Assembly: GCA_003168335.1 (NCBI GenBank)
Contig: PMSM01000003.1
Coordinates: 124,001-188,000 of the forward strand
Direction of reading: 5' to 3'
Origin: Blastocatellia bacterium
GTDB taxonomy: Bacteria > Acidobacteriota > Blastocatellia > Pyrinomonadales > Pyrinomonadaceae
DNA: 64,000 bases
Shown: in pieces, positions 1 to 64,000 of the stretch
Position numbering within the stretch: position 1 is the stretch's first letter
Layout: each line of letters starts with the position of its first letter
Position numbers and translations under genes: made by a program
Notes under the pieces: model-generated
What the model was told of the DNA's origin: nothing
Database searches by the model: none
Seen by the model: the letters and a program-made list of their open reading frames with translations, nothing else

Positions 1-462
1 GACTTTGCTGAGCACCAGCAGGATGACGAAGACGACAAACAGCCCCAGCGCTACCAGCACAAAGCGGAGGCTGGGATCGTAGGAAGCTTCCTCAAACATA
101 GCGGTGGATACGTGGTGAATCTTTTCCACGCGCTTCACATTGTCTTCCAGCGCGCCGCGCGCGACATGGGAAGCGCGGTGCAAACCTTCCCTCGTTCGTT
201 CTCGCACGCCGTGGCGGGCACCGGGTTCATCCGGCTGGTCTGCTTTACTTGCGCTCGTTTCGGGATCTGCCGCAGTGGCGGCGAGTTCAACTGCAGTCGG
301 CGCCGATTGAGGCACGGTGGTCTTTGAGACTTCGGCCGCGGCCGGTTGTCTCGCCTCGGGCGCAGTGTTCGCCAGCGGTTTGCCGCACTCAGGACAGAAC
401 ATTGCCGGTCCGCGAATAGCCGCGCCGCACGACGAACAAGGATGTAAGATTTCAGGTTGCAT
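1..462 (-). CDS. Zinc-ribbon protein with C-terminal transmembrane helix (3' end truncated by window edge)
   Basis: Not in the ORF track. The minus frame from ATG at 462 is open to base 1: MQPEILHPCSSCGAAIRGPAMFCPECGKPLANTA...SLRFVLVALGLFVVFVILLVLSKV; two CxxC pairs and a C-terminal hydrophobic helix. Confidence 0.75.
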   Translation of the reverse strand, partial: MQPEILHPCSSCGAAIRGPAMFCPECGKPLANTAPEARQPAAAEVSKTTVPQSAPTAVELAATAADPETSASKADQPDEPGARHGVRERTREGLHRASHVARGALEDNVKRVEKIHHVSTAMFEEASYDPSLRFVLVALGLFVVFVILLVLSKV

Positions 463-581
463 AATGAATTTCGGAATTCGAATTTCGAATTTCGAATTGC
501 CGAACTGTTGATGTTAACCCGCCGCCGTTCGAGTCAAGAATGTGCTCAAATTCGCAATCCGAAATTCGCATTTCGAAATTC

Positions 582-1064
582 CTAGATCCGATGCATCGCA
601 TTGAACAGATCTTCGCGCTGAGCATAGATGTGCACGCCGAGTTTCTCGCCTTCCGCACGAAGATGGTCCTTCAGTTCAGCTACCGACAACCGCGCGCCGG
701 AGGTGTTGGCGATGATCACCATCGCAAACTTTCCCTGCACGACTGTTTGATTGATATCGACGATACTGCAACCCGCTTCGGCCAGAATCTGCGCCACGCC
801 GGCCACGATACCCGGATGATCCATGCCGAAAACTGAAATGACCAGGCGATCAGCTGAGCCTTCACCGGGGGCGGCGTCGCCAAAAGACGATGGGCCGGTG
901 GGGCTCGACATCCGATTTGAGCCCGCGCCATTTTTAGCCAGCGCCGGCTCGACTGATCGATAGATATCGGTGACCAGTTGTTCGACCGCAGTCTCGTCCG
1001 CGGACGAGCCCAGGCGCTCGTAGATTGCGCGAGTGATGCGGTAGATCAACTCTTCGTTAGCCAT
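582..1064 (-). CDS. ACT-domain protein in BMC locus
   Basis: DRLVISVFGMDHPGIVAGVAQILAEAGCSIVDINQTVVQGKFAMVIIAN matches the ACT fold pattern; N-terminal amphipathic helix ELIYRITRAIYERLG. Confidence 0.8.
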   Translation of the reverse strand: MANEELIYRITRAIYERLGSSADETAVEQLVTDIYRSVEPALAKNGAGSNRMSSPTGPSSFGDAAPGEGSADRLVISVFGMDHPGIVAGVAQILAEAGCSIVDINQTVVQGKFAMVIIANTSGARLSVAELKDHLRAEGEKLGVHIYAQREDLFNAMHRI

Positions 1065-1149
1065 GGAATTGATTGCGGATTTCGAATTGCGGACTGCGGA
1101 TTTAAGAACACCTCAAATTCGCAATCCGCATTCCGAAATTCGCAATTCC

Positions 1150-1479
1150 CTATTTCTGACCGTTATCGCTGCTCAGCCTGTGTGCGGCCTCGCGCAGCTC
1201 TTCTGAATTGCTATCGGTAAGATCAACCCGATCGACTATGCCGACCACCGCAGCTTCGATTGACATGTCCTGATTGCCAATAGCAGTACGCGCTGCCTTG
1301 CCAAACGCGCACATCACCGTCTCTCCCGGACCCGCGCCCAGACGATCGGCAACCACGATTACACTTTTCGTGGGTTCCTTATCCAGGTCGAACGGATGCA
1401 CAACCAGAAAACGGACACCCTCGAGATCGGGCGTCTTCTTGGTTGACCAAACAGTGCCGACGACTTTGCCTAAGAACAT
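1150..1479 (-). CDS. BMC vertex (pentamer) protein, EutN/CcmL family
   Basis: MFLGKVVGTVWSTKKTPDLEGVRFLVVHPFDL...VVADRLGAGPGETVMCAFGKAARTA is typical of EutN/CcmL. Confidence 0.92.
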   Translation of the reverse strand: MFLGKVVGTVWSTKKTPDLEGVRFLVVHPFDLDKEPTKSVIVVADRLGAGPGETVMCAFGKAARTAIGNQDMSIEAAVVGIVDRVDLTDSNSEELREAAHRLSSDNGQK

Positions 1480-1564
1480 GCAGAAACCATACTTAGTTCT
1501 TTGTACTTTGAGAAGAACCTAAGCGAGCGAAAGAACCAAGTACACAAAGCACCAGGTTCAAAGT

Positions 1565-3352
1565 TCAGATCTTTGCAAATACCTCTGCCGGATCGCCAAT
1601 GTCCCGGGCTGAAGGCGTGATAATGGTGCGCGGGCCGACGTAAATCTTCTCGCCTTTTTGAATCGCCCGCCGCACGTCGTCCTCGCTGACAAACTCGGCC
1701 ATTTTGCGGCCGTTTGATGCCGCACTCGCAGGCTCGCGTACAGATCCAGAGGCCCCGCGATTGCCGCCCGCGCTCGTCGAATAATCATTTCTCGAAGTGT
1801 TGGAAGTCGGCGCCGGGGGCGCGGCCTCCGGCTGTCGATTTGCCAGAAAGCGATCGACGATGGCGGCAATCTCCTGACGGCTTACCTTTGGAGCTGGAGT
1901 GTCAACACCGCGCGACGTGGGCGGCGCGGGGGTGGTGCTAACGGCTGCGGGTGACTGCGACATCCTTATGGCAGGTTGCGCGGCGACTGCTGGTCGCTTG
2001 CTCGGGACCGGGCGCGTTTCAAATGCGACCCGCTTAATATCCATCAGATGCAATGGCGAGACGTTGTCGGAAGTCACGTTACCGCCCCACGAACCACAAC
2101 CAAGCGTCATCGATGGTGGCAGCGCTGTCGAGAATCCAATCGCCCCGTGCGTGGTTGGCGTGTTGACGGTTACGCGCGACGCGGGCATTTCGGCGCCGTA
2201 GCGAACGGCCGCTTCACGCGAGCGAGTATGAATGCCCGCCGTGTGGCCCATGCCGCCATAATGCAGAACTTCGCTGCAGCGGGCCGCGCCGTGTTCGAGA
2301 CCGTCTGCGACATAGAACGCGAGAATCGGCGAGAGCTTTTCCATAGACAATGGATAATCGCGACCGACGCCGGCGACATCGGCCATCAGGCAACGTGTTC
2401 CCGCCGACACGCTGATGCCCGCCATGTTCGCGATCACCTCGACCGACTTGCCAACAATCGCCGGATTCAAACTTCTTTGCGGGGTGGTGACGATTCTGGC
2501 GAGTTGATCGGCTTCCGATTGACTAAGAAAGTAACCGCCCTGCAGCTTGAATTGTTCGCGCACGGCCATTTCAATCGACGTGTCAACCACGACTGCCTGC
2601 TCGGAAGCGCAGATGGTTCCGTTGTCAAAGCACTTGCCCGTCAGAATATCCTGCACGGCCTTGGGAACATCGGCCGACCGTTCGATGAAAACGGGAACAT
2701 TACCGGGGCCAACTCCGAATGCGGGTTTGCCTGATGAATAGGCCGCGCGCACCAGGCCGATGCCGCCGGTAGCGAGAATCACCGCGGTCATCTTGTGCTT
2801 CATCAGTGCTTCGGTGCCTTCGATGGTGGCGATCGTCATGCAACCGATGGCATCCGCAGGTAGCCCCGCTTTCACTCCCGCGTCGCGCATTACTTTGACG
2901 CTTTCGTTTATGCAGCGTGCGGCCGAAGGATGCGGGGAAAGGACGATCGCATTGCGCGATTTGATCGCGATCAAAATCTTGAAGATGGCGGTGGAAGTAG
3001 GATTGGTGGAGGGAATAATGCCGGCGACCACTCCGCGCGGACTGGCTATTTCAACTACATCTTTGGTTTCGGAAACAACGCCGACTGTGCGCAGGTTCTG
3101 GAAATAATTCCAGACGTCTTCGGCGGCAAAGCGGTTCTTTTCATGTTTGTCCGCCGGCACGCCATAACCGGTTTCTTCGACCGCCAGAGCTGCGATTCGC
3201 GGAGATTCGCGCAAAGCTGCTTTGGCCATCGCTTCACAGATGTGATCGATTTTCGCCTGATCAAAGCGAACCACCTCTGCCTGCGCGCGATGCGCGGCTT
3301 CGACCAGGTCGCGGGCCTGCTGGACGGAAATTAAATCTTTGTCGGCCGACAT
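1565..3352 (-). CDS. BMC-associated CoA-acylating aldehyde dehydrogenase (EutE/PduP-like) with long C-terminal extension
   Basis: ALDH fold with [38 protein letters not shown] and [14 protein letters not shown] (catalytic Cys). Start taken at MSADKDL (3352) rather than the track start 3385. Confidence 0.92.
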
Positions 3353-3476
3353 AACCAAACCCCAATGGCGATTGCCGATTGCCAATTTCCGATTTGAAAT
3401 TTCCTGACCGCGATTCCTGGCTAATCACTCGCGGCGCTCCAATCGGCAATCGGCAATCAAAAATCGGCAATTGACC

Positions 3477-3875
3477 CTACTTGGATCTTTCTCTGGTGCT
3501 TTCCCTGGCGGTCAACGAGCGGCCGGCTTCGCCCTGGCCCAACTGGCCGCGGGCTCCGCCCGGCAACTGCGATGTTTCGTCGGGGCTGAATCCGGTGCGG
3601 CCGCCGACCGGCAGGACGCGCTCGACTTCGGCATGTGGGCGCGGGATAACGTGCACGCTGATCAATTCGCCTACCCGACGTGCGGCGGCGGCGCCGGCGT
3701 CCGTTGCCGCCTTCACTGCGCCAACGTCTCCACGCACAAACACCGTCACATATCCGGCGCCGATATATTCCTTCCCCAACAGTTGCACGTTGGCTGCTTT
3801 GACCATTGCATCGGCAGCCTCGACAGCGCCGACAAAGCCTTTGGTCTCGATCATTCCGAGTGCTTCAAGAGACAT
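3477..3875 (-). CDS. BMC shell hexamer protein (BMC-H, PduA/EutM/CcmK family)
   Basis: [61 protein letters not shown]. Confidence 0.95.
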
Positions 3876-4153
3876 CTCCGTCAGTCCTCACTTTTCAAGA
3901 TTGTAGAAGTTAAAAACAAAGCAGATTGGTTTCTGTGAACGACTCAAGCTACCACCCTGAGCGATAAGAATCAAGAGAGGTCAAACTCTAAATCAATAAA
4001 GTTTGACAACGTTTGCAAGCGGGCGTTATAGTGCGGCCAAAGAACAGCTTGAGGGTGTCTGCGAGGTTTAGTGGGGAGGGCACTGGTTCATTTGACGGGG
4101 CTGTTCGTTACCTTCGCAAAGATCAGCATCGTCTGAGGCCGGCTCAACTTAAA

Positions 4154-4657
4154 ATGGCGGAAAGCATCGGAGAAAAACTGCGACTCGCACGCGAGACGCG
4201 AGGGATTGCTCTACGCGAGATCTCAGACCAGACGCGTATCTCGATGCGGTATCTGGAAGCGATCGAGACGGATGATTACAAGCGACTGCCCGGCGGCATT
4301 TTTAATCGCAGCTTCATCCGCGCGTATGCGAAGTCGATCGGCTATGACGAGCAGCAAGCGATTGATGAATACGGTCGCACCATGCGTGAACGCGGCGAAC
4401 CGGAAGAGGACTCAACCAAGCCGTACAAGTCGCTGGTCTACTCTAATGATTTCGGCAGTCACAACCGCTCGCCGCTCATGACATTTGTGCTGGCCCTGGT
4501 CATACTTGCCGTGCTCTCGCTCTGTGTTTGGGCCGGCCTTCATTTTTATCAGCGAATGCCAAAAGCGCGTCCGGGCACGAAACCCAGCATTAATTCGCTG
4601 ATTAACATTCCCGGCAGTCATCAGACAAAAGAGGGCGAGCACGAATTCACTGTGTAG
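4154..4657 (+). CDS. RodZ-like HTH membrane protein
   Basis: MAESIGEKLRLARETRGIALREISDQTRISMRYLEAIE...LPGGIFNRSFIRAYAKSIGYD then one TM helix; start at internal ATG 4154. Confidence 0.8.
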   Translation: MAESIGEKLRLARETRGIALREISDQTRISMRYLEAIETDDYKRLPGGIFNRSFIRAYAKSIGYDEQQAIDEYGRTMRERGEPEEDSTKPYKSLVYSNDFGSHNRSPLMTFVLALVILAVLSLCVWAGLHFYQRMPKARPGTKPSINSLINIPGSHQTKEGEHEFTV

Positions 4658-4837
4658 TAGCGGCCATAAGAATGACGCTGCGCGGCTCCGCAGTGTGCCG
4701 GAGCCTGCGTCGTTTAGTGATTCACCGCTTCCCGCCGTTAGCGAATTTTTCCGAAGCCGCCCGCCGCGAACTGCGGGCATTTTCTTTTTGCGTTAGAGTT
4801 AGGCAAAGCAAAATCCAGGGAGTAACGTTGGAAAGTC

Positions 4838-6304
4838 ATGATAACTGAGAAGCTGCCAGAGGGACTTACTTTCGATGATGTGTTGTTGGTGCCGGCGCGT
4901 TCAGATGTGCTGCCGACGGAAACCGACAGCTCGACCCAATTCACGCGTGGCATTCGCTTGCAGATTCCGCTCTGCTCGGCGGCCATGGATACGGTAACCG
5001 AAGCGTCGCTGGCAATTGCCATCGCCCAGCAAGGCGGCATCGGTGTCGTGCACAAGAACCTGACCATCGAGCGTCAGGCAGAAGAAGTTGACAAGGTAAA
5101 GCGTTCCGAATCCGGCATGATCGTGGATCCGGTGACGATCTGGCAGGACCGGCCGGTGCGCGAAGCGCTCGACGTGATGCAACGCTATCACATCAGTGGG
5201 GTACCCGTAGTCGATGAAGACGGACATTTAGTTGGCATTATTACTAATCGTGATCTGCGTTTCGAAGAGCGCTTTGACATACCCGTCTCTGAAGTGATGA
5301 CCAAGCAGCCGCTGGTAACCGTTTCGGTGGGGACCACGCTGGATCAGGCCAAGCAGGTGCTGCAAAAGCATCGCATCGAAAAGCTCCTGGTAATCGATGA
5401 AGACAAGCATCTGAAGGGCTTGATCACGGTCAAAGATATTCAGAAAGCGATCAAGTATCCAACTGCCGCGAAAGATGACCTCGGTCGACTGCGGGTGGCC
5501 GCGGCGATTGGGGCCACCGGAGACTTCAGAGCCCGCGCGGATGCTTTGGTTAAGGCCCGCGTCGATTGTCTGGTAATCGATACGGCGCATGGTCATTCTT
5601 TGCGGGTCATCGAAGCCGTGCGTGAGATCAAGCGGCGCCATCCCGACACCCAACTGATTGCGGGCAACGTCGGCACCGGCGATGGCGCTCGCGAATTGAT
5701 CGATGCCGGCGTTGACGCTGTAAAAGTCGGCATCGGCCCGGGATCGATTTGCACCACGCGCGTCGTAACCGGAGCCGGCGTGCCGCAAATCTCGGCGATT
5801 CAATCCTGTGTCGAGGCAGCGCGCGGCACCGGCGTCCCGATTATTTCCGATGGCGGCGTAAAGTTTTCCGGCGACATGGCCAAAGCGATCGCGGCCGGCG
5901 CCGACGTGGTGATGGTCGGATCGCTGTTCGCCGGGACGGAAGAAGCGCCCGGCGAAGTCATTCTTTATCAGGGCCGCAGCTTCAAGATGTATCGCGGCAT
6001 GGGTTCGATTGGCGCGATGCGGGAAGGTTCGCGCGACCGTTATTCGCAGGAGCAAATCGAAGTCGAGTCGAAGCTCGTTCCGGAAGGTATCGAAGGCCGG
6101 GTGCCTTATCGGGGGACGTTGGCCGAAATGGTGACGCAACTTGTCGGCGGCTTACGTTCCGGCATGGGCTATACCGGTTGTCGCACGATTAAGGAGTTTC
6201 AGGAGAAGACGCGCTTCTTACGCGTCACGCCCGCGGGTTTGCGAGAGTCGCACGTCCACGATGTCGTGATCACAAAGGAAGCACCGAATTATCGGTTGGA
6301 ATAA
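4838..6304 (+). CDS. guaB: IMP dehydrogenase
   Basis: Full-length with CBS domains and [20 protein letters not shown] catalytic loop. Confidence 0.98.
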
Positions 6305-6312
6305 CTGGAAGA

Positions 6313-6434
6313 GGGTTAGACAGGATTAACAAGATTTACAGGATGGGAAGAAGGGAATCTAAAAGAACTTCACACAAAGAGAAGGAGCTCTTGTTTTCCC
6401 AATCTTGTTCATCCTGTAAATCCTGCCTAACTCT
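6313..6434. repeat. Inverted repeat between convergent genes (possible bidirectional terminator)
   Basis: GTTAGACAGGATTAACAAGATTTACAGGATGGGAA ... CCCAATCTTGTTCATCCTGTAAATCCTGCCTAAC. Confidence 0.7.
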
Positions 6435-6437
6435 AAA

Positions 6438-6962
6438 TCACCGCATCTCCAACAGCACATCAGTCAAACGATTGACGACTTCCAGCAGCGAGCGTCCCGC
6501 TTGATCAAAATGACCGCTGGCCGCCTGGTCTTCGGCGGTCGCCGCGCCGGATGCCGACCCCGCCAGCTTGAGATAATAATCAAGGAGCCCCGGTGTGCCG
6601 CGAAAATAAATCTCCAGTTGGTCCAGGCCCTCGCGCACGTTTCGCAAACTAGTCTTTACGGTCGCTTTGTTCTGTTCGTTCTGTTGCAGAGCCGTAGGCG
6701 AGGCTTCGTTCTTCCGCGCGGCTTCGTCCACCTGTTCAATCCCTTTCGCCACGCCGCCGAGCAGATAGACAAACCTGGTCAGGTTCTTAATCTGATCCGC
6801 TACTTTCGTTGCGCCGGTTGTTTTCGCCTCCGCGCTGGCTTGCTGTGCGGAAGGTTTGGCGGACTGCGTTCCGCGCCTGGTGGTGCGCGAACGTGTCTGG
6901 GCCGGCGAAGTAACCGGCAGAATTAATAAACAGGCGAAAGCCATAATCACAATACGATTCAT
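6438..6962 (-). CDS. Secreted hypothetical protein
   Basis: Signal peptide MNRIVIMAFACLLILPVTSPAQT; start at CAT 6960-6962 is preferred over the longer track ORF that overlaps lipB. Confidence 0.6.
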   Translation of the reverse strand: MNRIVIMAFACLLILPVTSPAQTRSRTTRRGTQSAKPSAQQASAEAKTTGATKVADQIKNLTRFVYLLGGVAKGIEQVDEAARKNEASPTALQQNEQNKATVKTSLRNVREGLDQLEIYFRGTPGLLDYYLKLAGSASGAATAEDQAASGHFDQAGRSLLEVVNRLTDVLLEMR

Positions 6963-7026
6963 AAGACTCCTCCGTGTCGTCACCTCATCGGCATGCTGGT
7001 ACAATTCGGATTCTACTATTGCAGTC

Positions 7027-7698
7027 ATGCGAAAGCGAACGCTGAAAGTCGAACGATTGGGCCGCGTCGAATACGGCGCGGCGCTCGAGCTGCAAAAGCA
7101 AACCGAGCGCGCGGTTTTGACGAGCGCCCAGCCCGACACGTTGCTTTTGCTCGAACATCCACACACGCTGACGCGCGGCCGCCTTGCCGCTGAAGGCGGA
7201 ATCGTTGCGCCCGATAAAGTCTTACGAGAACGCGGCGTGACGGTCTTTGAAACCAATCGCGGCGGAAAGTTGACCTATCACGGGCTGGGCCAGATAGTTG
7301 GCTACCCGATCATCAATTTGAGCCCGGATCGCCAGGACGTGCATCGCTTCGTGCGCGATCTGGAAGAGGTCCTGATTCGCACGATGAACGATTTTGGTAT
7401 CGCTGCGTTTCGGATCGAAGGTCTGACCGGCGTGCACACGCCGGCCGGTAAAGTTGCGGCCATCGGCGTGCACATCGCACGCTGGGTGACGACGCACGGA
7501 TTCGCGCTGAACGTGAATACCGATCTCAGCTACTTTAGTTTGATTATCGCCTGTGAAGGCGAGCCGGTGACTTCGATGAAAGAAGTGTTGGGCCGCGAAG
7601 TTGAAATGAGTGCGGTCGAAGATCGCCTCATCGAGAACTTCGCGGACGTGTTCGAAATGGAAGTTGAGGATAGTGCCGTTGGCGCTGGGCGACATTGA
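7027..7698 (+). CDS. lipB: Lipoyl(octanoyl) transferase
   Basis: LLLLEHPHTLTRGR, RGGKLTYHGLGQIVGYPIINL, KVAAIGVHIARWVTTHGFALNVNTDLSYF; start ATG 7027. Confidence 0.95.
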   Translation: MRKRTLKVERLGRVEYGAALELQKQTERAVLTSAQPDTLLLLEHPHTLTRGRLAAEGGIVAPDKVLRERGVTVFETNRGGKLTYHGLGQIVGYPIINLSPDRQDVHRFVRDLEEVLIRTMNDFGIAAFRIEGLTGVHTPAGKVAAIGVHIARWVTTHGFALNVNTDLSYFSLIIACEGEPVTSMKEVLGREVEMSAVEDRLIENFADVFEMEVEDSAVGAGRH

Positions 7699-7714
7699 AT
7701 GGCTCCGAAGTAAC

Positions 7715-7885
7715 AAAGTGCAAAGGCGGCTCTGCCGCACGATATGCGGAAAGGCTTTGCCTTCCGTCAGGCTGTGCCAAAGATTTCGGAGGCTGCGCCT
7801 CGAAAAAACAGCGCTGAGGCATAGCCTCAAACTAAGAAAGAGTTCAGGTTGGAAAGGCAGAGCCTTTCCGCACATCAGGTGGCTA
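7715..7885. repeat. Intergenic palindromic repeat cluster
   Basis: GCGGAAAGGCTTTGCCTTCCG and GGAAAGGCAGAGCCTTTCCGCAC in inverted arrangement, plus GGCGGCTCTGCCGC and GTGGCTAAGCCAC. Confidence 0.65.
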
Positions 7886-7904
7886 AGCCACGGACTGGTT
7901 TCTA

Positions 7905-8870
7905 ATGCTGACAATCGAACTCATCAAGGAAGCGCAAGCGCGGGTCGCCGGGCGTATTCACCGCACGCCCGTCATGACTTCGCGATCATTCAACCAGGTA
8001 GCCGGCCGCGAAGTCTTTTTCAAATGCGAAAACCTGCAACGTGCCGGCGCCTTCAAGATTCGCGGCGCCACAAATCGGATTCTGGCGCTGACCGATGATG
8101 AAAAAAAGCGCGGCGTGATTGCAGTCTCTTCCGGTAATCATGCGCAGGCGGTCGCGTTGGCCTCGCGCGAAGCCGGCATTCGCTCAGTCGTTGCGATTCC
8201 GGCTGACGCGCCCAAAGCCAAGGTCGAGGCCACGCGCAACTATGGCGCGGACATTCGCTTCTTCGATCGCCAGAAGGATGATCGCGACGCCTTCGGCCGC
8301 GAGATCGCCGCACGCGAAGGCCTGGTAATGGTGCCCGCCTACGATGATTACTTAATCATGGCCGGTCAGGGTACTTGCGGGTTGGAATTTCTTGCAGAAG
8401 TCCCGGACCTTGATTGCCTCCTGACGCCTTGCAGCGGTGGTGGGTTGTTTGCCGGAGTGAGCACGGCGGCAAAATCGATCAAGCCGTCGATCCATTGCTT
8501 TGCGGTCGAACCGGAAACGGCGAACGACACTCAACAATCGATCCAGCAGGGCGAGCGGGTCGCGATTCCACCACCACCGACAATTGCCGATGGCTTGCGC
8601 GTGCAAACACCGGGCGCGCTCACTTTTCCGATCACGCAGGCGAACGCAGACGATGTCTTAACCGTGACCGACGAAGAGATTACTAACGCGATGCGGTTCA
8701 TGTTGTTCCGCATGAAACTACTCGTCGAGCCTTCGGGTGCGGCGGCGGCGGCGGCGGTGTTTTGCCGAAAATTGCCTGACGACATGAAGCGAGTCGGAGT
8801 GGTCCTGTCGGGTGGCAACATTGACGCCGATGTGTTGGCGCAACTGCTGACCGAGGGAGGAGCGGCCTAA
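7905..8870 (+). CDS. Threonine ammonia-lyase / serine racemase-like PLP enzyme
   Basis: KCENLQRAGAFKIRGATN (PLP Lys), SSGNHAQAVA, TPCSGGGLFAG. Confidence 0.9.
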   Translation: MLTIELIKEAQARVAGRIHRTPVMTSRSFNQVAGREVFFKCENLQRAGAFKIRGATNRILALTDDEKKRGVIAVSSGNHAQAVALASREAGIRSVVAIPADAPKAKVEATRNYGADIRFFDRQKDDRDAFGREIAAREGLVMVPAYDDYLIMAGQGTCGLEFLAEVPDLDCLLTPCSGGGLFAGVSTAAKSIKPSIHCFAVEPETANDTQQSIQQGERVAIPPPPTIADGLRVQTPGALTFPITQANADDVLTVTDEEITNAMRFMLFRMKLLVEPSGAAAAAAVFCRKLPDDMKRVGVVLSGGNIDADVLAQLLTEGGAA

Positions 8871-9097
8871 TGGCCCAATCGATCTTACTTGATATCCCGC
8901 CAGACCCGAGAGGTATCGGAAGTTTACTTGCTGTGGTCCTTTTGGTGGTTGGCTTTATCGCTCTACTAGCCGTTGGACTTGTCTTGTTCCTCTGGTATCG
9001 CAAGCGCAGCCTGCGCGGCGTTGAAATGATCCGTCCGGATGATTCGTCAGCCGGCACCGACTGGCACGCTCAACCCAACAATCCAAACCAACCATAA
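8870..9097 (+). CDS. Small membrane protein
   Basis: Start overlaps the previous stop (TAATG); one TM helix. Confidence 0.6.
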   Translation: MAQSILLDIPPDPRGIGSLLAVVLLVVGFIALLAVGLVLFLWYRKRSLRGVEMIRPDDSSAGTDWHAQPNNPNQP

Positions 9098-9465
9098 GCA
9101 TTCAAGACTTCGCCGCCGAGAAACGAGGCAAGATTAGCGAGCACGATCGCGCCAAAGTCACGCCACATCGAAGCCTTGCCTATTTGCTCGCGGTCGCCAT
9201 AAGCCAGCCAGAACAAAATACATTCAGCGACGGGCGCGAACGTTTCAGCCACCACCAGATACTTTGCCCGTGAGACGTTGGCGAGTGCCAGCGGCAAAAC
9301 GAGCACGACGATTGGGTACGTGCAGGCGGTCAACCAGATGCCGGCGAACAGTCTGTGCTTGATCGGATGGCGTTTTGAGAGACCGATTAGAAGGACCGGC
9401 GTCTCGATCAGAATTGAAAGAAAGTAGCCGAGGGGAAAGAAGTGCCAGAGTTCAGTTGGAGACAT
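9070..9465 (-). CDS. Multi-pass membrane protein
   Basis: Several hydrophobic helices; no family recognised. Confidence 0.6.
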   Translation of the reverse strand: MSPTELWHFFPLGYFLSILIETPVLLIGLSKRHPIKHRLFAGIWLTACTYPIVVLVLPLALANVSRAKYLVVAETFAPVAECILFWLAYGDREQIGKASMWRDFGAIVLANLASFLGGEVLNAYGWFGLLG

Positions 9466-9547
9466 TTCTTAGAGTTTGCCGCAGTGGCGGCGCTTTGGGA
9501 TTCATTTTGCGACACTGACCACTAAGGCCCCGTCGCTCCTCTGGGGT

Positions 9548-10594
9548 TCACAGCATCCGCAGCAGAAACGGCGCCTCGGCCAACACATGGGCCATCGCCA
9601 CCGCAAAATAAACATCGCGCGTAGCAGCGTAGTTAACTGAAAAACCCATCCATAGAATCGCGACGACAAACAAGCTGCAAACGAGAATCGCGCCGATCAG
9701 TTTTGGAAATCCGCGCGGATGGCGAGCCAGCGGAATAGTCTTTACGTTCCACACCGCGCCGGTCGCGCCGATGAGCGGTAAAGCGATTATCCACACGCCA
9801 TAGTGAAGCATCTCCAGAAACACATGCACTGACACCAGCATGTGGCTTGAAACACTCGGGAGCAGATCCGCGCCGGCGTGTTGAGTGATGCGCCAGAACA
9901 ATCCGTTGTCATCCACGAGCGACGAGGCGCGTCCCAGTTGCCAGATCATTCCGACTATCAGCAACGGCAGCAGGATCAGACAACGATGATAGGTGCGCAG
10001 CCACTCTGGTCGATTGCGGCGCAGATGCCGATCCAGAAACCACAGTGCGACGAGCGGGTGGGCATAGACAATAGCCAGACTGAAAAGCTGTGGCGCCATC
10101 CAGTTCACAGCGCACAACAGAAACACGATTGGCAGCACCCAGAACCAGTCGCGTTGCGAGTTCTGCTTGCCTCGCAAAATCACCAGCGCGCCCACCCACA
10201 GCAGTAGCAGTGTGTTCCAGGTCGCGATCGCATCGGGCCAATTCGCGCCCGACCAAACATTCGCGTAGTAAAGCGCCGGCATCGCAAGGTAGGCGAGGGT
10301 GAGCAGGAAGATGCCCGCGAAGGCGACTGCAAAGAAATTGCGAGAGCGGCCAAAGCGCGCGGGCAGACGCATTAAGAAGTAACGCAACTCGAACCAGTTG
10401 TGCGGACCAGCGAAGAGAAACACGGTGACGATCGAAACCTGCAGCGGCAGCCAACTCGCGAGCGCCGCCGACAAGCCGGCACTCGCGACCAGCATGACTG
10501 CGAATATTTTCGCCGACACGCCGGTGCGGTTTGCTGGCCGGGCGCTGGGCCACGCGGCTAATGAAATGTTGGCGGCTCGTTCCAAGTTACTCAC
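9548..10594 (-). CDS. Polytopic membrane protein
   Basis: Long ORF with about 9-10 hydrophobic segments. Confidence 0.7.
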   Translation of the reverse strand: MSNLERAANISLAAWPSARPANRTGVSAKIFAVMLVASAGLSAALASWLPLQVSIVTVFLFAGPHNWFELRYFLMRLPARFGRSRNFFAVAFAGIFLLTLAYLAMPALYYANVWSGANWPDAIATWNTLLLLWVGALVILRGKQNSQRDWFWVLPIVFLLCAVNWMAPQLFSLAIVYAHPLVALWFLDRHLRRNRPEWLRTYHRCLILLPLLIVGMIWQLGRASSLVDDNGLFWRITQHAGADLLPSVSSHMLVSVHVFLEMLHYGVWIIALPLIGATGAVWNVKTIPLARHPRGFPKLIGAILVCSLFVVAILWMGFSVNYAATRDVYFAVAMAHVLAEAPFLLRML

Positions 10595-10652
10595 CGGGTG
10601 CCGGCATCCTGCCGGTAGAAAGTATCCGCTCGCTACCGCGACGGTGCCGGCG

Positions 10653-11237
10653 TTACTCCTCGCCCGGCCGATTCGTATTCCTCAGCGGTACGATTAGCTT
10701 CACCCCGTCGGTGCCGGGAACTATTTCGATGTTCACACCGCCACTGGTCGGCTTGCCGTCTTTCAAGGCTTGCGGCAAACCTTGCCAACGGACGTATCCC
10801 GGCGGGCCTGCGTTCGCGCGCACAATTACCGTGGCCAGACCAAACACCGCCGCGATCAGAATCACCGCCGCGATCGCTTTGTGATTGCGACGCTGGCTGG
10901 ATCGAGCAAACCAAACACCGGCGAAAGAAACGGCGAGAAACATAAAGAGCCCGGCCATGATCGTTCGCGTCGAACTATGCATGACGCGTTGGGTCATCGA
11001 CTCAGTTCCGCCATTGTTCACGGCAGCATCTTGAATGTGCTTCAACGTCTCTTGCGAAATCTGCAAGCGGGCCTCGGAAGCCTTCGAGTCAGGCGTTACG
11101 GTCATGCTCGTGTAAAGAACTACCTTGCTTTGTTCAGGTGTTGGGGTGACTTTTGGTCGAGCAATGTCGCCGAAGGCGTAGATGCCGCTCGTCAATAGCG
11201 CGCAGATCGCTGCGCTGAGAATAAGGGTTCGTTTCAT
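10653..11237 (-). CDS. Membrane protein, hypothetical
   Basis: Signal peptide MKRTLILSAAICALLTSGIYAFG and internal TM helices. Confidence 0.65.
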   Translation of the reverse strand: MKRTLILSAAICALLTSGIYAFGDIARPKVTPTPEQSKVVLYTSMTVTPDSKASEARLQISQETLKHIQDAAVNNGGTESMTQRVMHSSTRTIMAGLFMFLAVSFAGVWFARSSQRRNHKAIAAVILIAAVFGLATVIVRANAGPPGYVRWQGLPQALKDGKPTSGGVNIEIVPGTDGVKLIVPLRNTNRPGEE

Positions 11238-11436
11238 AAGCTCCTCCGTGCCGGCTTCAGCCGTGCGTGCTTCAACAGGTTGTCCAAATGCCGCGCAGTA
11301 TAGCGCAAAAACGTTGTGGCACTGTTCCGGTTTACAAATCGGTGTTCCGGGAGTACTTATCTTCTAAAGACCCAACTGAAGTTGGTACTCTAAACATCTG
11401 CCGCTTGGATGCCGATTTATCCAAGCGGATGCTAGA

Positions 11437-12378
11437 ATGCTTTCTCGAACAAGAGGGGTAAACCGATTGGCCCGCGAACTCCAGGTTCTTAATCAAAAAC
11501 CTCGTCAGCAAAAGCCCGATTGGCTGCGCATTCGTCTGGGTGATCCGACGAATCAGAACCATCTGCTCAAGTTGATCGAAGGTCTGAATCTGCACACGGT
11601 TTGTCAGGAAGCAAAGTGTCCTAACATCTTCGAGTGCTGGTCCGACCGCACCGCCACCTTCATGTTAGGCGGCGACATCTGCACCCGGCATTGCGGGTTT
11701 TGCGCGGTTGGTAAAGGCGAGCCCGGGCAACTTGATTCAGATGAGCCGCGACACGTAGCCGAAGCGGTGCGGCATTTGAACCTCGCGCACACGGTGATTA
11801 CTTCCGTCAATCGCGACGACTTGCCGGACGGCGGCGCCGCGCACTGGGCCGAGACGATTCGCCAGGTGCGCGCCCTCAATCCTGAGTGCAAAGTCGAAGT
11901 GCTGATCCCGGATTTCAACGGCGACGAAGATGCTCTGAACACCGTGCTCGATGCTGCGCCTGACGTACTCAATCACAACACGGAAACGATTGCCCGGCTA
12001 TACCGCCGCGTGCGTCCTGATGCTGACTATCAACAGTCGCTGACATTACTAAAGCGCGCCGCCGCACGGCGCGATCAAGAACAGCGCGGCATGATCACCA
12101 AGAGCGGCATCATGGTCGGACTCGGCGAGAGCTTTGATGAAGTGGTCGAGCTCATGAAGGATCTGCGCGCCGCTTCCTGCGACGTCATGACCATCGGCCA
12201 ATACCTGCAACCGCAAGCGCGACGCTTACCCGTCGAGCGTTACGTCACTCCCGAAGAATTCGATCGCTGGCGCGACCTCGGGCTCAGCCTGGGATTCAAA
12301 CATGTTCAGTCGAGCCCGCTGACCCGCTCGTCATATCACGCGCGGGAACAAGCCGAGACTGAGCCAATCGCAGTCTGA
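11437..12378 (+). CDS. lipA: Lipoyl synthase
   Basis: CQEAKCPNIFECW and CTRHCGFCAV radical-SAM cysteines; GLGESFDEV, FKHVQSSPLTRSSYHA. Confidence 0.97.
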   Translation: MLSRTRGVNRLARELQVLNQKPRQQKPDWLRIRLGDPTNQNHLLKLIEGLNLHTVCQEAKCPNIFECWSDRTATFMLGGDICTRHCGFCAVGKGEPGQLDSDEPRHVAEAVRHLNLAHTVITSVNRDDLPDGGAAHWAETIRQVRALNPECKVEVLIPDFNGDEDALNTVLDAAPDVLNHNTETIARLYRRVRPDADYQQSLTLLKRAAARRDQEQRGMITKSGIMVGLGESFDEVVELMKDLRAASCDVMTIGQYLQPQARRLPVERYVTPEEFDRWRDLGLSLGFKHVQSSPLTRSSYHAREQAETEPIAV

Positions 12379-12502
12379 GTTGAAACAGTTCAATGAGCCT
12401 GCGAAAGCAGGCGGCAGAAAATAGCCCCGGGCGTGAGCCCGGGGAAAACACATCCCAATGATGGGAGCGAGCGCAGCGAGCGGAACCCTGGGTATCGGTC
12501 CC

Positions 12503-13582
12503 CTAAGTCAGCACTTCCATCGCGGCATCCAGCAGTCTCATTTTCCAACTGAGCCATTGTTTGCTGAGCGTGCTGGCCGTGCATTCGACACTGCGGGCCT
12601 TCGCGAGATCGGGAGCCATGACGCGCTGGCTGAAATCAGCCACGACGTCGGGAATAGTAATTACCGCGAGCAGTTCCTGGTGAATTCGATAACTGAGGTA
12701 ATCAAAGTTTGATGATCCGGCGATTAGCGTTTCACCGTCGATCAGCATCGCCTTCAAATGGCTCATGCCGCCCTGAAAGAGTCGCAGGTCGATTCCCGAT
12801 CGCGCGGATTCCAGCCGCGCATAGTTCGCAAAGAACCGCCAATTGTTCTGCTCGGGCGTCACGATCTTTACCGCCACGCCGCGGCGGCTCGCCGCGCGCA
12901 GCCGTTCGTAAAACGGAAAAGTAATGTACGGGCTCTCGACAAATATCGACTGTCGTGCCCCATCGATTAAATCCAGCAGGCGCTGAAACGCGGTGCGATT
13001 GGTGCGCCCATCAGCGGTGAAAAACTCGATGCCCTTGAAGTGTTGGTGCTCGACCTGATTCCGTCCGTTCCATGTTGCCAGGAAGTCGTCGCGCAGAAAT
13101 GCAGTGACGTTTTCGTCTTCGATGCGCAGCATCATGTCGTGCCAGGCTGCGTTGTGGTCGCTGAAGTTGATCCCGCCGATGTAGGCCGTCGCGTCGTCAA
13201 GCACGATTAACTTCTTATGATTGCGACTGAGCAGCCGGCGCGGCGAAAGGCCATAGGGATTGGTGAATCGAATTTCTACGCCATCGCTTTCGAGTTCGCC
13301 CATCATGGCCGAGGTTTCACGGGCTTCGTGCCGCAGTTCATCATCAAGAAAATTAGCCGGTGAGTAACGAAAGCGGTCGCTCAGAACAATTCGCGTGAAT
13401 GAATCGGCGAGCACGCGCTTATCCGGGGCGGTTGACGCCAGCAGGGCCACAGACAGTTGTTTGCCGACCGCGTCGCCTTCAAACGCGAACGTTTGCACGA
13501 AGACAGACGTTCGGGCCGAGCGAATGTCTTCGTTCAGCCGCGTCCAGAATTCGTTGTAGTCTACTAAAAGTTCCGTGTTCAT
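12503..13582 (-). CDS. Phospholipase D-family protein (cardiolipin synthase-like)
   Basis: Two HKD motifs: NHKKLIVLDDATAYIGGINFSD and HLKAMLIDGETLIAGSSNFD. Confidence 0.88.
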   Translation of the reverse strand: MNTELLVDYNEFWTRLNEDIRSARTSVFVQTFAFEGDAVGKQLSVALLASTAPDKRVLADSFTRIVLSDRFRYSPANFLDDELRHEARETSAMMGELESDGVEIRFTNPYGLSPRRLLSRNHKKLIVLDDATAYIGGINFSDHNAAWHDMMLRIEDENVTAFLRDDFLATWNGRNQVEHQHFKGIEFFTADGRTNRTAFQRLLDLIDGARQSIFVESPYITFPFYERLRAASRRGVAVKIVTPEQNNWRFFANYARLESARSGIDLRLFQGGMSHLKAMLIDGETLIAGSSNFDYLSYRIHQELLAVITIPDVVADFSQRVMAPDLAKARSVECTASTLSKQWLSWKMRLLDAAMEVLT

Positions 13583-13612
13583 CGTTCACTAACTCATCGC
13601 GCGATGACGAGC

Positions 13613-13681
13613 GTTTAGAGTACCGATTTTAGTCGGGTTTTTGTCGACTGAAAATGCCCAACTAAAGTTGGTACTCTAAAC
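13613..13681. repeat. Imperfect inverted repeat; one arm also present at 11371-11395
   Basis: GTTTAGAGTACCGATTTTAGTCGGG ... CCCAACTAAAGTTGGTACTCTAAAC; the copy at 11371 is CCCAACTGAAGTTGGTACTCTAAAC. Confidence 0.7.
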
Positions 13682-13812
13682 ACCCGTAACTGGGCGCGCT
13701 GATTGTATTCGATCTCGCAAAAGAACCGAAACTGCCCGGGCTCGCGGTTAGATTAGGTGATTGATAATGTTAGACTCTCGCTGATATCAGGGACATAAGG
13801 TAATCCGCGGGC

Positions 13813-14805
13813 ATGCTTCACATTCACAACGGCGACTCAACCGCCGGAACCGCGAAGAAAACTGCAATTCCGGGGCAGCATCTCGCCTGGCGCGAGGCCC
13901 TGGTTTGCGGGCCGGCGCCCGGAGGCTTGTCTGATGATGAGTTTCGCCGTGTACGCGCGGAGCATTTGGCTGAGGCTTATGGCGTAAATATTGAAAAGTG
14001 TGAACTGGAACTGCGAGCGCAGGAAGACGCGCTATCCACCTTTGCGGATCATGAAGAAGTTGTGCTCTGGTTCGAGCACGACCTGTTCTGCCAGGTTCAA
14101 TTGATCTACTTGCTCAACTGGTTTGCTCACCGCGAATTCGGCCAGACGAAGCTGAGCCTGATCAGCATCGGCGAGTTTCCCGGCATCGAGGATTTTCGAG
14201 GGCTTGGTCAGTTGAACGAAGATCATCTGGTCTCGCTTTTTCCACAACGACAGGAAGTTTCACCAAGTCAGTTGCACCTCGGATCAAAAACGTGGCACGC
14301 ATATTCTTCGCCAGATCCGGCAGAACTGGTATCTCTGCTGGATTCGGATCTGTCGGCAATCCCATTCCTGAAGCGCGCGCTCATCAAACACCTCCAACGC
14401 TTTCCCTCGACCGAAAATGGGCTGGGTAGAGTCGAGAACGTTGGTCTGGAGTTGATCGCTAAAGGTTACCGGAACTTCAGATCGTTGTTTCCGGCTTTTG
14501 CCCGGCGTGAATCCGAATATGGGTTTGGCGATTCACAGCTTTATCTCGAAATGAAGCAGCTGGCCGACGCCTCGGCTCCGCTGCTGACGTTGCGCAACGG
14601 CGGCAAGGGCTGGTCGATGGATGCGGCGCAAATATTGCTCTCATCGTTTGAAATCACCGAACTTGGCACAGCGGTACTCGATGGTAACCAGGATTTTGTG
14701 ATCAGCAACGGAATCGACTATTGGTTGGGCGGCGTTCATCTCGACGGAGATGAGGCACCGTGGCGGTGGGAAGAGGACGCCCAGGAACTACTCGCCAGAC
14801 TTTGA
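13813..14805 (+). CDS. DUF1835-like protein
   Basis: MLHIHNGDSTAG...PGQHLAWREALVCGPAP...VVLWFEHDLFCQVQLIYLLNWF. Confidence 0.75.
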   Translation: MLHIHNGDSTAGTAKKTAIPGQHLAWREALVCGPAPGGLSDDEFRRVRAEHLAEAYGVNIEKCELELRAQEDALSTFADHEEVVLWFEHDLFCQVQLIYLLNWFAHREFGQTKLSLISIGEFPGIEDFRGLGQLNEDHLVSLFPQRQEVSPSQLHLGSKTWHAYSSPDPAELVSLLDSDLSAIPFLKRALIKHLQRFPSTENGLGRVENVGLELIAKGYRNFRSLFPAFARRESEYGFGDSQLYLEMKQLADASAPLLTLRNGGKGWSMDAAQILLSSFEITELGTAVLDGNQDFVISNGIDYWLGGVHLDGDEAPWRWEEDAQELLARL

Positions 14806-14813
14806 GTCGCACA

Positions 14814-14865
14814 GACTTCAGTCTGTGAACAATCACCAATCACAGACTGAAGTCTCTGCTACTTA
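14814..14865. repeat. Inverted repeat
   Basis: CACAGACTTCAGTCTGTGA ... TCACAGACTGAAGTCTCTGC. Confidence 0.7.
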
Positions 14866-16286
14866 TCCTTGGCACAGCGAAAGCCTGCGATCATCCAACG
14901 CTCGTCGGGGTGAAAAAAGTTTCGATAGGTCGTGCGGATGTGCGAGCGCGGCGTGGCAAATGAACCGCCGCGCAGAACCTTCTGGCCGACGAACCATTTG
15001 TCGTTGTATTCGTCGAACTCGGATTTGAATCCCGGGTAAGGCACGTAATCCGAAGTCGTCCACTCCCACACGTCGCCAATCATTTGCTGGCATCCGTAAG
15101 CACTCTTGCCGTCAGGAAATGACCCGATTCGCGCGACGCCCCACAGCCCATTCTCAAAAAGATTTCCGCAGTGTTCACCAGGCGGTGTGTCGCCCCACGG
15201 AAACACTCGTTTTGAATTTGCAGCCGGCGAAAAACTCGCGGCCTTTTCCCACTCAGCTTCAGTCGGCAAACGCTTGCCGGCCCACTTCGCGTAAGCCGAG
15301 GCTTCCAGAAAACTGACGTGCGCCACCGGCTCATTGAGTTTGTCCACCACGCGATGCAAACCGGCAAAGTCGCGAATCATCCATTCGCCATCACGCTGTT
15401 CCCAATAAAGAGGCGCTCGCCACAGCTCAGAATTGACCTTCTCCCAACCGGCTGAATGCCACCAGCGAAAATCCTGATACCCGCCGGCTTTAATGAACTC
15501 GAGATAGTCGCCGTTTGAAACCAGCGCGCGATCGATCAAAAAGTCTTGCAGGAAAACCTTGTGCTGCGGCTTTTCATTATCAAAAGCGAAGTCGTAGTTT
15601 ATGGAGTGCGGCGACCTGTCGCCGCTTTTGTCGCCGGAGTCCTCCCTCACGGTCGGGCTACTGCCCCGATCTGTGACACCATAGCCAAGCTCAAACAGTC
15701 CGCCTTCGACCTCAGCCATGCCAGTTACTGTTTCAAGTGAGACAGGCGCGCGCGCGATGGGCGCGTCGAACTGATCGCAAAGCAAATGCTTGATGTCGTA
15801 AACGAGCAACTCCTGATGCTGCATCTCGTGCTCGAGTCCCAGACGAACAATCGCCAGAATCGCTTTCGCATTGTCGCGGTTCGAAACCTCTTCGAGAAAT
15901 CGCGTCATCTGCTCATCGACGTGTGCGCGATACGCTACGGTCTCGCGGACAGTTGGCCGCGAGCGCGTGCCGCGCTTGGGTCGCTCAATCCGTGCACCGA
16001 AACCTTCGTAGTAAGAATTGAAATAGAAGAGAAATTCTTCCGAGTAGATTCGATAATCCGCTCTGTACTTTTGCAGCACCGTTTCAAAGAACCAGGACGT
16101 GTGGCCGATGTGCCATCGTGGCGGACTCATGAACTCCGCCGTTTGAATCACGTAGTCCTCGATCTCCAGCGGCGCAACGATTTCGAGCGTGCGCGCGCGG
16201 ACCTGGCGATAGAAATCGACGACAATGTGCACTTCAGATTTCGCTGGTTGTTGAATGGATGAAACCATCATTACCTTCGTAAACAA
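14859..16286 (-). CDS. egtB: Ergothioneine biosynthesis protein EgtB-like (DinB + FGE-sulfatase)
   Basis: [82 protein letters not shown]. Confidence 0.92.
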
Positions 16287-16339
16287 ATCGCGTCAATCAT
16301 ACCCGGCAAAGCTACGCTCAACCAAAGCGGAGTGAAGCC

Positions 16340-17725
16340 CTACCTATCCATCGCCATAAACAAATTATTCAAAGACTCAGCCAGCGTGGGGTGCGCGAAG
16401 ATTGCGTCCTTCAAAACAGTGTAAGGCAGCTTGCCCATCATCGCGATCTCGAACATCGACATTAGCTCGCCGCCTTCGACCCCGAGCACGACCGCGCCCA
16501 GAATCTGGTTCGTATCGGCATCAACAATCGCCTTCATAAAGCCGCGCGTTTCGCTCATCTCGATCGCGCGGGCGACATGCGTCATCGGCAATTTCGCGAC
16601 CCGAATGTTCAGGTGTTGTTCCTTAGCCTCGGCTTCGCTGATTCCGATGCGACCCAGCTGCGGATCGATAAAGACGGTGTACGGCACGAGGCGCCCATCG
16701 GTCGTCGCGTTGCCGTCTTCAAGCAGGTTCGTGCGAATCACCCGAAAGTCGTCGTAGGAAATATGCGTGAACTGCGGGCCGCCTTTCACGTCACCCAGCG
16801 CATAGACTCCGGGCACGTTTGTCTTGAGCTGGTTGTCGACCTTAACGTTGCCCTGCTTGTCGGTTTCGATTCCCGCCGCCGCCAGATTCAAATCTTCCGT
16901 GTTGGGTCTGCGACCCACGGCAACGAGCAGGTGGGTTCCGCTTAGCGTGTGCTCGCCTTCCGATGTGCGCACAGTCAACTCGATCTTCGTTCCATCCCGC
17001 TTCACGCGAACGGCTTCAGTGTTGAGCATGACTTTGATGCCGTCATCTTCCATTACTTTGAGCACGGCCTCAGCAATGTCCGCATCTTCACGACCGAGTA
17101 ATTGAGGAACGCGCTGGCCGATCGTTACTTCGCTCCCGAAGCGGCGAAACATCTGGCCAAACTCCAGACCGATGTAACCACCGCCGAGCACCAGCAAATG
17201 TTCGGGTAACTCATCGAGTTCCATGATCGAAGTTGAATCAAGCATGGGCACGTCGTCTATGCCTTCGAGCTGTGGCCGGGCTGGACGGCCACCCGTATTA
17301 ATGAAGATCTTCCTGGCACTCAGCGTGCGCACGGCGCCGTCGTTCAGTTGGACTTGGATCTCTTGGGGTCCAACAAACTTCGCGTTACCGGTTATCAGTT
17401 CAAGATTCGCGGTCCTCTTGATACCTTTCAAACCGCTCTCACGAAACTCTTCGACCACGCGTTGCTTGCGCTCGCGGACTTCGCGCATGTTGACGGTGAC
17501 TTGGCCATGATGTACGCCATAGTCCGCTGCGCGCCGCGCGAGATAAGCGACCCGCGCGCTATTGAACATGGTCTTGGTCGGCGTGCAGCCATAATTTATG
17601 CACGTGCCGCCGATGTACGCGCGCTCGATCAGCGCAGTTTTCCAACCCGCGTTCGCCAGCGCGATCGAAAGCGGTTTACCCGCCTGGCCTGAACCGATGA
17701 TGATGACGTCGTATTGGTCGGACAT
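16340..17725 (-). CDS. FAD-dependent pyridine nucleotide-disulfide oxidoreductase (mercuric reductase-like)
   Basis: [34 protein letters not shown] redox motif, [16 protein letters not shown]. Confidence 0.9.
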
Positions 17726-17784
17726 GAATAGTTACCACTGGGAGCACGCGCGCCCTCGCCCGCACAGCGCGCACAGCGCGCTCA

Positions 17785-17847
17785 ATTTGGAGTGCGCTGA
17801 CTTGTCAGCGCTTTGGAAAAGCGGCGACTAGTCGCCGCACTCCAAAT
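17785..17847. repeat. 63-nt double-palindrome repeat, copy 1
   Basis: ATTTGGAGTGCGCTGACTTGTCAGCGCTTTGGAAAAGCGGCGACTAGTCGCCGCACTCCAAAT. Confidence 0.9.
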
Positions 17848-17867
17848 AAGACCGCGCACACGGAACC

Positions 17868-18899
17868 CTACTTGACCACAATTGCTCTCGCACCTCGCTC
17901 CACAACTTTCCCAATAATCTCCGCCCGCGGATAATTCTGGCGCAATGCTGCGAACAAATCGTCCGCTCTCTCTGCTGAAATCGACAACAACAGGCCGCCG
18001 GCCGTCTGCGGATCATAGAATAATTTCAACAAGTTCGGATCAACTGTTGAGGCGACTTCGATTTCCTCGCCAACGTACTCGCGATTCGTCTTGTCGGCGC
18101 CCGTCATCAAGCCCGCCCTGGCCAGTTCCAGCGCACCGTTAATCAAAGGCACCCGCGCCGAATCAATCTCGATCGTAACCTGGCTGGCTCGCGCGACTTC
18201 CCACGCGTGGCCAAGCAACGCGAACCCGGTGACATCGGTCGCTGCTTTCACGTCGAACTTCACGATCGCTTCGGCGGCGTACTTTCCCGGCGTCAGCATC
18301 GTCGCGATTGATTCTTCAACCACTTTTGCCGGAGCTCTCGCCAACTTGATCCCGGTAGAGATCACCCCAGTGCCGATCGGTTTGGTAAGGATGATTACCT
18401 CGCCCGGCCGCGCGCCGGCATTGGTTGCAACCTTATTCGGATCGATTATGCCGGTGACTGAATAGCCGAACATGATCTGTTCGTTGTCGACACTGTGACC
18501 GCCGACCAGGGCGACCTTGTTTTCAGTCAGGACCGACAGTCCGCCGCGCATGATTTCAGTCAGGATCGCAAAGTCCAGACCCTTCTTCGGAAAGCAGGTG
18601 ATCGCCATCGCCGTGATAGGCGTCCCTCCCATGGCCCACACGTCATTGATCGAATTGAGCGCGGCGATGCGGCCGTAATCGAACGGGTCGTCAACAATCG
18701 GCGTGAAAAAATCGAGCGTCTGCACCAGCGCGAGATCGTCGCGCAGACGATACACTCCGGCGTCGTCCGCTTGGTCGAAACCGACCAGCAGATTGGGATC
18801 GAAAGGTTGTTTCTCAAGCCCGCTCAACACCTGAGCGAGGACGCTAGGCGCCAGCTTGGCCGCTCAACCAGAGCACGAAACCATTTCGGTCAGACGCAT
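17868..18899 (-). CDS. selD: Selenide, water dikinase; selenoprotein with in-frame UGA (Sec12)
   Basis: The track ORF (18830) is truncated. Upstream in the same frame: ATG(18899) CGT CTG ACC GAA ATG GTT TCG TGC TCT GGT TGA GCG GCC AAG CTG GCG = [31 protein letters not shown]..., the canonical SelD active-site loop. Confidence 0.93.
18832..18866 (-). promoter_or_regulatory. Candidate bacterial SECIS hairpin at the selD UGA
   Basis: From the UGA: UGAGCG...CGCUCA closes a 35-nt hairpin; inner stem GCUGG-CGC-CUAGC. Confidence 0.6.
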
Positions 18900-18998
18900 C
18901 GTGTTTCTCCTTTCGCCGAAGTGTTGGGTGGATCGATTCAGCGTCGCACCGGGGCTGTGATATTGTCAATCTCGATTAATTGCCGTAAGGAAGTGATC

Positions 18999-19976
18999 AT
19001 GCGAACAATCACCTGCGCCGTTCAGACCATCCTGGTGATCGGAATTCTTTTGCTCGCCGCTTCGGCGCTATTCGCTCAAGCAGATGAGTTAGTTCGCCAC
19101 TTTGATTACGACCAACGCGCGCCACTCAATGTCAGGCAAATCGGCGTTCAGCATCACGAACACGGCGACGTCTATGACATCACCTACGACAGCCCCAAAG
19201 GCGGCGTCGTGCCAGCGTATCTGGTTGTGCCCAAAGGTAGAGGCCCGTTCGCCGCGGTGATCTGGGGTCATTGGTATTGGGACAATTCTTCGATGCGCAA
19301 TCGCAGACAGTTCCTTGATGAAGCGGTCGTCCTCGCGCAAGCCGGCGTGGTGTCGTTGCTTACTGACGGGCCCGTGGCTCGTCCCGGCCATGTCGACAGC
19401 AAGGACCCTTTGGATGAGCGCGTCGCCACTGATTTTCTTCAGCAAGTGATCGACATGCGACGCGGCGTTGATGTGCTGCTGGCGCGCGGCAACATCGACC
19501 CAAAGCGCATTGCCTTCGTCGGCCACAGCTACAACGCCGGAGTGGGCGCGCTGTTGAGCGGAGTCGATCGAAGGTTCAAATGCTTTGTGCTGATGGCCGG
19601 CTTGATGTCGGACGAGATTTCCCAGCAGGCCACAGAATTTCAGGAGTTCAGGCAGAAGGTCGGCCCGGCAAAACTGGATGCGTTGATCGCCAAATATTCG
19701 TACCTCGATCAGGGAAAGTACGTTTCCCACGCGGCACCGGCCGTCGTCTTTCTCCAATTTGCTAATCAGGAAAAATCTCTGACGCCCGAACGCGCGCGCC
19801 AACATGCGGCGGTTGTGAGTGAGCCCAAACAAGTTAAGTTCTACGACGCGCCGCACGCTCTGAACGCCGAAGCCCGTCGCGACCGGATTGCCTTCCTCAC
19901 TGAGCAACTAAAACTGAAACCATTATCGGCGGCCCTGGTTGCGAGCATACCGAACCTCTACCAACCACCCGAGTAA
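18999..19976 (+). CDS. Secreted alpha/beta hydrolase (dienelactone hydrolase-like)
   Basis: Signal peptide from ATG 18999; VPKGRGPFAAVIWGHW, RIAFVGHSYNAGVGALL nucleophile elbow. Confidence 0.8.
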   Translation: MRTITCAVQTILVIGILLLAASALFAQADELVRHFDYDQRAPLNVRQIGVQHHEHGDVYDITYDSPKGGVVPAYLVVPKGRGPFAAVIWGHWYWDNSSMRNRRQFLDEAVVLAQAGVVSLLTDGPVARPGHVDSKDPLDERVATDFLQQVIDMRRGVDVLLARGNIDPKRIAFVGHSYNAGVGALLSGVDRRFKCFVLMAGLMSDEISQQATEFQEFRQKVGPAKLDALIAKYSYLDQGKYVSHAAPAVVFLQFANQEKSLTPERARQHAAVVSEPKQVKFYDAPHALNAEARRDRIAFLTEQLKLKPLSAALVASIPNLYQPPE

Positions 19977-19979
19977 CTG

Positions 19980-20891
19980 ATGCACGACGTCTTAATCATC
20001 GGAGCAGGTCCGGCAGGTCTTTCCGCCGCGCGTTGGTGCGACGAGTTGGGTCTGGACACGCTCGTGCTCGAGGCAAGCGAAGAAGTGGGCGGGCAGCTTC
20101 TCTCAATTCATCACCCGATCGAAAATTATCTTGGAGTTCATGCCGAGAATGGCCGCGAGTTGCGCGATCTTTTTGTTGAGCAAACAAAAAATTGCGACTT
20201 TGATCTCTGGACTAATGTCGAAATTGCCGGCGTGGACTTAAGAGCCAGGTGCGTCACGCTGCGTAGCGGTGAAGAGCTGCGATCGATCGCGATCATCATC
20301 GCCGCGGGTTTGCGCCGGCGCAAGCTCGGCATTCCCGGCGAAGATGAATTTGTGGGACGCGGAATGATCGAATCATCCGGCGATCGAGAGGCGTTCGCAG
20401 GCAGGGATGTTTGTGTGATTGGCGGTGGCGACGCGGCGGCAGAGAACGCTCTGTTACTGGCGGAAGTTTGCCCGACGGTCACGCTCGTTCATCGCGGAAA
20501 GAAGCTGCGCGCACGTCGTGAATTCATTGAAACATTGCAGACTAACCACTGCATCACCGTGTTTCCTGAATCAGTTGTGCGGCGCATCATCGGCCACGAG
20601 AAGGTCGAAGCGGTCGAGATTGAACGCGCGGGCGCCATCAAACCATTTCAGATGGCGGTGCAAGGCGTGATCGTGCGTATCGGCTTCGCACCCAACACTG
20701 ATTTGTTTCGCGACCAATTGGGAATGGACGAGCGAGGTTATGTTGTGGTCAATGGCGCGCAGGAAACCAGCGTGGAGAATGTCTTCGCCATCGGCGATGT
20801 CGCGAATCCACTGGCGCCCACAATCATCGGCGCAGTTGGCGCGGGAGCGACGGCCGCGAAAGTAATCGCGTCAAGGTTGAAGGGCCGGTAA
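19980..20891 (+). CDS. NAD(P)/FAD-dependent oxidoreductase (thioredoxin reductase-like)
   Basis: LIIGAGPAGLSAARWCDELG, VIGGGDAAAENALLLAE, VENVFAIGDVANPLAPTIIGAVGAG. No CxxC seen. Confidence 0.85.
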   Translation: MHDVLIIGAGPAGLSAARWCDELGLDTLVLEASEEVGGQLLSIHHPIENYLGVHAENGRELRDLFVEQTKNCDFDLWTNVEIAGVDLRARCVTLRSGEELRSIAIIIAAGLRRRKLGIPGEDEFVGRGMIESSGDREAFAGRDVCVIGGGDAAAENALLLAEVCPTVTLVHRGKKLRARREFIETLQTNHCITVFPESVVRRIIGHEKVEAVEIERAGAIKPFQMAVQGVIVRIGFAPNTDLFRDQLGMDERGYVVVNGAQETSVENVFAIGDVANPLAPTIIGAVGAGATAAKVIASRLKGR

Positions 20892-20953
20892 TTTGGAGTG
20901 CGGCGACTAGTCGCCGCTTTTCAAGAGCGCTGACAAGTCAGCGCACTCCAAAA
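20891..20953. repeat. 63-nt double-palindrome repeat, copy 2 (inverted relative to copy 1)
   Basis: ATTTGGAGTGCGGCGACTAGTCGCCGCTTTTCAAGAGCGCTGACAAGTCAGCGCACTCCAAAA. Confidence 0.9.
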
Positions 20954-20960
20954 GCAAGCG

Positions 20961-21713
20961 TTACTTCTCTCGCGTTGCGATCGACGACCCGCTGGACTTT
21001 GCAGCCGAGGAAACAAATGTTCCCCGTAGGTGATTGCCGTCGGCCGTTATCGTCCACACAAATCTACCGCTGGTCTTTCTTCGTATTCCTTCCTCAACGA
21101 AGGTTGCCGTCGCGCCATCTTGATCAACTGAGCCGGTTACGTGAATAGGGGTCCGCTCGGATTCGTCCAACGGTCTGCCGTTCTCCGAAAGTTTCTCGCC
21201 CTCAGCCGTGAATTCTGTTCCTGTCTGACTAATGACGAGGTGGTATCCAAGTCGGAGGTTGGCGTATTGCGGAAAGGAAGTCGTCTCGATGGTGTTAACC
21301 ATGTTCCATTCACCACTGAGATTCGGAGCTCTTGTCGGCGCGGGTGTGGGGCTGGGACGATTCCATTTGTCCGGCGCGCTTTCGGAAGGCTTTATTTCGG
21401 GCGTGGCCGGAGAGGTCTTCGACGTCCTCTCGTCGTTTGGCGAATCCGACTTGTTTATTCGATAGAGAAGAGCGACGGCGCCGCCGCCCAGCATGACCGC
21501 GAGTAGAACGATGACTAACAGCAAGACCCATCGATGTGAAGACGTTGAAGATTGTGAAGGGCTGGCAGTAATTCTGGCTGGCGGCGCTGCCAGGGTCGGC
21601 GAGATCAATGTCGGGTCAGAGTCTGGTTCGGCAAACAGAGTTGAGCCATCGTCCAGACAAAAGTTTAGTGAGTCATCACTATATCTCCGGCGGCATTGTG
21701 GGCATCGCTTCAT
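20961..21713 (-). CDS. Zinc-ribbon, single-TM hypothetical protein
   Basis: MKRCPQCRRRYSDDSLNFCLDDG and a TM helix. Confidence 0.7.
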   Translation of the reverse strand: MKRCPQCRRRYSDDSLNFCLDDGSTLFAEPDSDPTLISPTLAAPPARITASPSQSSTSSHRWVLLLVIVLLAVMLGGGAVALLYRINKSDSPNDERTSKTSPATPEIKPSESAPDKWNRPSPTPAPTRAPNLSGEWNMVNTIETTSFPQYANLRLGYHLVISQTGTEFTAEGEKLSENGRPLDESERTPIHVTGSVDQDGATATFVEEGIRRKTSGRFVWTITADGNHLRGTFVSSAAKSSGSSIATREK

Positions 21714-21790
21714 CGAGAGTTGGATAGGAGTCGTGGCAAAAGATACTGTTTCTTATCGCGGGCGTAAAGGGACGTAGTGACGACGCCTCC

Positions 21791-23683
21791 TCACTTCCCA
21801 TTCAGCCACGCTGCCCTCAGCGCTTTCGCTTGACTCGACGCGTCGACAGTCTCTTCGATGCGGTAGTCCAAAACCTGAGGTGCGCCTAATACTATCGTTA
21901 TCTGAATTGCGCGCCGCCCACGTTGCACGCTCAGCACTACCCGGTCGCCCGGTTTGTAACGACTGAGTACCTTCAAGAGGTTTCCCGGCGTGAGTTTCAT
22001 TCCCCCGAACGTGTTTATCGTATCGCCGATTTCCAGGCCTGCGTCTGAGGCGGCGGATCCCGGCCGAACGTGCGCGACTTTGAAGTTGTTGAGGTCGCTT
22101 TCATCGGCGCTGATGCCGACTGAAACCGGCAGCCGCGGTTCGTGCACAAAACGCAATCCGACCTGCGCAAAGGCTTCTTCATATGGCGGCGATTCGACGC
22201 CGCGCACATAGCGTTTGAAAAAGTCGCCCATGTCCGCGCCCGCCACTTCCGAAACCATGTGTTCAAAGTCTTCCACTCTGTAACCACGACCGCGCAGATA
22301 GTAAGTCGCGTTCGGACTCTTCACGTAAAACTCTTCATACATGCGCCGCATAACTTCATCGAGAGAGGCTTTGCCGTTTGTCTTGCCTCGAATCAACAAA
22401 TCCAATACGAGCCCGAGCACTTCGCCTTTTGGATAGTAGCTGATCGATGTGTTGGCGAGATTCGTCTGTTGCGCGTGCGGAGCGTCATCGATGAAGGGCG
22501 CTGAAAGCGAGGACTCCTCCGCACTCATCAAGCGACTGCCGGGAGAATTTTCGACTTCGGTGATCTGCTGTCCCAGGGTGGTCCAAAGCTTGGCGTCATT
22601 CCACAACCCGGCGCGGCGCTGCATCAGATGGCCGTAATAATTTGTGATGCCTTCTGCGATCCACAGCCCGCGCGTGTTGGCTGGACGGGTGAAGTCCCAC
22701 GGGCCCAACTCGATCGGCCGCAGGCGCTTGACGTTCCAAACGTGAAAGAACTCATGAGCAATTGCGTCCAGCGCCTCTTCGTACATACCTGCGTCGGCGA
22801 GTCTGCCGGGCATGATGACTTGCGTCGAAGTAAGATGTTCCATGCCGTCGTTGGAATGATCGTCGGCGGCAAAGTGAATCAGGAACGTGTACGAATCAAA
22901 CTCCGGCGGACCCCACATCGCCGTTTCGGCTTTCACGATCTTCTCGATGTCGCCCACCAGCGCGCGGCGCTTGCCGCCTTCGGGGCCGAGCGAATGGACG
23001 ACGACATGATAGTTCTTGCCGTCGACTTTGAAATCGTCTTCAGTCCAGTTGGGCGCAACTTCGGTGGGCGTGTCGATCATGATGTCCCAGTTGGGAAACT
23101 GCCACTCACGCTGATCTGCGCGGTCCATGCGGCCGTTTGTGATGCGCCAGTCTTTGGGAGGATCGATTGCGAGCGTGACCGGATCCTGCTTGTGATTCAC
23201 CACGTACATGAAAACACATCCGCCATTAAAGTTTGCGTGACGTGAATCAAGCTCGGAAAAAGTTCCGGAGAGATCGTTGGCGAAAACTTTGTACGTGACT
23301 GTTACACTATTTGCCTTACACATGAACACGCGCCAGGTGTCCGTGTCGACGCGTGATAACTGTCGTTCGCCGTGCTCACACCGTGCATCTGGAGGGGGAC
23401 TCTCCTTGATTGCAAATTCCTGCACATTCTTCGCGAAATCAAATACTGCATAACGGCCCGGTGACCACTTTGGCATTTGAAAATCCAGAGAGTCGATCTT
23501 CGCTTCGCCGGGTATGTCGACTTTGATGCTGACCTCAAAAAGATGCGAACTCGGGCGCGACATCGCCAGGCGGTAATTGATCCGCAGCGTTTGGTCCTGT
23601 CCCAGGGTGGCAACACTGGTCGCCAGCAGCAGCAAAGACAAGAACGCGATCCGCGCGCCCGGAACTCTCGGCCTCTTAATCAT
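21791..23683 (-). CDS. M61-family peptidase with PDZ domain
   Basis: DAIAHEFFHVWNVKRLRPIELGPWDF (HExxH), C-terminal PDZ. Confidence 0.92.
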   Translation of the reverse strand: MIKRPRVPGARIAFLSLLLLATSVATLGQDQTLRINYRLAMSRPSSHLFEVSIKVDIPGEAKIDSLDFQMPKWSPGRYAVFDFAKNVQEFAIKESPPPDARCEHGERQLSRVDTDTWRVFMCKANSVTVTYKVFANDLSGTFSELDSRHANFNGGCVFMYVVNHKQDPVTLAIDPPKDWRITNGRMDRADQREWQFPNWDIMIDTPTEVAPNWTEDDFKVDGKNYHVVVHSLGPEGGKRRALVGDIEKIVKAETAMWGPPEFDSYTFLIHFAADDHSNDGMEHLTSTQVIMPGRLADAGMYEEALDAIAHEFFHVWNVKRLRPIELGPWDFTRPANTRGLWIAEGITNYYGHLMQRRAGLWNDAKLWTTLGQQITEVENSPGSRLMSAEESSLSAPFIDDAPHAQQTNLANTSISYYPKGEVLGLVLDLLIRGKTNGKASLDEVMRRMYEEFYVKSPNATYYLRGRGYRVEDFEHMVSEVAGADMGDFFKRYVRGVESPPYEEAFAQVGLRFVHEPRLPVSVGISADESDLNNFKVAHVRPGSAASDAGLEIGDTINTFGGMKLTPGNLLKVLSRYKPGDRVVLSVQRGRRAIQITIVLGAPQVLDYRIEETVDASSQAKALRAAWLNGK

Positions 23684-23935
23684 TTCGGTTACAACCTCCC
23701 ACGCTCTGTTCGTGGAGAGCGCTAATCGGATGAAGTTCGCGCGATTATGTTTGCTTCAGTTCGGGCTGTCAAAGCGAGAACTTGCTCCGCAGATTTCACC
23801 GATCCCACAGATTCAAGATCATTATGCTACGACCTGATGCCGAGCCTCTTTGCCGCATGGTTTTGTCATCTGTGTAATCCGCGAAATCTGTGGATCGCTT
23901 TTGAGTTTATCAACGAGCGAAACTAAGATGACATC

Positions 23936-25246
23936 ATGAGCACAACCGAAAGACTCTATTACCACGATTCACGGCTGCTGGAATTCGATGCGCGCGTCAT
24001 CAGTCTCAGCGAACTCGATGATGGCCAGATTGCGGTGACGCTCGATCAGACCGCGTTTTATCCAACCGGAGGTGGACAACCTACGGATACCGGGACGCTT
24101 GGCGATGCTCGTGTGGTTGATTGCATCGATGTTGAAGACGACGGCGTCCTGCATGTAATCCAGGGACCGACGCCTGAGGTTGGTGACACTGTCCACGGCA
24201 AAATTGATTGGCTGCGACGGCTGGATCATCTTCAACAGCACACGGGCCAGCATATTCTCTCGGCAGCGTTCGTGAAATTGTTCGACGCGCCGACGCATAG
24301 CTTTCGTGTGCTTGAACACGAATGCGAGATCGACATCGCGCTTGACGAACCATCGGATGAGCGAATTGAGGAGGCCGTTGATCTTGCCAACCAGATCATC
24401 TGGGAAAGCCGGCCAATTACGATTCGCCAGGTGACATCGGAACAAGCGGCCACTCTGCCGCTACGAAAGGAACCCGCGCGCGAAGGCGAGCTGAGACTGA
24501 TCGAGATTGGCGACTTCGATTTGACTCCGTGCGGTGGTACGCACGCGAAATCAACAGGCGAAGTTGGGGTGATTGTTGTGCGTTCATGGGAGCGCGCCAA
24601 AGGCTTAACGCGAGTTCATTTCAGGGCGGGCGTTCGCGCGCTCGCTGACTATCGAAAGACGAACCAGACCGCGCGTGATGTAGCAGCGTTGTTCAGCGCG
24701 GGACGCGAAGACTCTCCGACCCTCGTCTCAAAGATAATTGAAGATAACAAAAGACTGACGCGTCGGGTGAGCGAACTGGAAGAGGTCGCGAGTCGCGTCG
24801 AAGCGGAAGAGCTTTTGCAGGAGGCTGTCTCGTACAGAACCGGGAGCGGTAGCGACCGGGTGCCGGTTGGCATGAGCGTGATCGACGGCGAGCGGGGCAG
24901 TAGCCGGACCGTGAGGGAGGGCTCAGATAACAATCAGGGCCCGTTTGTCATCGCCAAAGTCTTTGACGATCGCAGTGCCGACTCGCTAAAGCATCTCGCG
25001 CTGGCGCTGACTGCTCATCCAAATACGGTTGCGCTTTTAGGTTCACGCGACGGCGCCACCGCGCGCCTGGTCTTCGCGCGATCGTCCGATGCAGCGGGCG
25101 ACATGAACATGCTTATGCGCGGGGCTTGTTCAATACTTGGGGGCCGCGGCGGCGGCCGTCCGGACATGGCGCAAGGTGGTGGTAAGGATGTGGCTGCTCT
25201 CGACAAAGCGATACAAGCCGCCGCGCAAGGTTTGATTGAAAGTTAA
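23936..25246 (+). CDS. Alanyl-tRNA editing protein (AlaX-like with DHHA1 domain)
   Basis: QTAFYPTGGGQPTDTGTL, LQQHTGQHILSAAF, FDLTPCGGTHAKSTGEVGVI, GGRGGGRPDMAQGGG. Confidence 0.92.
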   Translation: MSTTERLYYHDSRLLEFDARVISLSELDDGQIAVTLDQTAFYPTGGGQPTDTGTLGDARVVDCIDVEDDGVLHVIQGPTPEVGDTVHGKIDWLRRLDHLQQHTGQHILSAAFVKLFDAPTHSFRVLEHECEIDIALDEPSDERIEEAVDLANQIIWESRPITIRQVTSEQAATLPLRKEPAREGELRLIEIGDFDLTPCGGTHAKSTGEVGVIVVRSWERAKGLTRVHFRAGVRALADYRKTNQTARDVAALFSAGREDSPTLVSKIIEDNKRLTRRVSELEEVASRVEAEELLQEAVSYRTGSGSDRVPVGMSVIDGERGSSRTVREGSDNNQGPFVIAKVFDDRSADSLKHLALALTAHPNTVALLGSRDGATARLVFARSSDAAGDMNMLMRGACSILGGRGGGRPDMAQGGGKDVAALDKAIQAAAQGLIES

Positions 25247-25329
25247 TCGGTGTAATCTGCGAAATCTGCGGATTGATGTCGAACCCGAAACTTGAAACTC
25301 GAAACTCGAAACTGTATTCTCGTGCGCGT

Positions 25330-25406
25330 GGGGCAGTAGCTCAGTTTGGCAGAGCGCCGCGTTCGCAATGCGGAGGCCAGGGGTTCGAGCCCCCTCTGCT
25401 CCACCA
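25330..25406 (+). tRNA. tRNA-Ala (anticodon CGC), CCA encoded
   Basis: Cloverleaf folds by eye: acceptor GGGGCAG/CTGCTCC with G3:U70, D arm GCTC/GAGC, anticodon stem CCGCG-TTCGCAA-TGCGG, T arm GGGGTTCGAGCCCC, ACCA end. Confidence 0.95.
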
Positions 25407-25412
25407 ATAATA

Positions 25413-26516
25413 TCAAGCACTTACGGCAGAACGCGCGTCCTGCCGTTTTTCATTTTCAGCGGTTTTGGCGTCAGGTTGACGTGGAGGGTAACACCTTACC
25501 AGTTTTTCCAAGGCGTTGCGCTTCCGTTCCTGCATCGCGTGCGAGTATCTCTTGGTCATCCGAATATCGGTATGACCCAAGATCTCTGCCACGGTCACAA
25601 GCTCTTCGCCCTGATCTGCAAGCCGAGTCGCGCAACTGTGACGAAGGTCCCTTAACTGAAAGTCGGGGATTTTCGCGTCGATGCGAGCGGTGTTGAACGC
25701 TTTCTTCACATCGACCAGACGCCCACCGGTTTTGTCGCTGGTAAAGACGTACTCACTCGAACGTCTCTGTTGATTCAAGACCTCCCTCACCCGCGCATTC
25801 ATTGGTATTACACGGTTGAGCTTAGTCTTGGTCTTTCGCACCTGAATCACTCCTCGATCAAAATCCAGGTCGAACCACTTCAAGTTGAAGACCTCACCTC
25901 GACGCATTCCAGTATGCAAGCCAACGGTCACAATGCTCTTTAATTGCTCGTTGTCTCCCATAGCCGCGAACAGTCGCTGCTCCTCGTCTTCGGTTAGGTA
26001 GCGAACGCGTTCGTTGTCCAGAGCAATCCGCTGCACGTTCTGGCAAGGATTTGTTTCTGCCTTTTCGTTGCGCACCGCCACTGTGAAGATTTTGGATAAC
26101 ACCGAAAGCTCGCGGTTGACTGTCGCCGGGGCTTTGTCAGCTTTGATTCTGCGTTCCTTGAATTGCTCGATCATCGCTGGCTTGATCTCCGCTAGAGTCT
26201 TTCCCTTAAAGAAGTCAGTCAGCATCGTTGTTATGCGTACATCGTCGTCATAGCTGGCCTTGTGAATCTTGGCCCAGGGTAGATATGTTTCCTTGACGAA
26301 TTCTGCAAACAATATCTGTACTGGAGCGGGCGGCTCTGGGTCATACTTCCTGTTCCATTCTTCATCCCAGATTTGCTGAGCGGCTTGTTTAGCCTGTTCG
26401 GCGTTACGAGCCTCCAGCACGCCCCTGTATCGCTTCTTACGTTGAAAGAACTGGTAATAGTAGTGCCGAGCGCATGGATTGCCTTCTTGGCCCGGCTTCC
26501 AAACTCGAATGTTCAT
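25413..26516 (-). CDS. Tyrosine recombinase / site-specific integrase
   Basis: TGMRRGEVFNLKW, LRDLRHSCATRLADQGEELVTVAEILGHTDIRMTKRYSHA (R..HxxR..H..Y); stop lies 7 nt from the tRNA 3' end. Confidence 0.95.
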   Translation of the reverse strand: MNIRVWKPGQEGNPCARHYYYQFFQRKKRYRGVLEARNAEQAKQAAQQIWDEEWNRKYDPEPPAPVQILFAEFVKETYLPWAKIHKASYDDDVRITTMLTDFFKGKTLAEIKPAMIEQFKERRIKADKAPATVNRELSVLSKIFTVAVRNEKAETNPCQNVQRIALDNERVRYLTEDEEQRLFAAMGDNEQLKSIVTVGLHTGMRRGEVFNLKWFDLDFDRGVIQVRKTKTKLNRVIPMNARVREVLNQQRRSSEYVFTSDKTGGRLVDVKKAFNTARIDAKIPDFQLRDLRHSCATRLADQGEELVTVAEILGHTDIRMTKRYSHAMQERKRNALEKLVRCYPPRQPDAKTAENEKRQDARSAVSA

Positions 26517-26557
26517 TTGCTGCTCCTCTCAGCAGCCGTCCGAAAGAAGAAGCAGCG

Positions 26558-26782
26558 CTACTTTACCACGCTTAACTCTTTCCGTCTTGGTGCTGTCTGC
26601 TTATTCTGTTGTCCCTTAGCCCACTCGATTAATTCCCCCCGATGAAACCGCACCAGGGAGCAAATCTTTCGATAAGGTATTTTGTTTCGGGAGACCCAGG
26701 CGTAAAGGGTCTTGCCCTTCACATGAAGCAGGGCAGCCGCTTCGCTCACATCAAGCAACCGTTCTGGATCATCAAAGCTCAT
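26558..26782 (-). CDS. Excisionase-like MerR-type HTH protein
   Basis: LLDVSEAAALLHVKGKTLYAWVSRNKIPYRKICSLVRFHRGELIEWA. Confidence 0.88.
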   Translation of the reverse strand: MSFDDPERLLDVSEAAALLHVKGKTLYAWVSRNKIPYRKICSLVRFHRGELIEWAKGQQNKQTAPRRKELSVVK

Positions 26783-27203
26783 GGCCTTTCACCCTCCTTG
26801 CTCCTTAAGCAGTGTGACGGTCGAGGATGGACCTCTCGCGCAACACCAATCTCGACAGGTTCAATCGTCTGCTGTTCGCATCGCGTTCTTTGAACTGGAA
26901 CCCAAGGCCGAGGCTGGCTCTTGATACTCGATTCAGAACGCATACATCGCTCTCCCTTCACCCAATGGATCTAAGCTGGGTCCTTGCCCGCCTTTAGCAA
27001 CGCCAGTGCCACGGCAGATGGTTGGGTGAGGAGATCTTTGAGAAGAGGCCGAAACAGGGGCAATTAGAGAAAGGTGATTGGTGCATCGAGGCACAATTCG
27101 ATCATCGAACGATCGAAGGTTGCCAGCAAGGTGTGACTAAATGTCAACAACTTCCGAGAGATTCGGAAAGTGTGGCCGCCCTAACCTAACTCCTGTCAAT
27201 CTG

Positions 27204-29237
27204 CTATCGGTCATGTGTTTGCTCGTCTAGTTCTAAGGCGCGTTCTGAACTTTCATGCTCGAGGCGTGGATAATTCGCACCAATGTTTTTTGAAGGCATC
27301 GACCGCTCGCGTATCTCATAGATATCTGGGCTGTGTTCGACATTTGGGGTAAGCGACGGATAGACGTCGTGCAATCGGTGAAATGCGTCTACTAAGTGCT
27401 GATTAGAGGGGCTGCTAATTTCCTCGATCGACTCTCTGACCATATTCATTTCTCTCATCAGGGGCACTATGGCACCTTGGCCACTGCGTATTTGCTCTCT
27501 CAAAAAACCACTGACAGCTTCCATGTTAGGTGTGAGTTTACGTTCCAGACACGCATCCATGCAGATTTGATTCACCATCTCCGCTTCACGAAGTCTTGCT
27601 TCATCTTGCGTCGTTGGAAAGTAATGGTTGCTTTCATGATAACCTAATGTTTTTGCGCCCTCCTTTGCCGCGCGTTCTTTCGCGCAATTACTCTCTTCGT
27701 GGAAGTGCCAGTAAGCCACGGCAGCCCTCCACCTTAATTCATCATCATCGATCTCCCATTCGCCCGATTCGTGAAGAGCAGTATCATGTGTCTCATCAGC
27801 AGCTATGGTCAGATGTTCACTTGTGTCAGCGCCCGGGATGTGACTAATCGTATTGATAATCTGTATCGGAGTATCAGCACTAGCCTTTGAGTCGGCATTC
27901 TGAGCTTTTGCGACCGCATCGGGATTAATTTGTGCGATCGCGGGCAGAGGGAGGTCCGGGTTTCCACGGGCGTCGTTTCTAAGTTGCATCTGACCACGAA
28001 GATCGAGCAGCGTAAACTTCCCGACACGAGGAGGCTCTTCGGCTTTCATTTTGGTCTGAGCTTTCAGTGTTTCTGGCGTCTTCTGAACCTGTGATCGTTC
28101 CGCTGGTTTAGTTTCTCGCCGGTCTTGACTGCTTTCGCGGACGTTAGCGAGTTTCCCAGGTGTTTGTTTTGAAGCTGTGCGGTCTTCAGTTTGGTGATGA
28201 GTGACTAACAAAGCCTTGTCGTTCTCCTGTTGAGGGCTCTTTACCTTCGCCGCCTGCTCACCGGGAACAATCGGCGGTTGCTCTGTTGTTATCGTCACAT
28301 ATTTTTCATCCCGAATGGGTGCCGGTGCGGTAGAAAAGGTGATCTGAACGTTAGCGGCGTTGCCATTGATCAACTCTTCCAACCGTTCGGGCGCTATATA
28401 GGCAACGGGCGGTCTCGCCCCGTTTGCCCGCGCTACTGCATCAATATTCGCAACCTGTATCGTCAGCTCTTCATATTCGCGGAGAAGTCCGCCCCGGTTC
28501 AGGTCACCCGTTCTGCCGGTGGACAGCATCAGGGCTACTTCGAACCACCTTCCGACGGTTAGCTGTTCTGGCGTAGGGTCGCGCAGCATCTGAGCATAAC
28601 GAGAAGCGATGGATCTGCTTATATCAATGCCGGGCAACGAATCAAATAAGTGCACGGAGCGAATTGGCTTTAGCATCCGAACCAAGGAGGAAACGAAGAC
28701 CTCTGCGATTTTTCCGGTGAGGAATCGTTTCACGCCGGCTGCGTCTTCCGTGTTGTGCGGCAGGAGCGACTTAGGCAGGTGCTTGATGTACCTCAGTTTT
28801 TCAGTTACGGAGTCCAGGGCCCAGCGGCTGACTGCGACGTGCGCGTGAGGAGTTCGGGTATTCTCGTGAAGACCGGCGATCCACGAAAGACATTTGACTT
28901 TCAGCTCACGCTGCATTTCGCGCATCATGTCGCGGATCGCTTCGCGAAACGTCTTCTGTCGCTCACCCTCATCCTCGCCCGCGCGATCCAGTGATCCAGG
29001 TTCAGGCGAAATCACCACGTGGATGATTTCTTCTTTCTCCAACTGGCGGTTCGTTGGATTCAGGGTAAGATCTGCTTCTTTGAAGGTGAGATCATCTTGC
29101 TGCCCTGAAAAAAGAGGCCGGACGCCGCTTTCGTTCAAGTGTTCGCGATCACGGTCGACTTTTGACGTGGCGATGTAGCGGCTTAAGCTGCTTGTGCCCC
29201 CTTTCGGCGTTGGTTGCACGGCGACATATACTCGCAT
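27204..29237 (-). CDS. Relaxase / mobilization protein
   Basis: EIIHVVISPEPGSLDRAGED..., CLSWIAGLHENTRTPHAHVAVSR (HxH metal motif). Confidence 0.78.
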   Translation of the reverse strand: MRVYVAVQPTPKGGTSSLSRYIATSKVDRDREHLNESGVRPLFSGQQDDLTFKEADLTLNPTNRQLEKEEIIHVVISPEPGSLDRAGEDEGERQKTFREAIRDMMREMQRELKVKCLSWIAGLHENTRTPHAHVAVSRWALDSVTEKLRYIKHLPKSLLPHNTEDAAGVKRFLTGKIAEVFVSSLVRMLKPIRSVHLFDSLPGIDISRSIASRYAQMLRDPTPEQLTVGRWFEVALMLSTGRTGDLNRGGLLREYEELTIQVANIDAVARANGARPPVAYIAPERLEELINGNAANVQITFSTAPAPIRDEKYVTITTEQPPIVPGEQAAKVKSPQQENDKALLVTHHQTEDRTASKQTPGKLANVRESSQDRRETKPAERSQVQKTPETLKAQTKMKAEEPPRVGKFTLLDLRGQMQLRNDARGNPDLPLPAIAQINPDAVAKAQNADSKASADTPIQIINTISHIPGADTSEHLTIAADETHDTALHESGEWEIDDDELRWRAAVAYWHFHEESNCAKERAAKEGAKTLGYHESNHYFPTTQDEARLREAEMVNQICMDACLERKLTPNMEAVSGFLREQIRSGQGAIVPLMREMNMVRESIEEISSPSNQHLVDAFHRLHDVYPSLTPNVEHSPDIYEIRERSMPSKNIGANYPRLEHESSERALELDEQTHDR

Positions 29238-29314
29238 CGCTATCTGCTCCTTGTAGTCACCCTAGAATTGAACTCTTTTGAAATCGATCTAAATCAAGCT
29301 GGAGCGTCCGCAGT

Positions 29315-30112
29315 TCACTCGTGTGGCGCGCTCAAGAATTTGACCTTGGCATCTTTGGGGACTTTTAATCTCCGTTCCAGGCGGTTTCGCTTTTTAGTTG
29401 CGACGGCGCAACTTGCCTCAATCTCTGTCTCGACGGTCTTCAGCGCATCAGCTTCTGGATCCATCGCGTTTAGTTGCGGAACGACTACATATCGTTGAAG
29501 TAAGTCCAACATCGCCCACATCCAAGTGAAAGTATTTCCGTTAAGAGCGTAAGCTCCTTGGCTCCATCTTTCCGCGCATTCTGTTCTACGATGAAGAATC
29601 TGTGCGACTTCGATAAACTTTGAGTGATGGGCCTCGATCTGATCGTAAATGGCATACAAACGGGTATTCAGTTCCTTTAAGAGCTCCTCAACAATCACGT
29701 GGGCTTGCGGCGTAGTCGACGGCTGCTGGTCCCCCATCGTCGACCCGAGTTCTCGCACACAACCTTTTAGATCGTGCAATTCCTGGAGAACCGGGCGCAG
29801 ACGTTCGCTCAACAGGCCATCTATTGCCCGTTGGTTTATTCCAACTGCCGCTTCCGACTCCCTGGTAGATAGCTCTCGGTGAATCAGTGCTTCGCTGACG
29901 AGTTGACGGATGACTTCAGCGGGACTCTTCTTAAGTCTCTGACAGAGCTGTTCAACTTTAGCGTCATCGCCCTTGAACAGGTTCGCGGACCTGGTGGCGT
30001 CGGCAAGTTCAGCGCCATTGCGCTTCTTTCGATTCACTAAGCTCATCCCTTTAATACCCCCTGAGAATCTGAGGCACAACCAGCTCCTCATCTGAGCAAA
30101 CTCTGTTCCCAA
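29315..30112 (-). CDS. MobC-like accessory protein (ribbon-helix-helix-like N-terminus)
   Basis: DDAKVEQLCQRLKKSPAEVIRQLVSEALIHRE; upstream of the relaxase on the same strand. Confidence 0.5.
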   Translation of the reverse strand: MGTEFAQMRSWLCLRFSGGIKGMSLVNRKKRNGAELADATRSANLFKGDDAKVEQLCQRLKKSPAEVIRQLVSEALIHRELSTRESEAAVGINQRAIDGLLSERLRPVLQELHDLKGCVRELGSTMGDQQPSTTPQAHVIVEELLKELNTRLYAIYDQIEAHHSKFIEVAQILHRRTECAERWSQGAYALNGNTFTWMWAMLDLLQRYVVVPQLNAMDPEADALKTVETEIEASCAVATKKRNRLERRLKVPKDAKVKFLSAPHE

Positions 30113-30952
30113 CAGGTATCAACAGGGTTTGGGCGATACTTTGAAAGCGAGTTCGGAGGGGAACTGCGTTAGAGCCTTTAACTGTCCTACAGAAAAGTTG
30201 TTAGCGTCCCGTAGTGCCTCGGTCTCCGGTATACGGTGTAAGGATAGATCCGGGAAGTTTGAGTTTGCTCGCTAACTATTGCGCTCTTGAGATTTATGAC
30301 ATTTACCGGACAGGTCCACAAATCAAAGCCGCTAAGTAGCTGTATTCCGAGATAGATAAAGCTCCGAAAGGTCCCGCCGTCCCATAATCTTGCCTTCCAT
30401 CTAAGACCAAAATCATTTTCTGTCTTTTACGGTCCTTTATCCAAACCCCTTCTGGTGCGCCGAACCGCTTAATTTTTTGAGGTTATTAAAGTTGAGAATT
30501 GAACGTTACGGTCAATCGAAGCCGTCAAGACCAACCACTTTAATTTGGGAAGCCAGTCGCGAATGGCAAAGCTGATAATCGAGCCATCGAACTGTATTTA
30601 CCCAAACACCGGTGGCATCCCAACGGTAATTGTCATTTCCAGAAGCGGACCTGTTTCTTTCGCACCTAGCGGTCTTTCAACCTGGATTCCACGAGGCTAT
30701 GATTCGGCAAGTGCGAAGCTGGCTATTCCAACAATCGACTAAGGCTGGCAACACAGAAGGGTATTCCCAAGGCAAAGCGTATTCAGCAACCCTTTCCTAA
30801 ACTAATTAATATTGAGGATCCAAGCAGACTACGGAGGATTGGATTTTTAGCGCTAGTCCCCAGCGGGGGCGTTAGCGAAGTGAGCCGTGCGAGTTGCGCG
30901 AGCCGGCGAGCGAAGCGGAGCGCAAGGGGGAGAATCTGTAAACGCGGGCGTA

Positions 30953-31044
30953 CGATAATCGTCATTACGTAAGAGCCGCAACCGCGCGTGACATCGCTTT
31001 TTGATGGCGGGCGCGTTGCCCGATTACGTAATGCCCGATTATCG
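30953..31044. repeat. Long inverted repeat in intergenic DNA (candidate oriT or regulatory cruciform)
   Basis: CGATAATCGTCATTACGTAA ... TTACGTAATGCCCGATTATCG. Confidence 0.75.
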
Positions 31045-31248
31045 GATGACCGTCCTATGAGCAATTAGTGTGACCCAAGAAGCAAAGGAGGCTTCCGTTT
31101 GTGAAAAATGAAAAACGTGAAATCACGCGGCACCTAGTCGGGCCAGGTTTGCCGCAAAGGGCGTATTTCACAACGCGCGGAGTTCGGTCTTGTCCTTCGG
31201 TCAGCAAGAAGTCTGGCGGGGCATGAGACTCCAGAGACTTTGAAAGCT

Positions 31249-34176
31249 TCAGTTATCAACAACGGCGGAGACACCGGATTGAGGATCTCCAGCTAGACTA
31301 TAGGCCCGTAATGAAGGCTCTTCATGACTTCCCTTAACCAGGGCGAACTTTTCCTTGCAGTGCCGGACAAGGGAGTGATTGGCGGTAGTTACAACGAGGC
31401 GAACTGGGTGGGAACGTTGCTCGATTACAATCGTTCGAAGCACGTCCAGCACTGCGATGCGATTGAGGTCATCAAGATTGAGCAGCGGTTCATCCAGGAA
31501 AAACGTTCCGCCTAGTTCGCGCGCGCGTGAAAGAAAAATGGCAAGTGCCAAGTCCTGGCGTTGGCCAAGGCTCATTTGAGCAGTGTCTTCCAATTGATGT
31601 TCGCCTATACACGCAAGCCAGCGGAGAGGTCCCTCATCCTGACTCGAGTCAATTCGGTCGATGAATGTGGCACTCTGCGCCCGAACGTAAAGGGCCGTGA
31701 TGACATCGCAAAGAGGCTGGATTTGCTTCTTAACAAAGGCGTCCTTTGCCGTTCGCAGTGCGTCCGCCCCGACTACGCACTGACTGCGAACTTCCTCGAT
31801 GCGTTCGAGTTCATGAAGCCGGGCTTTCAGTTCGGTCAGTTGGCGCTGGCCGCTCGCCCGATCTCGTTCGTTCGACTCCGCCTCTCTTGCGGCTACCAAT
31901 GCGCCGCGCGCAGACTCTATTTCCTGTTTGGCTTGCGATAAGTTTTCTTCTCCTTCGTCCAAAATTACTTGACGCTGACCCAACAGTTGGTAGTCCCATG
32001 ATTCATCGTCTGCAACTAAACGCCATTGTGTCTCAAATTCCTCTCTTCCTGACTTTGCGATACCAATCTTCTCGGAGATTTCGGTGATTGAAGTCGTGAG
32101 CGTTTGTAGGTTGCCACGCAAACCAGCCAATGCTACACGAGCTTCCTCAGCATTCTTTCTGGAGTGGGCTGCTTCAACTCTTGCCTTCGCAGCCGTCGTT
32201 TCCGCGTTCTTAATTATGAGTTCCAAAACGCGTGTCCAATTGTCCGGTGGCAGATGCTCAAGATCGGCAATCGGCGCGCTATCGGAAAGGGCACGGACGT
32301 TCTCAGAAAGCGATAAGATTTCGCGTGCGACGGATTGCAACTCTAACGCGATCTCAAAGCGGCGTGCGCGTTCCTCCGCCAGACGCTCTGCTTCTGTAAC
32401 TTGGCCTTCAGTCTTTGACCGAAGCCCCGCGATACGACCAGCCAAGGAGTCATCCCGCAACTCCTTTGGGTCAATGCCAAGCGTCTCAAGAGTTGGTTTG
32501 GCTTCAGTCAATAGGCGGCGTGCTTCTTCGCGCTCGGCTGTTAAGGATTCCAGAGTTTCGGCAGCTTCATTCCAAATCTTTGCCCGTTGCTCAAAGCTCA
32601 AGATATCAACTTCCAAGAGCTGCTTTTGCACAGCGAGAGCATCGAGGGATTCGGGGATCTTGGAGATGCCTGACTCGATCGCTTTGCGCAGATTACTAGG
32701 GTTGCCGTGATCGTGAGCGCACAAAGGACAGCGCTGTTCATCCTTTGTTCCGTCGAGAAAATCACGACCTCCAATCCTGAGTTGCTCAAGTGGTCCGGCC
32801 AACTGATTGATTTGAGTTTCAATCGTCGCCAATGTAGATCTCGTTCCCGAGAGGGATTGTTCTACCCGATCGCGGTCTTCCGAGGTCGGAAGCTTGATAT
32901 TACGGATTCTTTCACCAGTGGTTTCTTCGCGGACTTTCGCCTCTCGCCATAACTTCAAAGAGTCTTCACACTTTAGTACTGTTTCCAGCAGTCCAGTGGC
33001 TCGCGATTGATTCGCCCGTGCGGCGGTGACCGCAGCTTGAAGCTCGGTCAGATCTATTTGTGTCTGCGCGTCACCCGTTAGCTCCCGCCACTGGGCCAAA
33101 GTCAGTTCCAAGGCCGCTCTAACCGAGTCGACAGGCTGCGATATGAGCGATCGTTCCAGTGCTTCAGCTTGCGAAGCGTCATTTTCCAGACGCTGCACCA
33201 GGCTTGTGGCGATCTCCAACTCTTTCTGCACTTCCGCGCGACGGAGACTTGACCTTTCTTGCTGTTTGCCGAGTAGTGTTATTTCCTCTCCTAGTGCTGA
33301 GTAACTAGTCGCTTTGGTTCTGACATAGATCAGTGCTGAGCGTTGCTGGCCCAACTTCCTATCAACCAGCTTGTAAGCATTCTCGGCAGCGGCCAGATGG
33401 GACTCAGGCGGCCCGGCCTTTGCTAATGCCTGGACTCCCAATCTGCGACTGACTGCGCTGATCTGTTGTTGATACGTTTCCAAGCTTGGTGCGCTTGCGT
33501 ACAAAGCTTCCGCTGTAATCTCCGATTCGCGAGAACCGATTTCACGCTTGACTCGTAGAACGTCTTCTTTCAGTCGAGCCTTTCCACCTATAGCGCCCAC
33601 TATTCTCATCAGGTCTCTTTCTTGTCGCTGCAACTCCCCGACGCCGAGTAGATCGCAGAAGACGAGATCACGGACTTCATTGCTCGAATCATCAGTATCG
33701 AGGAGCAGATCCAGCGCATGCGCTTCCAAAAGCCGTACGGCCCGGAACCAACTGCGCCTATTATTAAGTCGTTGCAAGCCCTTTGAGCTTTGCGGAAGGT
33801 TTTCCGGAGTGATGTTCGCGAGTAACTTGTTTAGCAACACCTTTTTCAATGTGCCGCCCTCAAAAACTTTTATCTGGTTAGCCTGCGTCTCGCTGTCTCG
33901 CCGGATGCGACTAGGCCCGCCACCGTTTCTGATTTCGGCTTCCACGGATGGCTGTGTCGATGTGAATATGTTGCTTACACCTTTGCCCTTGCTTTTGCCG
34001 AGCGGCTCCTTTAGTCGTTCAACTTCCCCAGTGAATAACCACTCGAGTGCGTCACACAAGCTTGTCTTGCCGACGCCATTTGGCGCATGAATTAGAGTGA
34101 GTCGCGCGCGGAGATCAAGCGGCAGTTCATTTGTGATTCCTCGGAAGGCATGAACCCTTAGAGAATCAAGAAGCAT
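31249..34176 (-). CDS. Rad50/SMC-like ABC ATPase with putative zinc hook (LmuB-like component)
   Basis: Walker A HAPNGVGKTSLCDALEWLF; CPLC hook (EQRCPLCAHDHGN) between coiled coils; signature MSLGQRQDLALAIFLSRA; Walker B GTFFLDEPLLNLDDLN; H-loop LVVTTANHSLV. Start MLLDSLRVHAFRGI at 34176. Confidence 0.9.
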   Translation of the reverse strand: MLLDSLRVHAFRGITNELPLDLRARLTLIHAPNGVGKTSLCDALEWLFTGEVERLKEPLGKSKGKGVSNIFTSTQPSVEAEIRNGGGPSRIRRDSETQANQIKVFEGGTLKKVLLNKLLANITPENLPQSSKGLQRLNNRRSWFRAVRLLEAHALDLLLDTDDSSNEVRDLVFCDLLGVGELQRQERDLMRIVGAIGGKARLKEDVLRVKREIGSRESEITAEALYASAPSLETYQQQISAVSRRLGVQALAKAGPPESHLAAAENAYKLVDRKLGQQRSALIYVRTKATSYSALGEEITLLGKQQERSSLRRAEVQKELEIATSLVQRLENDASQAEALERSLISQPVDSVRAALELTLAQWRELTGDAQTQIDLTELQAAVTAARANQSRATGLLETVLKCEDSLKLWREAKVREETTGERIRNIKLPTSEDRDRVEQSLSGTRSTLATIETQINQLAGPLEQLRIGGRDFLDGTKDEQRCPLCAHDHGNPSNLRKAIESGISKIPESLDALAVQKQLLEVDILSFEQRAKIWNEAAETLESLTAEREEARRLLTEAKPTLETLGIDPKELRDDSLAGRIAGLRSKTEGQVTEAERLAEERARRFEIALELQSVAREILSLSENVRALSDSAPIADLEHLPPDNWTRVLELIIKNAETTAAKARVEAAHSRKNAEEARVALAGLRGNLQTLTTSITEISEKIGIAKSGREEFETQWRLVADDESWDYQLLGQRQVILDEGEENLSQAKQEIESARGALVAAREAESNERDRASGQRQLTELKARLHELERIEEVRSQCVVGADALRTAKDAFVKKQIQPLCDVITALYVRAQSATFIDRIDSSQDEGPLRWLACIGEHQLEDTAQMSLGQRQDLALAIFLSRARELGGTFFLDEPLLNLDDLNRIAVLDVLRTIVIEQRSHPVRLVVTTANHSLVRHCKEKFALVKGSHEEPSLRAYSLAGDPQSGVSAVVDN

Positions 34177-34774
34177 CTGAAGCCTCCTCGTCCGTTGCTG
34201 TGCGAGCTTCCTCGCGAAGTGTTTCCGCCGTAGTTTCGTAGTTCTCAAGCTGCCCGTAAAGCTCCAGGGCGCGGCTTGCAATATCCGGAAGTTTGGGTGG
34301 CGACGCCAAGGTTACCGCCGAAGGTTGGACGGGTGGCAACCCAAGAACAGTCACTTTCCAAAGTGCGTCTCTCCAATCATTGTCGGGTGAGAGCCAAATC
34401 ACATGTTTACGGCACACAGCGGTATCAAGCTCAAGGGTTTGAACGGTGCCGCGCATCGTTTCGTCCGGCTTCAATGGCAGTGCAAACAGCAAGTAACCAT
34501 CCAGGAATTTTCCACTCTGTTCATACTTGGTGAGTCGCCGCCACATCCACTCCTGAGCACTCTCTTTGATAGCGGTCAATTTTTCGAGCTCGATCGAAGA
34601 GAGTGGGATCAGCGCCAACACGGCAAACGAGCTTTCCCAAGTCAAAGTGCGTTCGGGCGCTGAGGTCTCATCCACTGCCGCTGCAGCACCGGCGAACTCA
34701 AAACCGACGGGAATAGCTAACTCTTCGAGTTGCTGCTTAAGCAGTTCCAGAAGTTCGTTTTTCATCCGTTTCAA
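34166..34774 (-). CDS. Small middle component of SMC/ABC three-component system (LmuC/ABC-3C MC-like)
   Basis: 202 aa; overlaps the upstream stop by 4 nt and the downstream SMC start by 11 nt; SGKFLDGYLLFALP..., CRKHVIWLSPDNDWRDALWK. Confidence 0.55.
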   Translation of the reverse strand: MKRMKNELLELLKQQLEELAIPVGFEFAGAAAAVDETSAPERTLTWESSFAVLALIPLSSIELEKLTAIKESAQEWMWRRLTKYEQSGKFLDGYLLFALPLKPDETMRGTVQTLELDTAVCRKHVIWLSPDNDWRDALWKVTVLGLPPVQPSAVTLASPPKLPDIASRALELYGQLENYETTAETLREEARTATDEEASDAS

Positions 34775-36522
34775 TTCGCCGCAAGTTGATTCACAATCGT
34801 GGTCCTTTTCTGGGCTAGAGTTGTATCAGGATCACTCAAAGAGTTTTCAATTTCGCCTAGCGGACGCCAGAAAATATGACGACACCTGACGCTCGTGAAA
34901 TCGCCGACTACAGGAATCTCCGTATAGTCCACCGATTTATCCGGTTGGATTGCTCCAGCCGGGCTATGCCCTGCACGTCCATTGCCTATTACAAGGAGTT
35001 GAGGTTCGTGCGGATATTTGACAGATAACTCCCTCAGGATTTGCCACATTTTTCTCCAGTCATGAAGTGGCGACTTCCAGATGAGAGCCTCGCGATCCTC
35101 CAATTGCAACTGACCATGAAAGGAGTCTGCCACTAGCGGTGTTGCTCCCGACACTTGTTCGACTGCGGAGAAAACAGCTAGGGCTTGGTCGAGGTGAATC
35201 GTTTGCGTATCCATCGCATCTGGACTAAAGCTGGCAGCCTTCTCCTCGACTCCCGAGAGCAATCGTGGCCAAAGCCTGGGGCCTAGATGAGCCTCGTCGG
35301 GATCCGACTTGATAGAATCGAGTCCGCTCTCAATAAGGGGCTTCGCCGAGTTATGATAGTTGCTTGAAATCACATCTCGGCGGCGCATGACGTACCTCCT
35401 CAGTTCTTGAGAGGGGACACTCTCTATGAGTCGATGTAGCCCTCCAGCTTCGAGAACTCGATGTTGTGGTACCCAAATTCGCCCAAGTTCTGCCGCGTTC
35501 ACCCAACAAAAATGTCCAAACGCAACTCCGACCAAGGACTGTCGTAGCAGCAAACCCGACCCTTCATTTGTGCTTACATAGCGAACAGATGGAAATGGGT
35601 GGGGCGGTGCACTTGCCATTATGTGTTTGTGGACGAACCCACCGCTGAGACACCGCCATTGGTCTTGCTCCGGATCCAAAAACATGGGTGCTGCTAGTTG
35701 ATTCACAAAGATCAAACCGGCACGGCGAGAATTCAGGCTTACGATGTTATTGATGACGCCGGACCAGTGACCGCTCTGGGGCTTATCAGTGTACAACGGT
35801 GCTGCAACCAGAACGTTGGGGCCATTCTGAGGTCGTGGTGCAAGCGTGCGTGTGATGCGCACCCTGGCACTATTCGGCTGCTCCGAAATTAAATCCGAGC
35901 AGATAATCGGAAACAACAATAGATCTTGAGTCTCGATCTGTAGAATATAATCGCCGGTAGCTAATCCGTCGATAGTGATTTCAAATTGTTGTTCAAAAAA
36001 GTTCTTGAGAATCACATAACAACTTGAGTCGCCTATGCCGTTGTGAATCCAGCACCATCCTGAGTTGTATCGATTTTGGGGATCGATCTCATCCGCACCG
36101 CCGGGCCACGTTGCTGTGCATTGCCCCAGCAGTTGTCGAAGACGGAGTCCGTCTACCGCACCGAACCCCGCAATAACGATCAGAGGATGCGGATAACCAT
36201 CGATCAAACTGTTCAGAGTGTCGAAGTCACCCGATGAAAAAGCATACTCTGGAAAAATTACTAGGCCACTCTGACCAGCGAACCAACGCGATAGTCGAGT
36301 TTGTCCCTCCTCATCCGCAAAAATTGCCACGGCTAACGCTAAAGAATCAGGGCGTGATGCATCATTGGGAATTCCTGCTGGATTTACCAAAGCAGGCTGT
36401 GCAAGGCAAACTGGTAGCTCACCGTTGGCGTTAAGCCAACCGGCATCATTTGATATTGTGCAGACACCTTCGGCGAAAGTGGGGTCGGCGTTGGGCATGC
36501 GACAAAACGCTCCTAAGGACAT
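34771..36522 (-). CDS. Nitrilase/carbon-nitrogen hydrolase-fold putative effector with C-terminal domain
   Basis: Nitrilase catalytic set readable: Glu in GLVIFPEYAF, Lys...Glu spaced by 8 in ILKNFFEQQFE, Cys in LLLFPIICSDLISEQP. Confidence 0.75.
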   Translation of the reverse strand: MSLGAFCRMPNADPTFAEGVCTISNDAGWLNANGELPVCLAQPALVNPAGIPNDASRPDSLALAVAIFADEEGQTRLSRWFAGQSGLVIFPEYAFSSGDFDTLNSLIDGYPHPLIVIAGFGAVDGLRLRQLLGQCTATWPGGADEIDPQNRYNSGWCWIHNGIGDSSCYVILKNFFEQQFEITIDGLATGDYILQIETQDLLLFPIICSDLISEQPNSARVRITRTLAPRPQNGPNVLVAAPLYTDKPQSGHWSGVINNIVSLNSRRAGLIFVNQLAAPMFLDPEQDQWRCLSGGFVHKHIMASAPPHPFPSVRYVSTNEGSGLLLRQSLVGVAFGHFCWVNAAELGRIWVPQHRVLEAGGLHRLIESVPSQELRRYVMRRRDVISSNYHNSAKPLIESGLDSIKSDPDEAHLGPRLWPRLLSGVEEKAASFSPDAMDTQTIHLDQALAVFSAVEQVSGATPLVADSFHGQLQLEDREALIWKSPLHDWRKMWQILRELSVKYPHEPQLLVIGNGRAGHSPAGAIQPDKSVDYTEIPVVGDFTSVRCRHIFWRPLGEIENSLSDPDTTLAQKRTTIVNQLAAN

Positions 36523-36682
36523 TGGAGCATAGAACTGCCGCCTTGACGGGTTTGGAGATCGAATCCTGAAAAGAACCAGGTGCGGCGGTCGTATGCGGAA
36601 ATATCTTGCACCAAACGACGCGCTAATTACCAGTCAGGGGGCACACCCCCCGCGCTCTGAAGTCTGGTTCTCGGAAGCTAGG

Positions 36683-39600
36683 TTAGGAGATTTGCTCGCT
36701 TGATACGGCAACTTTCAGCATGCCATTGACCTCTTCGATCTTCTCCCCTCGAACCAGCTTGGCAATTTGTGATTCAATCACAGCCTTCAATTGAGCACTA
36801 GTAGCTTGAAACCCTAGAAGTCGCGCAATTGCCGAAGGAATCTCACTTCGCGTGGCTCCGTGGCTCGCGTCTAGAATTGCCAATATCGCAGCGCGAATTT
36901 CAGTTGGTGGTAAGTGATCCGGTTTTCTTAGGGTTGGAGACATAACGTTCGCGCGGTTCCGGACTCGCACTGGGGATGTGAGCATCGTTAGGCAATCCTC
37001 TTCTCTAACACACGATCTGCTTGCCAAAAGAGATTCAATTGCGCGGGCAACCACGTCATGAATGCGTGAGCCAGCGCGACCCTTGGACCAGAGCATACGA
37101 ACTCGGGTGACGATTTCCTCTTCGTGGATTGGGCCTTCGTGCTCCAAGATGCGGAGCACGATCGCTGCCATGTCTTTGGTGTAGAGTTCGTGCGGATCTA
37201 GTTTACTCGGAACCTCAAAACGCGCTTCGCTGTAAGGTTCAGACAAACTGCTGATGCCTCGATTGTCGATTTCAAAGATAGTCTCGCGCTCGATACCGTT
37301 TTGCGACTCGCTAGTAACCTCAAAGTGGGAGGACGGCAACTCCTCAAGCGTATTCTCATCGATAGCGGTCTCGGCGCGCGCAAGAGCTTCAGCGACCTTG
37401 CCAAGCTGTTCAGACGGCCGTTGGAACCAATCAGTGCTCCAGATCCGATGGATAACCCATCCGTGATCTTCAAGGACCGCTTGGCGCAAACGATCGCGGT
37501 CACGCGCAGAACGTGAATGGTGGTATGCCGCGCCGTCGCATTCGATCCCGAGCACATATCGACCAGGCTGTTTCGGATGAAGTACGCCCAAGTCGACAAA
37601 AAACCCTGCAATGCCAACTTGTCGATGAACCTGATAGCCCAAAGATTCAACTGCCTGGGCTACGACTTCTTCAAAGAGAGACTGCTCCTCTCCACCTGAC
37701 GGCTGCGAGATTGGAAGTCGTCCGGTTTGAGCGAACGAAAGGAACGCCTTGAATGCGGCTGCTCCGCGACTGCGTGCTCTTTGAAGATCAATATCATCCG
37801 CTGTAATCGACGAAAAGATTTCACAACGCAACTTGGCTCGGCTGATCAAGACGTTGAGTCGGCGCTCTCCCCCTTCGACGCTGAGCGGACCAAAGCTCAT
37901 CGCCATATATCCGTTAACGTCCCGACCATACCCTACGGAAATGAAGATCACGTCCCGCTCGTCACCCTGAACGTTTTCAAGATTCTTGATGAAGAAAGGT
38001 TCCACAGAATGCGCCGAAAAGAATGACTCAACGTCAGGGTTTTCCCGTCGGAGCAATTCCAACTCATCCTCGATTGCTTGCCTCTGCTGAATCGAAAACG
38101 TTGCTACACCCAGACTCTTTTGATGATCCTCGCGAGCGTGCTTTAGGATGGCGCGGCAAACAGCTTTAGCTTCAACTCTATTCGTTCGCGATGCGCCGCG
38201 ATCGTAAACGCCTTCCGGAACGTGATTGAACTTGAGGCCAAGGCTTCCGGAAGCCGAGTAGGGACTTGGAACAATGTAAAGCTCGTCGTTATAGAACTCG
38301 TGGTTGGAAACTGCGATGAGTGAGTGGTGCCGGCTGCGATAGTGCCAGCGAAGCATTGACGACGACAATCCCCGCGCGGAGCACAACCCCAAAATGCTTT
38401 CGATGTCCTGAGCTTGCGCAGCCTGGGGCTCCTCGCCTTCGTCATAGTCATCAGATTCCTCGACGTTTGAGGTGAGCCTACTGAAGAACCGGGTTGGTGG
38501 TAGCTGTCTATCGTCCCCCACGACAACGATCTGCTTGCAACGAGCGACGGCTCCGAGAGCGTCCACTGGGAGGACTTGGCTGGCTTCATCAATGACCAGC
38601 AAGTCAAACTCCACCGCTCCAGGTTCCAAAAACTGCGCCACGGAGAGAGGGCTCATCATAAACACTGGCTTGATCGCTTGGACTACTGAGCCGGCGTCCT
38701 TGAGCAAACGTCGGACCGTACGATGCCCGCGCTTACGTTCCATCTCTGCTTTCACGAGTCCCGTTGCCCCGACACCTGAATCATGCGGCGGCAGTCGCTC
38801 ATAGTGCGCAACCAGTGTTCGATACTTCGCGAGCTCCAGCCGTTCCTTATCCAAGTGCCGGAATTCAGCCACATGATTGCTGTGCAACATTCCATCAAAC
38901 TGTGCGAATTCTGGCTTTTGACGAGCAACCTCGCGAAGCAACTGGCCATAGTAAACACGATCAAAACAGTCAGATACCGCCTTGGGTTCGATAGCGCCGG
39001 ATTCCAATCTGTCGACAAGCTGACCAAGTTTGAGCTCTCGCGCCATTCTTGTGCGCACGAAGTAGTTGTTCCAGCGCGACAACCCTTCCATGTCTGAGAG
39101 CCAGATTGAGCATCGCTCGGTAAGCGTCTTGAGGGGAACAGTATTGAAAATCGGAGCATCGAATGCGATGCGGCAGTCAAGACTTAGTTCCTGAAACAGT
39201 TCCGTCAATTCCGTCTTAGCTCGATCTGCTATGGCTGAAAGCTGGTTAACCAGCGTGGCTACCTGTTTCTGATCTTGCACCGTAGAGAACGTCTGTCTGA
39301 AGTTCGAATCAAGGCCCACTTCCTGCTGGTGCGTTACCCAATTCAGAACTGCCTCTAGCTGATCCCAGCTTGATTTCTCATTGCGCCACAAGCTTCCAAA
39401 CGCAGACCGCCCCAGGGATTCTCCACTCCGAATTTGTCGTAATGCGCTTTGACCGGCAATGATCGCGTCACAGATTGAAAGACGATCCGAATAGTTCTTT
39501 GGTAATTCGATTTTGAGCGCTTCCCGCAAGGTCCGAATTGCTCGGCGATAGTCTGAATAAAGAAACCGCAGGAACGATCGTCCGCGGGTGACAATGTGAC

Positions 39601-41461
39601 CGCGTGCTGCTGAAGAGTCTCCATTCCATATTGATTCGTTGACTTGCTGTCCGACCTCTCCGAAGGCGCCAGTGAATTTTCGTCCTTCATCGAGAAGATC
39701 ACGTAGGCTGTCTAGACCAGCACTCCACACGCCATTGCACAAAGCTTGTTTGTCAACAGTCGGAGCCTTCGCCACATATTCGGCAACAACACGCTGGCGA
39801 TCGACTTCATCGAAGCTATTTGGAGACGGTTGGGCTAGAACTGACGCCAACTTGTTAGACGTTTCGAGCAACGCGGAGAGAGTCTCCGCTAAAGAGCGAA
39901 TTCTTGACTCCAGCGGATCAAGATCAATTTTCAAAACCGTTTCTCGACACACACCTCGCCAGTTGTGCTGGGAGGGCAAGCCGATTTCTTCGACGCGTGT
40001 TGCCAATTCCTCGGCTAGTTTCCGACGCCCTTTCAAATCCTCACGCGTCCAAGTCTCGGCTTCAGGGAATACAAGATCCGCAGCTTCGCGGCCGCGATCG
40101 TTCAGAGAAGCAAGCTGTCCCATCATCACGAAAGGGGTAACCGAACTTGGAAGATGCGGCTCGTGTAGGGATACAACATGTCTGTTTAGAACTGCTCGCT
40201 GCTCTTCAAGTTTGGGCACCAGCGATTCGAGACTAAGCGTTACAGGCCGACCGAGTTTCCAGGTGCGACCAATCTCTTCAATCACTGCGCGCTTGTTTGC
40301 CTTGTTGCTGTGTAATTCCAGGCACACGGCGCCTATGCCTTCGTTTTCCAATCGGCGCTTCACGACTTGCAGCGCGGCCAACTTTTCTGCGACGAACAAT
40401 ACCTTCTTGCCGTCAAGCACTGCACTCGCAATGATGTTAGATATCGACTGACTCTTTCCAGTGCCAGGTGGTCCTTGAATGACAGCGCTTTCGCCTGCGC
40501 GCACTCTTTCAATTGCTATAGTTTGGGAACCATCAGCGTCTACAACGTGGTCCAGTTTTGAAGCAGGTATTATCTCGTCTAGATTTGCGTCATTAGGGAT
40601 GATGTGTTCCGCTCGTTGGAATCCATCCGAAAGCAGACTCGTGATCATGGAGTGACCGAGAAGTCCGTTTGCATCGGGCCAATTCTGCGAATCAAGATCG
40701 CGGTACATAAGAAGCTTAGCGAACGAGAAGAACCCAAGGGTCATCGCGTTCGGTAGTACTTCCCAGTCCTTGGCACCCTCGATCGCCTGCCTTACCGCGT
40801 CGAAGTAGTCCGTTGGATTGAATTCCTCATGTTCTGGGAAAGGAGGAAGGCCCATAGCGAAATCGTTCTTCAATCGTGCTTCAAGAGAAAGATTTGGTTC
40901 GATCTCTTCTTCGCGCCACCGGAGCCGAAAGCGCTCGGACGCAGTCTTGCGCTGAAGGTCGACTGGAATCAGAATGAGCGGAGCGAATCGGGGCGTGTCT
41001 GAATGTCCTGCCTCGAACCACTTGAGATGCCCAAAGGCAAGATACAAAACGTTGACGCCCTGCTCCTCAATCATTGTACGAGCATTGGTAAAGAGATCGA
41101 GGAGTCGTCGTTGGAGTCCTTCGGGAGACAATGCTGTCTGAAGGCGCAGGTCGACGTAACGTCTCGCGACGCCAGTACCTGGGTCCTCTTCTTCGTCGGG
41201 TTGCGGTAGTCCGATCTCCTCGTCGTCGAACAATTGCGAGTCTGTGCTATCGGCCGGTTTGGTCTGTTTGCCCGGAAGGAAGGTCAAAGCCTTCTTCTCG
41301 TTCACCAACAGTCGGAAGACTTCTGCGCTAAGCTCATCGTAGACCTGAATGATACGCGCAGACTTTGAATTCACAGGAATTGACAGGAGGCGATTCCTGG
41401 TTGAGAGATCGAGAAGCTCCTTGCGGCTTCGATCAAGAAGGTCTTGTATGCTCAGCGGCAT
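36683..41461 (-). CDS. DUF4011 - SF1 helicase - Vsr/MTES_1575-like endonuclease - DUF3320 protein (defence-associated)
   Basis: SRKELLDLSTRNRLLSIP (DUF4011), VIQGPPGTGKSQSISNIIA (Walker A), LLVIDEASQV, VVVGDDRQLPPTRFF, LRWHYRSRHHSLIAVSNHEFY, LNVLISRAK; C-terminal GRYVLGIECDGAAYHHSRSARDRDRLRQAVLEDHGWVIHRIWSTDWF nuclease motif. Confidence 0.92.
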   Translation of the reverse strand: MPLSIQDLLDRSRKELLDLSTRNRLLSIPVNSKSARIIQVYDELSAEVFRLLVNEKKALTFLPGKQTKPADSTDSQLFDDEEIGLPQPDEEEDPGTGVARRYVDLRLQTALSPEGLQRRLLDLFTNARTMIEEQGVNVLYLAFGHLKWFEAGHSDTPRFAPLILIPVDLQRKTASERFRLRWREEEIEPNLSLEARLKNDFAMGLPPFPEHEEFNPTDYFDAVRQAIEGAKDWEVLPNAMTLGFFSFAKLLMYRDLDSQNWPDANGLLGHSMITSLLSDGFQRAEHIIPNDANLDEIIPASKLDHVVDADGSQTIAIERVRAGESAVIQGPPGTGKSQSISNIIASAVLDGKKVLFVAEKLAALQVVKRRLENEGIGAVCLELHSNKANKRAVIEEIGRTWKLGRPVTLSLESLVPKLEEQRAVLNRHVVSLHEPHLPSSVTPFVMMGQLASLNDRGREAADLVFPEAETWTREDLKGRRKLAEELATRVEEIGLPSQHNWRGVCRETVLKIDLDPLESRIRSLAETLSALLETSNKLASVLAQPSPNSFDEVDRQRVVAEYVAKAPTVDKQALCNGVWSAGLDSLRDLLDEGRKFTGAFGEVGQQVNESIWNGDSSAARGHIVTRGRSFLRFLYSDYRRAIRTLREALKIELPKNYSDRLSICDAIIAGQSALRQIRSGESLGRSAFGSLWRNEKSSWDQLEAVLNWVTHQQEVGLDSNFRQTFSTVQDQKQVATLVNQLSAIADRAKTELTELFQELSLDCRIAFDAPIFNTVPLKTLTERCSIWLSDMEGLSRWNNYFVRTRMARELKLGQLVDRLESGAIEPKAVSDCFDRVYYGQLLREVARQKPEFAQFDGMLHSNHVAEFRHLDKERLELAKYRTLVAHYERLPPHDSGVGATGLVKAEMERKRGHRTVRRLLKDAGSVVQAIKPVFMMSPLSVAQFLEPGAVEFDLLVIDEASQVLPVDALGAVARCKQIVVVGDDRQLPPTRFFSRLTSNVEESDDYDEGEEPQAAQAQDIESILGLCSARGLSSSMLRWHYRSRHHSLIAVSNHEFYNDELYIVPSPYSASGSLGLKFNHVPEGVYDRGASRTNRVEAKAVCRAILKHAREDHQKSLGVATFSIQQRQAIEDELELLRRENPDVESFFSAHSVEPFFIKNLENVQGDERDVIFISVGYGRDVNGYMAMSFGPLSVEGGERRLNVLISRAKLRCEIFSSITADDIDLQRARSRGAAAFKAFLSFAQTGRLPISQPSGGEEQSLFEEVVAQAVESLGYQVHRQVGIAGFFVDLGVLHPKQPGRYVLGIECDGAAYHHSRSARDRDRLRQAVLEDHGWVIHRIWSTDWFQRPSEQLGKVAEALARAETAIDENTLEELPSSHFEVTSESQNGIERETIFEIDNRGISSLSEPYSEARFEVPSKLDPHELYTKDMAAIVLRILEHEGPIHEEEIVTRVRMLWSKGRAGSRIHDVVARAIESLLASRSCVREEDCLTMLTSPVRVRNRANVMSPTLRKPDHLPPTEIRAAILAILDASHGATRSEIPSAIARLLGFQATSAQLKAVIESQIAKLVRGEKIEEVNGMLKVAVSSEQIS

Positions 41462-41543
41462 AGTCTCTGCAAAGAACCCCGATCACGGTACGGTAAGTTA
41501 TCGCTGGAGGTCAACCGGGGTTGGCCGGGTCGTAGCTCATTTT

Positions 41544-41571
41544 TTGACTTTGGCAAAGCAGATCGTATAAT
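41544..41571 (+). promoter_or_regulatory. Sigma70-like promoter TTGACT-N16-TATAAT
   Basis: Near-consensus -35 and -10; no CDS immediately downstream on this strand. Confidence 0.5.
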
Positions 41572-41577
41572 TCTGGT

Positions 41578-41680
41578 GGTGCTTCTTTGTCGGAAGCATT
41601 GTCGCATGATGGCTCGCATCGGTGGGGCGCGAGCCTATCACTGGTAGAGCGGCGCGATCGGGCGATCTCGCCGCTTTTGC
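41578..41680 (+). ncRNA. Candidate small RNA ending in intrinsic-terminator-like hairpin
   Basis: GCGGCGCGATCGGGCGATCTCGCCGC followed by TTTTGCTTTG (41649-41684), about 100 nt downstream of the promoter above. Confidence 0.3.
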
Positions 41681-41943
41681 TTTGCCTCAGTCTGGATCGC
41701 AGTAACGAATAATGCCGGTTTGGCTGGCCCGTTGCTCATACCGAAATCGGAATGGGCGGTAGGACGGGCTATCGCGCTCGACGATAAGCTGGCCGAAGCG
41801 CACGATGCGGTGGCAGCCAACAAACTCTTCTTCGATTGGGACTGGGGGTCGTCGCCAGATGCCGTTGCTGCTTTCTCAATCTGACCGTATTCCTCATCCG
41901 TCAATCGAAAGACGATGTTCTTAGTCCTCTTAGTGTCACTCAT
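41638..41943 (-). CDS. Ribbon-helix-helix / MobC-like protein, possibly degenerate
   Basis: KNIVFRLTDEEYGQIEKAATASGDDP resembles RHH/MobC N-termini; the rest is low complexity. Confidence 0.4.
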   Translation of the reverse strand: MSDTKRTKNIVFRLTDEEYGQIEKAATASGDDPQSQSKKSLLAATASCASASLSSSAIARPTAHSDFGMSNGPAKPALFVTAIQTEAKQKRRDRPIAPLYQ

Positions 41944-42253
41944 TTCGCCAGTCCCCTGATTGCAAAAAACACTCTGTGATGATTAGTTCGGCGCGTTAAC
42001 AGGCGTTAACATCGTGAACGCGATAGCCCCAAAAAGTTGGGGGTGTCGTGTCCCTAATTTTCAGGTGCGCAGCACCTACTGTGCCTTTTGACTTGTCCGA
42101 TTCAACCAGGCACCGTGCACAATTTAACTGTTGATATAGGGTAGTGGGGAATTGTGTGTTGGTAGCCCACCGGATTATATTATGTTAGCGCACAGACAGC
42201 GCAACAGAGATTCTCTATCACTTCCTTCAACTACAAAACGGGAGGTCTCCGAC

Positions 42254-42511
42254 ATGCTAGAAAAGGAGCAAGCAGAAGCACAGCAGGCCCTCGACGAGCT
42301 TTTCAGTGAACGCTTACTACCTTTCGAGCTGTCAGCAAGTGCTGTGGAGTCGATTGGCAGTGAAGAATACATAGTTCGCTTCTACGATAGCCGACTCCGT
42401 TCGGTCGATGTCTCCTGTCCCCAGGGCCAGAGCTTTAAGGATGCTCTCCGGGCTGCCGTTTTGGAAAGAGTGAAAAGATTGAGCGGCCCTTTGGGGGCCG
42501 GCGAGGATTAG
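42254..42511 (+). CDS. Small hypothetical protein
   Basis: Start ATG 42254 preceded by GGAGGT; acidic, MLEKEQAEAQQALDELFSERLLPFELS. Confidence 0.5.
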   Translation: MLEKEQAEAQQALDELFSERLLPFELSASAVESIGSEEYIVRFYDSRLRSVDVSCPQGQSFKDALRAAVLERVKRLSGPLGAGED

Positions 42512-42889
42512 AGCTTCCGTGAATGGGTAGTTGGCGCGCCTAATCAGATTCTTCGTGTACGGGAACCTCAGAGCCCAAAGGTTCAAGTTTAGAGACAAGA
42601 CAGACAGCCCGAAGGCCGTCGTGCTGGCCGCCTATGCGTCTCGCTGTCGCCCAGGCAGGACTGCCGTCTTGCGACTCGACGATTACCTTTTGGCCGTCAG
42701 GCAATCGCGCAAACTGGCCCGTTAGATCGTGTTCATGTTGCATGATCCGATCTTATCAGCGTCGTCGAGTAAAGATCTTTATCAAGGGATTCTGTGGCTG
42801 GGGCTATTTCCCGTGAAGATGGGCAAAGTCACAATGCAAGCAGCGCGGGTGATGTGAGCACCCGCGCTGCTTTTCACTTTGGTTTCGGC

Positions 42890-43198
42890 TTAGTAGTCCG
42901 AAGGCAGAAGAATCGTCGTTGCGCTTCTGTCTGCCTCGGTGATGATCCAAAGCCGTTGGCCCCGACTTGTTCGGTAATTGCTCAAGAGACGGAAGCCCTC
43001 GATTAGTGAAAGTTCGTTCTCGCGGACGTCGTCCTCTGAAAGCTCGCTGCCCCAATCACAGGAGATGTGACGGCGCAAGAATTCAATCGCCGTCTGTCCA
43101 GCGATTTGGAGCGCTTCCTCTGCTCCGGGCGTGATGAATATTTGACCTAAAGTAAAACGTGTGAGGCTGGTTGGAGTTGTGATAGAGTTTGCTGACAT
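42890..43198 (-). CDS. Plasmid/ICE-type small hypothetical protein
   Basis: FTLGQIFITPGAEEALQIAGQTAIEFLRRHISCDWGSELSEDDVRENE..LLSNYRTSRGQRLWIITEADRSATTILLPSDY, a pattern common next to ArdC genes. Confidence 0.75.
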   Translation of the reverse strand: MSANSITTPTSLTRFTLGQIFITPGAEEALQIAGQTAIEFLRRHISCDWGSELSEDDVRENELSLIEGFRLLSNYRTSRGQRLWIITEADRSATTILLPSDY

Positions 43199-43288
43199 CG
43201 ATGTTTCACCTTTCCGGGTTGAAAAGTTGGTGTGGTGGGTCAGGCGAGCGTGACGCGCTTACCTGACCCTTTTCCTCGTAGCTGGTTC

Positions 43289-44108
43289 TCAGTTCGCGTA
43301 TTCCTCTGCTTGCTCCTTGCTGGGTCGGCCTGCTCGCAGAATTTGGTCGGCGGCGCGGAAAATCTTCTGTGCACTCTTTTCGGGAATTGCCTCGGCGCTG
43401 CTACCGCTTCCCTCGGGCAACCAATTCTGTATGTAGCCACGCGCATAGTCCGCTCCTTCCAAGCCCAGCTTCACAACACAGCAACGCGACTGCTTCCGCT
43501 TCCACTTCGCGAAGGTTTCTTGGCGTCTGTTCTGTGTCGGTGAAACTGCCTTCGGACGTGTGTAGAAGCACGTGGGCCATTTCATGAAAGAGTGTCTTAT
43601 GCGGGAGTTGGGCCACAGGATTGATCGCGACCTGGCGGTCACGTGCGAAGCCCTGCACATTTCCGTCCGTCTTGTCGAACGGGATGCGCTCAATGCTTAC
43701 CGCCGCCAGCGCTTGTTCGGCGTCCCACTCTGGGATCGTCACTGGTCCAAGCTCGTCGCCTATCGTTTGACTAACGACGAACCATCGGGCTCTGTGAACA
43801 AAGCTCGTGAATGTGTGCTCGTCGTCTGAATCCTCATCCCGTCGCTTGCGGGTGATCGGCATGCAAAGCGTTAAGGCCCGTTCGCCGCGTTTGACGACTC
43901 GGCCTAACGTCTGCCACTTCGGAAACGTATTGATTGGCCCTGGCTGTATCCCGCGCAATTGGTATTGCACAAGCGCGAGGATTTGATTTCCTACGGAGTA
44001 ATTCCAGAAAGCACTGTACGCATCCATGATCAGGCCGGGCTTGTTGACGGCTTCCACGAGTAACGCTGACCATTTCGGAATGTCGGTTGTTTGCGTTTGC
44101 TTCTCCAT
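43289..44108 (-). pseudogene. ArdC-like antirestriction protein (ssDNA-binding + zincin), frameshifted near 43466
   Basis: Frame A 43401-44108: KPGLIMDAYSAFWNYSVGNQILALVQYQLRGI...TLFHEMAHVLLHT...EVEAEAVALLCCEA; frame B 43289 on: LGLEGADYARGYIQNWL...IPEKSAQKIFRAADQILRAGRP. Confidence 0.82.
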
Positions 44109-44603
44109 TTTCTTTTGCTCCTTTTCGGTCTTTTGTTTTGGTCTTAAAGAGAGTGTTTCCCCCTCGTAGTGACCGTTGGCTCCGATTGGGCGCTTGACCG
44201 CACACAGCACTGCCGAAACGGAGTGGAGGACTTGGAGCGAAGCGGAAAGTTGTGCGGGCGGGCTATCGAGGACAATGAGAACGCAGAGGGGGAAACTAAA
44301 TCAGACAGTCATCTCGGCTGGAATGGAATGAAATCGAATGGACGCCGATGCCTTATTGACTTAAGGGCGTGAGCGCGTCCGAACCATTACGGTAGCGAGG
44401 CTTTCATTCTTTAATTAAACCGATGGCAAGAAATTTATGTTGCGTAAGTGGCAGCAGATGCTGTCGCTTCGCTTGAAGAGGGAGTTCTCGGGCTGTCAGT
44501 TAGAAGGATCGGGTAGGGCTCTGACCCGACCAGCCTTTGCATGTGGCGTGATAGCGCTTTCTCGAATGGCGCGACGCATGTCCTGCCCAAGACGTTCGTC
44601 CGA

Positions 44604-46547
44604 TTATCGGATGTCCGTCCGGTTCCTCGTTTTTAGCGAGTTAACTTCTTCGAGCAGTCTGGCTACAGTCAATGAGACCTTCTCAATGTCTTCGGGCTTG
44701 CGCAGGAACTCGCCAACGCCGGCCCGCCATGCTTCTGTCTCGCAATCGTCTCCCGAAAGCATGATGATCGGAGTGCGCCGTCGCGTACCCATACCCCGCG
44801 CACGGCGTATTAATTCCAGTCCTCCGATGCCAGGTAAATCATTGTCAACAATTATTAGATCATAGCGAGCGTCGCTCTTAAGTTTTTTCATCGCGGTCGT
44901 TCCGCTCGCGCAGGAATCAACGTGCATTCCTTCAGTGCCCAGAGTCTCTTGGAGCAACTTCGCAACCATCTCATTGTCCTCAACGTGCAGAATGGAGATC
45001 TGAGACGCATCACGTTCAGGCACATCGCTCGACTTTCTTTTGGCGCTTCTAGCATCAGCGACGATACGCCGCCTCCGCTTGCGGACGACCGACCTTGTTT
45101 CGAGCAGGCTCTTATGACGGGTCTTGATTAGATAGATCAGACTCTGATGACTCATGCCAAGAAGGCGCGCCGCCTTTGTTACCGAGCCTCCGGCATCTTT
45201 GAGCGCGCGCTCGATCAGTGCTCTTTCGCTTTTCGTGATTTGCTCTTTCAAAGAGAAGCCTTCCCAAGAATGTCGTGGAGTTTCAGAATCTTGGTGTTGC
45301 TCTGACGCTACCAACGCATCAATCACCGTGAGGGCGCAGGAAATTAGGCGTCTGCTGCCTGATGGGTCTTGAGAGTTCTGCAACAAATGGGCCGCCGATT
45401 CATAGATCAACGCCAGTTCGTTGGCCGATGTTTGTCCGCCAAGTTCTTCGACAATGCTCAACCTAGCCCGGCCCGCACCTTCAAGATCGCCGCACCTCTC
45501 GGCAACTTCGATCGCGTGGTCTAGTGAGGATCGGGACCTACCATGCTTGCCGGTTCGCGCTAGGGCTGTTCCGTGCGTCGTTAGCGCCTCCACCAATAAG
45601 GAACACTCGTCACCCCTCCTGAGCGCTTTCACCGCACGGCGAGCGATTAGCTCCGCCTGTTCAGGATGTCCTTCCGCAAGCAACGTCCGAGCGCGTGTGT
45701 CATCGACTTGAGCCACATGACCACGGTCGCCCAGGCTAGCAAATAGCCCTCGTGCTCGATCCACGTGCTCATGAGCTTCGGTGAACCGACCGATTGTTGA
45801 AAACAGGAATCCAAGATTGTTTTCAACGAGCGCGCAATATCGAGTGTTGCCGGCTTGCTCAAAGTGAAAACTTGCGGCGGCATATTCGATCAACGCCTGG
45901 TCTAAACAATCCTCCCGCTTCTCTGCGGCAGCCAAGCTGCTTAAGACCGCGCCGAAACTATTATGAAAGGTCCCTTTTAGCGCATGGTCTGTACTCTTTT
46001 CCACGAGGGGCGCAGATCCTTCGTAAAATCGCAATGCCTCATTCCATCGTCCTGCCGTTACTTCCACCAAGCCAGCACGAATAAGAACGACCGCCTTCAG
46101 ATCGCTATCCTCGTTTTTCAAGCGGTCCAATGCACCAGCCAGATTGATTCGGGCTTCGTCAAATGCGCCTTCGCGCCAGTAACAGAGGGCTAAATCGGCC
46201 TGCGCCTCCGCTACTTGTTTAGATTGACCAAGCTCTTCAAATATCTCAATGCTCTGGGTGATGAGATTCTTCGCCGCCTCTTGGCTGCCGTCAGCCTGAT
46301 GCGCGCTACCTAGCCATCCGGCCAAAGCGCCAACTCGAAGTAAGACGTGAGCGGCTGTGGCCTGATCAAGACCCTCCACCAGCGGTTGTCCGTCACGTTG
46401 TGGCCAGAAGTCATGCAGTTCCTCGCACGCTGCTTCGTACTCACCGGCCTTCTCAAGCTGCTTAGCCAAGCGGCAGCAGAGTTGAGCGCGTTCGACTTGC
46501 GTGAGGCTCTCGCTCTCTTTAGCTGCTAGCCGAAACGCTAAGTTCAT
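44604..46547 (-). CDS. TPR repeat - Fis-type HTH - response-regulator receiver protein
   Basis: N-terminal TPR-like helices; ALIERALKDAGGSVTKAARLLGMSHQSLIYLIKTRH; C-terminal REC ILHVEDNEMVAKLLQETLG...LIIVDNDLPGIGGLEL...FLRKPED. Confidence 0.85.
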   Translation of the reverse strand: MNLAFRLAAKESESLTQVERAQLCCRLAKQLEKAGEYEAACEELHDFWPQRDGQPLVEGLDQATAAHVLLRVGALAGWLGSAHQADGSQEAAKNLITQSIEIFEELGQSKQVAEAQADLALCYWREGAFDEARINLAGALDRLKNEDSDLKAVVLIRAGLVEVTAGRWNEALRFYEGSAPLVEKSTDHALKGTFHNSFGAVLSSLAAAEKREDCLDQALIEYAAASFHFEQAGNTRYCALVENNLGFLFSTIGRFTEAHEHVDRARGLFASLGDRGHVAQVDDTRARTLLAEGHPEQAELIARRAVKALRRGDECSLLVEALTTHGTALARTGKHGRSRSSLDHAIEVAERCGDLEGAGRARLSIVEELGGQTSANELALIYESAAHLLQNSQDPSGSRRLISCALTVIDALVASEQHQDSETPRHSWEGFSLKEQITKSERALIERALKDAGGSVTKAARLLGMSHQSLIYLIKTRHKSLLETRSVVRKRRRRIVADARSAKRKSSDVPERDASQISILHVEDNEMVAKLLQETLGTEGMHVDSCASGTTAMKKLKSDARYDLIIVDNDLPGIGGLELIRRARGMGTRRRTPIIMLSGDDCETEAWRAGVGEFLRKPEDIEKVSLTVARLLEEVNSLKTRNRTDIR

Positions 46548-46701
46548 GTGAGGCTTGCCTTTCTGTATACTTGATAATAATTACGCCGGCAGGGAAACGG
46601 CGTTAGTTAGTCCATTGAAAGCGAATCGCCGCTTCTGAAGCCTGCTTCCTCTTGCTCGTTTCAAGAACCATGAAAACGAATCCATGACTTAAGGAGAAAA
46701 C

Positions 46702-46971
46702 ATGAACAATCTCAAAAGAGTAGGTGCTGCCGTCGTCTTAACATTGGCGCTCAGCCTGTCCACCTTTGCAGGTGAGCCCTCTGCGCCACCGTGCGCGGCA
46801 CCGGATCCTGGGATAATTCAATCACCGCCCTGTGCCGCTCAGACGATGGCACCCGATGACTCGGCAGCTCCGGCTCCAGTGGAAACGCTACCCGCTTCCG
46901 ACGCGGGAACGACGTTCCCAGTTGCCGACGCGGCTATAGGTCTCTTGCAAAGCGTGCTGTCGCTTTTCTAA
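46702..46971 (+). CDS. Small secreted Pro/Ala-rich peptide with repeated PPCAA motif
   Basis: RBS aaggag; signal peptide MNNLKRVGAAVVLTLALSLSTFAGE; PPCAAPDPGIIQSPPCAAQ. Confidence 0.65.
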   Translation: MNNLKRVGAAVVLTLALSLSTFAGEPSAPPCAAPDPGIIQSPPCAAQTMAPDDSAAPAPVETLPASDAGTTFPVADAAIGLLQSVLSLF

Positions 46972-47640
46972 CAGCAGCGTAATTCTCACAAATACTCGGT
47001 TGCCATTGAGAACGCTCATTGGCAACGCGTTATAAGTGTGCCTACTTTGAGAGTCCCCGGATTCGCCGGTGCCTGACGAGGAGGCTCTCAGAGTGGCGTA
47101 GCATAAACCGGAGTACATTTTCATGCAACTAAGTGCAGTTTTGTGACACCCAAGCAAGTGAACTGAAGGGTCTTAATTCACGTTGTCAAGGATTTTGTAA
47201 GAGCGAGTCGTTTGACAGCGTGAAGTATGATTCTAGTTCCTTTTGCCACTCATGTGAGTTAGCCCAAACTAGAAGGCAACACAAAACGGCTTGGTTCCAG
47301 AGGTTTTCACTACCCAGCCGCGCCGGTTAACTCGATTATATCGGTAACCAAAGGTTCTCGCAGTCATAGGAACTCATCCAATGAGTCGCCACGTGGCAGA
47401 GGTTGGGCAACAGATGGTTTCGGGGGGAGGTAGCGAGCGGGTCAACACAAGCGATGATGCACGCGGTTATGGGATGGCCGTGCGCCGAGATCAATCGCAT
47501 ACCCGCTCGCTATCGCAGGCGGTTTGGTCGCAAGAAACGATCGAACCTCGATTACGTGAGTCTCAGGCGTTAAGAGTCGCGTTCGCGGCTTGTTCGTCGC
47601 AATGAGTTGATCGCCAGGTTCTACAAGAAAGGACTGCATC

Positions 47641-48501
47641 ATGTCTAAGAAACAGGAAAGAGTTTTCTGGCCGTCTCTGGCGCTGATCGCTTTGGCCGTG
47701 GGGACAGTAGCCTTAGTAAAGGCCCGCACCAGAACAATCTCGAATCCCGCTGTAACTTCTGCGAAGCCTGGTGCGAAAAGCGAGGCGACTGCTTCATCGA
47801 TCCAAGCTGCGCAAACCAAGGGCGCGAAGACTAATGATGCTCGCCCGCGCAATCTTTCCCTGCAACCCGAAGCTTTCAATATGGGCCGCCGCCTGGGTGG
47901 GAGGTTTGCTCCTGGCAAGCGCGGGAAGTCAGTCCTGATTGGAACGCTAACAATTGGTTCAGAACGGCGAATTGTGCAAACGACTCGGACCCAGACTGAC
48001 GATGGAGAGGAGGTTGAGATCAAAACCTCCGGCTCTCCCGGTTCCCTTACCTGGGACAGCGGACAAGGTGCTCTTTCATCCAGCAGCCGCGCCACCGGAA
48101 GTGATCGCGATTTGATCGAGAGATTGGTTCTGGATAGCCCCGATCAGTTTGTGCTGGCGCAACTGCGTGGGGCGAGCTACTACACCGTGGCGCGGAATGT
48201 CAGACCGGCGGAGGCCGATGACAACTATGCCGGCCCGCTTTGGAACATCGTGCGTGTTGACGATCCGCAGCGCGACGACGAGAAAAAGCCGCAGAGTACC
48301 TGGCGCCTGTATTACGTCAATACCAGGACAGGCTTGATTGATCGCGTCGTTTCTCAACTGCGAGGCGAGACGATTGAGGCAGAGATTTCGGGTTGGACGA
48401 CGCTGAGCGGAGAAAACATGCCCAGCCAAATCACCTGGACCAGTAGGGGTCAGACCCTAATGACCTACGGACTCGCGAATTTCTCGTACGCAGAAAAGTA
48501 A
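47641..48501 (+). CDS. Secreted/lipoprotein-like hypothetical protein upstream of RHS
   Basis: N-terminal hydrophobic anchor; 14 nt upstream of the RHS start. Confidence 0.7.
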
Positions 48502-48514
48502 AAGGAGCCCGCTG

Positions 48515-51500
48515 ATGAATTCCTCAATCCATCTGGTTCTTCGCCGTGCTCTGATCCTGTCGGCATCGGCAGTCATATTGATCGCTCTCGGAACTATCGC
48601 CTTTGGCCAGCAAACCGCGGCGCGGCCCGATCGTGGTGTCAACCCGGGCGGTTCCTATTCAGTATCAGACATTGAGAACATTAACCTCCAGAACGGCAAC
48701 GTCCAGCTCTCAATTCCGCTGGCTTCGCTGCCGGCGATTGCCGGAGGCCGGCTCTCTTTCGGTCTGAGCGCCAACTACAACAGCAAGCTCTGGAACATTA
48801 CCCGCAGCGAACAAGTGGGCAGCGGCCTCCCTTATCAGACTTACGTTGTCGACACGCCACAGTTGAGCGATGTCGGCGGCTGGTCGTTTGGCGGCGCTTA
48901 CGCCATTTTTACTCGTGACGCTACAGAGGACTTCGCCTACGTTATTCCTCCGTCGCCCGATCCTTATGATGGCTATGCCGTGGCCGATTATCAGTTGTTG
49001 ACCCAATACAATTGGAAGAGGATGGTCCTGCGTACGCCGGACGGGGCCGAGCACGAGTTGCGGCCCAACGGCGGTAATTATTACGCATACAACTTTTCCG
49101 GTCATCCGCACCCTTACCTATGGGGCTACTACCGGGACACGCCCGATACGACGGGCACGCCCATGCGGTACAACTCCAGCGACGGTTCCTACCTCTCAGC
49201 GATCGTCAACCCTTACGGCCACGCCAGCGGCATCCAGTGGACGATCTTTCTGCCTGACGGCACTCAGATCATTAGCTACAGCAACGGCATCCAGCGCATC
49301 CGCGATAACAACGGCAATTCGATCAAGATCTTCAGTGACGCTAACGGCATGCACTATCAGGACGAGCAGACGGGCCGCGAGATCCGTTCCACTTACGACC
49401 CTCAGGGCGCGGGCGGCTACGGACAGACCCAGGTCTGGTACCCGACGGTGGGCGGCGGCTCGCAGCACATTGACATCAACTACGGCGAGACTATCGTCCA
49501 GGGCAAGATCTACGATGTGGAGGATTTTAACTATAATGTCACTAACGAATACGGCCAGCAGGGGATTCCGTGCAAACGGGTCCAGCAGTTACTGCCGCAG
49601 ACGGTGAGCGTGGTGCGCGAGATCGTCTTCCCGGCGACCGAGCCCAACACTCAGGGTAGACGCTTCACCTTCAGCTACAACTCTGACACGACGGAGACGG
49701 CGACCACGCAAGCTGTGCAGTGGAGTTGCGGTGCCCAATTCCAGAGCTACACGCGGACCGCCTCACATGGATTGGGCGCGCTCAGTCAGATGGTGACTCC
49801 CTCCGGGGCGGAAGTTGACTACACTTATACTCAGGGCGGCGTGCATGACTTTATCGGCAGCAACGGCTTACTCAACGCGGACTACATGGCGCGAGAGACG
49901 CTCACGGCCAAGGATCTGCACCACGACGGACTAATCGACACTTGGCATTACAATATCCCAAACGAAGCGAACTCCGGCGCTTCGTCGGTCACCAACCCCG
50001 ACGGCTCCACTGTCAGCCAGAGCTATTTTCCCATCGACCCGAACTTCGCACAGGTTGTCGGCACCGGCGTTGGGGCGCGGAACGGACTTGTCTTCTCCAG
50101 CAGCAACGGCGTTATCCAGACACTGCGGCACTGGGTCGCCGGCAGCCAGATGGCGACCGGGTCAACCGGCGTCACTACTGTCAATCCTCTGGTTGACGCT
50201 GAGTACACGGCGCTGGTCGGGACCACGCTGATGTCGGCCAAAACCTATCAGCACGACTACAACGGAAACGTGACGCAGGTGGCGGAGTATGACTGGTTTG
50301 ATTCGTCACAGGTGACGCTCGACTCAGCGGGAGTGCCAACGGCGCCGCCAGCCGGCGCAACGCCGCTGCGGGTGACAAACACGAGTTACTACAACCCGGC
50401 CCCGAACGCGAATTCGGCGAACGCTTACACTCTGCGAACGCTGGCGGCCGGGACGCCCTCGATCCTTAACGCCGTGCAACAGACGACGGCGGGACCGGGC
50501 ATCACACAACTCAGCTATGATGGGCAGTCATACGGAGTCGCGCCGACGGTCGGCAATCTTACGAGCCAGTCTACTTGGGATGATCTGGACAATAAGTGGA
50601 TTACCAGCGGCCAGACATATGGATTGTATGGAAACCTGGCTGCCATAACCGACGCGCGGGGAAAAGTCACGCAGTTTTACTATGACGATGCGACTCACGC
50701 TTTGCCGAACCGCGTGGTGGTCGATCCGCAAAACACCACGGGAACGCAGACCACCACCACCGCGTTCGATTACGACACGGGCCTGGTCACCAGCACCAGG
50801 GACGCCAATAATCAAACGTCGACAATCGATTACACGAATCAACTGCTCAGTTCAGTCGATCCGTTTGGGCGTCCGGGCGTGGTGATTAGTCCACTAGTAA
50901 ATGCGGGCAGCCCGAATCAACATCACCTCACCAAAACCTACTACGCGGACAGCTCGCGAACTGTGACCGTCGCCGCGGATTTGAACTCAGAGGGCGATGG
51001 ATTGCTAAAGAGCCAGGTGCTTTCCGACATGCTGGGCCGGACTATTGAGAGCCGCCAGTACGAGACTGCGAACACCTTCATCGCGGTCAGACAAACTTAC
51101 GATGCCGTGCATCGAACCCATCAGACCTCGAATCCGTTTCGTGCGGGTGAGACGGTGCTTTGGACTACGGCTGTTGCTGATGAACTAGGCCGCATTATCG
51201 CTGTCACGACGCCGGACAGCGCCCTAGTGTCCACTGCGTATTCTGCCAATACGGTCACGGTCACAGACCAGACCGGCAAGCAGCGCAAGAGTGTCAGCGA
51301 CGCGTTGGGAAGGTTGATCCAGGTTTATGAAGACCCGAACGGCTTGAACTATCTGACGAGCTACAACTATGACGTGTTCGGCAATCTACTTCATGTCTAT
51401 CAGGGCTCGCAGACCCGCACGTTCGCCTATGATTCGCTGTCGCGCTTGCGCACGGCTGCAAATCCCGAGAGCGGGACGCTTACCTACACCTACGACGACA

Positions 51501-54286
51501 ACGGCAACCTCTCGACAAAGACTGACGCGCGCAATGTCGTCTCTAACTATGTCTACGACGCTTTGAATCGCGTGACGACGATTCTCTACCGCGTTAACGG
51601 TCAACCCGATCCGAATACAGCTGACGTGGAGTATCTCTACGACAACGCAACCAATGGCAAGGGGCGGCTTTGGCTTACATTTAAGTGGGGTGCAAAGCCG
51701 CTTCAGAAGGCTGTGGGCGGCTACGACGCACTTGGGCGCGTGACTCAACTCTATGATCTCTTCGGTAACGACCAGGGCGGCTGGTACCCGGCCTACTCCA
51801 GCAATCGGACGTATGACCTGGCCGGCAATGTGAAGACACAGACCTATCCGTCCGGTCACGCTGTCACTTACGACTACGACGGAGCTGGCAGAACCACTAG
51901 CTTTACCGGCAACCTCGGCGACGGCACTACCCGTACCTATTCGACAGGCATCAACTATTCGCCTTTCGGGGGGATGAGCAACGAGCAATTTGGCACCACC
52001 ACTCCGCTTTACCATAAGACATTCTATAATATTCGCGGACAGATGTTCGACACGCGGCTCAGCAGTGTGAATGATACGTGGGATTGGAATCGCGGCCGGT
52101 TGATCCTTTACTATTCAAGCAACCACGCGTGGGGAGGAAGCGGCACGGATAACAATGGCAACCTCCTGTTTGCCGAGAATTGGATTCCTCCGGCCAATGC
52201 CACCCTGGATCAGGCTGAGTCTCTAACAGAAGATAGCTACACTTACGACACGTTGAATCGCCTCAGCGCTGTTAACGAATCGAGCCTGAACATCGCTGGC
52301 GGCGGAAGTTGGACCTCACAGTTCGCGCAGGGCTATAGCTACGACCGCTATGGCAATCGCACGATTAATACGGGCGCGACGTGGGGCGGAGTGAACAACA
52401 AGGCTTTCTCTGTTGACTCGGCCAACAACCGCTTGGGTGTGCCGAGCGGGCAATCAGGCACGATGAGCTACGACGCGGCCGGCAACCTCACCACCGATAC
52501 GTATACTGGGGAAGGCACGCGCACTTACGATGCAGAGAACCGGATGACGCAGGCGTGGGCCAACGGTCAGTGGCAGACTTACAGCTATGACGGCGACGGT
52601 CGGCGGGTGAAGCGCAACGTCAACGGCACGGAGACGTGGCAAGTCTATGGTCTCGGCGGTGAGTTGCTGGCTGAGTATGCACAGAACGGCGCGGCCGCGA
52701 GTCCGCAGAAAGAGTATGGCTATCGGAATGGTCAGTTGCTGATCACTACCGACGCCGCTACTGGCGGCGGAGGTGGTGGCGCACAACCCGTGACCTGGAC
52801 TAACGCGGTGGGCGTCACAGTGACTGGGAACAGTCTGACAGCGACGGGAAATGGCTGGAATACCGCGGGTGCAGTCTCAACCCAGAGCATCGCATCGGGC
52901 GACGGCTACGTGGAAACCACGGTTAGTGAGACGAGTACTTATCGGATGATTGGGCTGAGCCACGGCGACACCAATCAGGACTATTCAGATATTGACTTCG
53001 CGTTATATCCGGCGGCGGGTGGTGCGCTTTACGTCTACGAGGATGGAGTGTCTCGGGGATACTTTAGCAATTACGCCACCGGCGACACCTTGCGGGTGGC
53101 GGTGGAAGGCGGGGTGGTCAAGTATCGCAAGAACGGGACCTTACTCTATACCAGCACGGTCGCGCCCACTTATCCATTGTTGGTTGATACTTCGCTGTAT
53201 TCATATGGCAGCACGCTGAATAATGTGCTGATTTCCGGTGCTGGGGGCGGCAGCAGCTCCTCAGCACAGATTCACTGGCTGGTGCCGGATCAACTCGGCA
53301 CGCCGCGAATGGTGTTCGATCAGACGGGAAGCTTGGCCAATGTGAGTCGGCATGATTATCTCCCGTTCGGTGAGGAACTCTTCGCCGGCACTGGTGGCAG
53401 AACCACCGCACAAGGTTACAGCGCGAGTGATGGAGTGAGGCAACAGTTCACTGGACAGCAAAGAGACAACGAAACCAGTCTCGATTACTTCAATGCTCGG
53501 TACTACGCATCGATACAGGGACGTTTCACCTCTGCGGATTCATTTGGGGGAAGAATATCCAATCCTCAGTCGCTTAACCTATATGCTTATGTTCTCAATA
53601 ATCCTCTCAAATGGAACGATCCTACAGGCCACCAAAAAGAAACAGAAGACGAGCGGAGGAAAAAGGAAGCACAGAAGTATGGTTATGATTACGTTAATGG
53701 CGTGCTAGTTCAAAAGAGTGGCGGTGGCATTGTATTTGAAACCGTCACCGTGAGAGCGAATTCTAACGGTCCGCTTGCCCGTTCTGGCTGGGACTGGGTT
53801 CCTGTTGTTGGCCCATTTAGGCAAATGGGTTGGGACCTAAAGACTGGCCATGACGCGCGAGCTCTTGGTCATTTCGGTTTAGCGGCGGTTGAAGGAGCTA
53901 CTCTCCTTAGTCCTGTCCGAAGCGGCGGCAAGTTCGTATTTCGTTTTGCGCAACGGATGTTTGTCACGGAGGTGATTGAAGAAAGTGGCGTTGTAGTTGC
54001 TGAGACTGTAGTCGAAGAGGCCGCGACGGAAGGAGTATCAATTGTTGAAAGCAATGCTGGACATATTTTCCGTGAAGCTGCTGGCCACGTGGCAGATACC
54101 CCCGCAAACAGAAAGTTGCTGCTTGATACGGCATCTGATGTGAAAAACCTTGTTGGAGCGGACAAGTTTGGAAATCAATGGTATGCCAGGACTCTGGAGA
54201 ATGGGAAACAGGTCTGGACTTCGGTTCGTAACGGGGTAATTAGGAATGGTGGAGTCAACAACGTTCCGAGGATATTTAAGTTCTAA
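48515..54286 (+). CDS. RHS/YD-repeat polymorphic toxin with C-terminal nuclease-like tip
   Basis: Many YDALGR/YDxxGN repeats, RHS core [49 protein letters not shown]; variable tip [61 protein letters not shown]. Confidence 0.95.
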
Positions 54287-54289
54287 GGA

Positions 54290-54502
54290 TTGATTATGGA
54301 AAAGTTGAGTATCGATCAAGCTTTCAATGCCATGAAGCTGTTTTTGGAGAAATACTTTGAAAGAACTAAGTCTGACGAAATAGGTTCTATCTTGGGAGAT
54401 CTCCAAATTTCGGAAGATGGTAAGCCCTTCGATCCCGCTGCATGGGAGGAATGGTTGGGATGTGTGGAACGAATCCTAAAAGAAGATCAGCTGACAAATT
54501 AA
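54290..54502 (+). CDS. Putative cognate immunity protein
   Basis: 70 aa, starts 4 nt after the RHS stop: KLSIDQAFNAMKLFLEKYFERTKSDEIGSILGDLQ...DPAAWEEWL. Confidence 0.75.
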   Translation: MIMEKLSIDQAFNAMKLFLEKYFERTKSDEIGSILGDLQISEDGKPFDPAAWEEWLGCVERILKEDQLTN

Positions 54503-54663
54503 GACCACATGCTAACCCCAGATTAAGTGCTTCACTATCGTGAATGCTCGTATTGGGAGACGTAAACCGAGACCCGATTGACGACGTGCTGTTGCTGACT
54601 GCGGTTGGTTCTTTGAAAACCAAATAAAGCTCTCGCGGACGCGTGAGGTGAGGAAGGTGCTGC

Positions 54664-55576
54664 GTCTTCTAACTGCCGTTCGGTGAGGAACTCTTTGCCG
54701 GTACTGGCGGGAGGACCACTGCGCAGGGCTACAGCGCGAGTGATGGGATACGGCAGCACTTTTCGCAGAAGGAACGCGACAACGAAACTGGATTGGATTA
54801 CTTCGGCGCTAGATACTTCGCTTCAACTCAAGGAAGGTTCACGAGCGTCGACCCGGTTACCGTGACACCAGAGCGATTCTTCGATCCACAGCAGTTCACC
54901 CTATACGCCTACACCAGGAACAATCCTCTACGCTTCATTGATCCCACAGGAAAAACACTCACCATTTCAGGTGATTTGGACGAGGTAAAGAAACAACTGG
55001 CGCAGATGTTAGGAACTGACGACGACGCCAAGCGTATCAAATTTGATGAGAAGACCAACACCATCACGGTAGATCTAACAGGAATCGATCTCACCAAAAA
55101 TGAAGGGGCTTCCCTTCTCAACGATGCAATAAGCAGCAGTAAAGTCTATGACGTCAGGGTCGGCACTTCGGTAGAGACTTCGGGTGGAGAGGTTTCGCTA
55201 GTACCCCAACTCAAGAGTGGCAGCGTCGAGAATAGTTCGATGGTGAATCTCGATAATAATCCTGACGACAGGTACAAGAAAGGCGATAAGGATAAGCCGA
55301 AGAAGGGCGTCGATGATCGATGACCAGATTGCTTTTAACTTTGAATGGCGGGATCAGCACAGCGAAAGCACCACGAAACTCAAACTTGCTCCGAACTGGA
55401 CGACCACGTTTCATGAGCTTGCTGAAGCGTACGCCAAGGTCGAGGGCAACATGCAGTACGCACAAGCGCACCAAAAAGCCATTGATAGGGAAACCAAACT
55501 CAGAGAGCAGCGTCCCTACTTGAAGGACTACAACCCTGGATCTGGACCGGGTACAAACATAATTATCAAGCAATGA
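54664..55576 (+). pseudogene. Displaced (orphan) RHS C-terminal tip with metallopeptidase-like toxin, frameshifted
   Basis: 54664 on repeats the RHS core seen at 53361 on (CTGCCGTTCGGTGAGGAACTCTTTGCCGG...). ORF 54793-55323 and ORF 55313-55576 (TTTFHELAEAYAKVEG...REQRPYLKDYNPGSGPG) are in different frames. Confidence 0.75.
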
Positions 55577-56007
55577 AGCACTCACAAATTAAAACCATCT
55601 GGCCACGATTGATTGCTGCCTTACTGATAAGCGGCGTCATCCCTTTCCTGGGCGTGGCTCGCAATCAATGTGGACAGAGAGTCCCAGCGAACTTCAACTA
55701 TCCACAGTCTCAGGAAACCATTCAGGTGGATGCTGAAATAAAATCGAGATCGTTATCCGGCGTTGTGACCGATCCGAGTGGCTCCGTGGCTTCACGAGTT
55801 CTTGTGGAAAGAGTTCGGCCCGGTTGGGGAAAACGAATCATCGCCATCTTTAGCGACACTGATGGACGTTTTGCTTTTGCCGGAGCTAGTCCAGGAACTC
55901 ATTTTCTGAGGATTAGTAAGCCCGGATTCAATACGATGTTGCTGAAGGTTAGAGTAAGCGCGAAGGCCAAATCGACGCTACGAATTGACCTCAAACTTAG
56001 CAATTGA
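55573..56007 (+). CDS. Secreted carboxypeptidase-regulatory-like (Ig-like) domain protein in immunity position
   Basis: SGVVTDPSGSVASRVLVERV...SDTDGRFAFAGASPGTHFLRISKPGFNTM; overlaps the preceding toxin stop. Confidence 0.65.
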   Translation: MKHSQIKTIWPRLIAALLISGVIPFLGVARNQCGQRVPANFNYPQSQETIQVDAEIKSRSLSGVVTDPSGSVASRVLVERVRPGWGKRIIAIFSDTDGRFAFAGASPGTHFLRISKPGFNTMLLKVRVSAKAKSTLRIDLKLSN

Positions 56008-56205
56008 CCAAGGGCTCTGGCGGCGGATCGAGAACTTTATTCACAGTGCTGTTTTCAGCGTGGAAATAAATCCGCAAGTGATGCAGCGGCGACGGTTGAG
56101 TGAGATCTTTGGCAACTTTATCAAAATAGATAAAGAAACTTTATTCCATAGTAGTTGAGCGGCAATGACTTACGGGTTTGATAAAGCAGTTTTGAGGACT
56201 CTATC

Positions 56206-56970
56206 TTGTCTGCCCACTTTATGAGAGTGCTTTATTGCCTTAGGACGAAGTATTTAAACACAAGACCCGAGACGGTCATTCAACTAGTCTCGAATGGTGT
56301 TTTGAATTCGTGCGCGGCCGATGGATACTCGTTTACTCGAAAGCAGCTGAGAAAAGTAAAGGGAAGAATTGGAAGCTATGCCGGCTTAGTTACAACTGAA
56401 TTTGCGGCTAAACTTTTCCGAAGGACCCCGACTAACTTCATGACAAGATACGTACATAGTTTGTTGCTTATACCGGTTCAGATCAGAGATAACGGCCGGC
56501 GGTACTTCCGTCGGAAGGATTTAGAAAAGCTGATCGCGTCTCAAAAGCAATTCTTAAATTCAGCTGAGGTCCGCAAGATTCTCGAAATTGGTCCAACTCA
56601 GCTCTTTCGATTAGCGGCCACCGGCATTCTCAAACCAATTTCGGGCCCGCTTATCGACGGCTCCACCTTCAACGTTTTTAAGCGCAGTGACGTTGAAAGG
56701 CTTCATGAGGAGAGACAAGGGTTCAAGCGGGAACGCTTAGAGACGGGCGGCTCAGATCGTTTTGGTAGTCCGGCGGGCCCCCGAAGCCATCCAGTTCTTA
56801 GTGTGATAGAGCCCCGTGTTAAGCAGCTGCTGGCGGAAGCAACCGTCAACGGAACCCGGCTATCGGGCTTGAGCATTCATCGCGAGTTGCTGAAAGAAGG
56901 CTATGAAGCACATTTTAATACGGTCTACAGTTGCCTTCACCATTTAGCCAGGACAACCGCTCAACTGTAG
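56206..56970 (+). CDS. Protein with tandem HTH-like segments (DNA-binding, TTG start)
   Basis: LVTTEFAAKLFRRTPTNFMTRYVHS...RYFRRKDLEKLI and LNSAEVRKILEIGPTQLFRLAATGILKPI...FKRSDVERL. Confidence 0.55.
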   Translation: MSAHFMRVLYCLRTKYLNTRPETVIQLVSNGVLNSCAADGYSFTRKQLRKVKGRIGSYAGLVTTEFAAKLFRRTPTNFMTRYVHSLLLIPVQIRDNGRRYFRRKDLEKLIASQKQFLNSAEVRKILEIGPTQLFRLAATGILKPISGPLIDGSTFNVFKRSDVERLHEERQGFKRERLETGGSDRFGSPAGPRSHPVLSVIEPRVKQLLAEATVNGTRLSGLSIHRELLKEGYEAHFNTVYSCLHHLARTTAQL

Positions 56971-56992
56971 GTAGTGTCCTAATGAAGAAAAG

Positions 56993-57340
56993 ATGCTATG
57001 GTTTTGTGGCATGGAAAAGCAACCAAAGTGGTGGAGCGCCCGGACAAGAATCAGGGATAAAGACCCGTTGGAAGATGTAACGAGGATGGCCGAGGTAGCC
57101 TATGGCGCAAGCAGTAAATCCCGTGACTTTGCCGTGTTCAGCGTGTGGGAAGAACACGACGAGACCAAACCGTATGACTACCGATTAGTCTACTTTTCGC
57201 CCCTTGCCGCCCTGTTTTGCAAGACGATCATTGATAGCGGGGAATTTATGAGTCAGGAATGCGAGAGACCGTCCCCGGATGAGCCGGGACTGGCTTTAGC
57301 GGTAGGCGACGAGGCTACGGCATGGGATTTACTGAAGTGA
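56993..57340 (+). CDS. Hypothetical protein (passenger of mobile element)
   Basis: ORF inside the element; converges on and overlaps 57253-57612. Confidence 0.4.
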   Translation: MLWFCGMEKQPKWWSARTRIRDKDPLEDVTRMAEVAYGASSKSRDFAVFSVWEEHDETKPYDYRLVYFSPLAALFCKTIIDSGEFMSQECERPSPDEPGLALAVGDEATAWDLLK

Positions 57341-57612
57341 AGGTACTGAGGTGCAACTATCCGTTTATATCGCTCTTGAATGCTCTCTCCGGGAATCTCA
57401 GGCCCAAAGAGAATGCTGTCAGTTAAGCAGGGAATGTAATTGACAATGCCGTGAGAGTCCCCGGCCCCGTCTACCCTGCCGTTGGCGTAGATCGCTATCT
57501 CCCTGCCGTCGTCATATAGAATCTTGAAAATCGGATGATTGCCGTACTCACCAAGTGGAACGCCCGACGGGTAGGTGGCTTCTGATTTGGTTTGTGTCTT
57601 TAGCATCCTCAC
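57253..57612 (-). CDS. Hypothetical protein (passenger of mobile element)
   Basis: Codon-like ORF immediately downstream of 57618-58136 on the same strand. Confidence 0.4.
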   Translation of the reverse strand: MRMLKTQTKSEATYPSGVPLGEYGNHPIFKILYDDGREIAIYANGRVDGAGDSHGIVNYIPCLTDSILFGPEIPGESIQERYKRIVAPQYLHFSKSHAVASSPTAKASPGSSGDGLSHS

Positions 57613-57617
57613 TAATT

Positions 57618-58136
57618 TCAGCCACTTTGTAGCTGAGAAATGATTACTCCGATCCTTCGCTGTCTGGTGTGTATCCAGTCAACATAATGCCTATCAACCG
57701 CGTGAACCGGAGCAGCAAAATCCACCGTTTCAGCGGAAAAGTATGCCGCCGAAGTTTCGTTAACGCTTTGCCGAATGTACCGTTCCGTTCTTGACTCCCA
57801 GTCCTTCGCTTTAGGCCAGTCAACACTCATGCCCTTGCCATGATCCAGTAACTGCTGACCCTCTTCCGCGAAGGCGCTCAATTGCCTTATGATCTCGGCT
57901 TTCTCTTTTTCCGTCTTGGAACCGCTAGCTGCGTTGGGAGGCAGAACCATCCTTTGCTGAGAGGCTTGTGCCTTCTTGTAGCCCTTGTCAACGATCCAAG
58001 CAGCAAGCCCGCCAGCGATCCCGAAGGCAAAGAAAAAGAACAGCACAAAGGCCAACGTTGACTCTATACCAAGAGCATCACGAATAAACTTTATTGTAGT
58101 AAACATGCGCCTATGCCGAAGCAGCGAACTTGGCAA
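57618..58136 (-). CDS. Single-TM hypothetical protein (passenger of mobile element)
   Basis: TM helix STLAFVLFFFFAFGIAGGLAAWIV followed by helical soluble domain. Confidence 0.55.
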   Translation of the reverse strand: MPSSLLRHRRMFTTIKFIRDALGIESTLAFVLFFFFAFGIAGGLAAWIVDKGYKKAQASQQRMVLPPNAASGSKTEKEKAEIIRQLSAFAEEGQQLLDHGKGMSVDWPKAKDWESRTERYIRQSVNETSAAYFSAETVDFAAPVHAVDRHYVDWIHTRQRRIGVIISQLQSG

Positions 58137-58430
58137 GGCTACGCTTGAAGCGGATGCGGGGTCAAGAGATTGTCGTAATACGGCTTTCAGGTGGACGGGG
58201 GTGGTGGTGAAGGCGGTCGATCCTGTACCAGAGAACGGAAAACGACACCACTAATTCTCTATTAGGACACTACCCAACTGTAAGCGATATGGCATGAATG
58301 GTTGACTTGATGTATATTACTTCACAATTCTCTGCCTCTTGTCCTAGATCCATCGACGACTCCAAAAACGCCACGGCAAGAGTAGACGGATTAATCTCAG
58401 TTACGTGTCGTCAATACGTGGAGGTAGCTG

Positions 58431-60221
58431 ATGTCCCTAAAGCATCTTTCCACTGGCAAGAGCGCCCAGTTTTTTCGCCCTAATCCTCGCAGACGCATTA
58501 GCAAAACGGCGGCTACCGAGCTTGTTAAGAAAATATCATCCCCTCGTAGCGGAAGAATTCAGGAAAAAAAGATCCGTGAATCGCTTACGATTGATGGATC
58601 GATCATACACATAACCTACGTTTGTTTTCCCGTTGATTCAGAGCCCACGTTCCTTGCCGGGTCAGGTCTAAAAGAAACTAGATACGCATATTTCTTATTG
58701 ATTGAGGCGCCCGAAACGATCGCCGTTTTCAAGCGCAGCGTCGAAGGTATGATGCAAGCCCTGTCTCGTTTTATCTTGCCATGGAAGTATGAAGAGCTTG
58801 GCGGTGTTTATGCAGCCAACAATCCCGCATTCGAGAAGATCTCTCTGCGAGCAATGTCAGTAGCCGCAAATGTTGTCAAACGGCGCAGTCTCGAGGCCGA
58901 TAACCTCGCAGAGTCCATGGCAGTCGTTGGCGTTCACCGATCTATCCCGTACAGCTTTCGAGCTCGCGGCACTGAAGGCACACATACAATCTCTCCTGGA
59001 AGCGCCCGAATATCGCGCCGCGACACGCGCACACAGCTAGAGGAATTAGTCAGATGGGTGATGCGGACCGGAACCGAGCTGAAGGGAGGGGCAGGAAACT
59101 ATCCAAAGACGTTCCTCGCCGAGTTTTGCACAGCGGTGCCCTTGAGTGAAATACCTACCGGTACGAGGCCAAATGCAATCCTATTTGATTTTTCGGAGTT
59201 AAGGGCGAATTGGGAGGATGCACCCGGTGACTATGAATTCAAATTAATGCACTCCACACGATCAAATACCGGACACATCCTATCTGAAAAGGAAATACTC
59301 GCACTCTTAGCAATGGCGGAACAGGTGCTGACGATTGACGGCGGCGACATTTCATACACGTCACCGCGCGACAAGGCTCACGTCGTCGGCCATATTCGAA
59401 TGAACAAGAACAGCATTAGTGTTCGATCTGGACTGCTGGACCAAATAACGATTCGCAACCTTGGCGTTTCGAAACGCCTAAGCACGTACGCGAACGAGGA
59501 GGGTAATTTTCTTATTACATTCTCGGAACCCGAATACGGATATGCCCACCGTCAATTGTTCCGTGACATGAGCCTGCTCGGAAGTATAGACGGCATGCTG
59601 CGGATTTTTGAGCCGCAAGCTGCGCTATCGAAGGTCACGGCAGAAAAGGCACCCTCGAAGACTGAGTTTAAGAAAAACGGGATCTTTCGATTCGTAGAAG
59701 ACTCTAATGTACCCGCTGGCGCGCATTTAGTTTGTGATGACTTCGGCGATGAATGGGCAGATTATATTGCTGTAGACACTACGTCCACTCCTCCTCATTT
59801 GCAATTTCTTCATTGCAAACATGGAAAGAAATCAAGCAGTGCTAGCGGACTTCAAGAGCCAATAGGCCAAGCCATCAAAAACCTTTCTAGAATGTTCCGC
59901 GGGAGCGAGTTCTTCGCCACTAAGGTTAATGGCAAATGGAGTCAGAAATATTCTACAACTCAGATTCCGCGGATTCGACGCGGCGCAAGTGCCAACGACC
60001 TGAATAAAGCGTTTAAAGCCGTTCTCAGCGATCCAAACACTGAACGCTCGGTAGTCTTGGTACTGTCGAGCATATCGCTCAAACAACTCACTGATGCGTT
60101 CAATGCGCTAAAGGCTGGCACAGCAAAGCCACACGTATCGCAGTTACTCTGGCTTCTCTCCGAGTTCATCGCAGCATGTCGTGAGCACGGTGTGCGTCCA
60201 CACGTGATTTGTCAGCCGTAA
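58431..60221 (+). CDS. Putative PD-(D/E)XK-like nuclease-domain protein of unknown family
   Basis: DDFGDEWADYIAVDTTSTPPHLQFLHCKHGKKSSSASGLQEPIGQAIKN resembles D-Xn-xxHCK restriction-endonuclease-like cores; 22 nt from the NACHT ORF. Confidence 0.6.
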   Translation: MSLKHLSTGKSAQFFRPNPRRRISKTAATELVKKISSPRSGRIQEKKIRESLTIDGSIIHITYVCFPVDSEPTFLAGSGLKETRYAYFLLIEAPETIAVFKRSVEGMMQALSRFILPWKYEELGGVYAANNPAFEKISLRAMSVAANVVKRRSLEADNLAESMAVVGVHRSIPYSFRARGTEGTHTISPGSARISRRDTRTQLEELVRWVMRTGTELKGGAGNYPKTFLAEFCTAVPLSEIPTGTRPNAILFDFSELRANWEDAPGDYEFKLMHSTRSNTGHILSEKEILALLAMAEQVLTIDGGDISYTSPRDKAHVVGHIRMNKNSISVRSGLLDQITIRNLGVSKRLSTYANEEGNFLITFSEPEYGYAHRQLFRDMSLLGSIDGMLRIFEPQAALSKVTAEKAPSKTEFKKNGIFRFVEDSNVPAGAHLVCDDFGDEWADYIAVDTTSTPPHLQFLHCKHGKKSSSASGLQEPIGQAIKNLSRMFRGSEFFATKVNGKWSQKYSTTQIPRIRRGASANDLNKAFKAVLSDPNTERSVVLVLSSISLKQLTDAFNALKAGTAKPHVSQLLWLLSEFIAACREHGVRPHVICQP

Positions 60222-60243
60222 TCTGGGAGATGTTGAACCGGGC

Positions 60244-62703
60244 ATGAAACAAAACAGAAAAGACTCTTCTGATCATAAACAATCCGAAATAATCATTTCC
60301 TTTTCCTCAGAAGCGCTGCTTCAGCAAGCAGTATCGGGTCTGCTAGTCCGAATGCCGGACATCACGGATGTCCAGATCTTGCAAGGTCCACTGGAGACTG
60401 GGAAGGACATAGTCTTCAATATCCGAGGCGGGTTCGGTGAGCAAATACCTTGTGCCTGCGTAGTTAAGAATACAAGAATTACTGGAAGCGTGAGCAAGCC
60501 CGGCGGCGCGCGGACCATTTACTTTCAGGCGGAACAGGCGTTCGATTCAAAGTATTCGAACGCCGACGGTAGAGATACTGTCGTTGAAAGGGTTTATGTT
60601 GTAACGCCTTATGATTTGCCTCCAGCAACAGTCGCCTCCATTAGTGGCAAACTTAAAGAACGATCTGGCCGAGTTAAGTTTATTGGCGGATCTAGGCTCT
60701 TTGATTTATTCAAGCAGTATTGGCCTGACTATCTGGCTGATGAAGCTTCACTCATTGAACTGCACCTCAAACACATTAAGGATCTTCTCGCTGAAGAGGA
60801 GCCCCTCCACGCGCTTGCTTTCCACTATAGCCTGGGTTCAGTGTCGTCAAGATTGGCTTCTGTCTATGTTACGCAAGGCTTCCATCGCGAGATTCGCGCA
60901 TATAAGTTCGGTCCGGTTGTTACCTCATCATTATCCTCAACCCGGGTTCTGAGCGAAAAACTAGACAAAGATTCAATTCTGAAATTAAGGAAGGCATACG
61001 CAAAATGCGATCGAGCTCTAGAATACCTGAATGAGTGGGATCTATGTTCATCTACATATGACGCAAATGAATTGAAAGTATCGTCACACCGATTCTTTGA
61101 GGAACTCTTAGGCGAATGGGAAAGGACGGTGCCTCGGGCGCAAAATGACAGCCAGGCAAGTCTTTTCTTTAGGCCCGTCCGTCTCCCGGCGCCAGAGCGG
61201 TTGGTAGATCTTATGAATAACCTGCTCGTTCAGCGCGACGCCTGCCTTTCACCGTTAGTAGAAAAGCTCAGAGAACTCAACCGAACTGTCACGTCTTCAT
61301 CATTTGAAGGTATTACTGCATTGTCTGACCATAATTATCTGGATGCTTGTTACCTCAACGAATGTGCGCGACTTGCTCCTGAAGGTCTCTTCTCGTATTC
61401 AAACGCATCACTTAACATTAATTTCCCCAAAGACATCTTAGAACAGTGGGGTAAGGCCTTACTGATTGTTGGTGCGCCGGGTTTCGGAAAAACTTCATTT
61501 TGCAAGTGGAACGCTCTTCTGGACGCTGAGCGGTTCACTCTCGGAGAATCAAATATTCTCCCGATATACGTCCCGCTTAACAAGTTTTCGAGAACGCAAG
61601 TTACCTCTTTTGAAGAGACCTTCCTAATGGCATTGGGGCATTCGGCACTCATAACACAATCTGACGTTAGTGTGCGTCCTCGCATACGGCTATATCTCGA
61701 TGGATTGGATGAAATTGCGTCAACCGAGCGTCGAAGAGCTGTAGTCTCTTTAGCTCGAAGTGGTGCAGAAGAATACTCGGATTCGCAAGTGGTGATGACA
61801 TCTCGAGATTATGTCTCCGCCAATTTGCTGGATGGGGTTCCCAAAGTCTATTTAAGCGAATTTAGCGATTCAGATGTTAAGGATCTTATCAACAAGTGGC
61901 TCGGGCTAAACACCGAAGGTAACAAGCAGTTTCAGTTACAGCTAAGGAGCTTACCAACGCTTCACCACCTATTACGAACGCCTCTTCTCGCAACGCTTGT
62001 AATAATGGTTTTCAAGCAAACGGGTAGGTTGCCGGAAAGTAAGTCTCGTCTATATGAGGTTTTCATTGACCTCTTGTCAGGTGGTTGGGACGTGGCCAAG
62101 GGAATCCTTCGGGGCTCAAAATATGGGCAGAAAATTAAGGTCATCATCCTTGGTTCGCTGGCAGGGAAGCTACACATGCTCCGCAGGAGAGAGTTTAACG
62201 ATGACGATATCAGGAATGCAATCGAGTCTTCACTTCTTGGATTGAACCTAACAGACTGGGAACTCCTGCGCGATGAACTCATAGGAGACGGTCTTATTGG
62301 CCAGAGCGGCGGGACACTCTACTTTTCACATCTATCCTTTCAAGAGTTTTTGGCTGCCAAGGTCTTCATGGGAAATCCACGTCCCACTTTGAGCCAACAC
62401 GCCCTGGACCTTTATCTTTTTGGTGACGATTGGTGGAAAGAAGTCCTAAAGTTCTACATTAGCCTTTCATCAAATCCAAACGTGGTCACTATGTGGCTAA
62501 CGGACCAACTAGGAAGAGTCACAAAACGAAAATTCGAGAAAATATCCGTGGCGAACATATTGGAGCTCTTAGGTAGTATTGTCGAATCGTTTCCGACTTT
62601 CCCCTTGGAAGAGTTGGCTGGATCAATGGGCGAAATAGTTGATAAAGAGAAGACTTTGTACTTTTTGAGGGATGTCCGGCGACAAATATTTGAAACCGAA
62701 TAG
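60244..62703 (+). CDS. NACHT NTPase with N-terminal restriction-endonuclease-like domain
   Basis: Walker A ALLIVGAPGFGKTSFCKW; Walker B RIRLYLDGLDEIASTERR; FSHLSFQEFLAAKVF; N-terminus LETGKDIVFNIRGGFGEQIPCACVVKN (Mrr/REase-like). Confidence 0.85.
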   Translation: MKQNRKDSSDHKQSEIIISFSSEALLQQAVSGLLVRMPDITDVQILQGPLETGKDIVFNIRGGFGEQIPCACVVKNTRITGSVSKPGGARTIYFQAEQAFDSKYSNADGRDTVVERVYVVTPYDLPPATVASISGKLKERSGRVKFIGGSRLFDLFKQYWPDYLADEASLIELHLKHIKDLLAEEEPLHALAFHYSLGSVSSRLASVYVTQGFHREIRAYKFGPVVTSSLSSTRVLSEKLDKDSILKLRKAYAKCDRALEYLNEWDLCSSTYDANELKVSSHRFFEELLGEWERTVPRAQNDSQASLFFRPVRLPAPERLVDLMNNLLVQRDACLSPLVEKLRELNRTVTSSSFEGITALSDHNYLDACYLNECARLAPEGLFSYSNASLNINFPKDILEQWGKALLIVGAPGFGKTSFCKWNALLDAERFTLGESNILPIYVPLNKFSRTQVTSFEETFLMALGHSALITQSDVSVRPRIRLYLDGLDEIASTERRRAVVSLARSGAEEYSDSQVVMTSRDYVSANLLDGVPKVYLSEFSDSDVKDLINKWLGLNTEGNKQFQLQLRSLPTLHHLLRTPLLATLVIMVFKQTGRLPESKSRLYEVFIDLLSGGWDVAKGILRGSKYGQKIKVIILGSLAGKLHMLRRREFNDDDIRNAIESSLLGLNLTDWELLRDELIGDGLIGQSGGTLYFSHLSFQEFLAAKVFMGNPRPTLSQHALDLYLFGDDWWKEVLKFYISLSSNPNVVTMWLTDQLGRVTKRKFEKISVANILELLGSIVESFPTFPLEELAGSMGEIVDKEKTLYFLRDVRRQIFETE

Positions 62704-63038
62704 CAGTTGCATCTAAGGGAGCTCTATCTTAGATTGGTACTTGTTTCTAGGAAGGGTTACAACACTATGCGTGCGTTTCCGTTCAAATCTCCTTCGACTC
62801 GCGGCGTGATTTCGCTATGATGGCCACATGAAAACCGGGCCTGCATTGCCAGCGCCCGAAAGCGATGGAACGCCGTTTTGAGGAGTTTGAGCGCCTGTTC
62901 TGAGCCGTCGTTTCCGTTTCCAAGTCAGGCGTTGAGAAAAGAAGAAGCGAAGGAACGGCTGGAGAATTGGCGACAACGCGCGAAACGGAGAGGCGCGCCA
63001 AGAAGATGTCCTAACCTTAACCCACAAAGGAGACAGCG

Positions 63039-63134
63039 ATGGCTACCAAGAAGAAGGCCGCAAAGAAGGCTACAAAGAAAAAAGGTGGAAAGTCTGGCTG
63101 GGGCGGGGCAAAAAAGTCAGCGAAGAAAAGATAG
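63039..63134 (+). CDS. 31-aa Lys/Ala-rich basic micro-protein
   Basis: Below the track cutoff. RBS AAAGGAG then ATG: MATKKKAAKKATKKKGGKSGWGGAKKSAKKR*. Confidence 0.5.
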   Translation: MATKKKAAKKATKKKGGKSGWGGAKKSAKKR

Positions 63135-63171
63135 TGGTGCGCGGCTAACCAAATGTTTCGGAGGTTCACGC

Positions 63172-63582
63172 ATGAAAGTGCCACTAACAGCGATTTACGA
63201 GCGCCTTGACTTTGCGTCAGATCGCTTATCAACGCAGATTCGAACATTGACGCTCGGGGTTCTTGCTTTGGTATGGCTCTTTCTTTCTGGGGGTAAGGAC
63301 GTACCCGCTCTAAAGCTCAGAGCGGGTCACAAGCAACTCCTTGTGCTTGCGGGGCTATGCGTATTGACCTTCTTGATAGATGCTGTTCAGTATTGGGCAT
63401 CCTACCTGTCCTCAAACGCGGTAAGACGAGAGGCAGAGAGTCAAGATCAGACAGAAGCCGAGTACGACGAAGCCAGCTTTATGCGCCGATTGCAGCAGGG
63501 CAGTTTTTGGGCTAAGCAGATAACCGCAGTCCTCGCGACTGCGTGGCTATTGGTGATTCTCATTCTGAGCATCGCAGGATAG
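63172..63582 (+). CDS. Small membrane protein with about 3 TM helices
   Basis: RBS GGAGG then ATG 63172: MKVPLTAIYERLDFASDRLSTQIRTLTLGVLALVWLFLSGG... Confidence 0.65.
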   Translation: MKVPLTAIYERLDFASDRLSTQIRTLTLGVLALVWLFLSGGKDVPALKLRAGHKQLLVLAGLCVLTFLIDAVQYWASYLSSNAVRREAESQDQTEAEYDEASFMRRLQQGSFWAKQITAVLATAWLLVILILSIAG

Positions 63583-64000
63583 AGTCGCGCATCAGCATTA
63601 ACGGCCATCGTGAAAGCAGGATGCTGCCGACGCCACAGCCTGCTGGAGAAGGCCGGATCTCTGAGTTGGCACCGATCGGCAAAGCCGAGCTCAAGTTCAT
63701 CGACACCCCGAAACGACTCACAAGGACGACATCAGGGCAGTGGTGTTGCTAGCCTCTTCCGGAGGATAGGGCCGTAGGCTCTCTCTACAATTCTTGGTCT
63801 GGGCCGATTACAGGTATGCGTTCCGTTGTAATGATGTTTGCTCACTCGAGTGAGTTCCTCTGTTCAACCGCACTTACACAACGAATACCGCTTGACTAAA
63901 TGTCACTAGAAAGCATAACTGCGGCGATCAAACTGGCTCCCCTTCAAAGAACGCTCGCCACTGGGGGCCAGGAGGTCATTAGTTTTCATCGACCTCTTTG

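What the first reader, a model, noticed from the sequence alone, without database searches (positions are those of the whole stretch)
31249..36522. Nitrilase-fold / middle component / Rad50-like ATPase operon: candidate Lamassu-type (ABC-3C) defence system with a nitrilase effector
Three same-strand genes overlap by 4 and 11 nt, so they are translationally coupled. The first keeps the nitrilase Glu/Lys/Glu/Cys pattern (FPEYAF; ILKNFFEQQFE with K-to-E spacing of 8; PIICSDL) and adds a ~250-aa C-terminal domain. The second is a 202-aa protein. The third is a Rad50-like ATPase with Walker A, CPLC zinc hook, MSLGQ signature and Walker B. Established: Lamassu/ABC-3C systems pair an SMC/Rad50-like ATPase and a small component with swappable effectors, several of them nucleases or hydrolases. 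Inference: here the effector is a carbon-nitrogen hydrolase that could deplete an amide, nitrile or N-acyl metabolite on activation. I cannot tell whether an existing Lamassu subtype (e.g. one labelled amidase) already covers it.
Basis: partly seen in the sequence, partly recalled or inferred. Interest (0 to 1): 0.88.

Follow-up and report, generated by a model that had tools for sequence, protein, structure and literature searches.

The report
Bacterial immune operon with nitrilase effector
A mobile island in a bacterial genome carries a three-gene operon that looks like a Lamassu/ABC-3C immune system: a DNA-sensing Rad50-like motor appears to control a nitrilase-type enzyme, a class already listed for such systems but whose target molecule nobody knows.

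Summary
Three coupled minus-strand genes encode a 583-aa (probably 575-aa) nitrilase-fold protein, a 202-aa middle protein and a 975-aa Rad50/SMC-like ATPase. The first protein matches Pfam CTD3, the C-terminal domain 3 of ABC-3C systems (54.4 bits, cut-off 28). Its predicted fold matches nitrilase-superfamily enzymes only: all 43 PDB hits at E<0.001. The ATPase's best PADLOC match is LmuB. A search started from the ATPase gave 25 outside loci; 23 carry effector, middle gene and ATPase in the same order, mostly in Pseudomonadota. The Glu-Lys-Glu-Cys tetrad is invariant in 18/18 aligned effectors. Five Pseudomonas/Edwardsiella relatives instead carry an N-terminal Mrr-type nuclease on a nitrilase domain that has lost the catalytic residues. 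This contrast argues that nitrilase catalysis is the effector activity where the tetrad is intact.

It is not a new kind: 'C-N hydrolase' is already listed among Lamassu/ABC-3C effectors (PMC10586767). New here are the host lineage (1 of 297 genomes of its phylum), the active/dead contrast, and a testable link to DRT1, whose nitrilase substrate is also unknown. Defence activity and substrate are untested.

The parts
34771..36522 (-). Effector (LmuA-like): N-terminal nitrilase-superfamily domain (about residues 14-365; E92, K173, E181, C208) plus ABC-3C C-terminal domain CTD3 (residues 417-537). Probable true start ATG at 36498.
   Evidence: ORF; CTD3 54.4 bits; AF2 model pLDDT 82.4, pTM 0.82; PDB fold matches all nitrilases; tetrad invariant 18/18; AGGAG at 36514-36510 before ATG 36498
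34166..34774 (-). Middle component (LmuC/MComp1-like), 202 aa
   Evidence: Weak MComp1 in the window (E 0.0056, below cut-off), MComp1 in 9/19 family members with best E 5e-8; L086 relative over the cut-off; present in 23/25 loci
31249..34176 (-). Rad50/SMC-like ATPase with zinc hook CPLC (LmuB-like), 975 aa
   Evidence: SMC_N/AAA_23; PADLOC LmuB 104.8 bits; invariant Walker A, hook, signature, Walker B D895-E896 in 17 homologues
36683..41461 (-). Neighbouring anti-phage helicase-nuclease (DUF4011-SF1 helicase-MTES_1575-DUF3320); PADLOC PDC-S37, NCBIfam ProA; context, not part of the three-gene system
   Evidence: PDC-S37 1858 bits; NCBIfam ProA 1510 bits, cut-off 1500; no homologue in the other loci
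25330..25406 (+). tRNA-Ala(CGC), integration site of the island
   Evidence: homology to relatives stops just past the tRNA
25413..26516 (-). Tyrosine integrase of the island
   Evidence: Phage_integrase 107.6 bits; an integrase relative sits at the same tRNA in G413
27204..29237 (-). MobA/VirD2-like relaxase of the mobile island
   Evidence: Pfam Relaxase 25.6 bits, cut-off 24.6

Best explanation
This is an ABC-3C (Lamassu-superfamily) anti-phage/anti-plasmid system with a carbon-nitrogen hydrolase effector. The Rad50-like ATPase with its zinc hook, together with the middle component, senses foreign DNA (ends or replication structures). The effector is docked to that complex through CTD3 and kept inactive. 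On sensing, the effector is released or rearranged so that nitrilase domains meet and form the dimer or tetramer that nitrilase-family enzymes need. The Glu-Lys-Cys site then hydrolyses an amide, nitrile or N-acyl/N-carbamoyl bond of an essential small molecule, halting the infected cell. Shown here: gene set, order, conservation, fold, intact catalytic tetrad, and the active/dead split linked to nuclease fusion. Inferred from relatives: DNA sensing, CTD3 docking, gating by oligomerisation, abortive outcome. Unknown: substrate.
For: CTD3 in the effector above cut-off and in 17/18 homologues, up to E 4e-63. MComp1 in 9/19 middle proteins. PADLOC LmuB. 23/25 ATPase loci hold all three genes, same order, usually overlapping by 4 nt at the first junction. 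Nitrilase fold: 43/43 PDB hits. An unguided profile alignment to 34 housekeeping nitrilases puts E92, K173 and C208 on the canonical E, K and C, though its score is weak. Tetrad intact in every full-length free nitrilase, lost in 5/5 Mrr-fused relatives, whose operons are otherwise complete in L086-L088. Purifying selection on effectors: dN/dS 0.13-0.14 in three pairs. Window groups with L009/L011 in both effector and ATPase trees. Island context: integrase at tRNA-Ala, relaxase, ArdC-like gene, adjacent ProA/PDC-S37. Oligomerisation-gated nitrilase precedent: DRT1 (PMC13275509); Lamassu effectors activated by oligomerisation (PMC12799240).
Against: No defence assay is known to me for any of these loci. 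MComp1 in the window protein itself is below Pfam's cut-off. Sequence-level similarity to ordinary nitrilases is very weak: no CN_hydrolase hit and hhalign probability under 3%. TM-scores to nitrilases are moderate (target-normalised about 0.45-0.5). Vibrio LmuB carries Glu-to-Gln in Walker B (PMC10586767), whereas this family keeps Glu, so regulation may differ.
Confidence: 0.75

Rival explanations
1. The nitrilase domain is only a scaffold (oligomerisation or ligand-sensing module), and the system acts by some other activity, for example of the middle component or the ATPase.
For: The fold is kept although catalytically dead in the Mrr-fused class, so it has a non-catalytic role too. The middle-component model has weak similarity to restriction-endonuclease folds (R.BspD6I small subunit, XisH; E about 0.01-0.05).
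Against: All catalytic residues are invariant in 18/18 effectors without a fused nuclease and lost together only where a nuclease is fused. Middle-component fold hits are not significant.
Confidence: 0.12
2. The operon is a DNA-repair or chromosome-maintenance module, or a metabolic amidase with an accessory ATPase, not an immune system.
For: Rad50/SMC-like ATPases serve repair; nitrilases are mostly metabolic enzymes.
Against: Patchy distribution (1/297 genomes in its phylum; CTD3 in 6/299 Pseudomonas genomes), mobile-element settings (island, plasmid p2A1, viral contig), interchangeable effector domains (Mrr, trypsin), and CTD3/MComp1/LmuB matches.
Confidence: 0.07
3. It is the same kind of system but mainly anti-plasmid or element-maintenance (DdmABC-like plasmid elimination) rather than anti-phage.
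For: Located in an island with relaxase and integrase. Vibrio Lamassu (DdmABC) eliminates plasmids (PMC10586767).
Against: Not distinguishable by sequence; the neighbouring ProA/PDC-S37 is annotated as anti-phage.
Confidence: 0.2

Closest known systems
Lamassu / ABC-3C / DdmABC systems (Krishnan 2020; Millman 2022; review PMC10586767)
   Same: Effector with ABC-3C C-terminal domain, middle component and Rad50-like ATPase with hook; C-N hydrolase is already in the listed effector repertoire.
   Different: Effector has CTD3 and a divergent nitrilase domain that no PADLOC LmuA model matches; ATPase is longer (975 aa against about 650) and keeps the Walker B Glu that Vibrio LmuB has lost (PMC10586767).
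DRT1 (UG1 reverse transcriptase-nitrilase), PMC13275509
   Same: Defence protein with a nitrilase effector, no known substrate, activity tied to oligomerisation.
   Different: No reverse transcriptase here; the sensor is a Rad50-like ATPase; sequence link only marginal (PADLOC RTasNitrilase E 0.003 in one relative).
Trypsin-LmuA and Mrr-LmuA Lamassu (PMC12799240; PADLOC PDLC03855, PDLC03852)
   Same: The same CTD3-type operons occur with Mrr (L031, L086-L089); a related operon has an N-terminal trypsin domain (L014).
   Different: Mrr versions retain a catalytically dead nitrilase domain; the trypsin version retains an intact one.
Nitrilase-superfamily amidases (glutaminase domain of NAD+ synthetase, N-carbamoylputrescine amidohydrolase, formamidase AmiF)
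   Same: Fold and Glu-Lys-Cys catalytic residues.
   Different: 9-15% identity in the structure alignments, fused to a CTD3 domain and found in a three-gene operon; substrate unknown.

Membership tests
ABC-3C / Lamassu | Rad50/SMC-like ABC ATPase (Walker A, signature, Walker B), often with CPxC hook | tested here: met
ABC-3C / Lamassu | Effector carrying an ABC-3C C-terminal domain | tested here: met
   CTD3 54.4 bits, cut-off 28; 17/18 homologues
ABC-3C / Lamassu | Small middle component between effector and ATPase | tested here: met
   Position and size in 23/25 loci; MComp1 in 9/19 members; window protein itself below cut-off (E 0.0056)
ABC-3C / Lamassu | Conserved co-occurrence and order of the three genes | tested here: met
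   23/25 loci; the two exceptions are a truncated ATPase fragment and a contig edge
ABC-3C / Lamassu | Recognised by PADLOC 2.0.0 LmuA models (a database test, not a defining feature of the superfamily) | tested here: not met
   No LmuA hit for the window effector or for plain nitrilase relatives
ABC-3C / Lamassu | Anti-phage or anti-plasmid activity needing ATPase and effector | not testable with these tools
   needs experiment
Nitrilase superfamily | alpha-beta-beta-alpha nitrilase fold | tested here: met
   Foldseek 43/43 hits at E<0.001 are nitrilases
Nitrilase superfamily | Glu-Lys-Cys triad (plus second Glu) | tested here: met
   Invariant 18/18; E92, K173 and C208 fall on canonical E, K, C in profile alignment; 3D superposition not done
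Nitrilase superfamily | Pfam CN_hydrolase sequence match (a detection test, not a defining feature) | tested here: not met
   No hit in any of 18 members at E<=0.1: too divergent in sequence
Nitrilase superfamily | Hydrolytic activity and oligomer formation | not testable with these tools
   needs experiment

The most novel reading that the evidence does not exclude
A family-wide effector swap: an ancestral C-N hydrolase effector gated by assembly was replaced in one branch by an Mrr nuclease, while the dead nitrilase fold was kept as the assembly scaffold that switches the new effector on. With DRT1 this would make nitrilase assembly a general on-switch in bacterial immunity, with an undiscovered metabolite target in the active branch.
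Probability: 0.35. Interest if true: 0.75.

Novelty: new member of a known kind. Interest (0 to 1): 0.55.

Why it matters
Nitrilase-type effectors are among the least understood weapons of bacterial immunity: the 2026 DRT1 structure paper left the substrate open. This operon family supplies a second, unrelated sensor (Rad50-like ATPase) driving a nitrilase. It also includes relatives with complete operons in cultured hosts (Thauera, Achromobacter, Pseudomonas) and a natural set of catalytically dead versions paired with a nuclease. Together they make the questions 'what does an immune nitrilase destroy?' and 'is assembly the switch?' directly testable.

Tried and rejected
tblastn of the effector against plasmids and phages: no relatives. 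Single-protein scan of viral contigs: none; with the family profile only the locus already known (same contig as L008). CTD3 hit in G243 is a MauE/thioredoxin-like protein, chance. Plasmid ATPase hits H3-H15: those examined are truncated copies next to transposase genes or unrelated ATPases without the operon. DRT-type nitrilase searched in the window's genome and 13 genomes reached through the loci: none. hhalign against 4 host nitrilases too thin to be informative; repeated with 34 nitrilases. No sequence relative in the PDB for effector or middle protein. Middle component as a nuclease: Foldseek hits to restriction-endonuclease folds not significant. Island right end: only a 12-nt match to the tRNA end at 45588, not convincingly better than chance. 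Promoter/terminator scan: no excess. Krishnan 2020, Li 2025 and Haudiquet 2025 were not held, so whether the Mrr/dead-nitrilase class is already described could not be checked.

Full report
Observation. The three ORFs are present on the minus strand with the stated overlaps of 4 and 11 nt. The catalytic-looking motifs and ATPase motifs are present. The effector start is probably 36498 rather than 36522: an AGGAG lies at 36514-36510, and many relatives start at the equivalent Met-Pro.

Family assignment. Pfam finds CTD3, 'C-terminal domain 3 of the ABC-three component systems', in the effector at 54.4 bits, cut-off 28. The middle protein gives MComp1 only weakly (E 0.0056), but 9 of 19 family members match it, best E 5e-8, and a relative in L086 exceeds the cut-off. 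The ATPase matches SMC_N/AAA_23, and its best PADLOC model is LmuB at 105 bits. No PADLOC LmuA model hits the window effector or plain nitrilase relatives.

Relatives. An ATPase alignment (A1) was used to scan IMG/VR and one genome per species, giving 25 loci (L008-L032). In 23 of them the same three genes lie in the same order. The exceptions are L030 (a 226-aa ATPase fragment) and L032 (a contig edge). Three loci duplicate others (L025, L027, L029) and a few are damaged: L016 has a broken effector, L023 a truncated effector and a broken ATPase. Hosts are mostly Alpha-, Beta- and Gammaproteobacteria; one copy is on plasmid p2A1 (L025) and one on a contig classed as viral (L008). In the window's own phylum, 1 of 297 genomes has the effector, namely its own. 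In both effector and ATPase trees the window proteins group with L009 and L011 (100/100 and 100/98), so the operon has probably travelled as a unit. The tree tool warns that long branches meet there in the ATPase tree.

Nitrilase identity. The AF2 model from 18 homologues has pLDDT 82.4 and pTM 0.82. Every PDB match at E<0.001 (43) is a nitrilase-superfamily protein: NAD+ synthetase glutaminase, N-carbamoylputrescine amidohydrolase, formamidase, amidase; the next match is at E 0.23. In the model E92 follows strand 86-89, K173 follows strand 166-172 and C208 follows strand 201-205, as expected of the nitrilase site. The spacing of second Glu to Cys (27) equals that in NitFhit (from memory). A profile alignment against 34 CN_hydrolases placed E92, K173 and C208 on the canonical residues without guidance, at a weak score. 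Residue-level 3D superposition could not be run. Effector pairs show dN/dS of 0.13-0.14.

Active and dead classes. In 18 of 18 aligned effectors, and in L023, L080 and L084, E92, K173, E181 and C208 are intact (L080 and L084 lie in the genomes that gave L019 and L010). A CTD3 search of 299 Pseudomonas-genus genomes found six proteins; four have an extra N-terminal domain. These four (read in full as L086-L089) and Edwardsiella L031 carry an Mrr_cat match (E 3e-5 to 3e-3) followed by a nitrilase-like domain in which E92 is Ser/Ala, K173 is Glu, E181 falls in a gap and C208 is Gly/Thr. Middle protein and ATPase are intact in L086, L087 and L088; L089 stops at a contig end. Part of the L031 gene reads N in the held record and was not examined further. 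In the ATPase tree the Mrr class falls within the nitrilase-bearing operons under midpoint rooting (supports 85/79 and 94/96), so an active nitrilase is the likelier ancestral state, but the root is not established. L014 adds a trypsin domain to an intact nitrilase. The L014 scan shows no CTD3 match, and its place in the trees is on long branches.

Mechanism. Known for relatives: Lamassu ATPases are the presumed sensors, C-terminal domains the presumed docking parts, and effectors vary (PMC10586767); oligomerisation activates Lamassu effectors (PMC12799240); the DRT1 nitrilase works as a tetramer and is held inactive by a lid in filaments, substrate unknown (PMC13275509). Inference: here the complex holds the nitrilase apart, sensing allows assembly, and the active enzyme destroys an essential C-N compound. 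The dead-nitrilase/Mrr class would then keep the fold as the assembly module. One difference from Vibrio LmuB: the Walker B Glu (E896) is invariant here, so ATP hydrolysis is likely retained.

Context. The operon lies in a mobile island: integrase next to tRNA-Ala(CGC), relaxase, an ArdC-like gene, and 160 bp upstream a DUF4011 helicase-nuclease that passes NCBIfam's ProA anti-phage cut-off. In five relatives homology stops just after this tRNA, and one carries a related integrase there, marking an integration hotspot.

Novelty. The effector class 'C-N hydrolase' is already listed for Lamassu/ABC-3C (PMC10586767), so this is a new member of a known kind. The contrast of active and dead nitrilase classes was not found in the papers held, but the key source (Krishnan 2020) was not available.

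Noticed in passing
L031 (locus 5245-7485), L086-L089: Mrr-type nuclease fused to a catalytically dead nitrilase domain plus CTD3 in Edwardsiella and Pseudomonas; operons otherwise intact in L086-L088.
   Followed up: yes
L014:5042-7441: Trypsin_2 domain fused to an intact nitrilase domain; no obvious MBL-type nuclease gene just upstream by reading the ORFs, not tested with a profile.
   Followed up: partly
window 36683-41461: DUF4011/MTES_1575/DUF3320 helicase-nuclease matching PADLOC PDC-S37 and, just above cut-off, NCBIfam ProA, 160 bp upstream of the effector.
   Followed up: partly
window 25330-25406: tRNA-Ala(CGC) is an integration hotspot in this genus: a relative (G413, L079) carries a related integrase at the same site, and L075 has a partial second copy of the tRNA end.
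   Followed up: partly
L004:5582-7915, L005:6248-7471: ATPase remnants of this family next to transposase genes on Paracoccus and Klebsiella plasmids, operon lost.
   Followed up: partly
window 48515-54286: 1923-aa RHS/YD-repeat-like protein, followed by an RHS-like fragment at 54793-55323.
   Followed up: no
window 43401-44210: ArdC N-terminal plus M78 peptidase protein, an antirestriction-like gene of the island.
   Followed up: partly
window 34166-34774 product: Middle-component model shows weak, non-significant similarity to restriction-endonuclease-like folds (R.BspD6I small subunit, XisH).
   Followed up: partly
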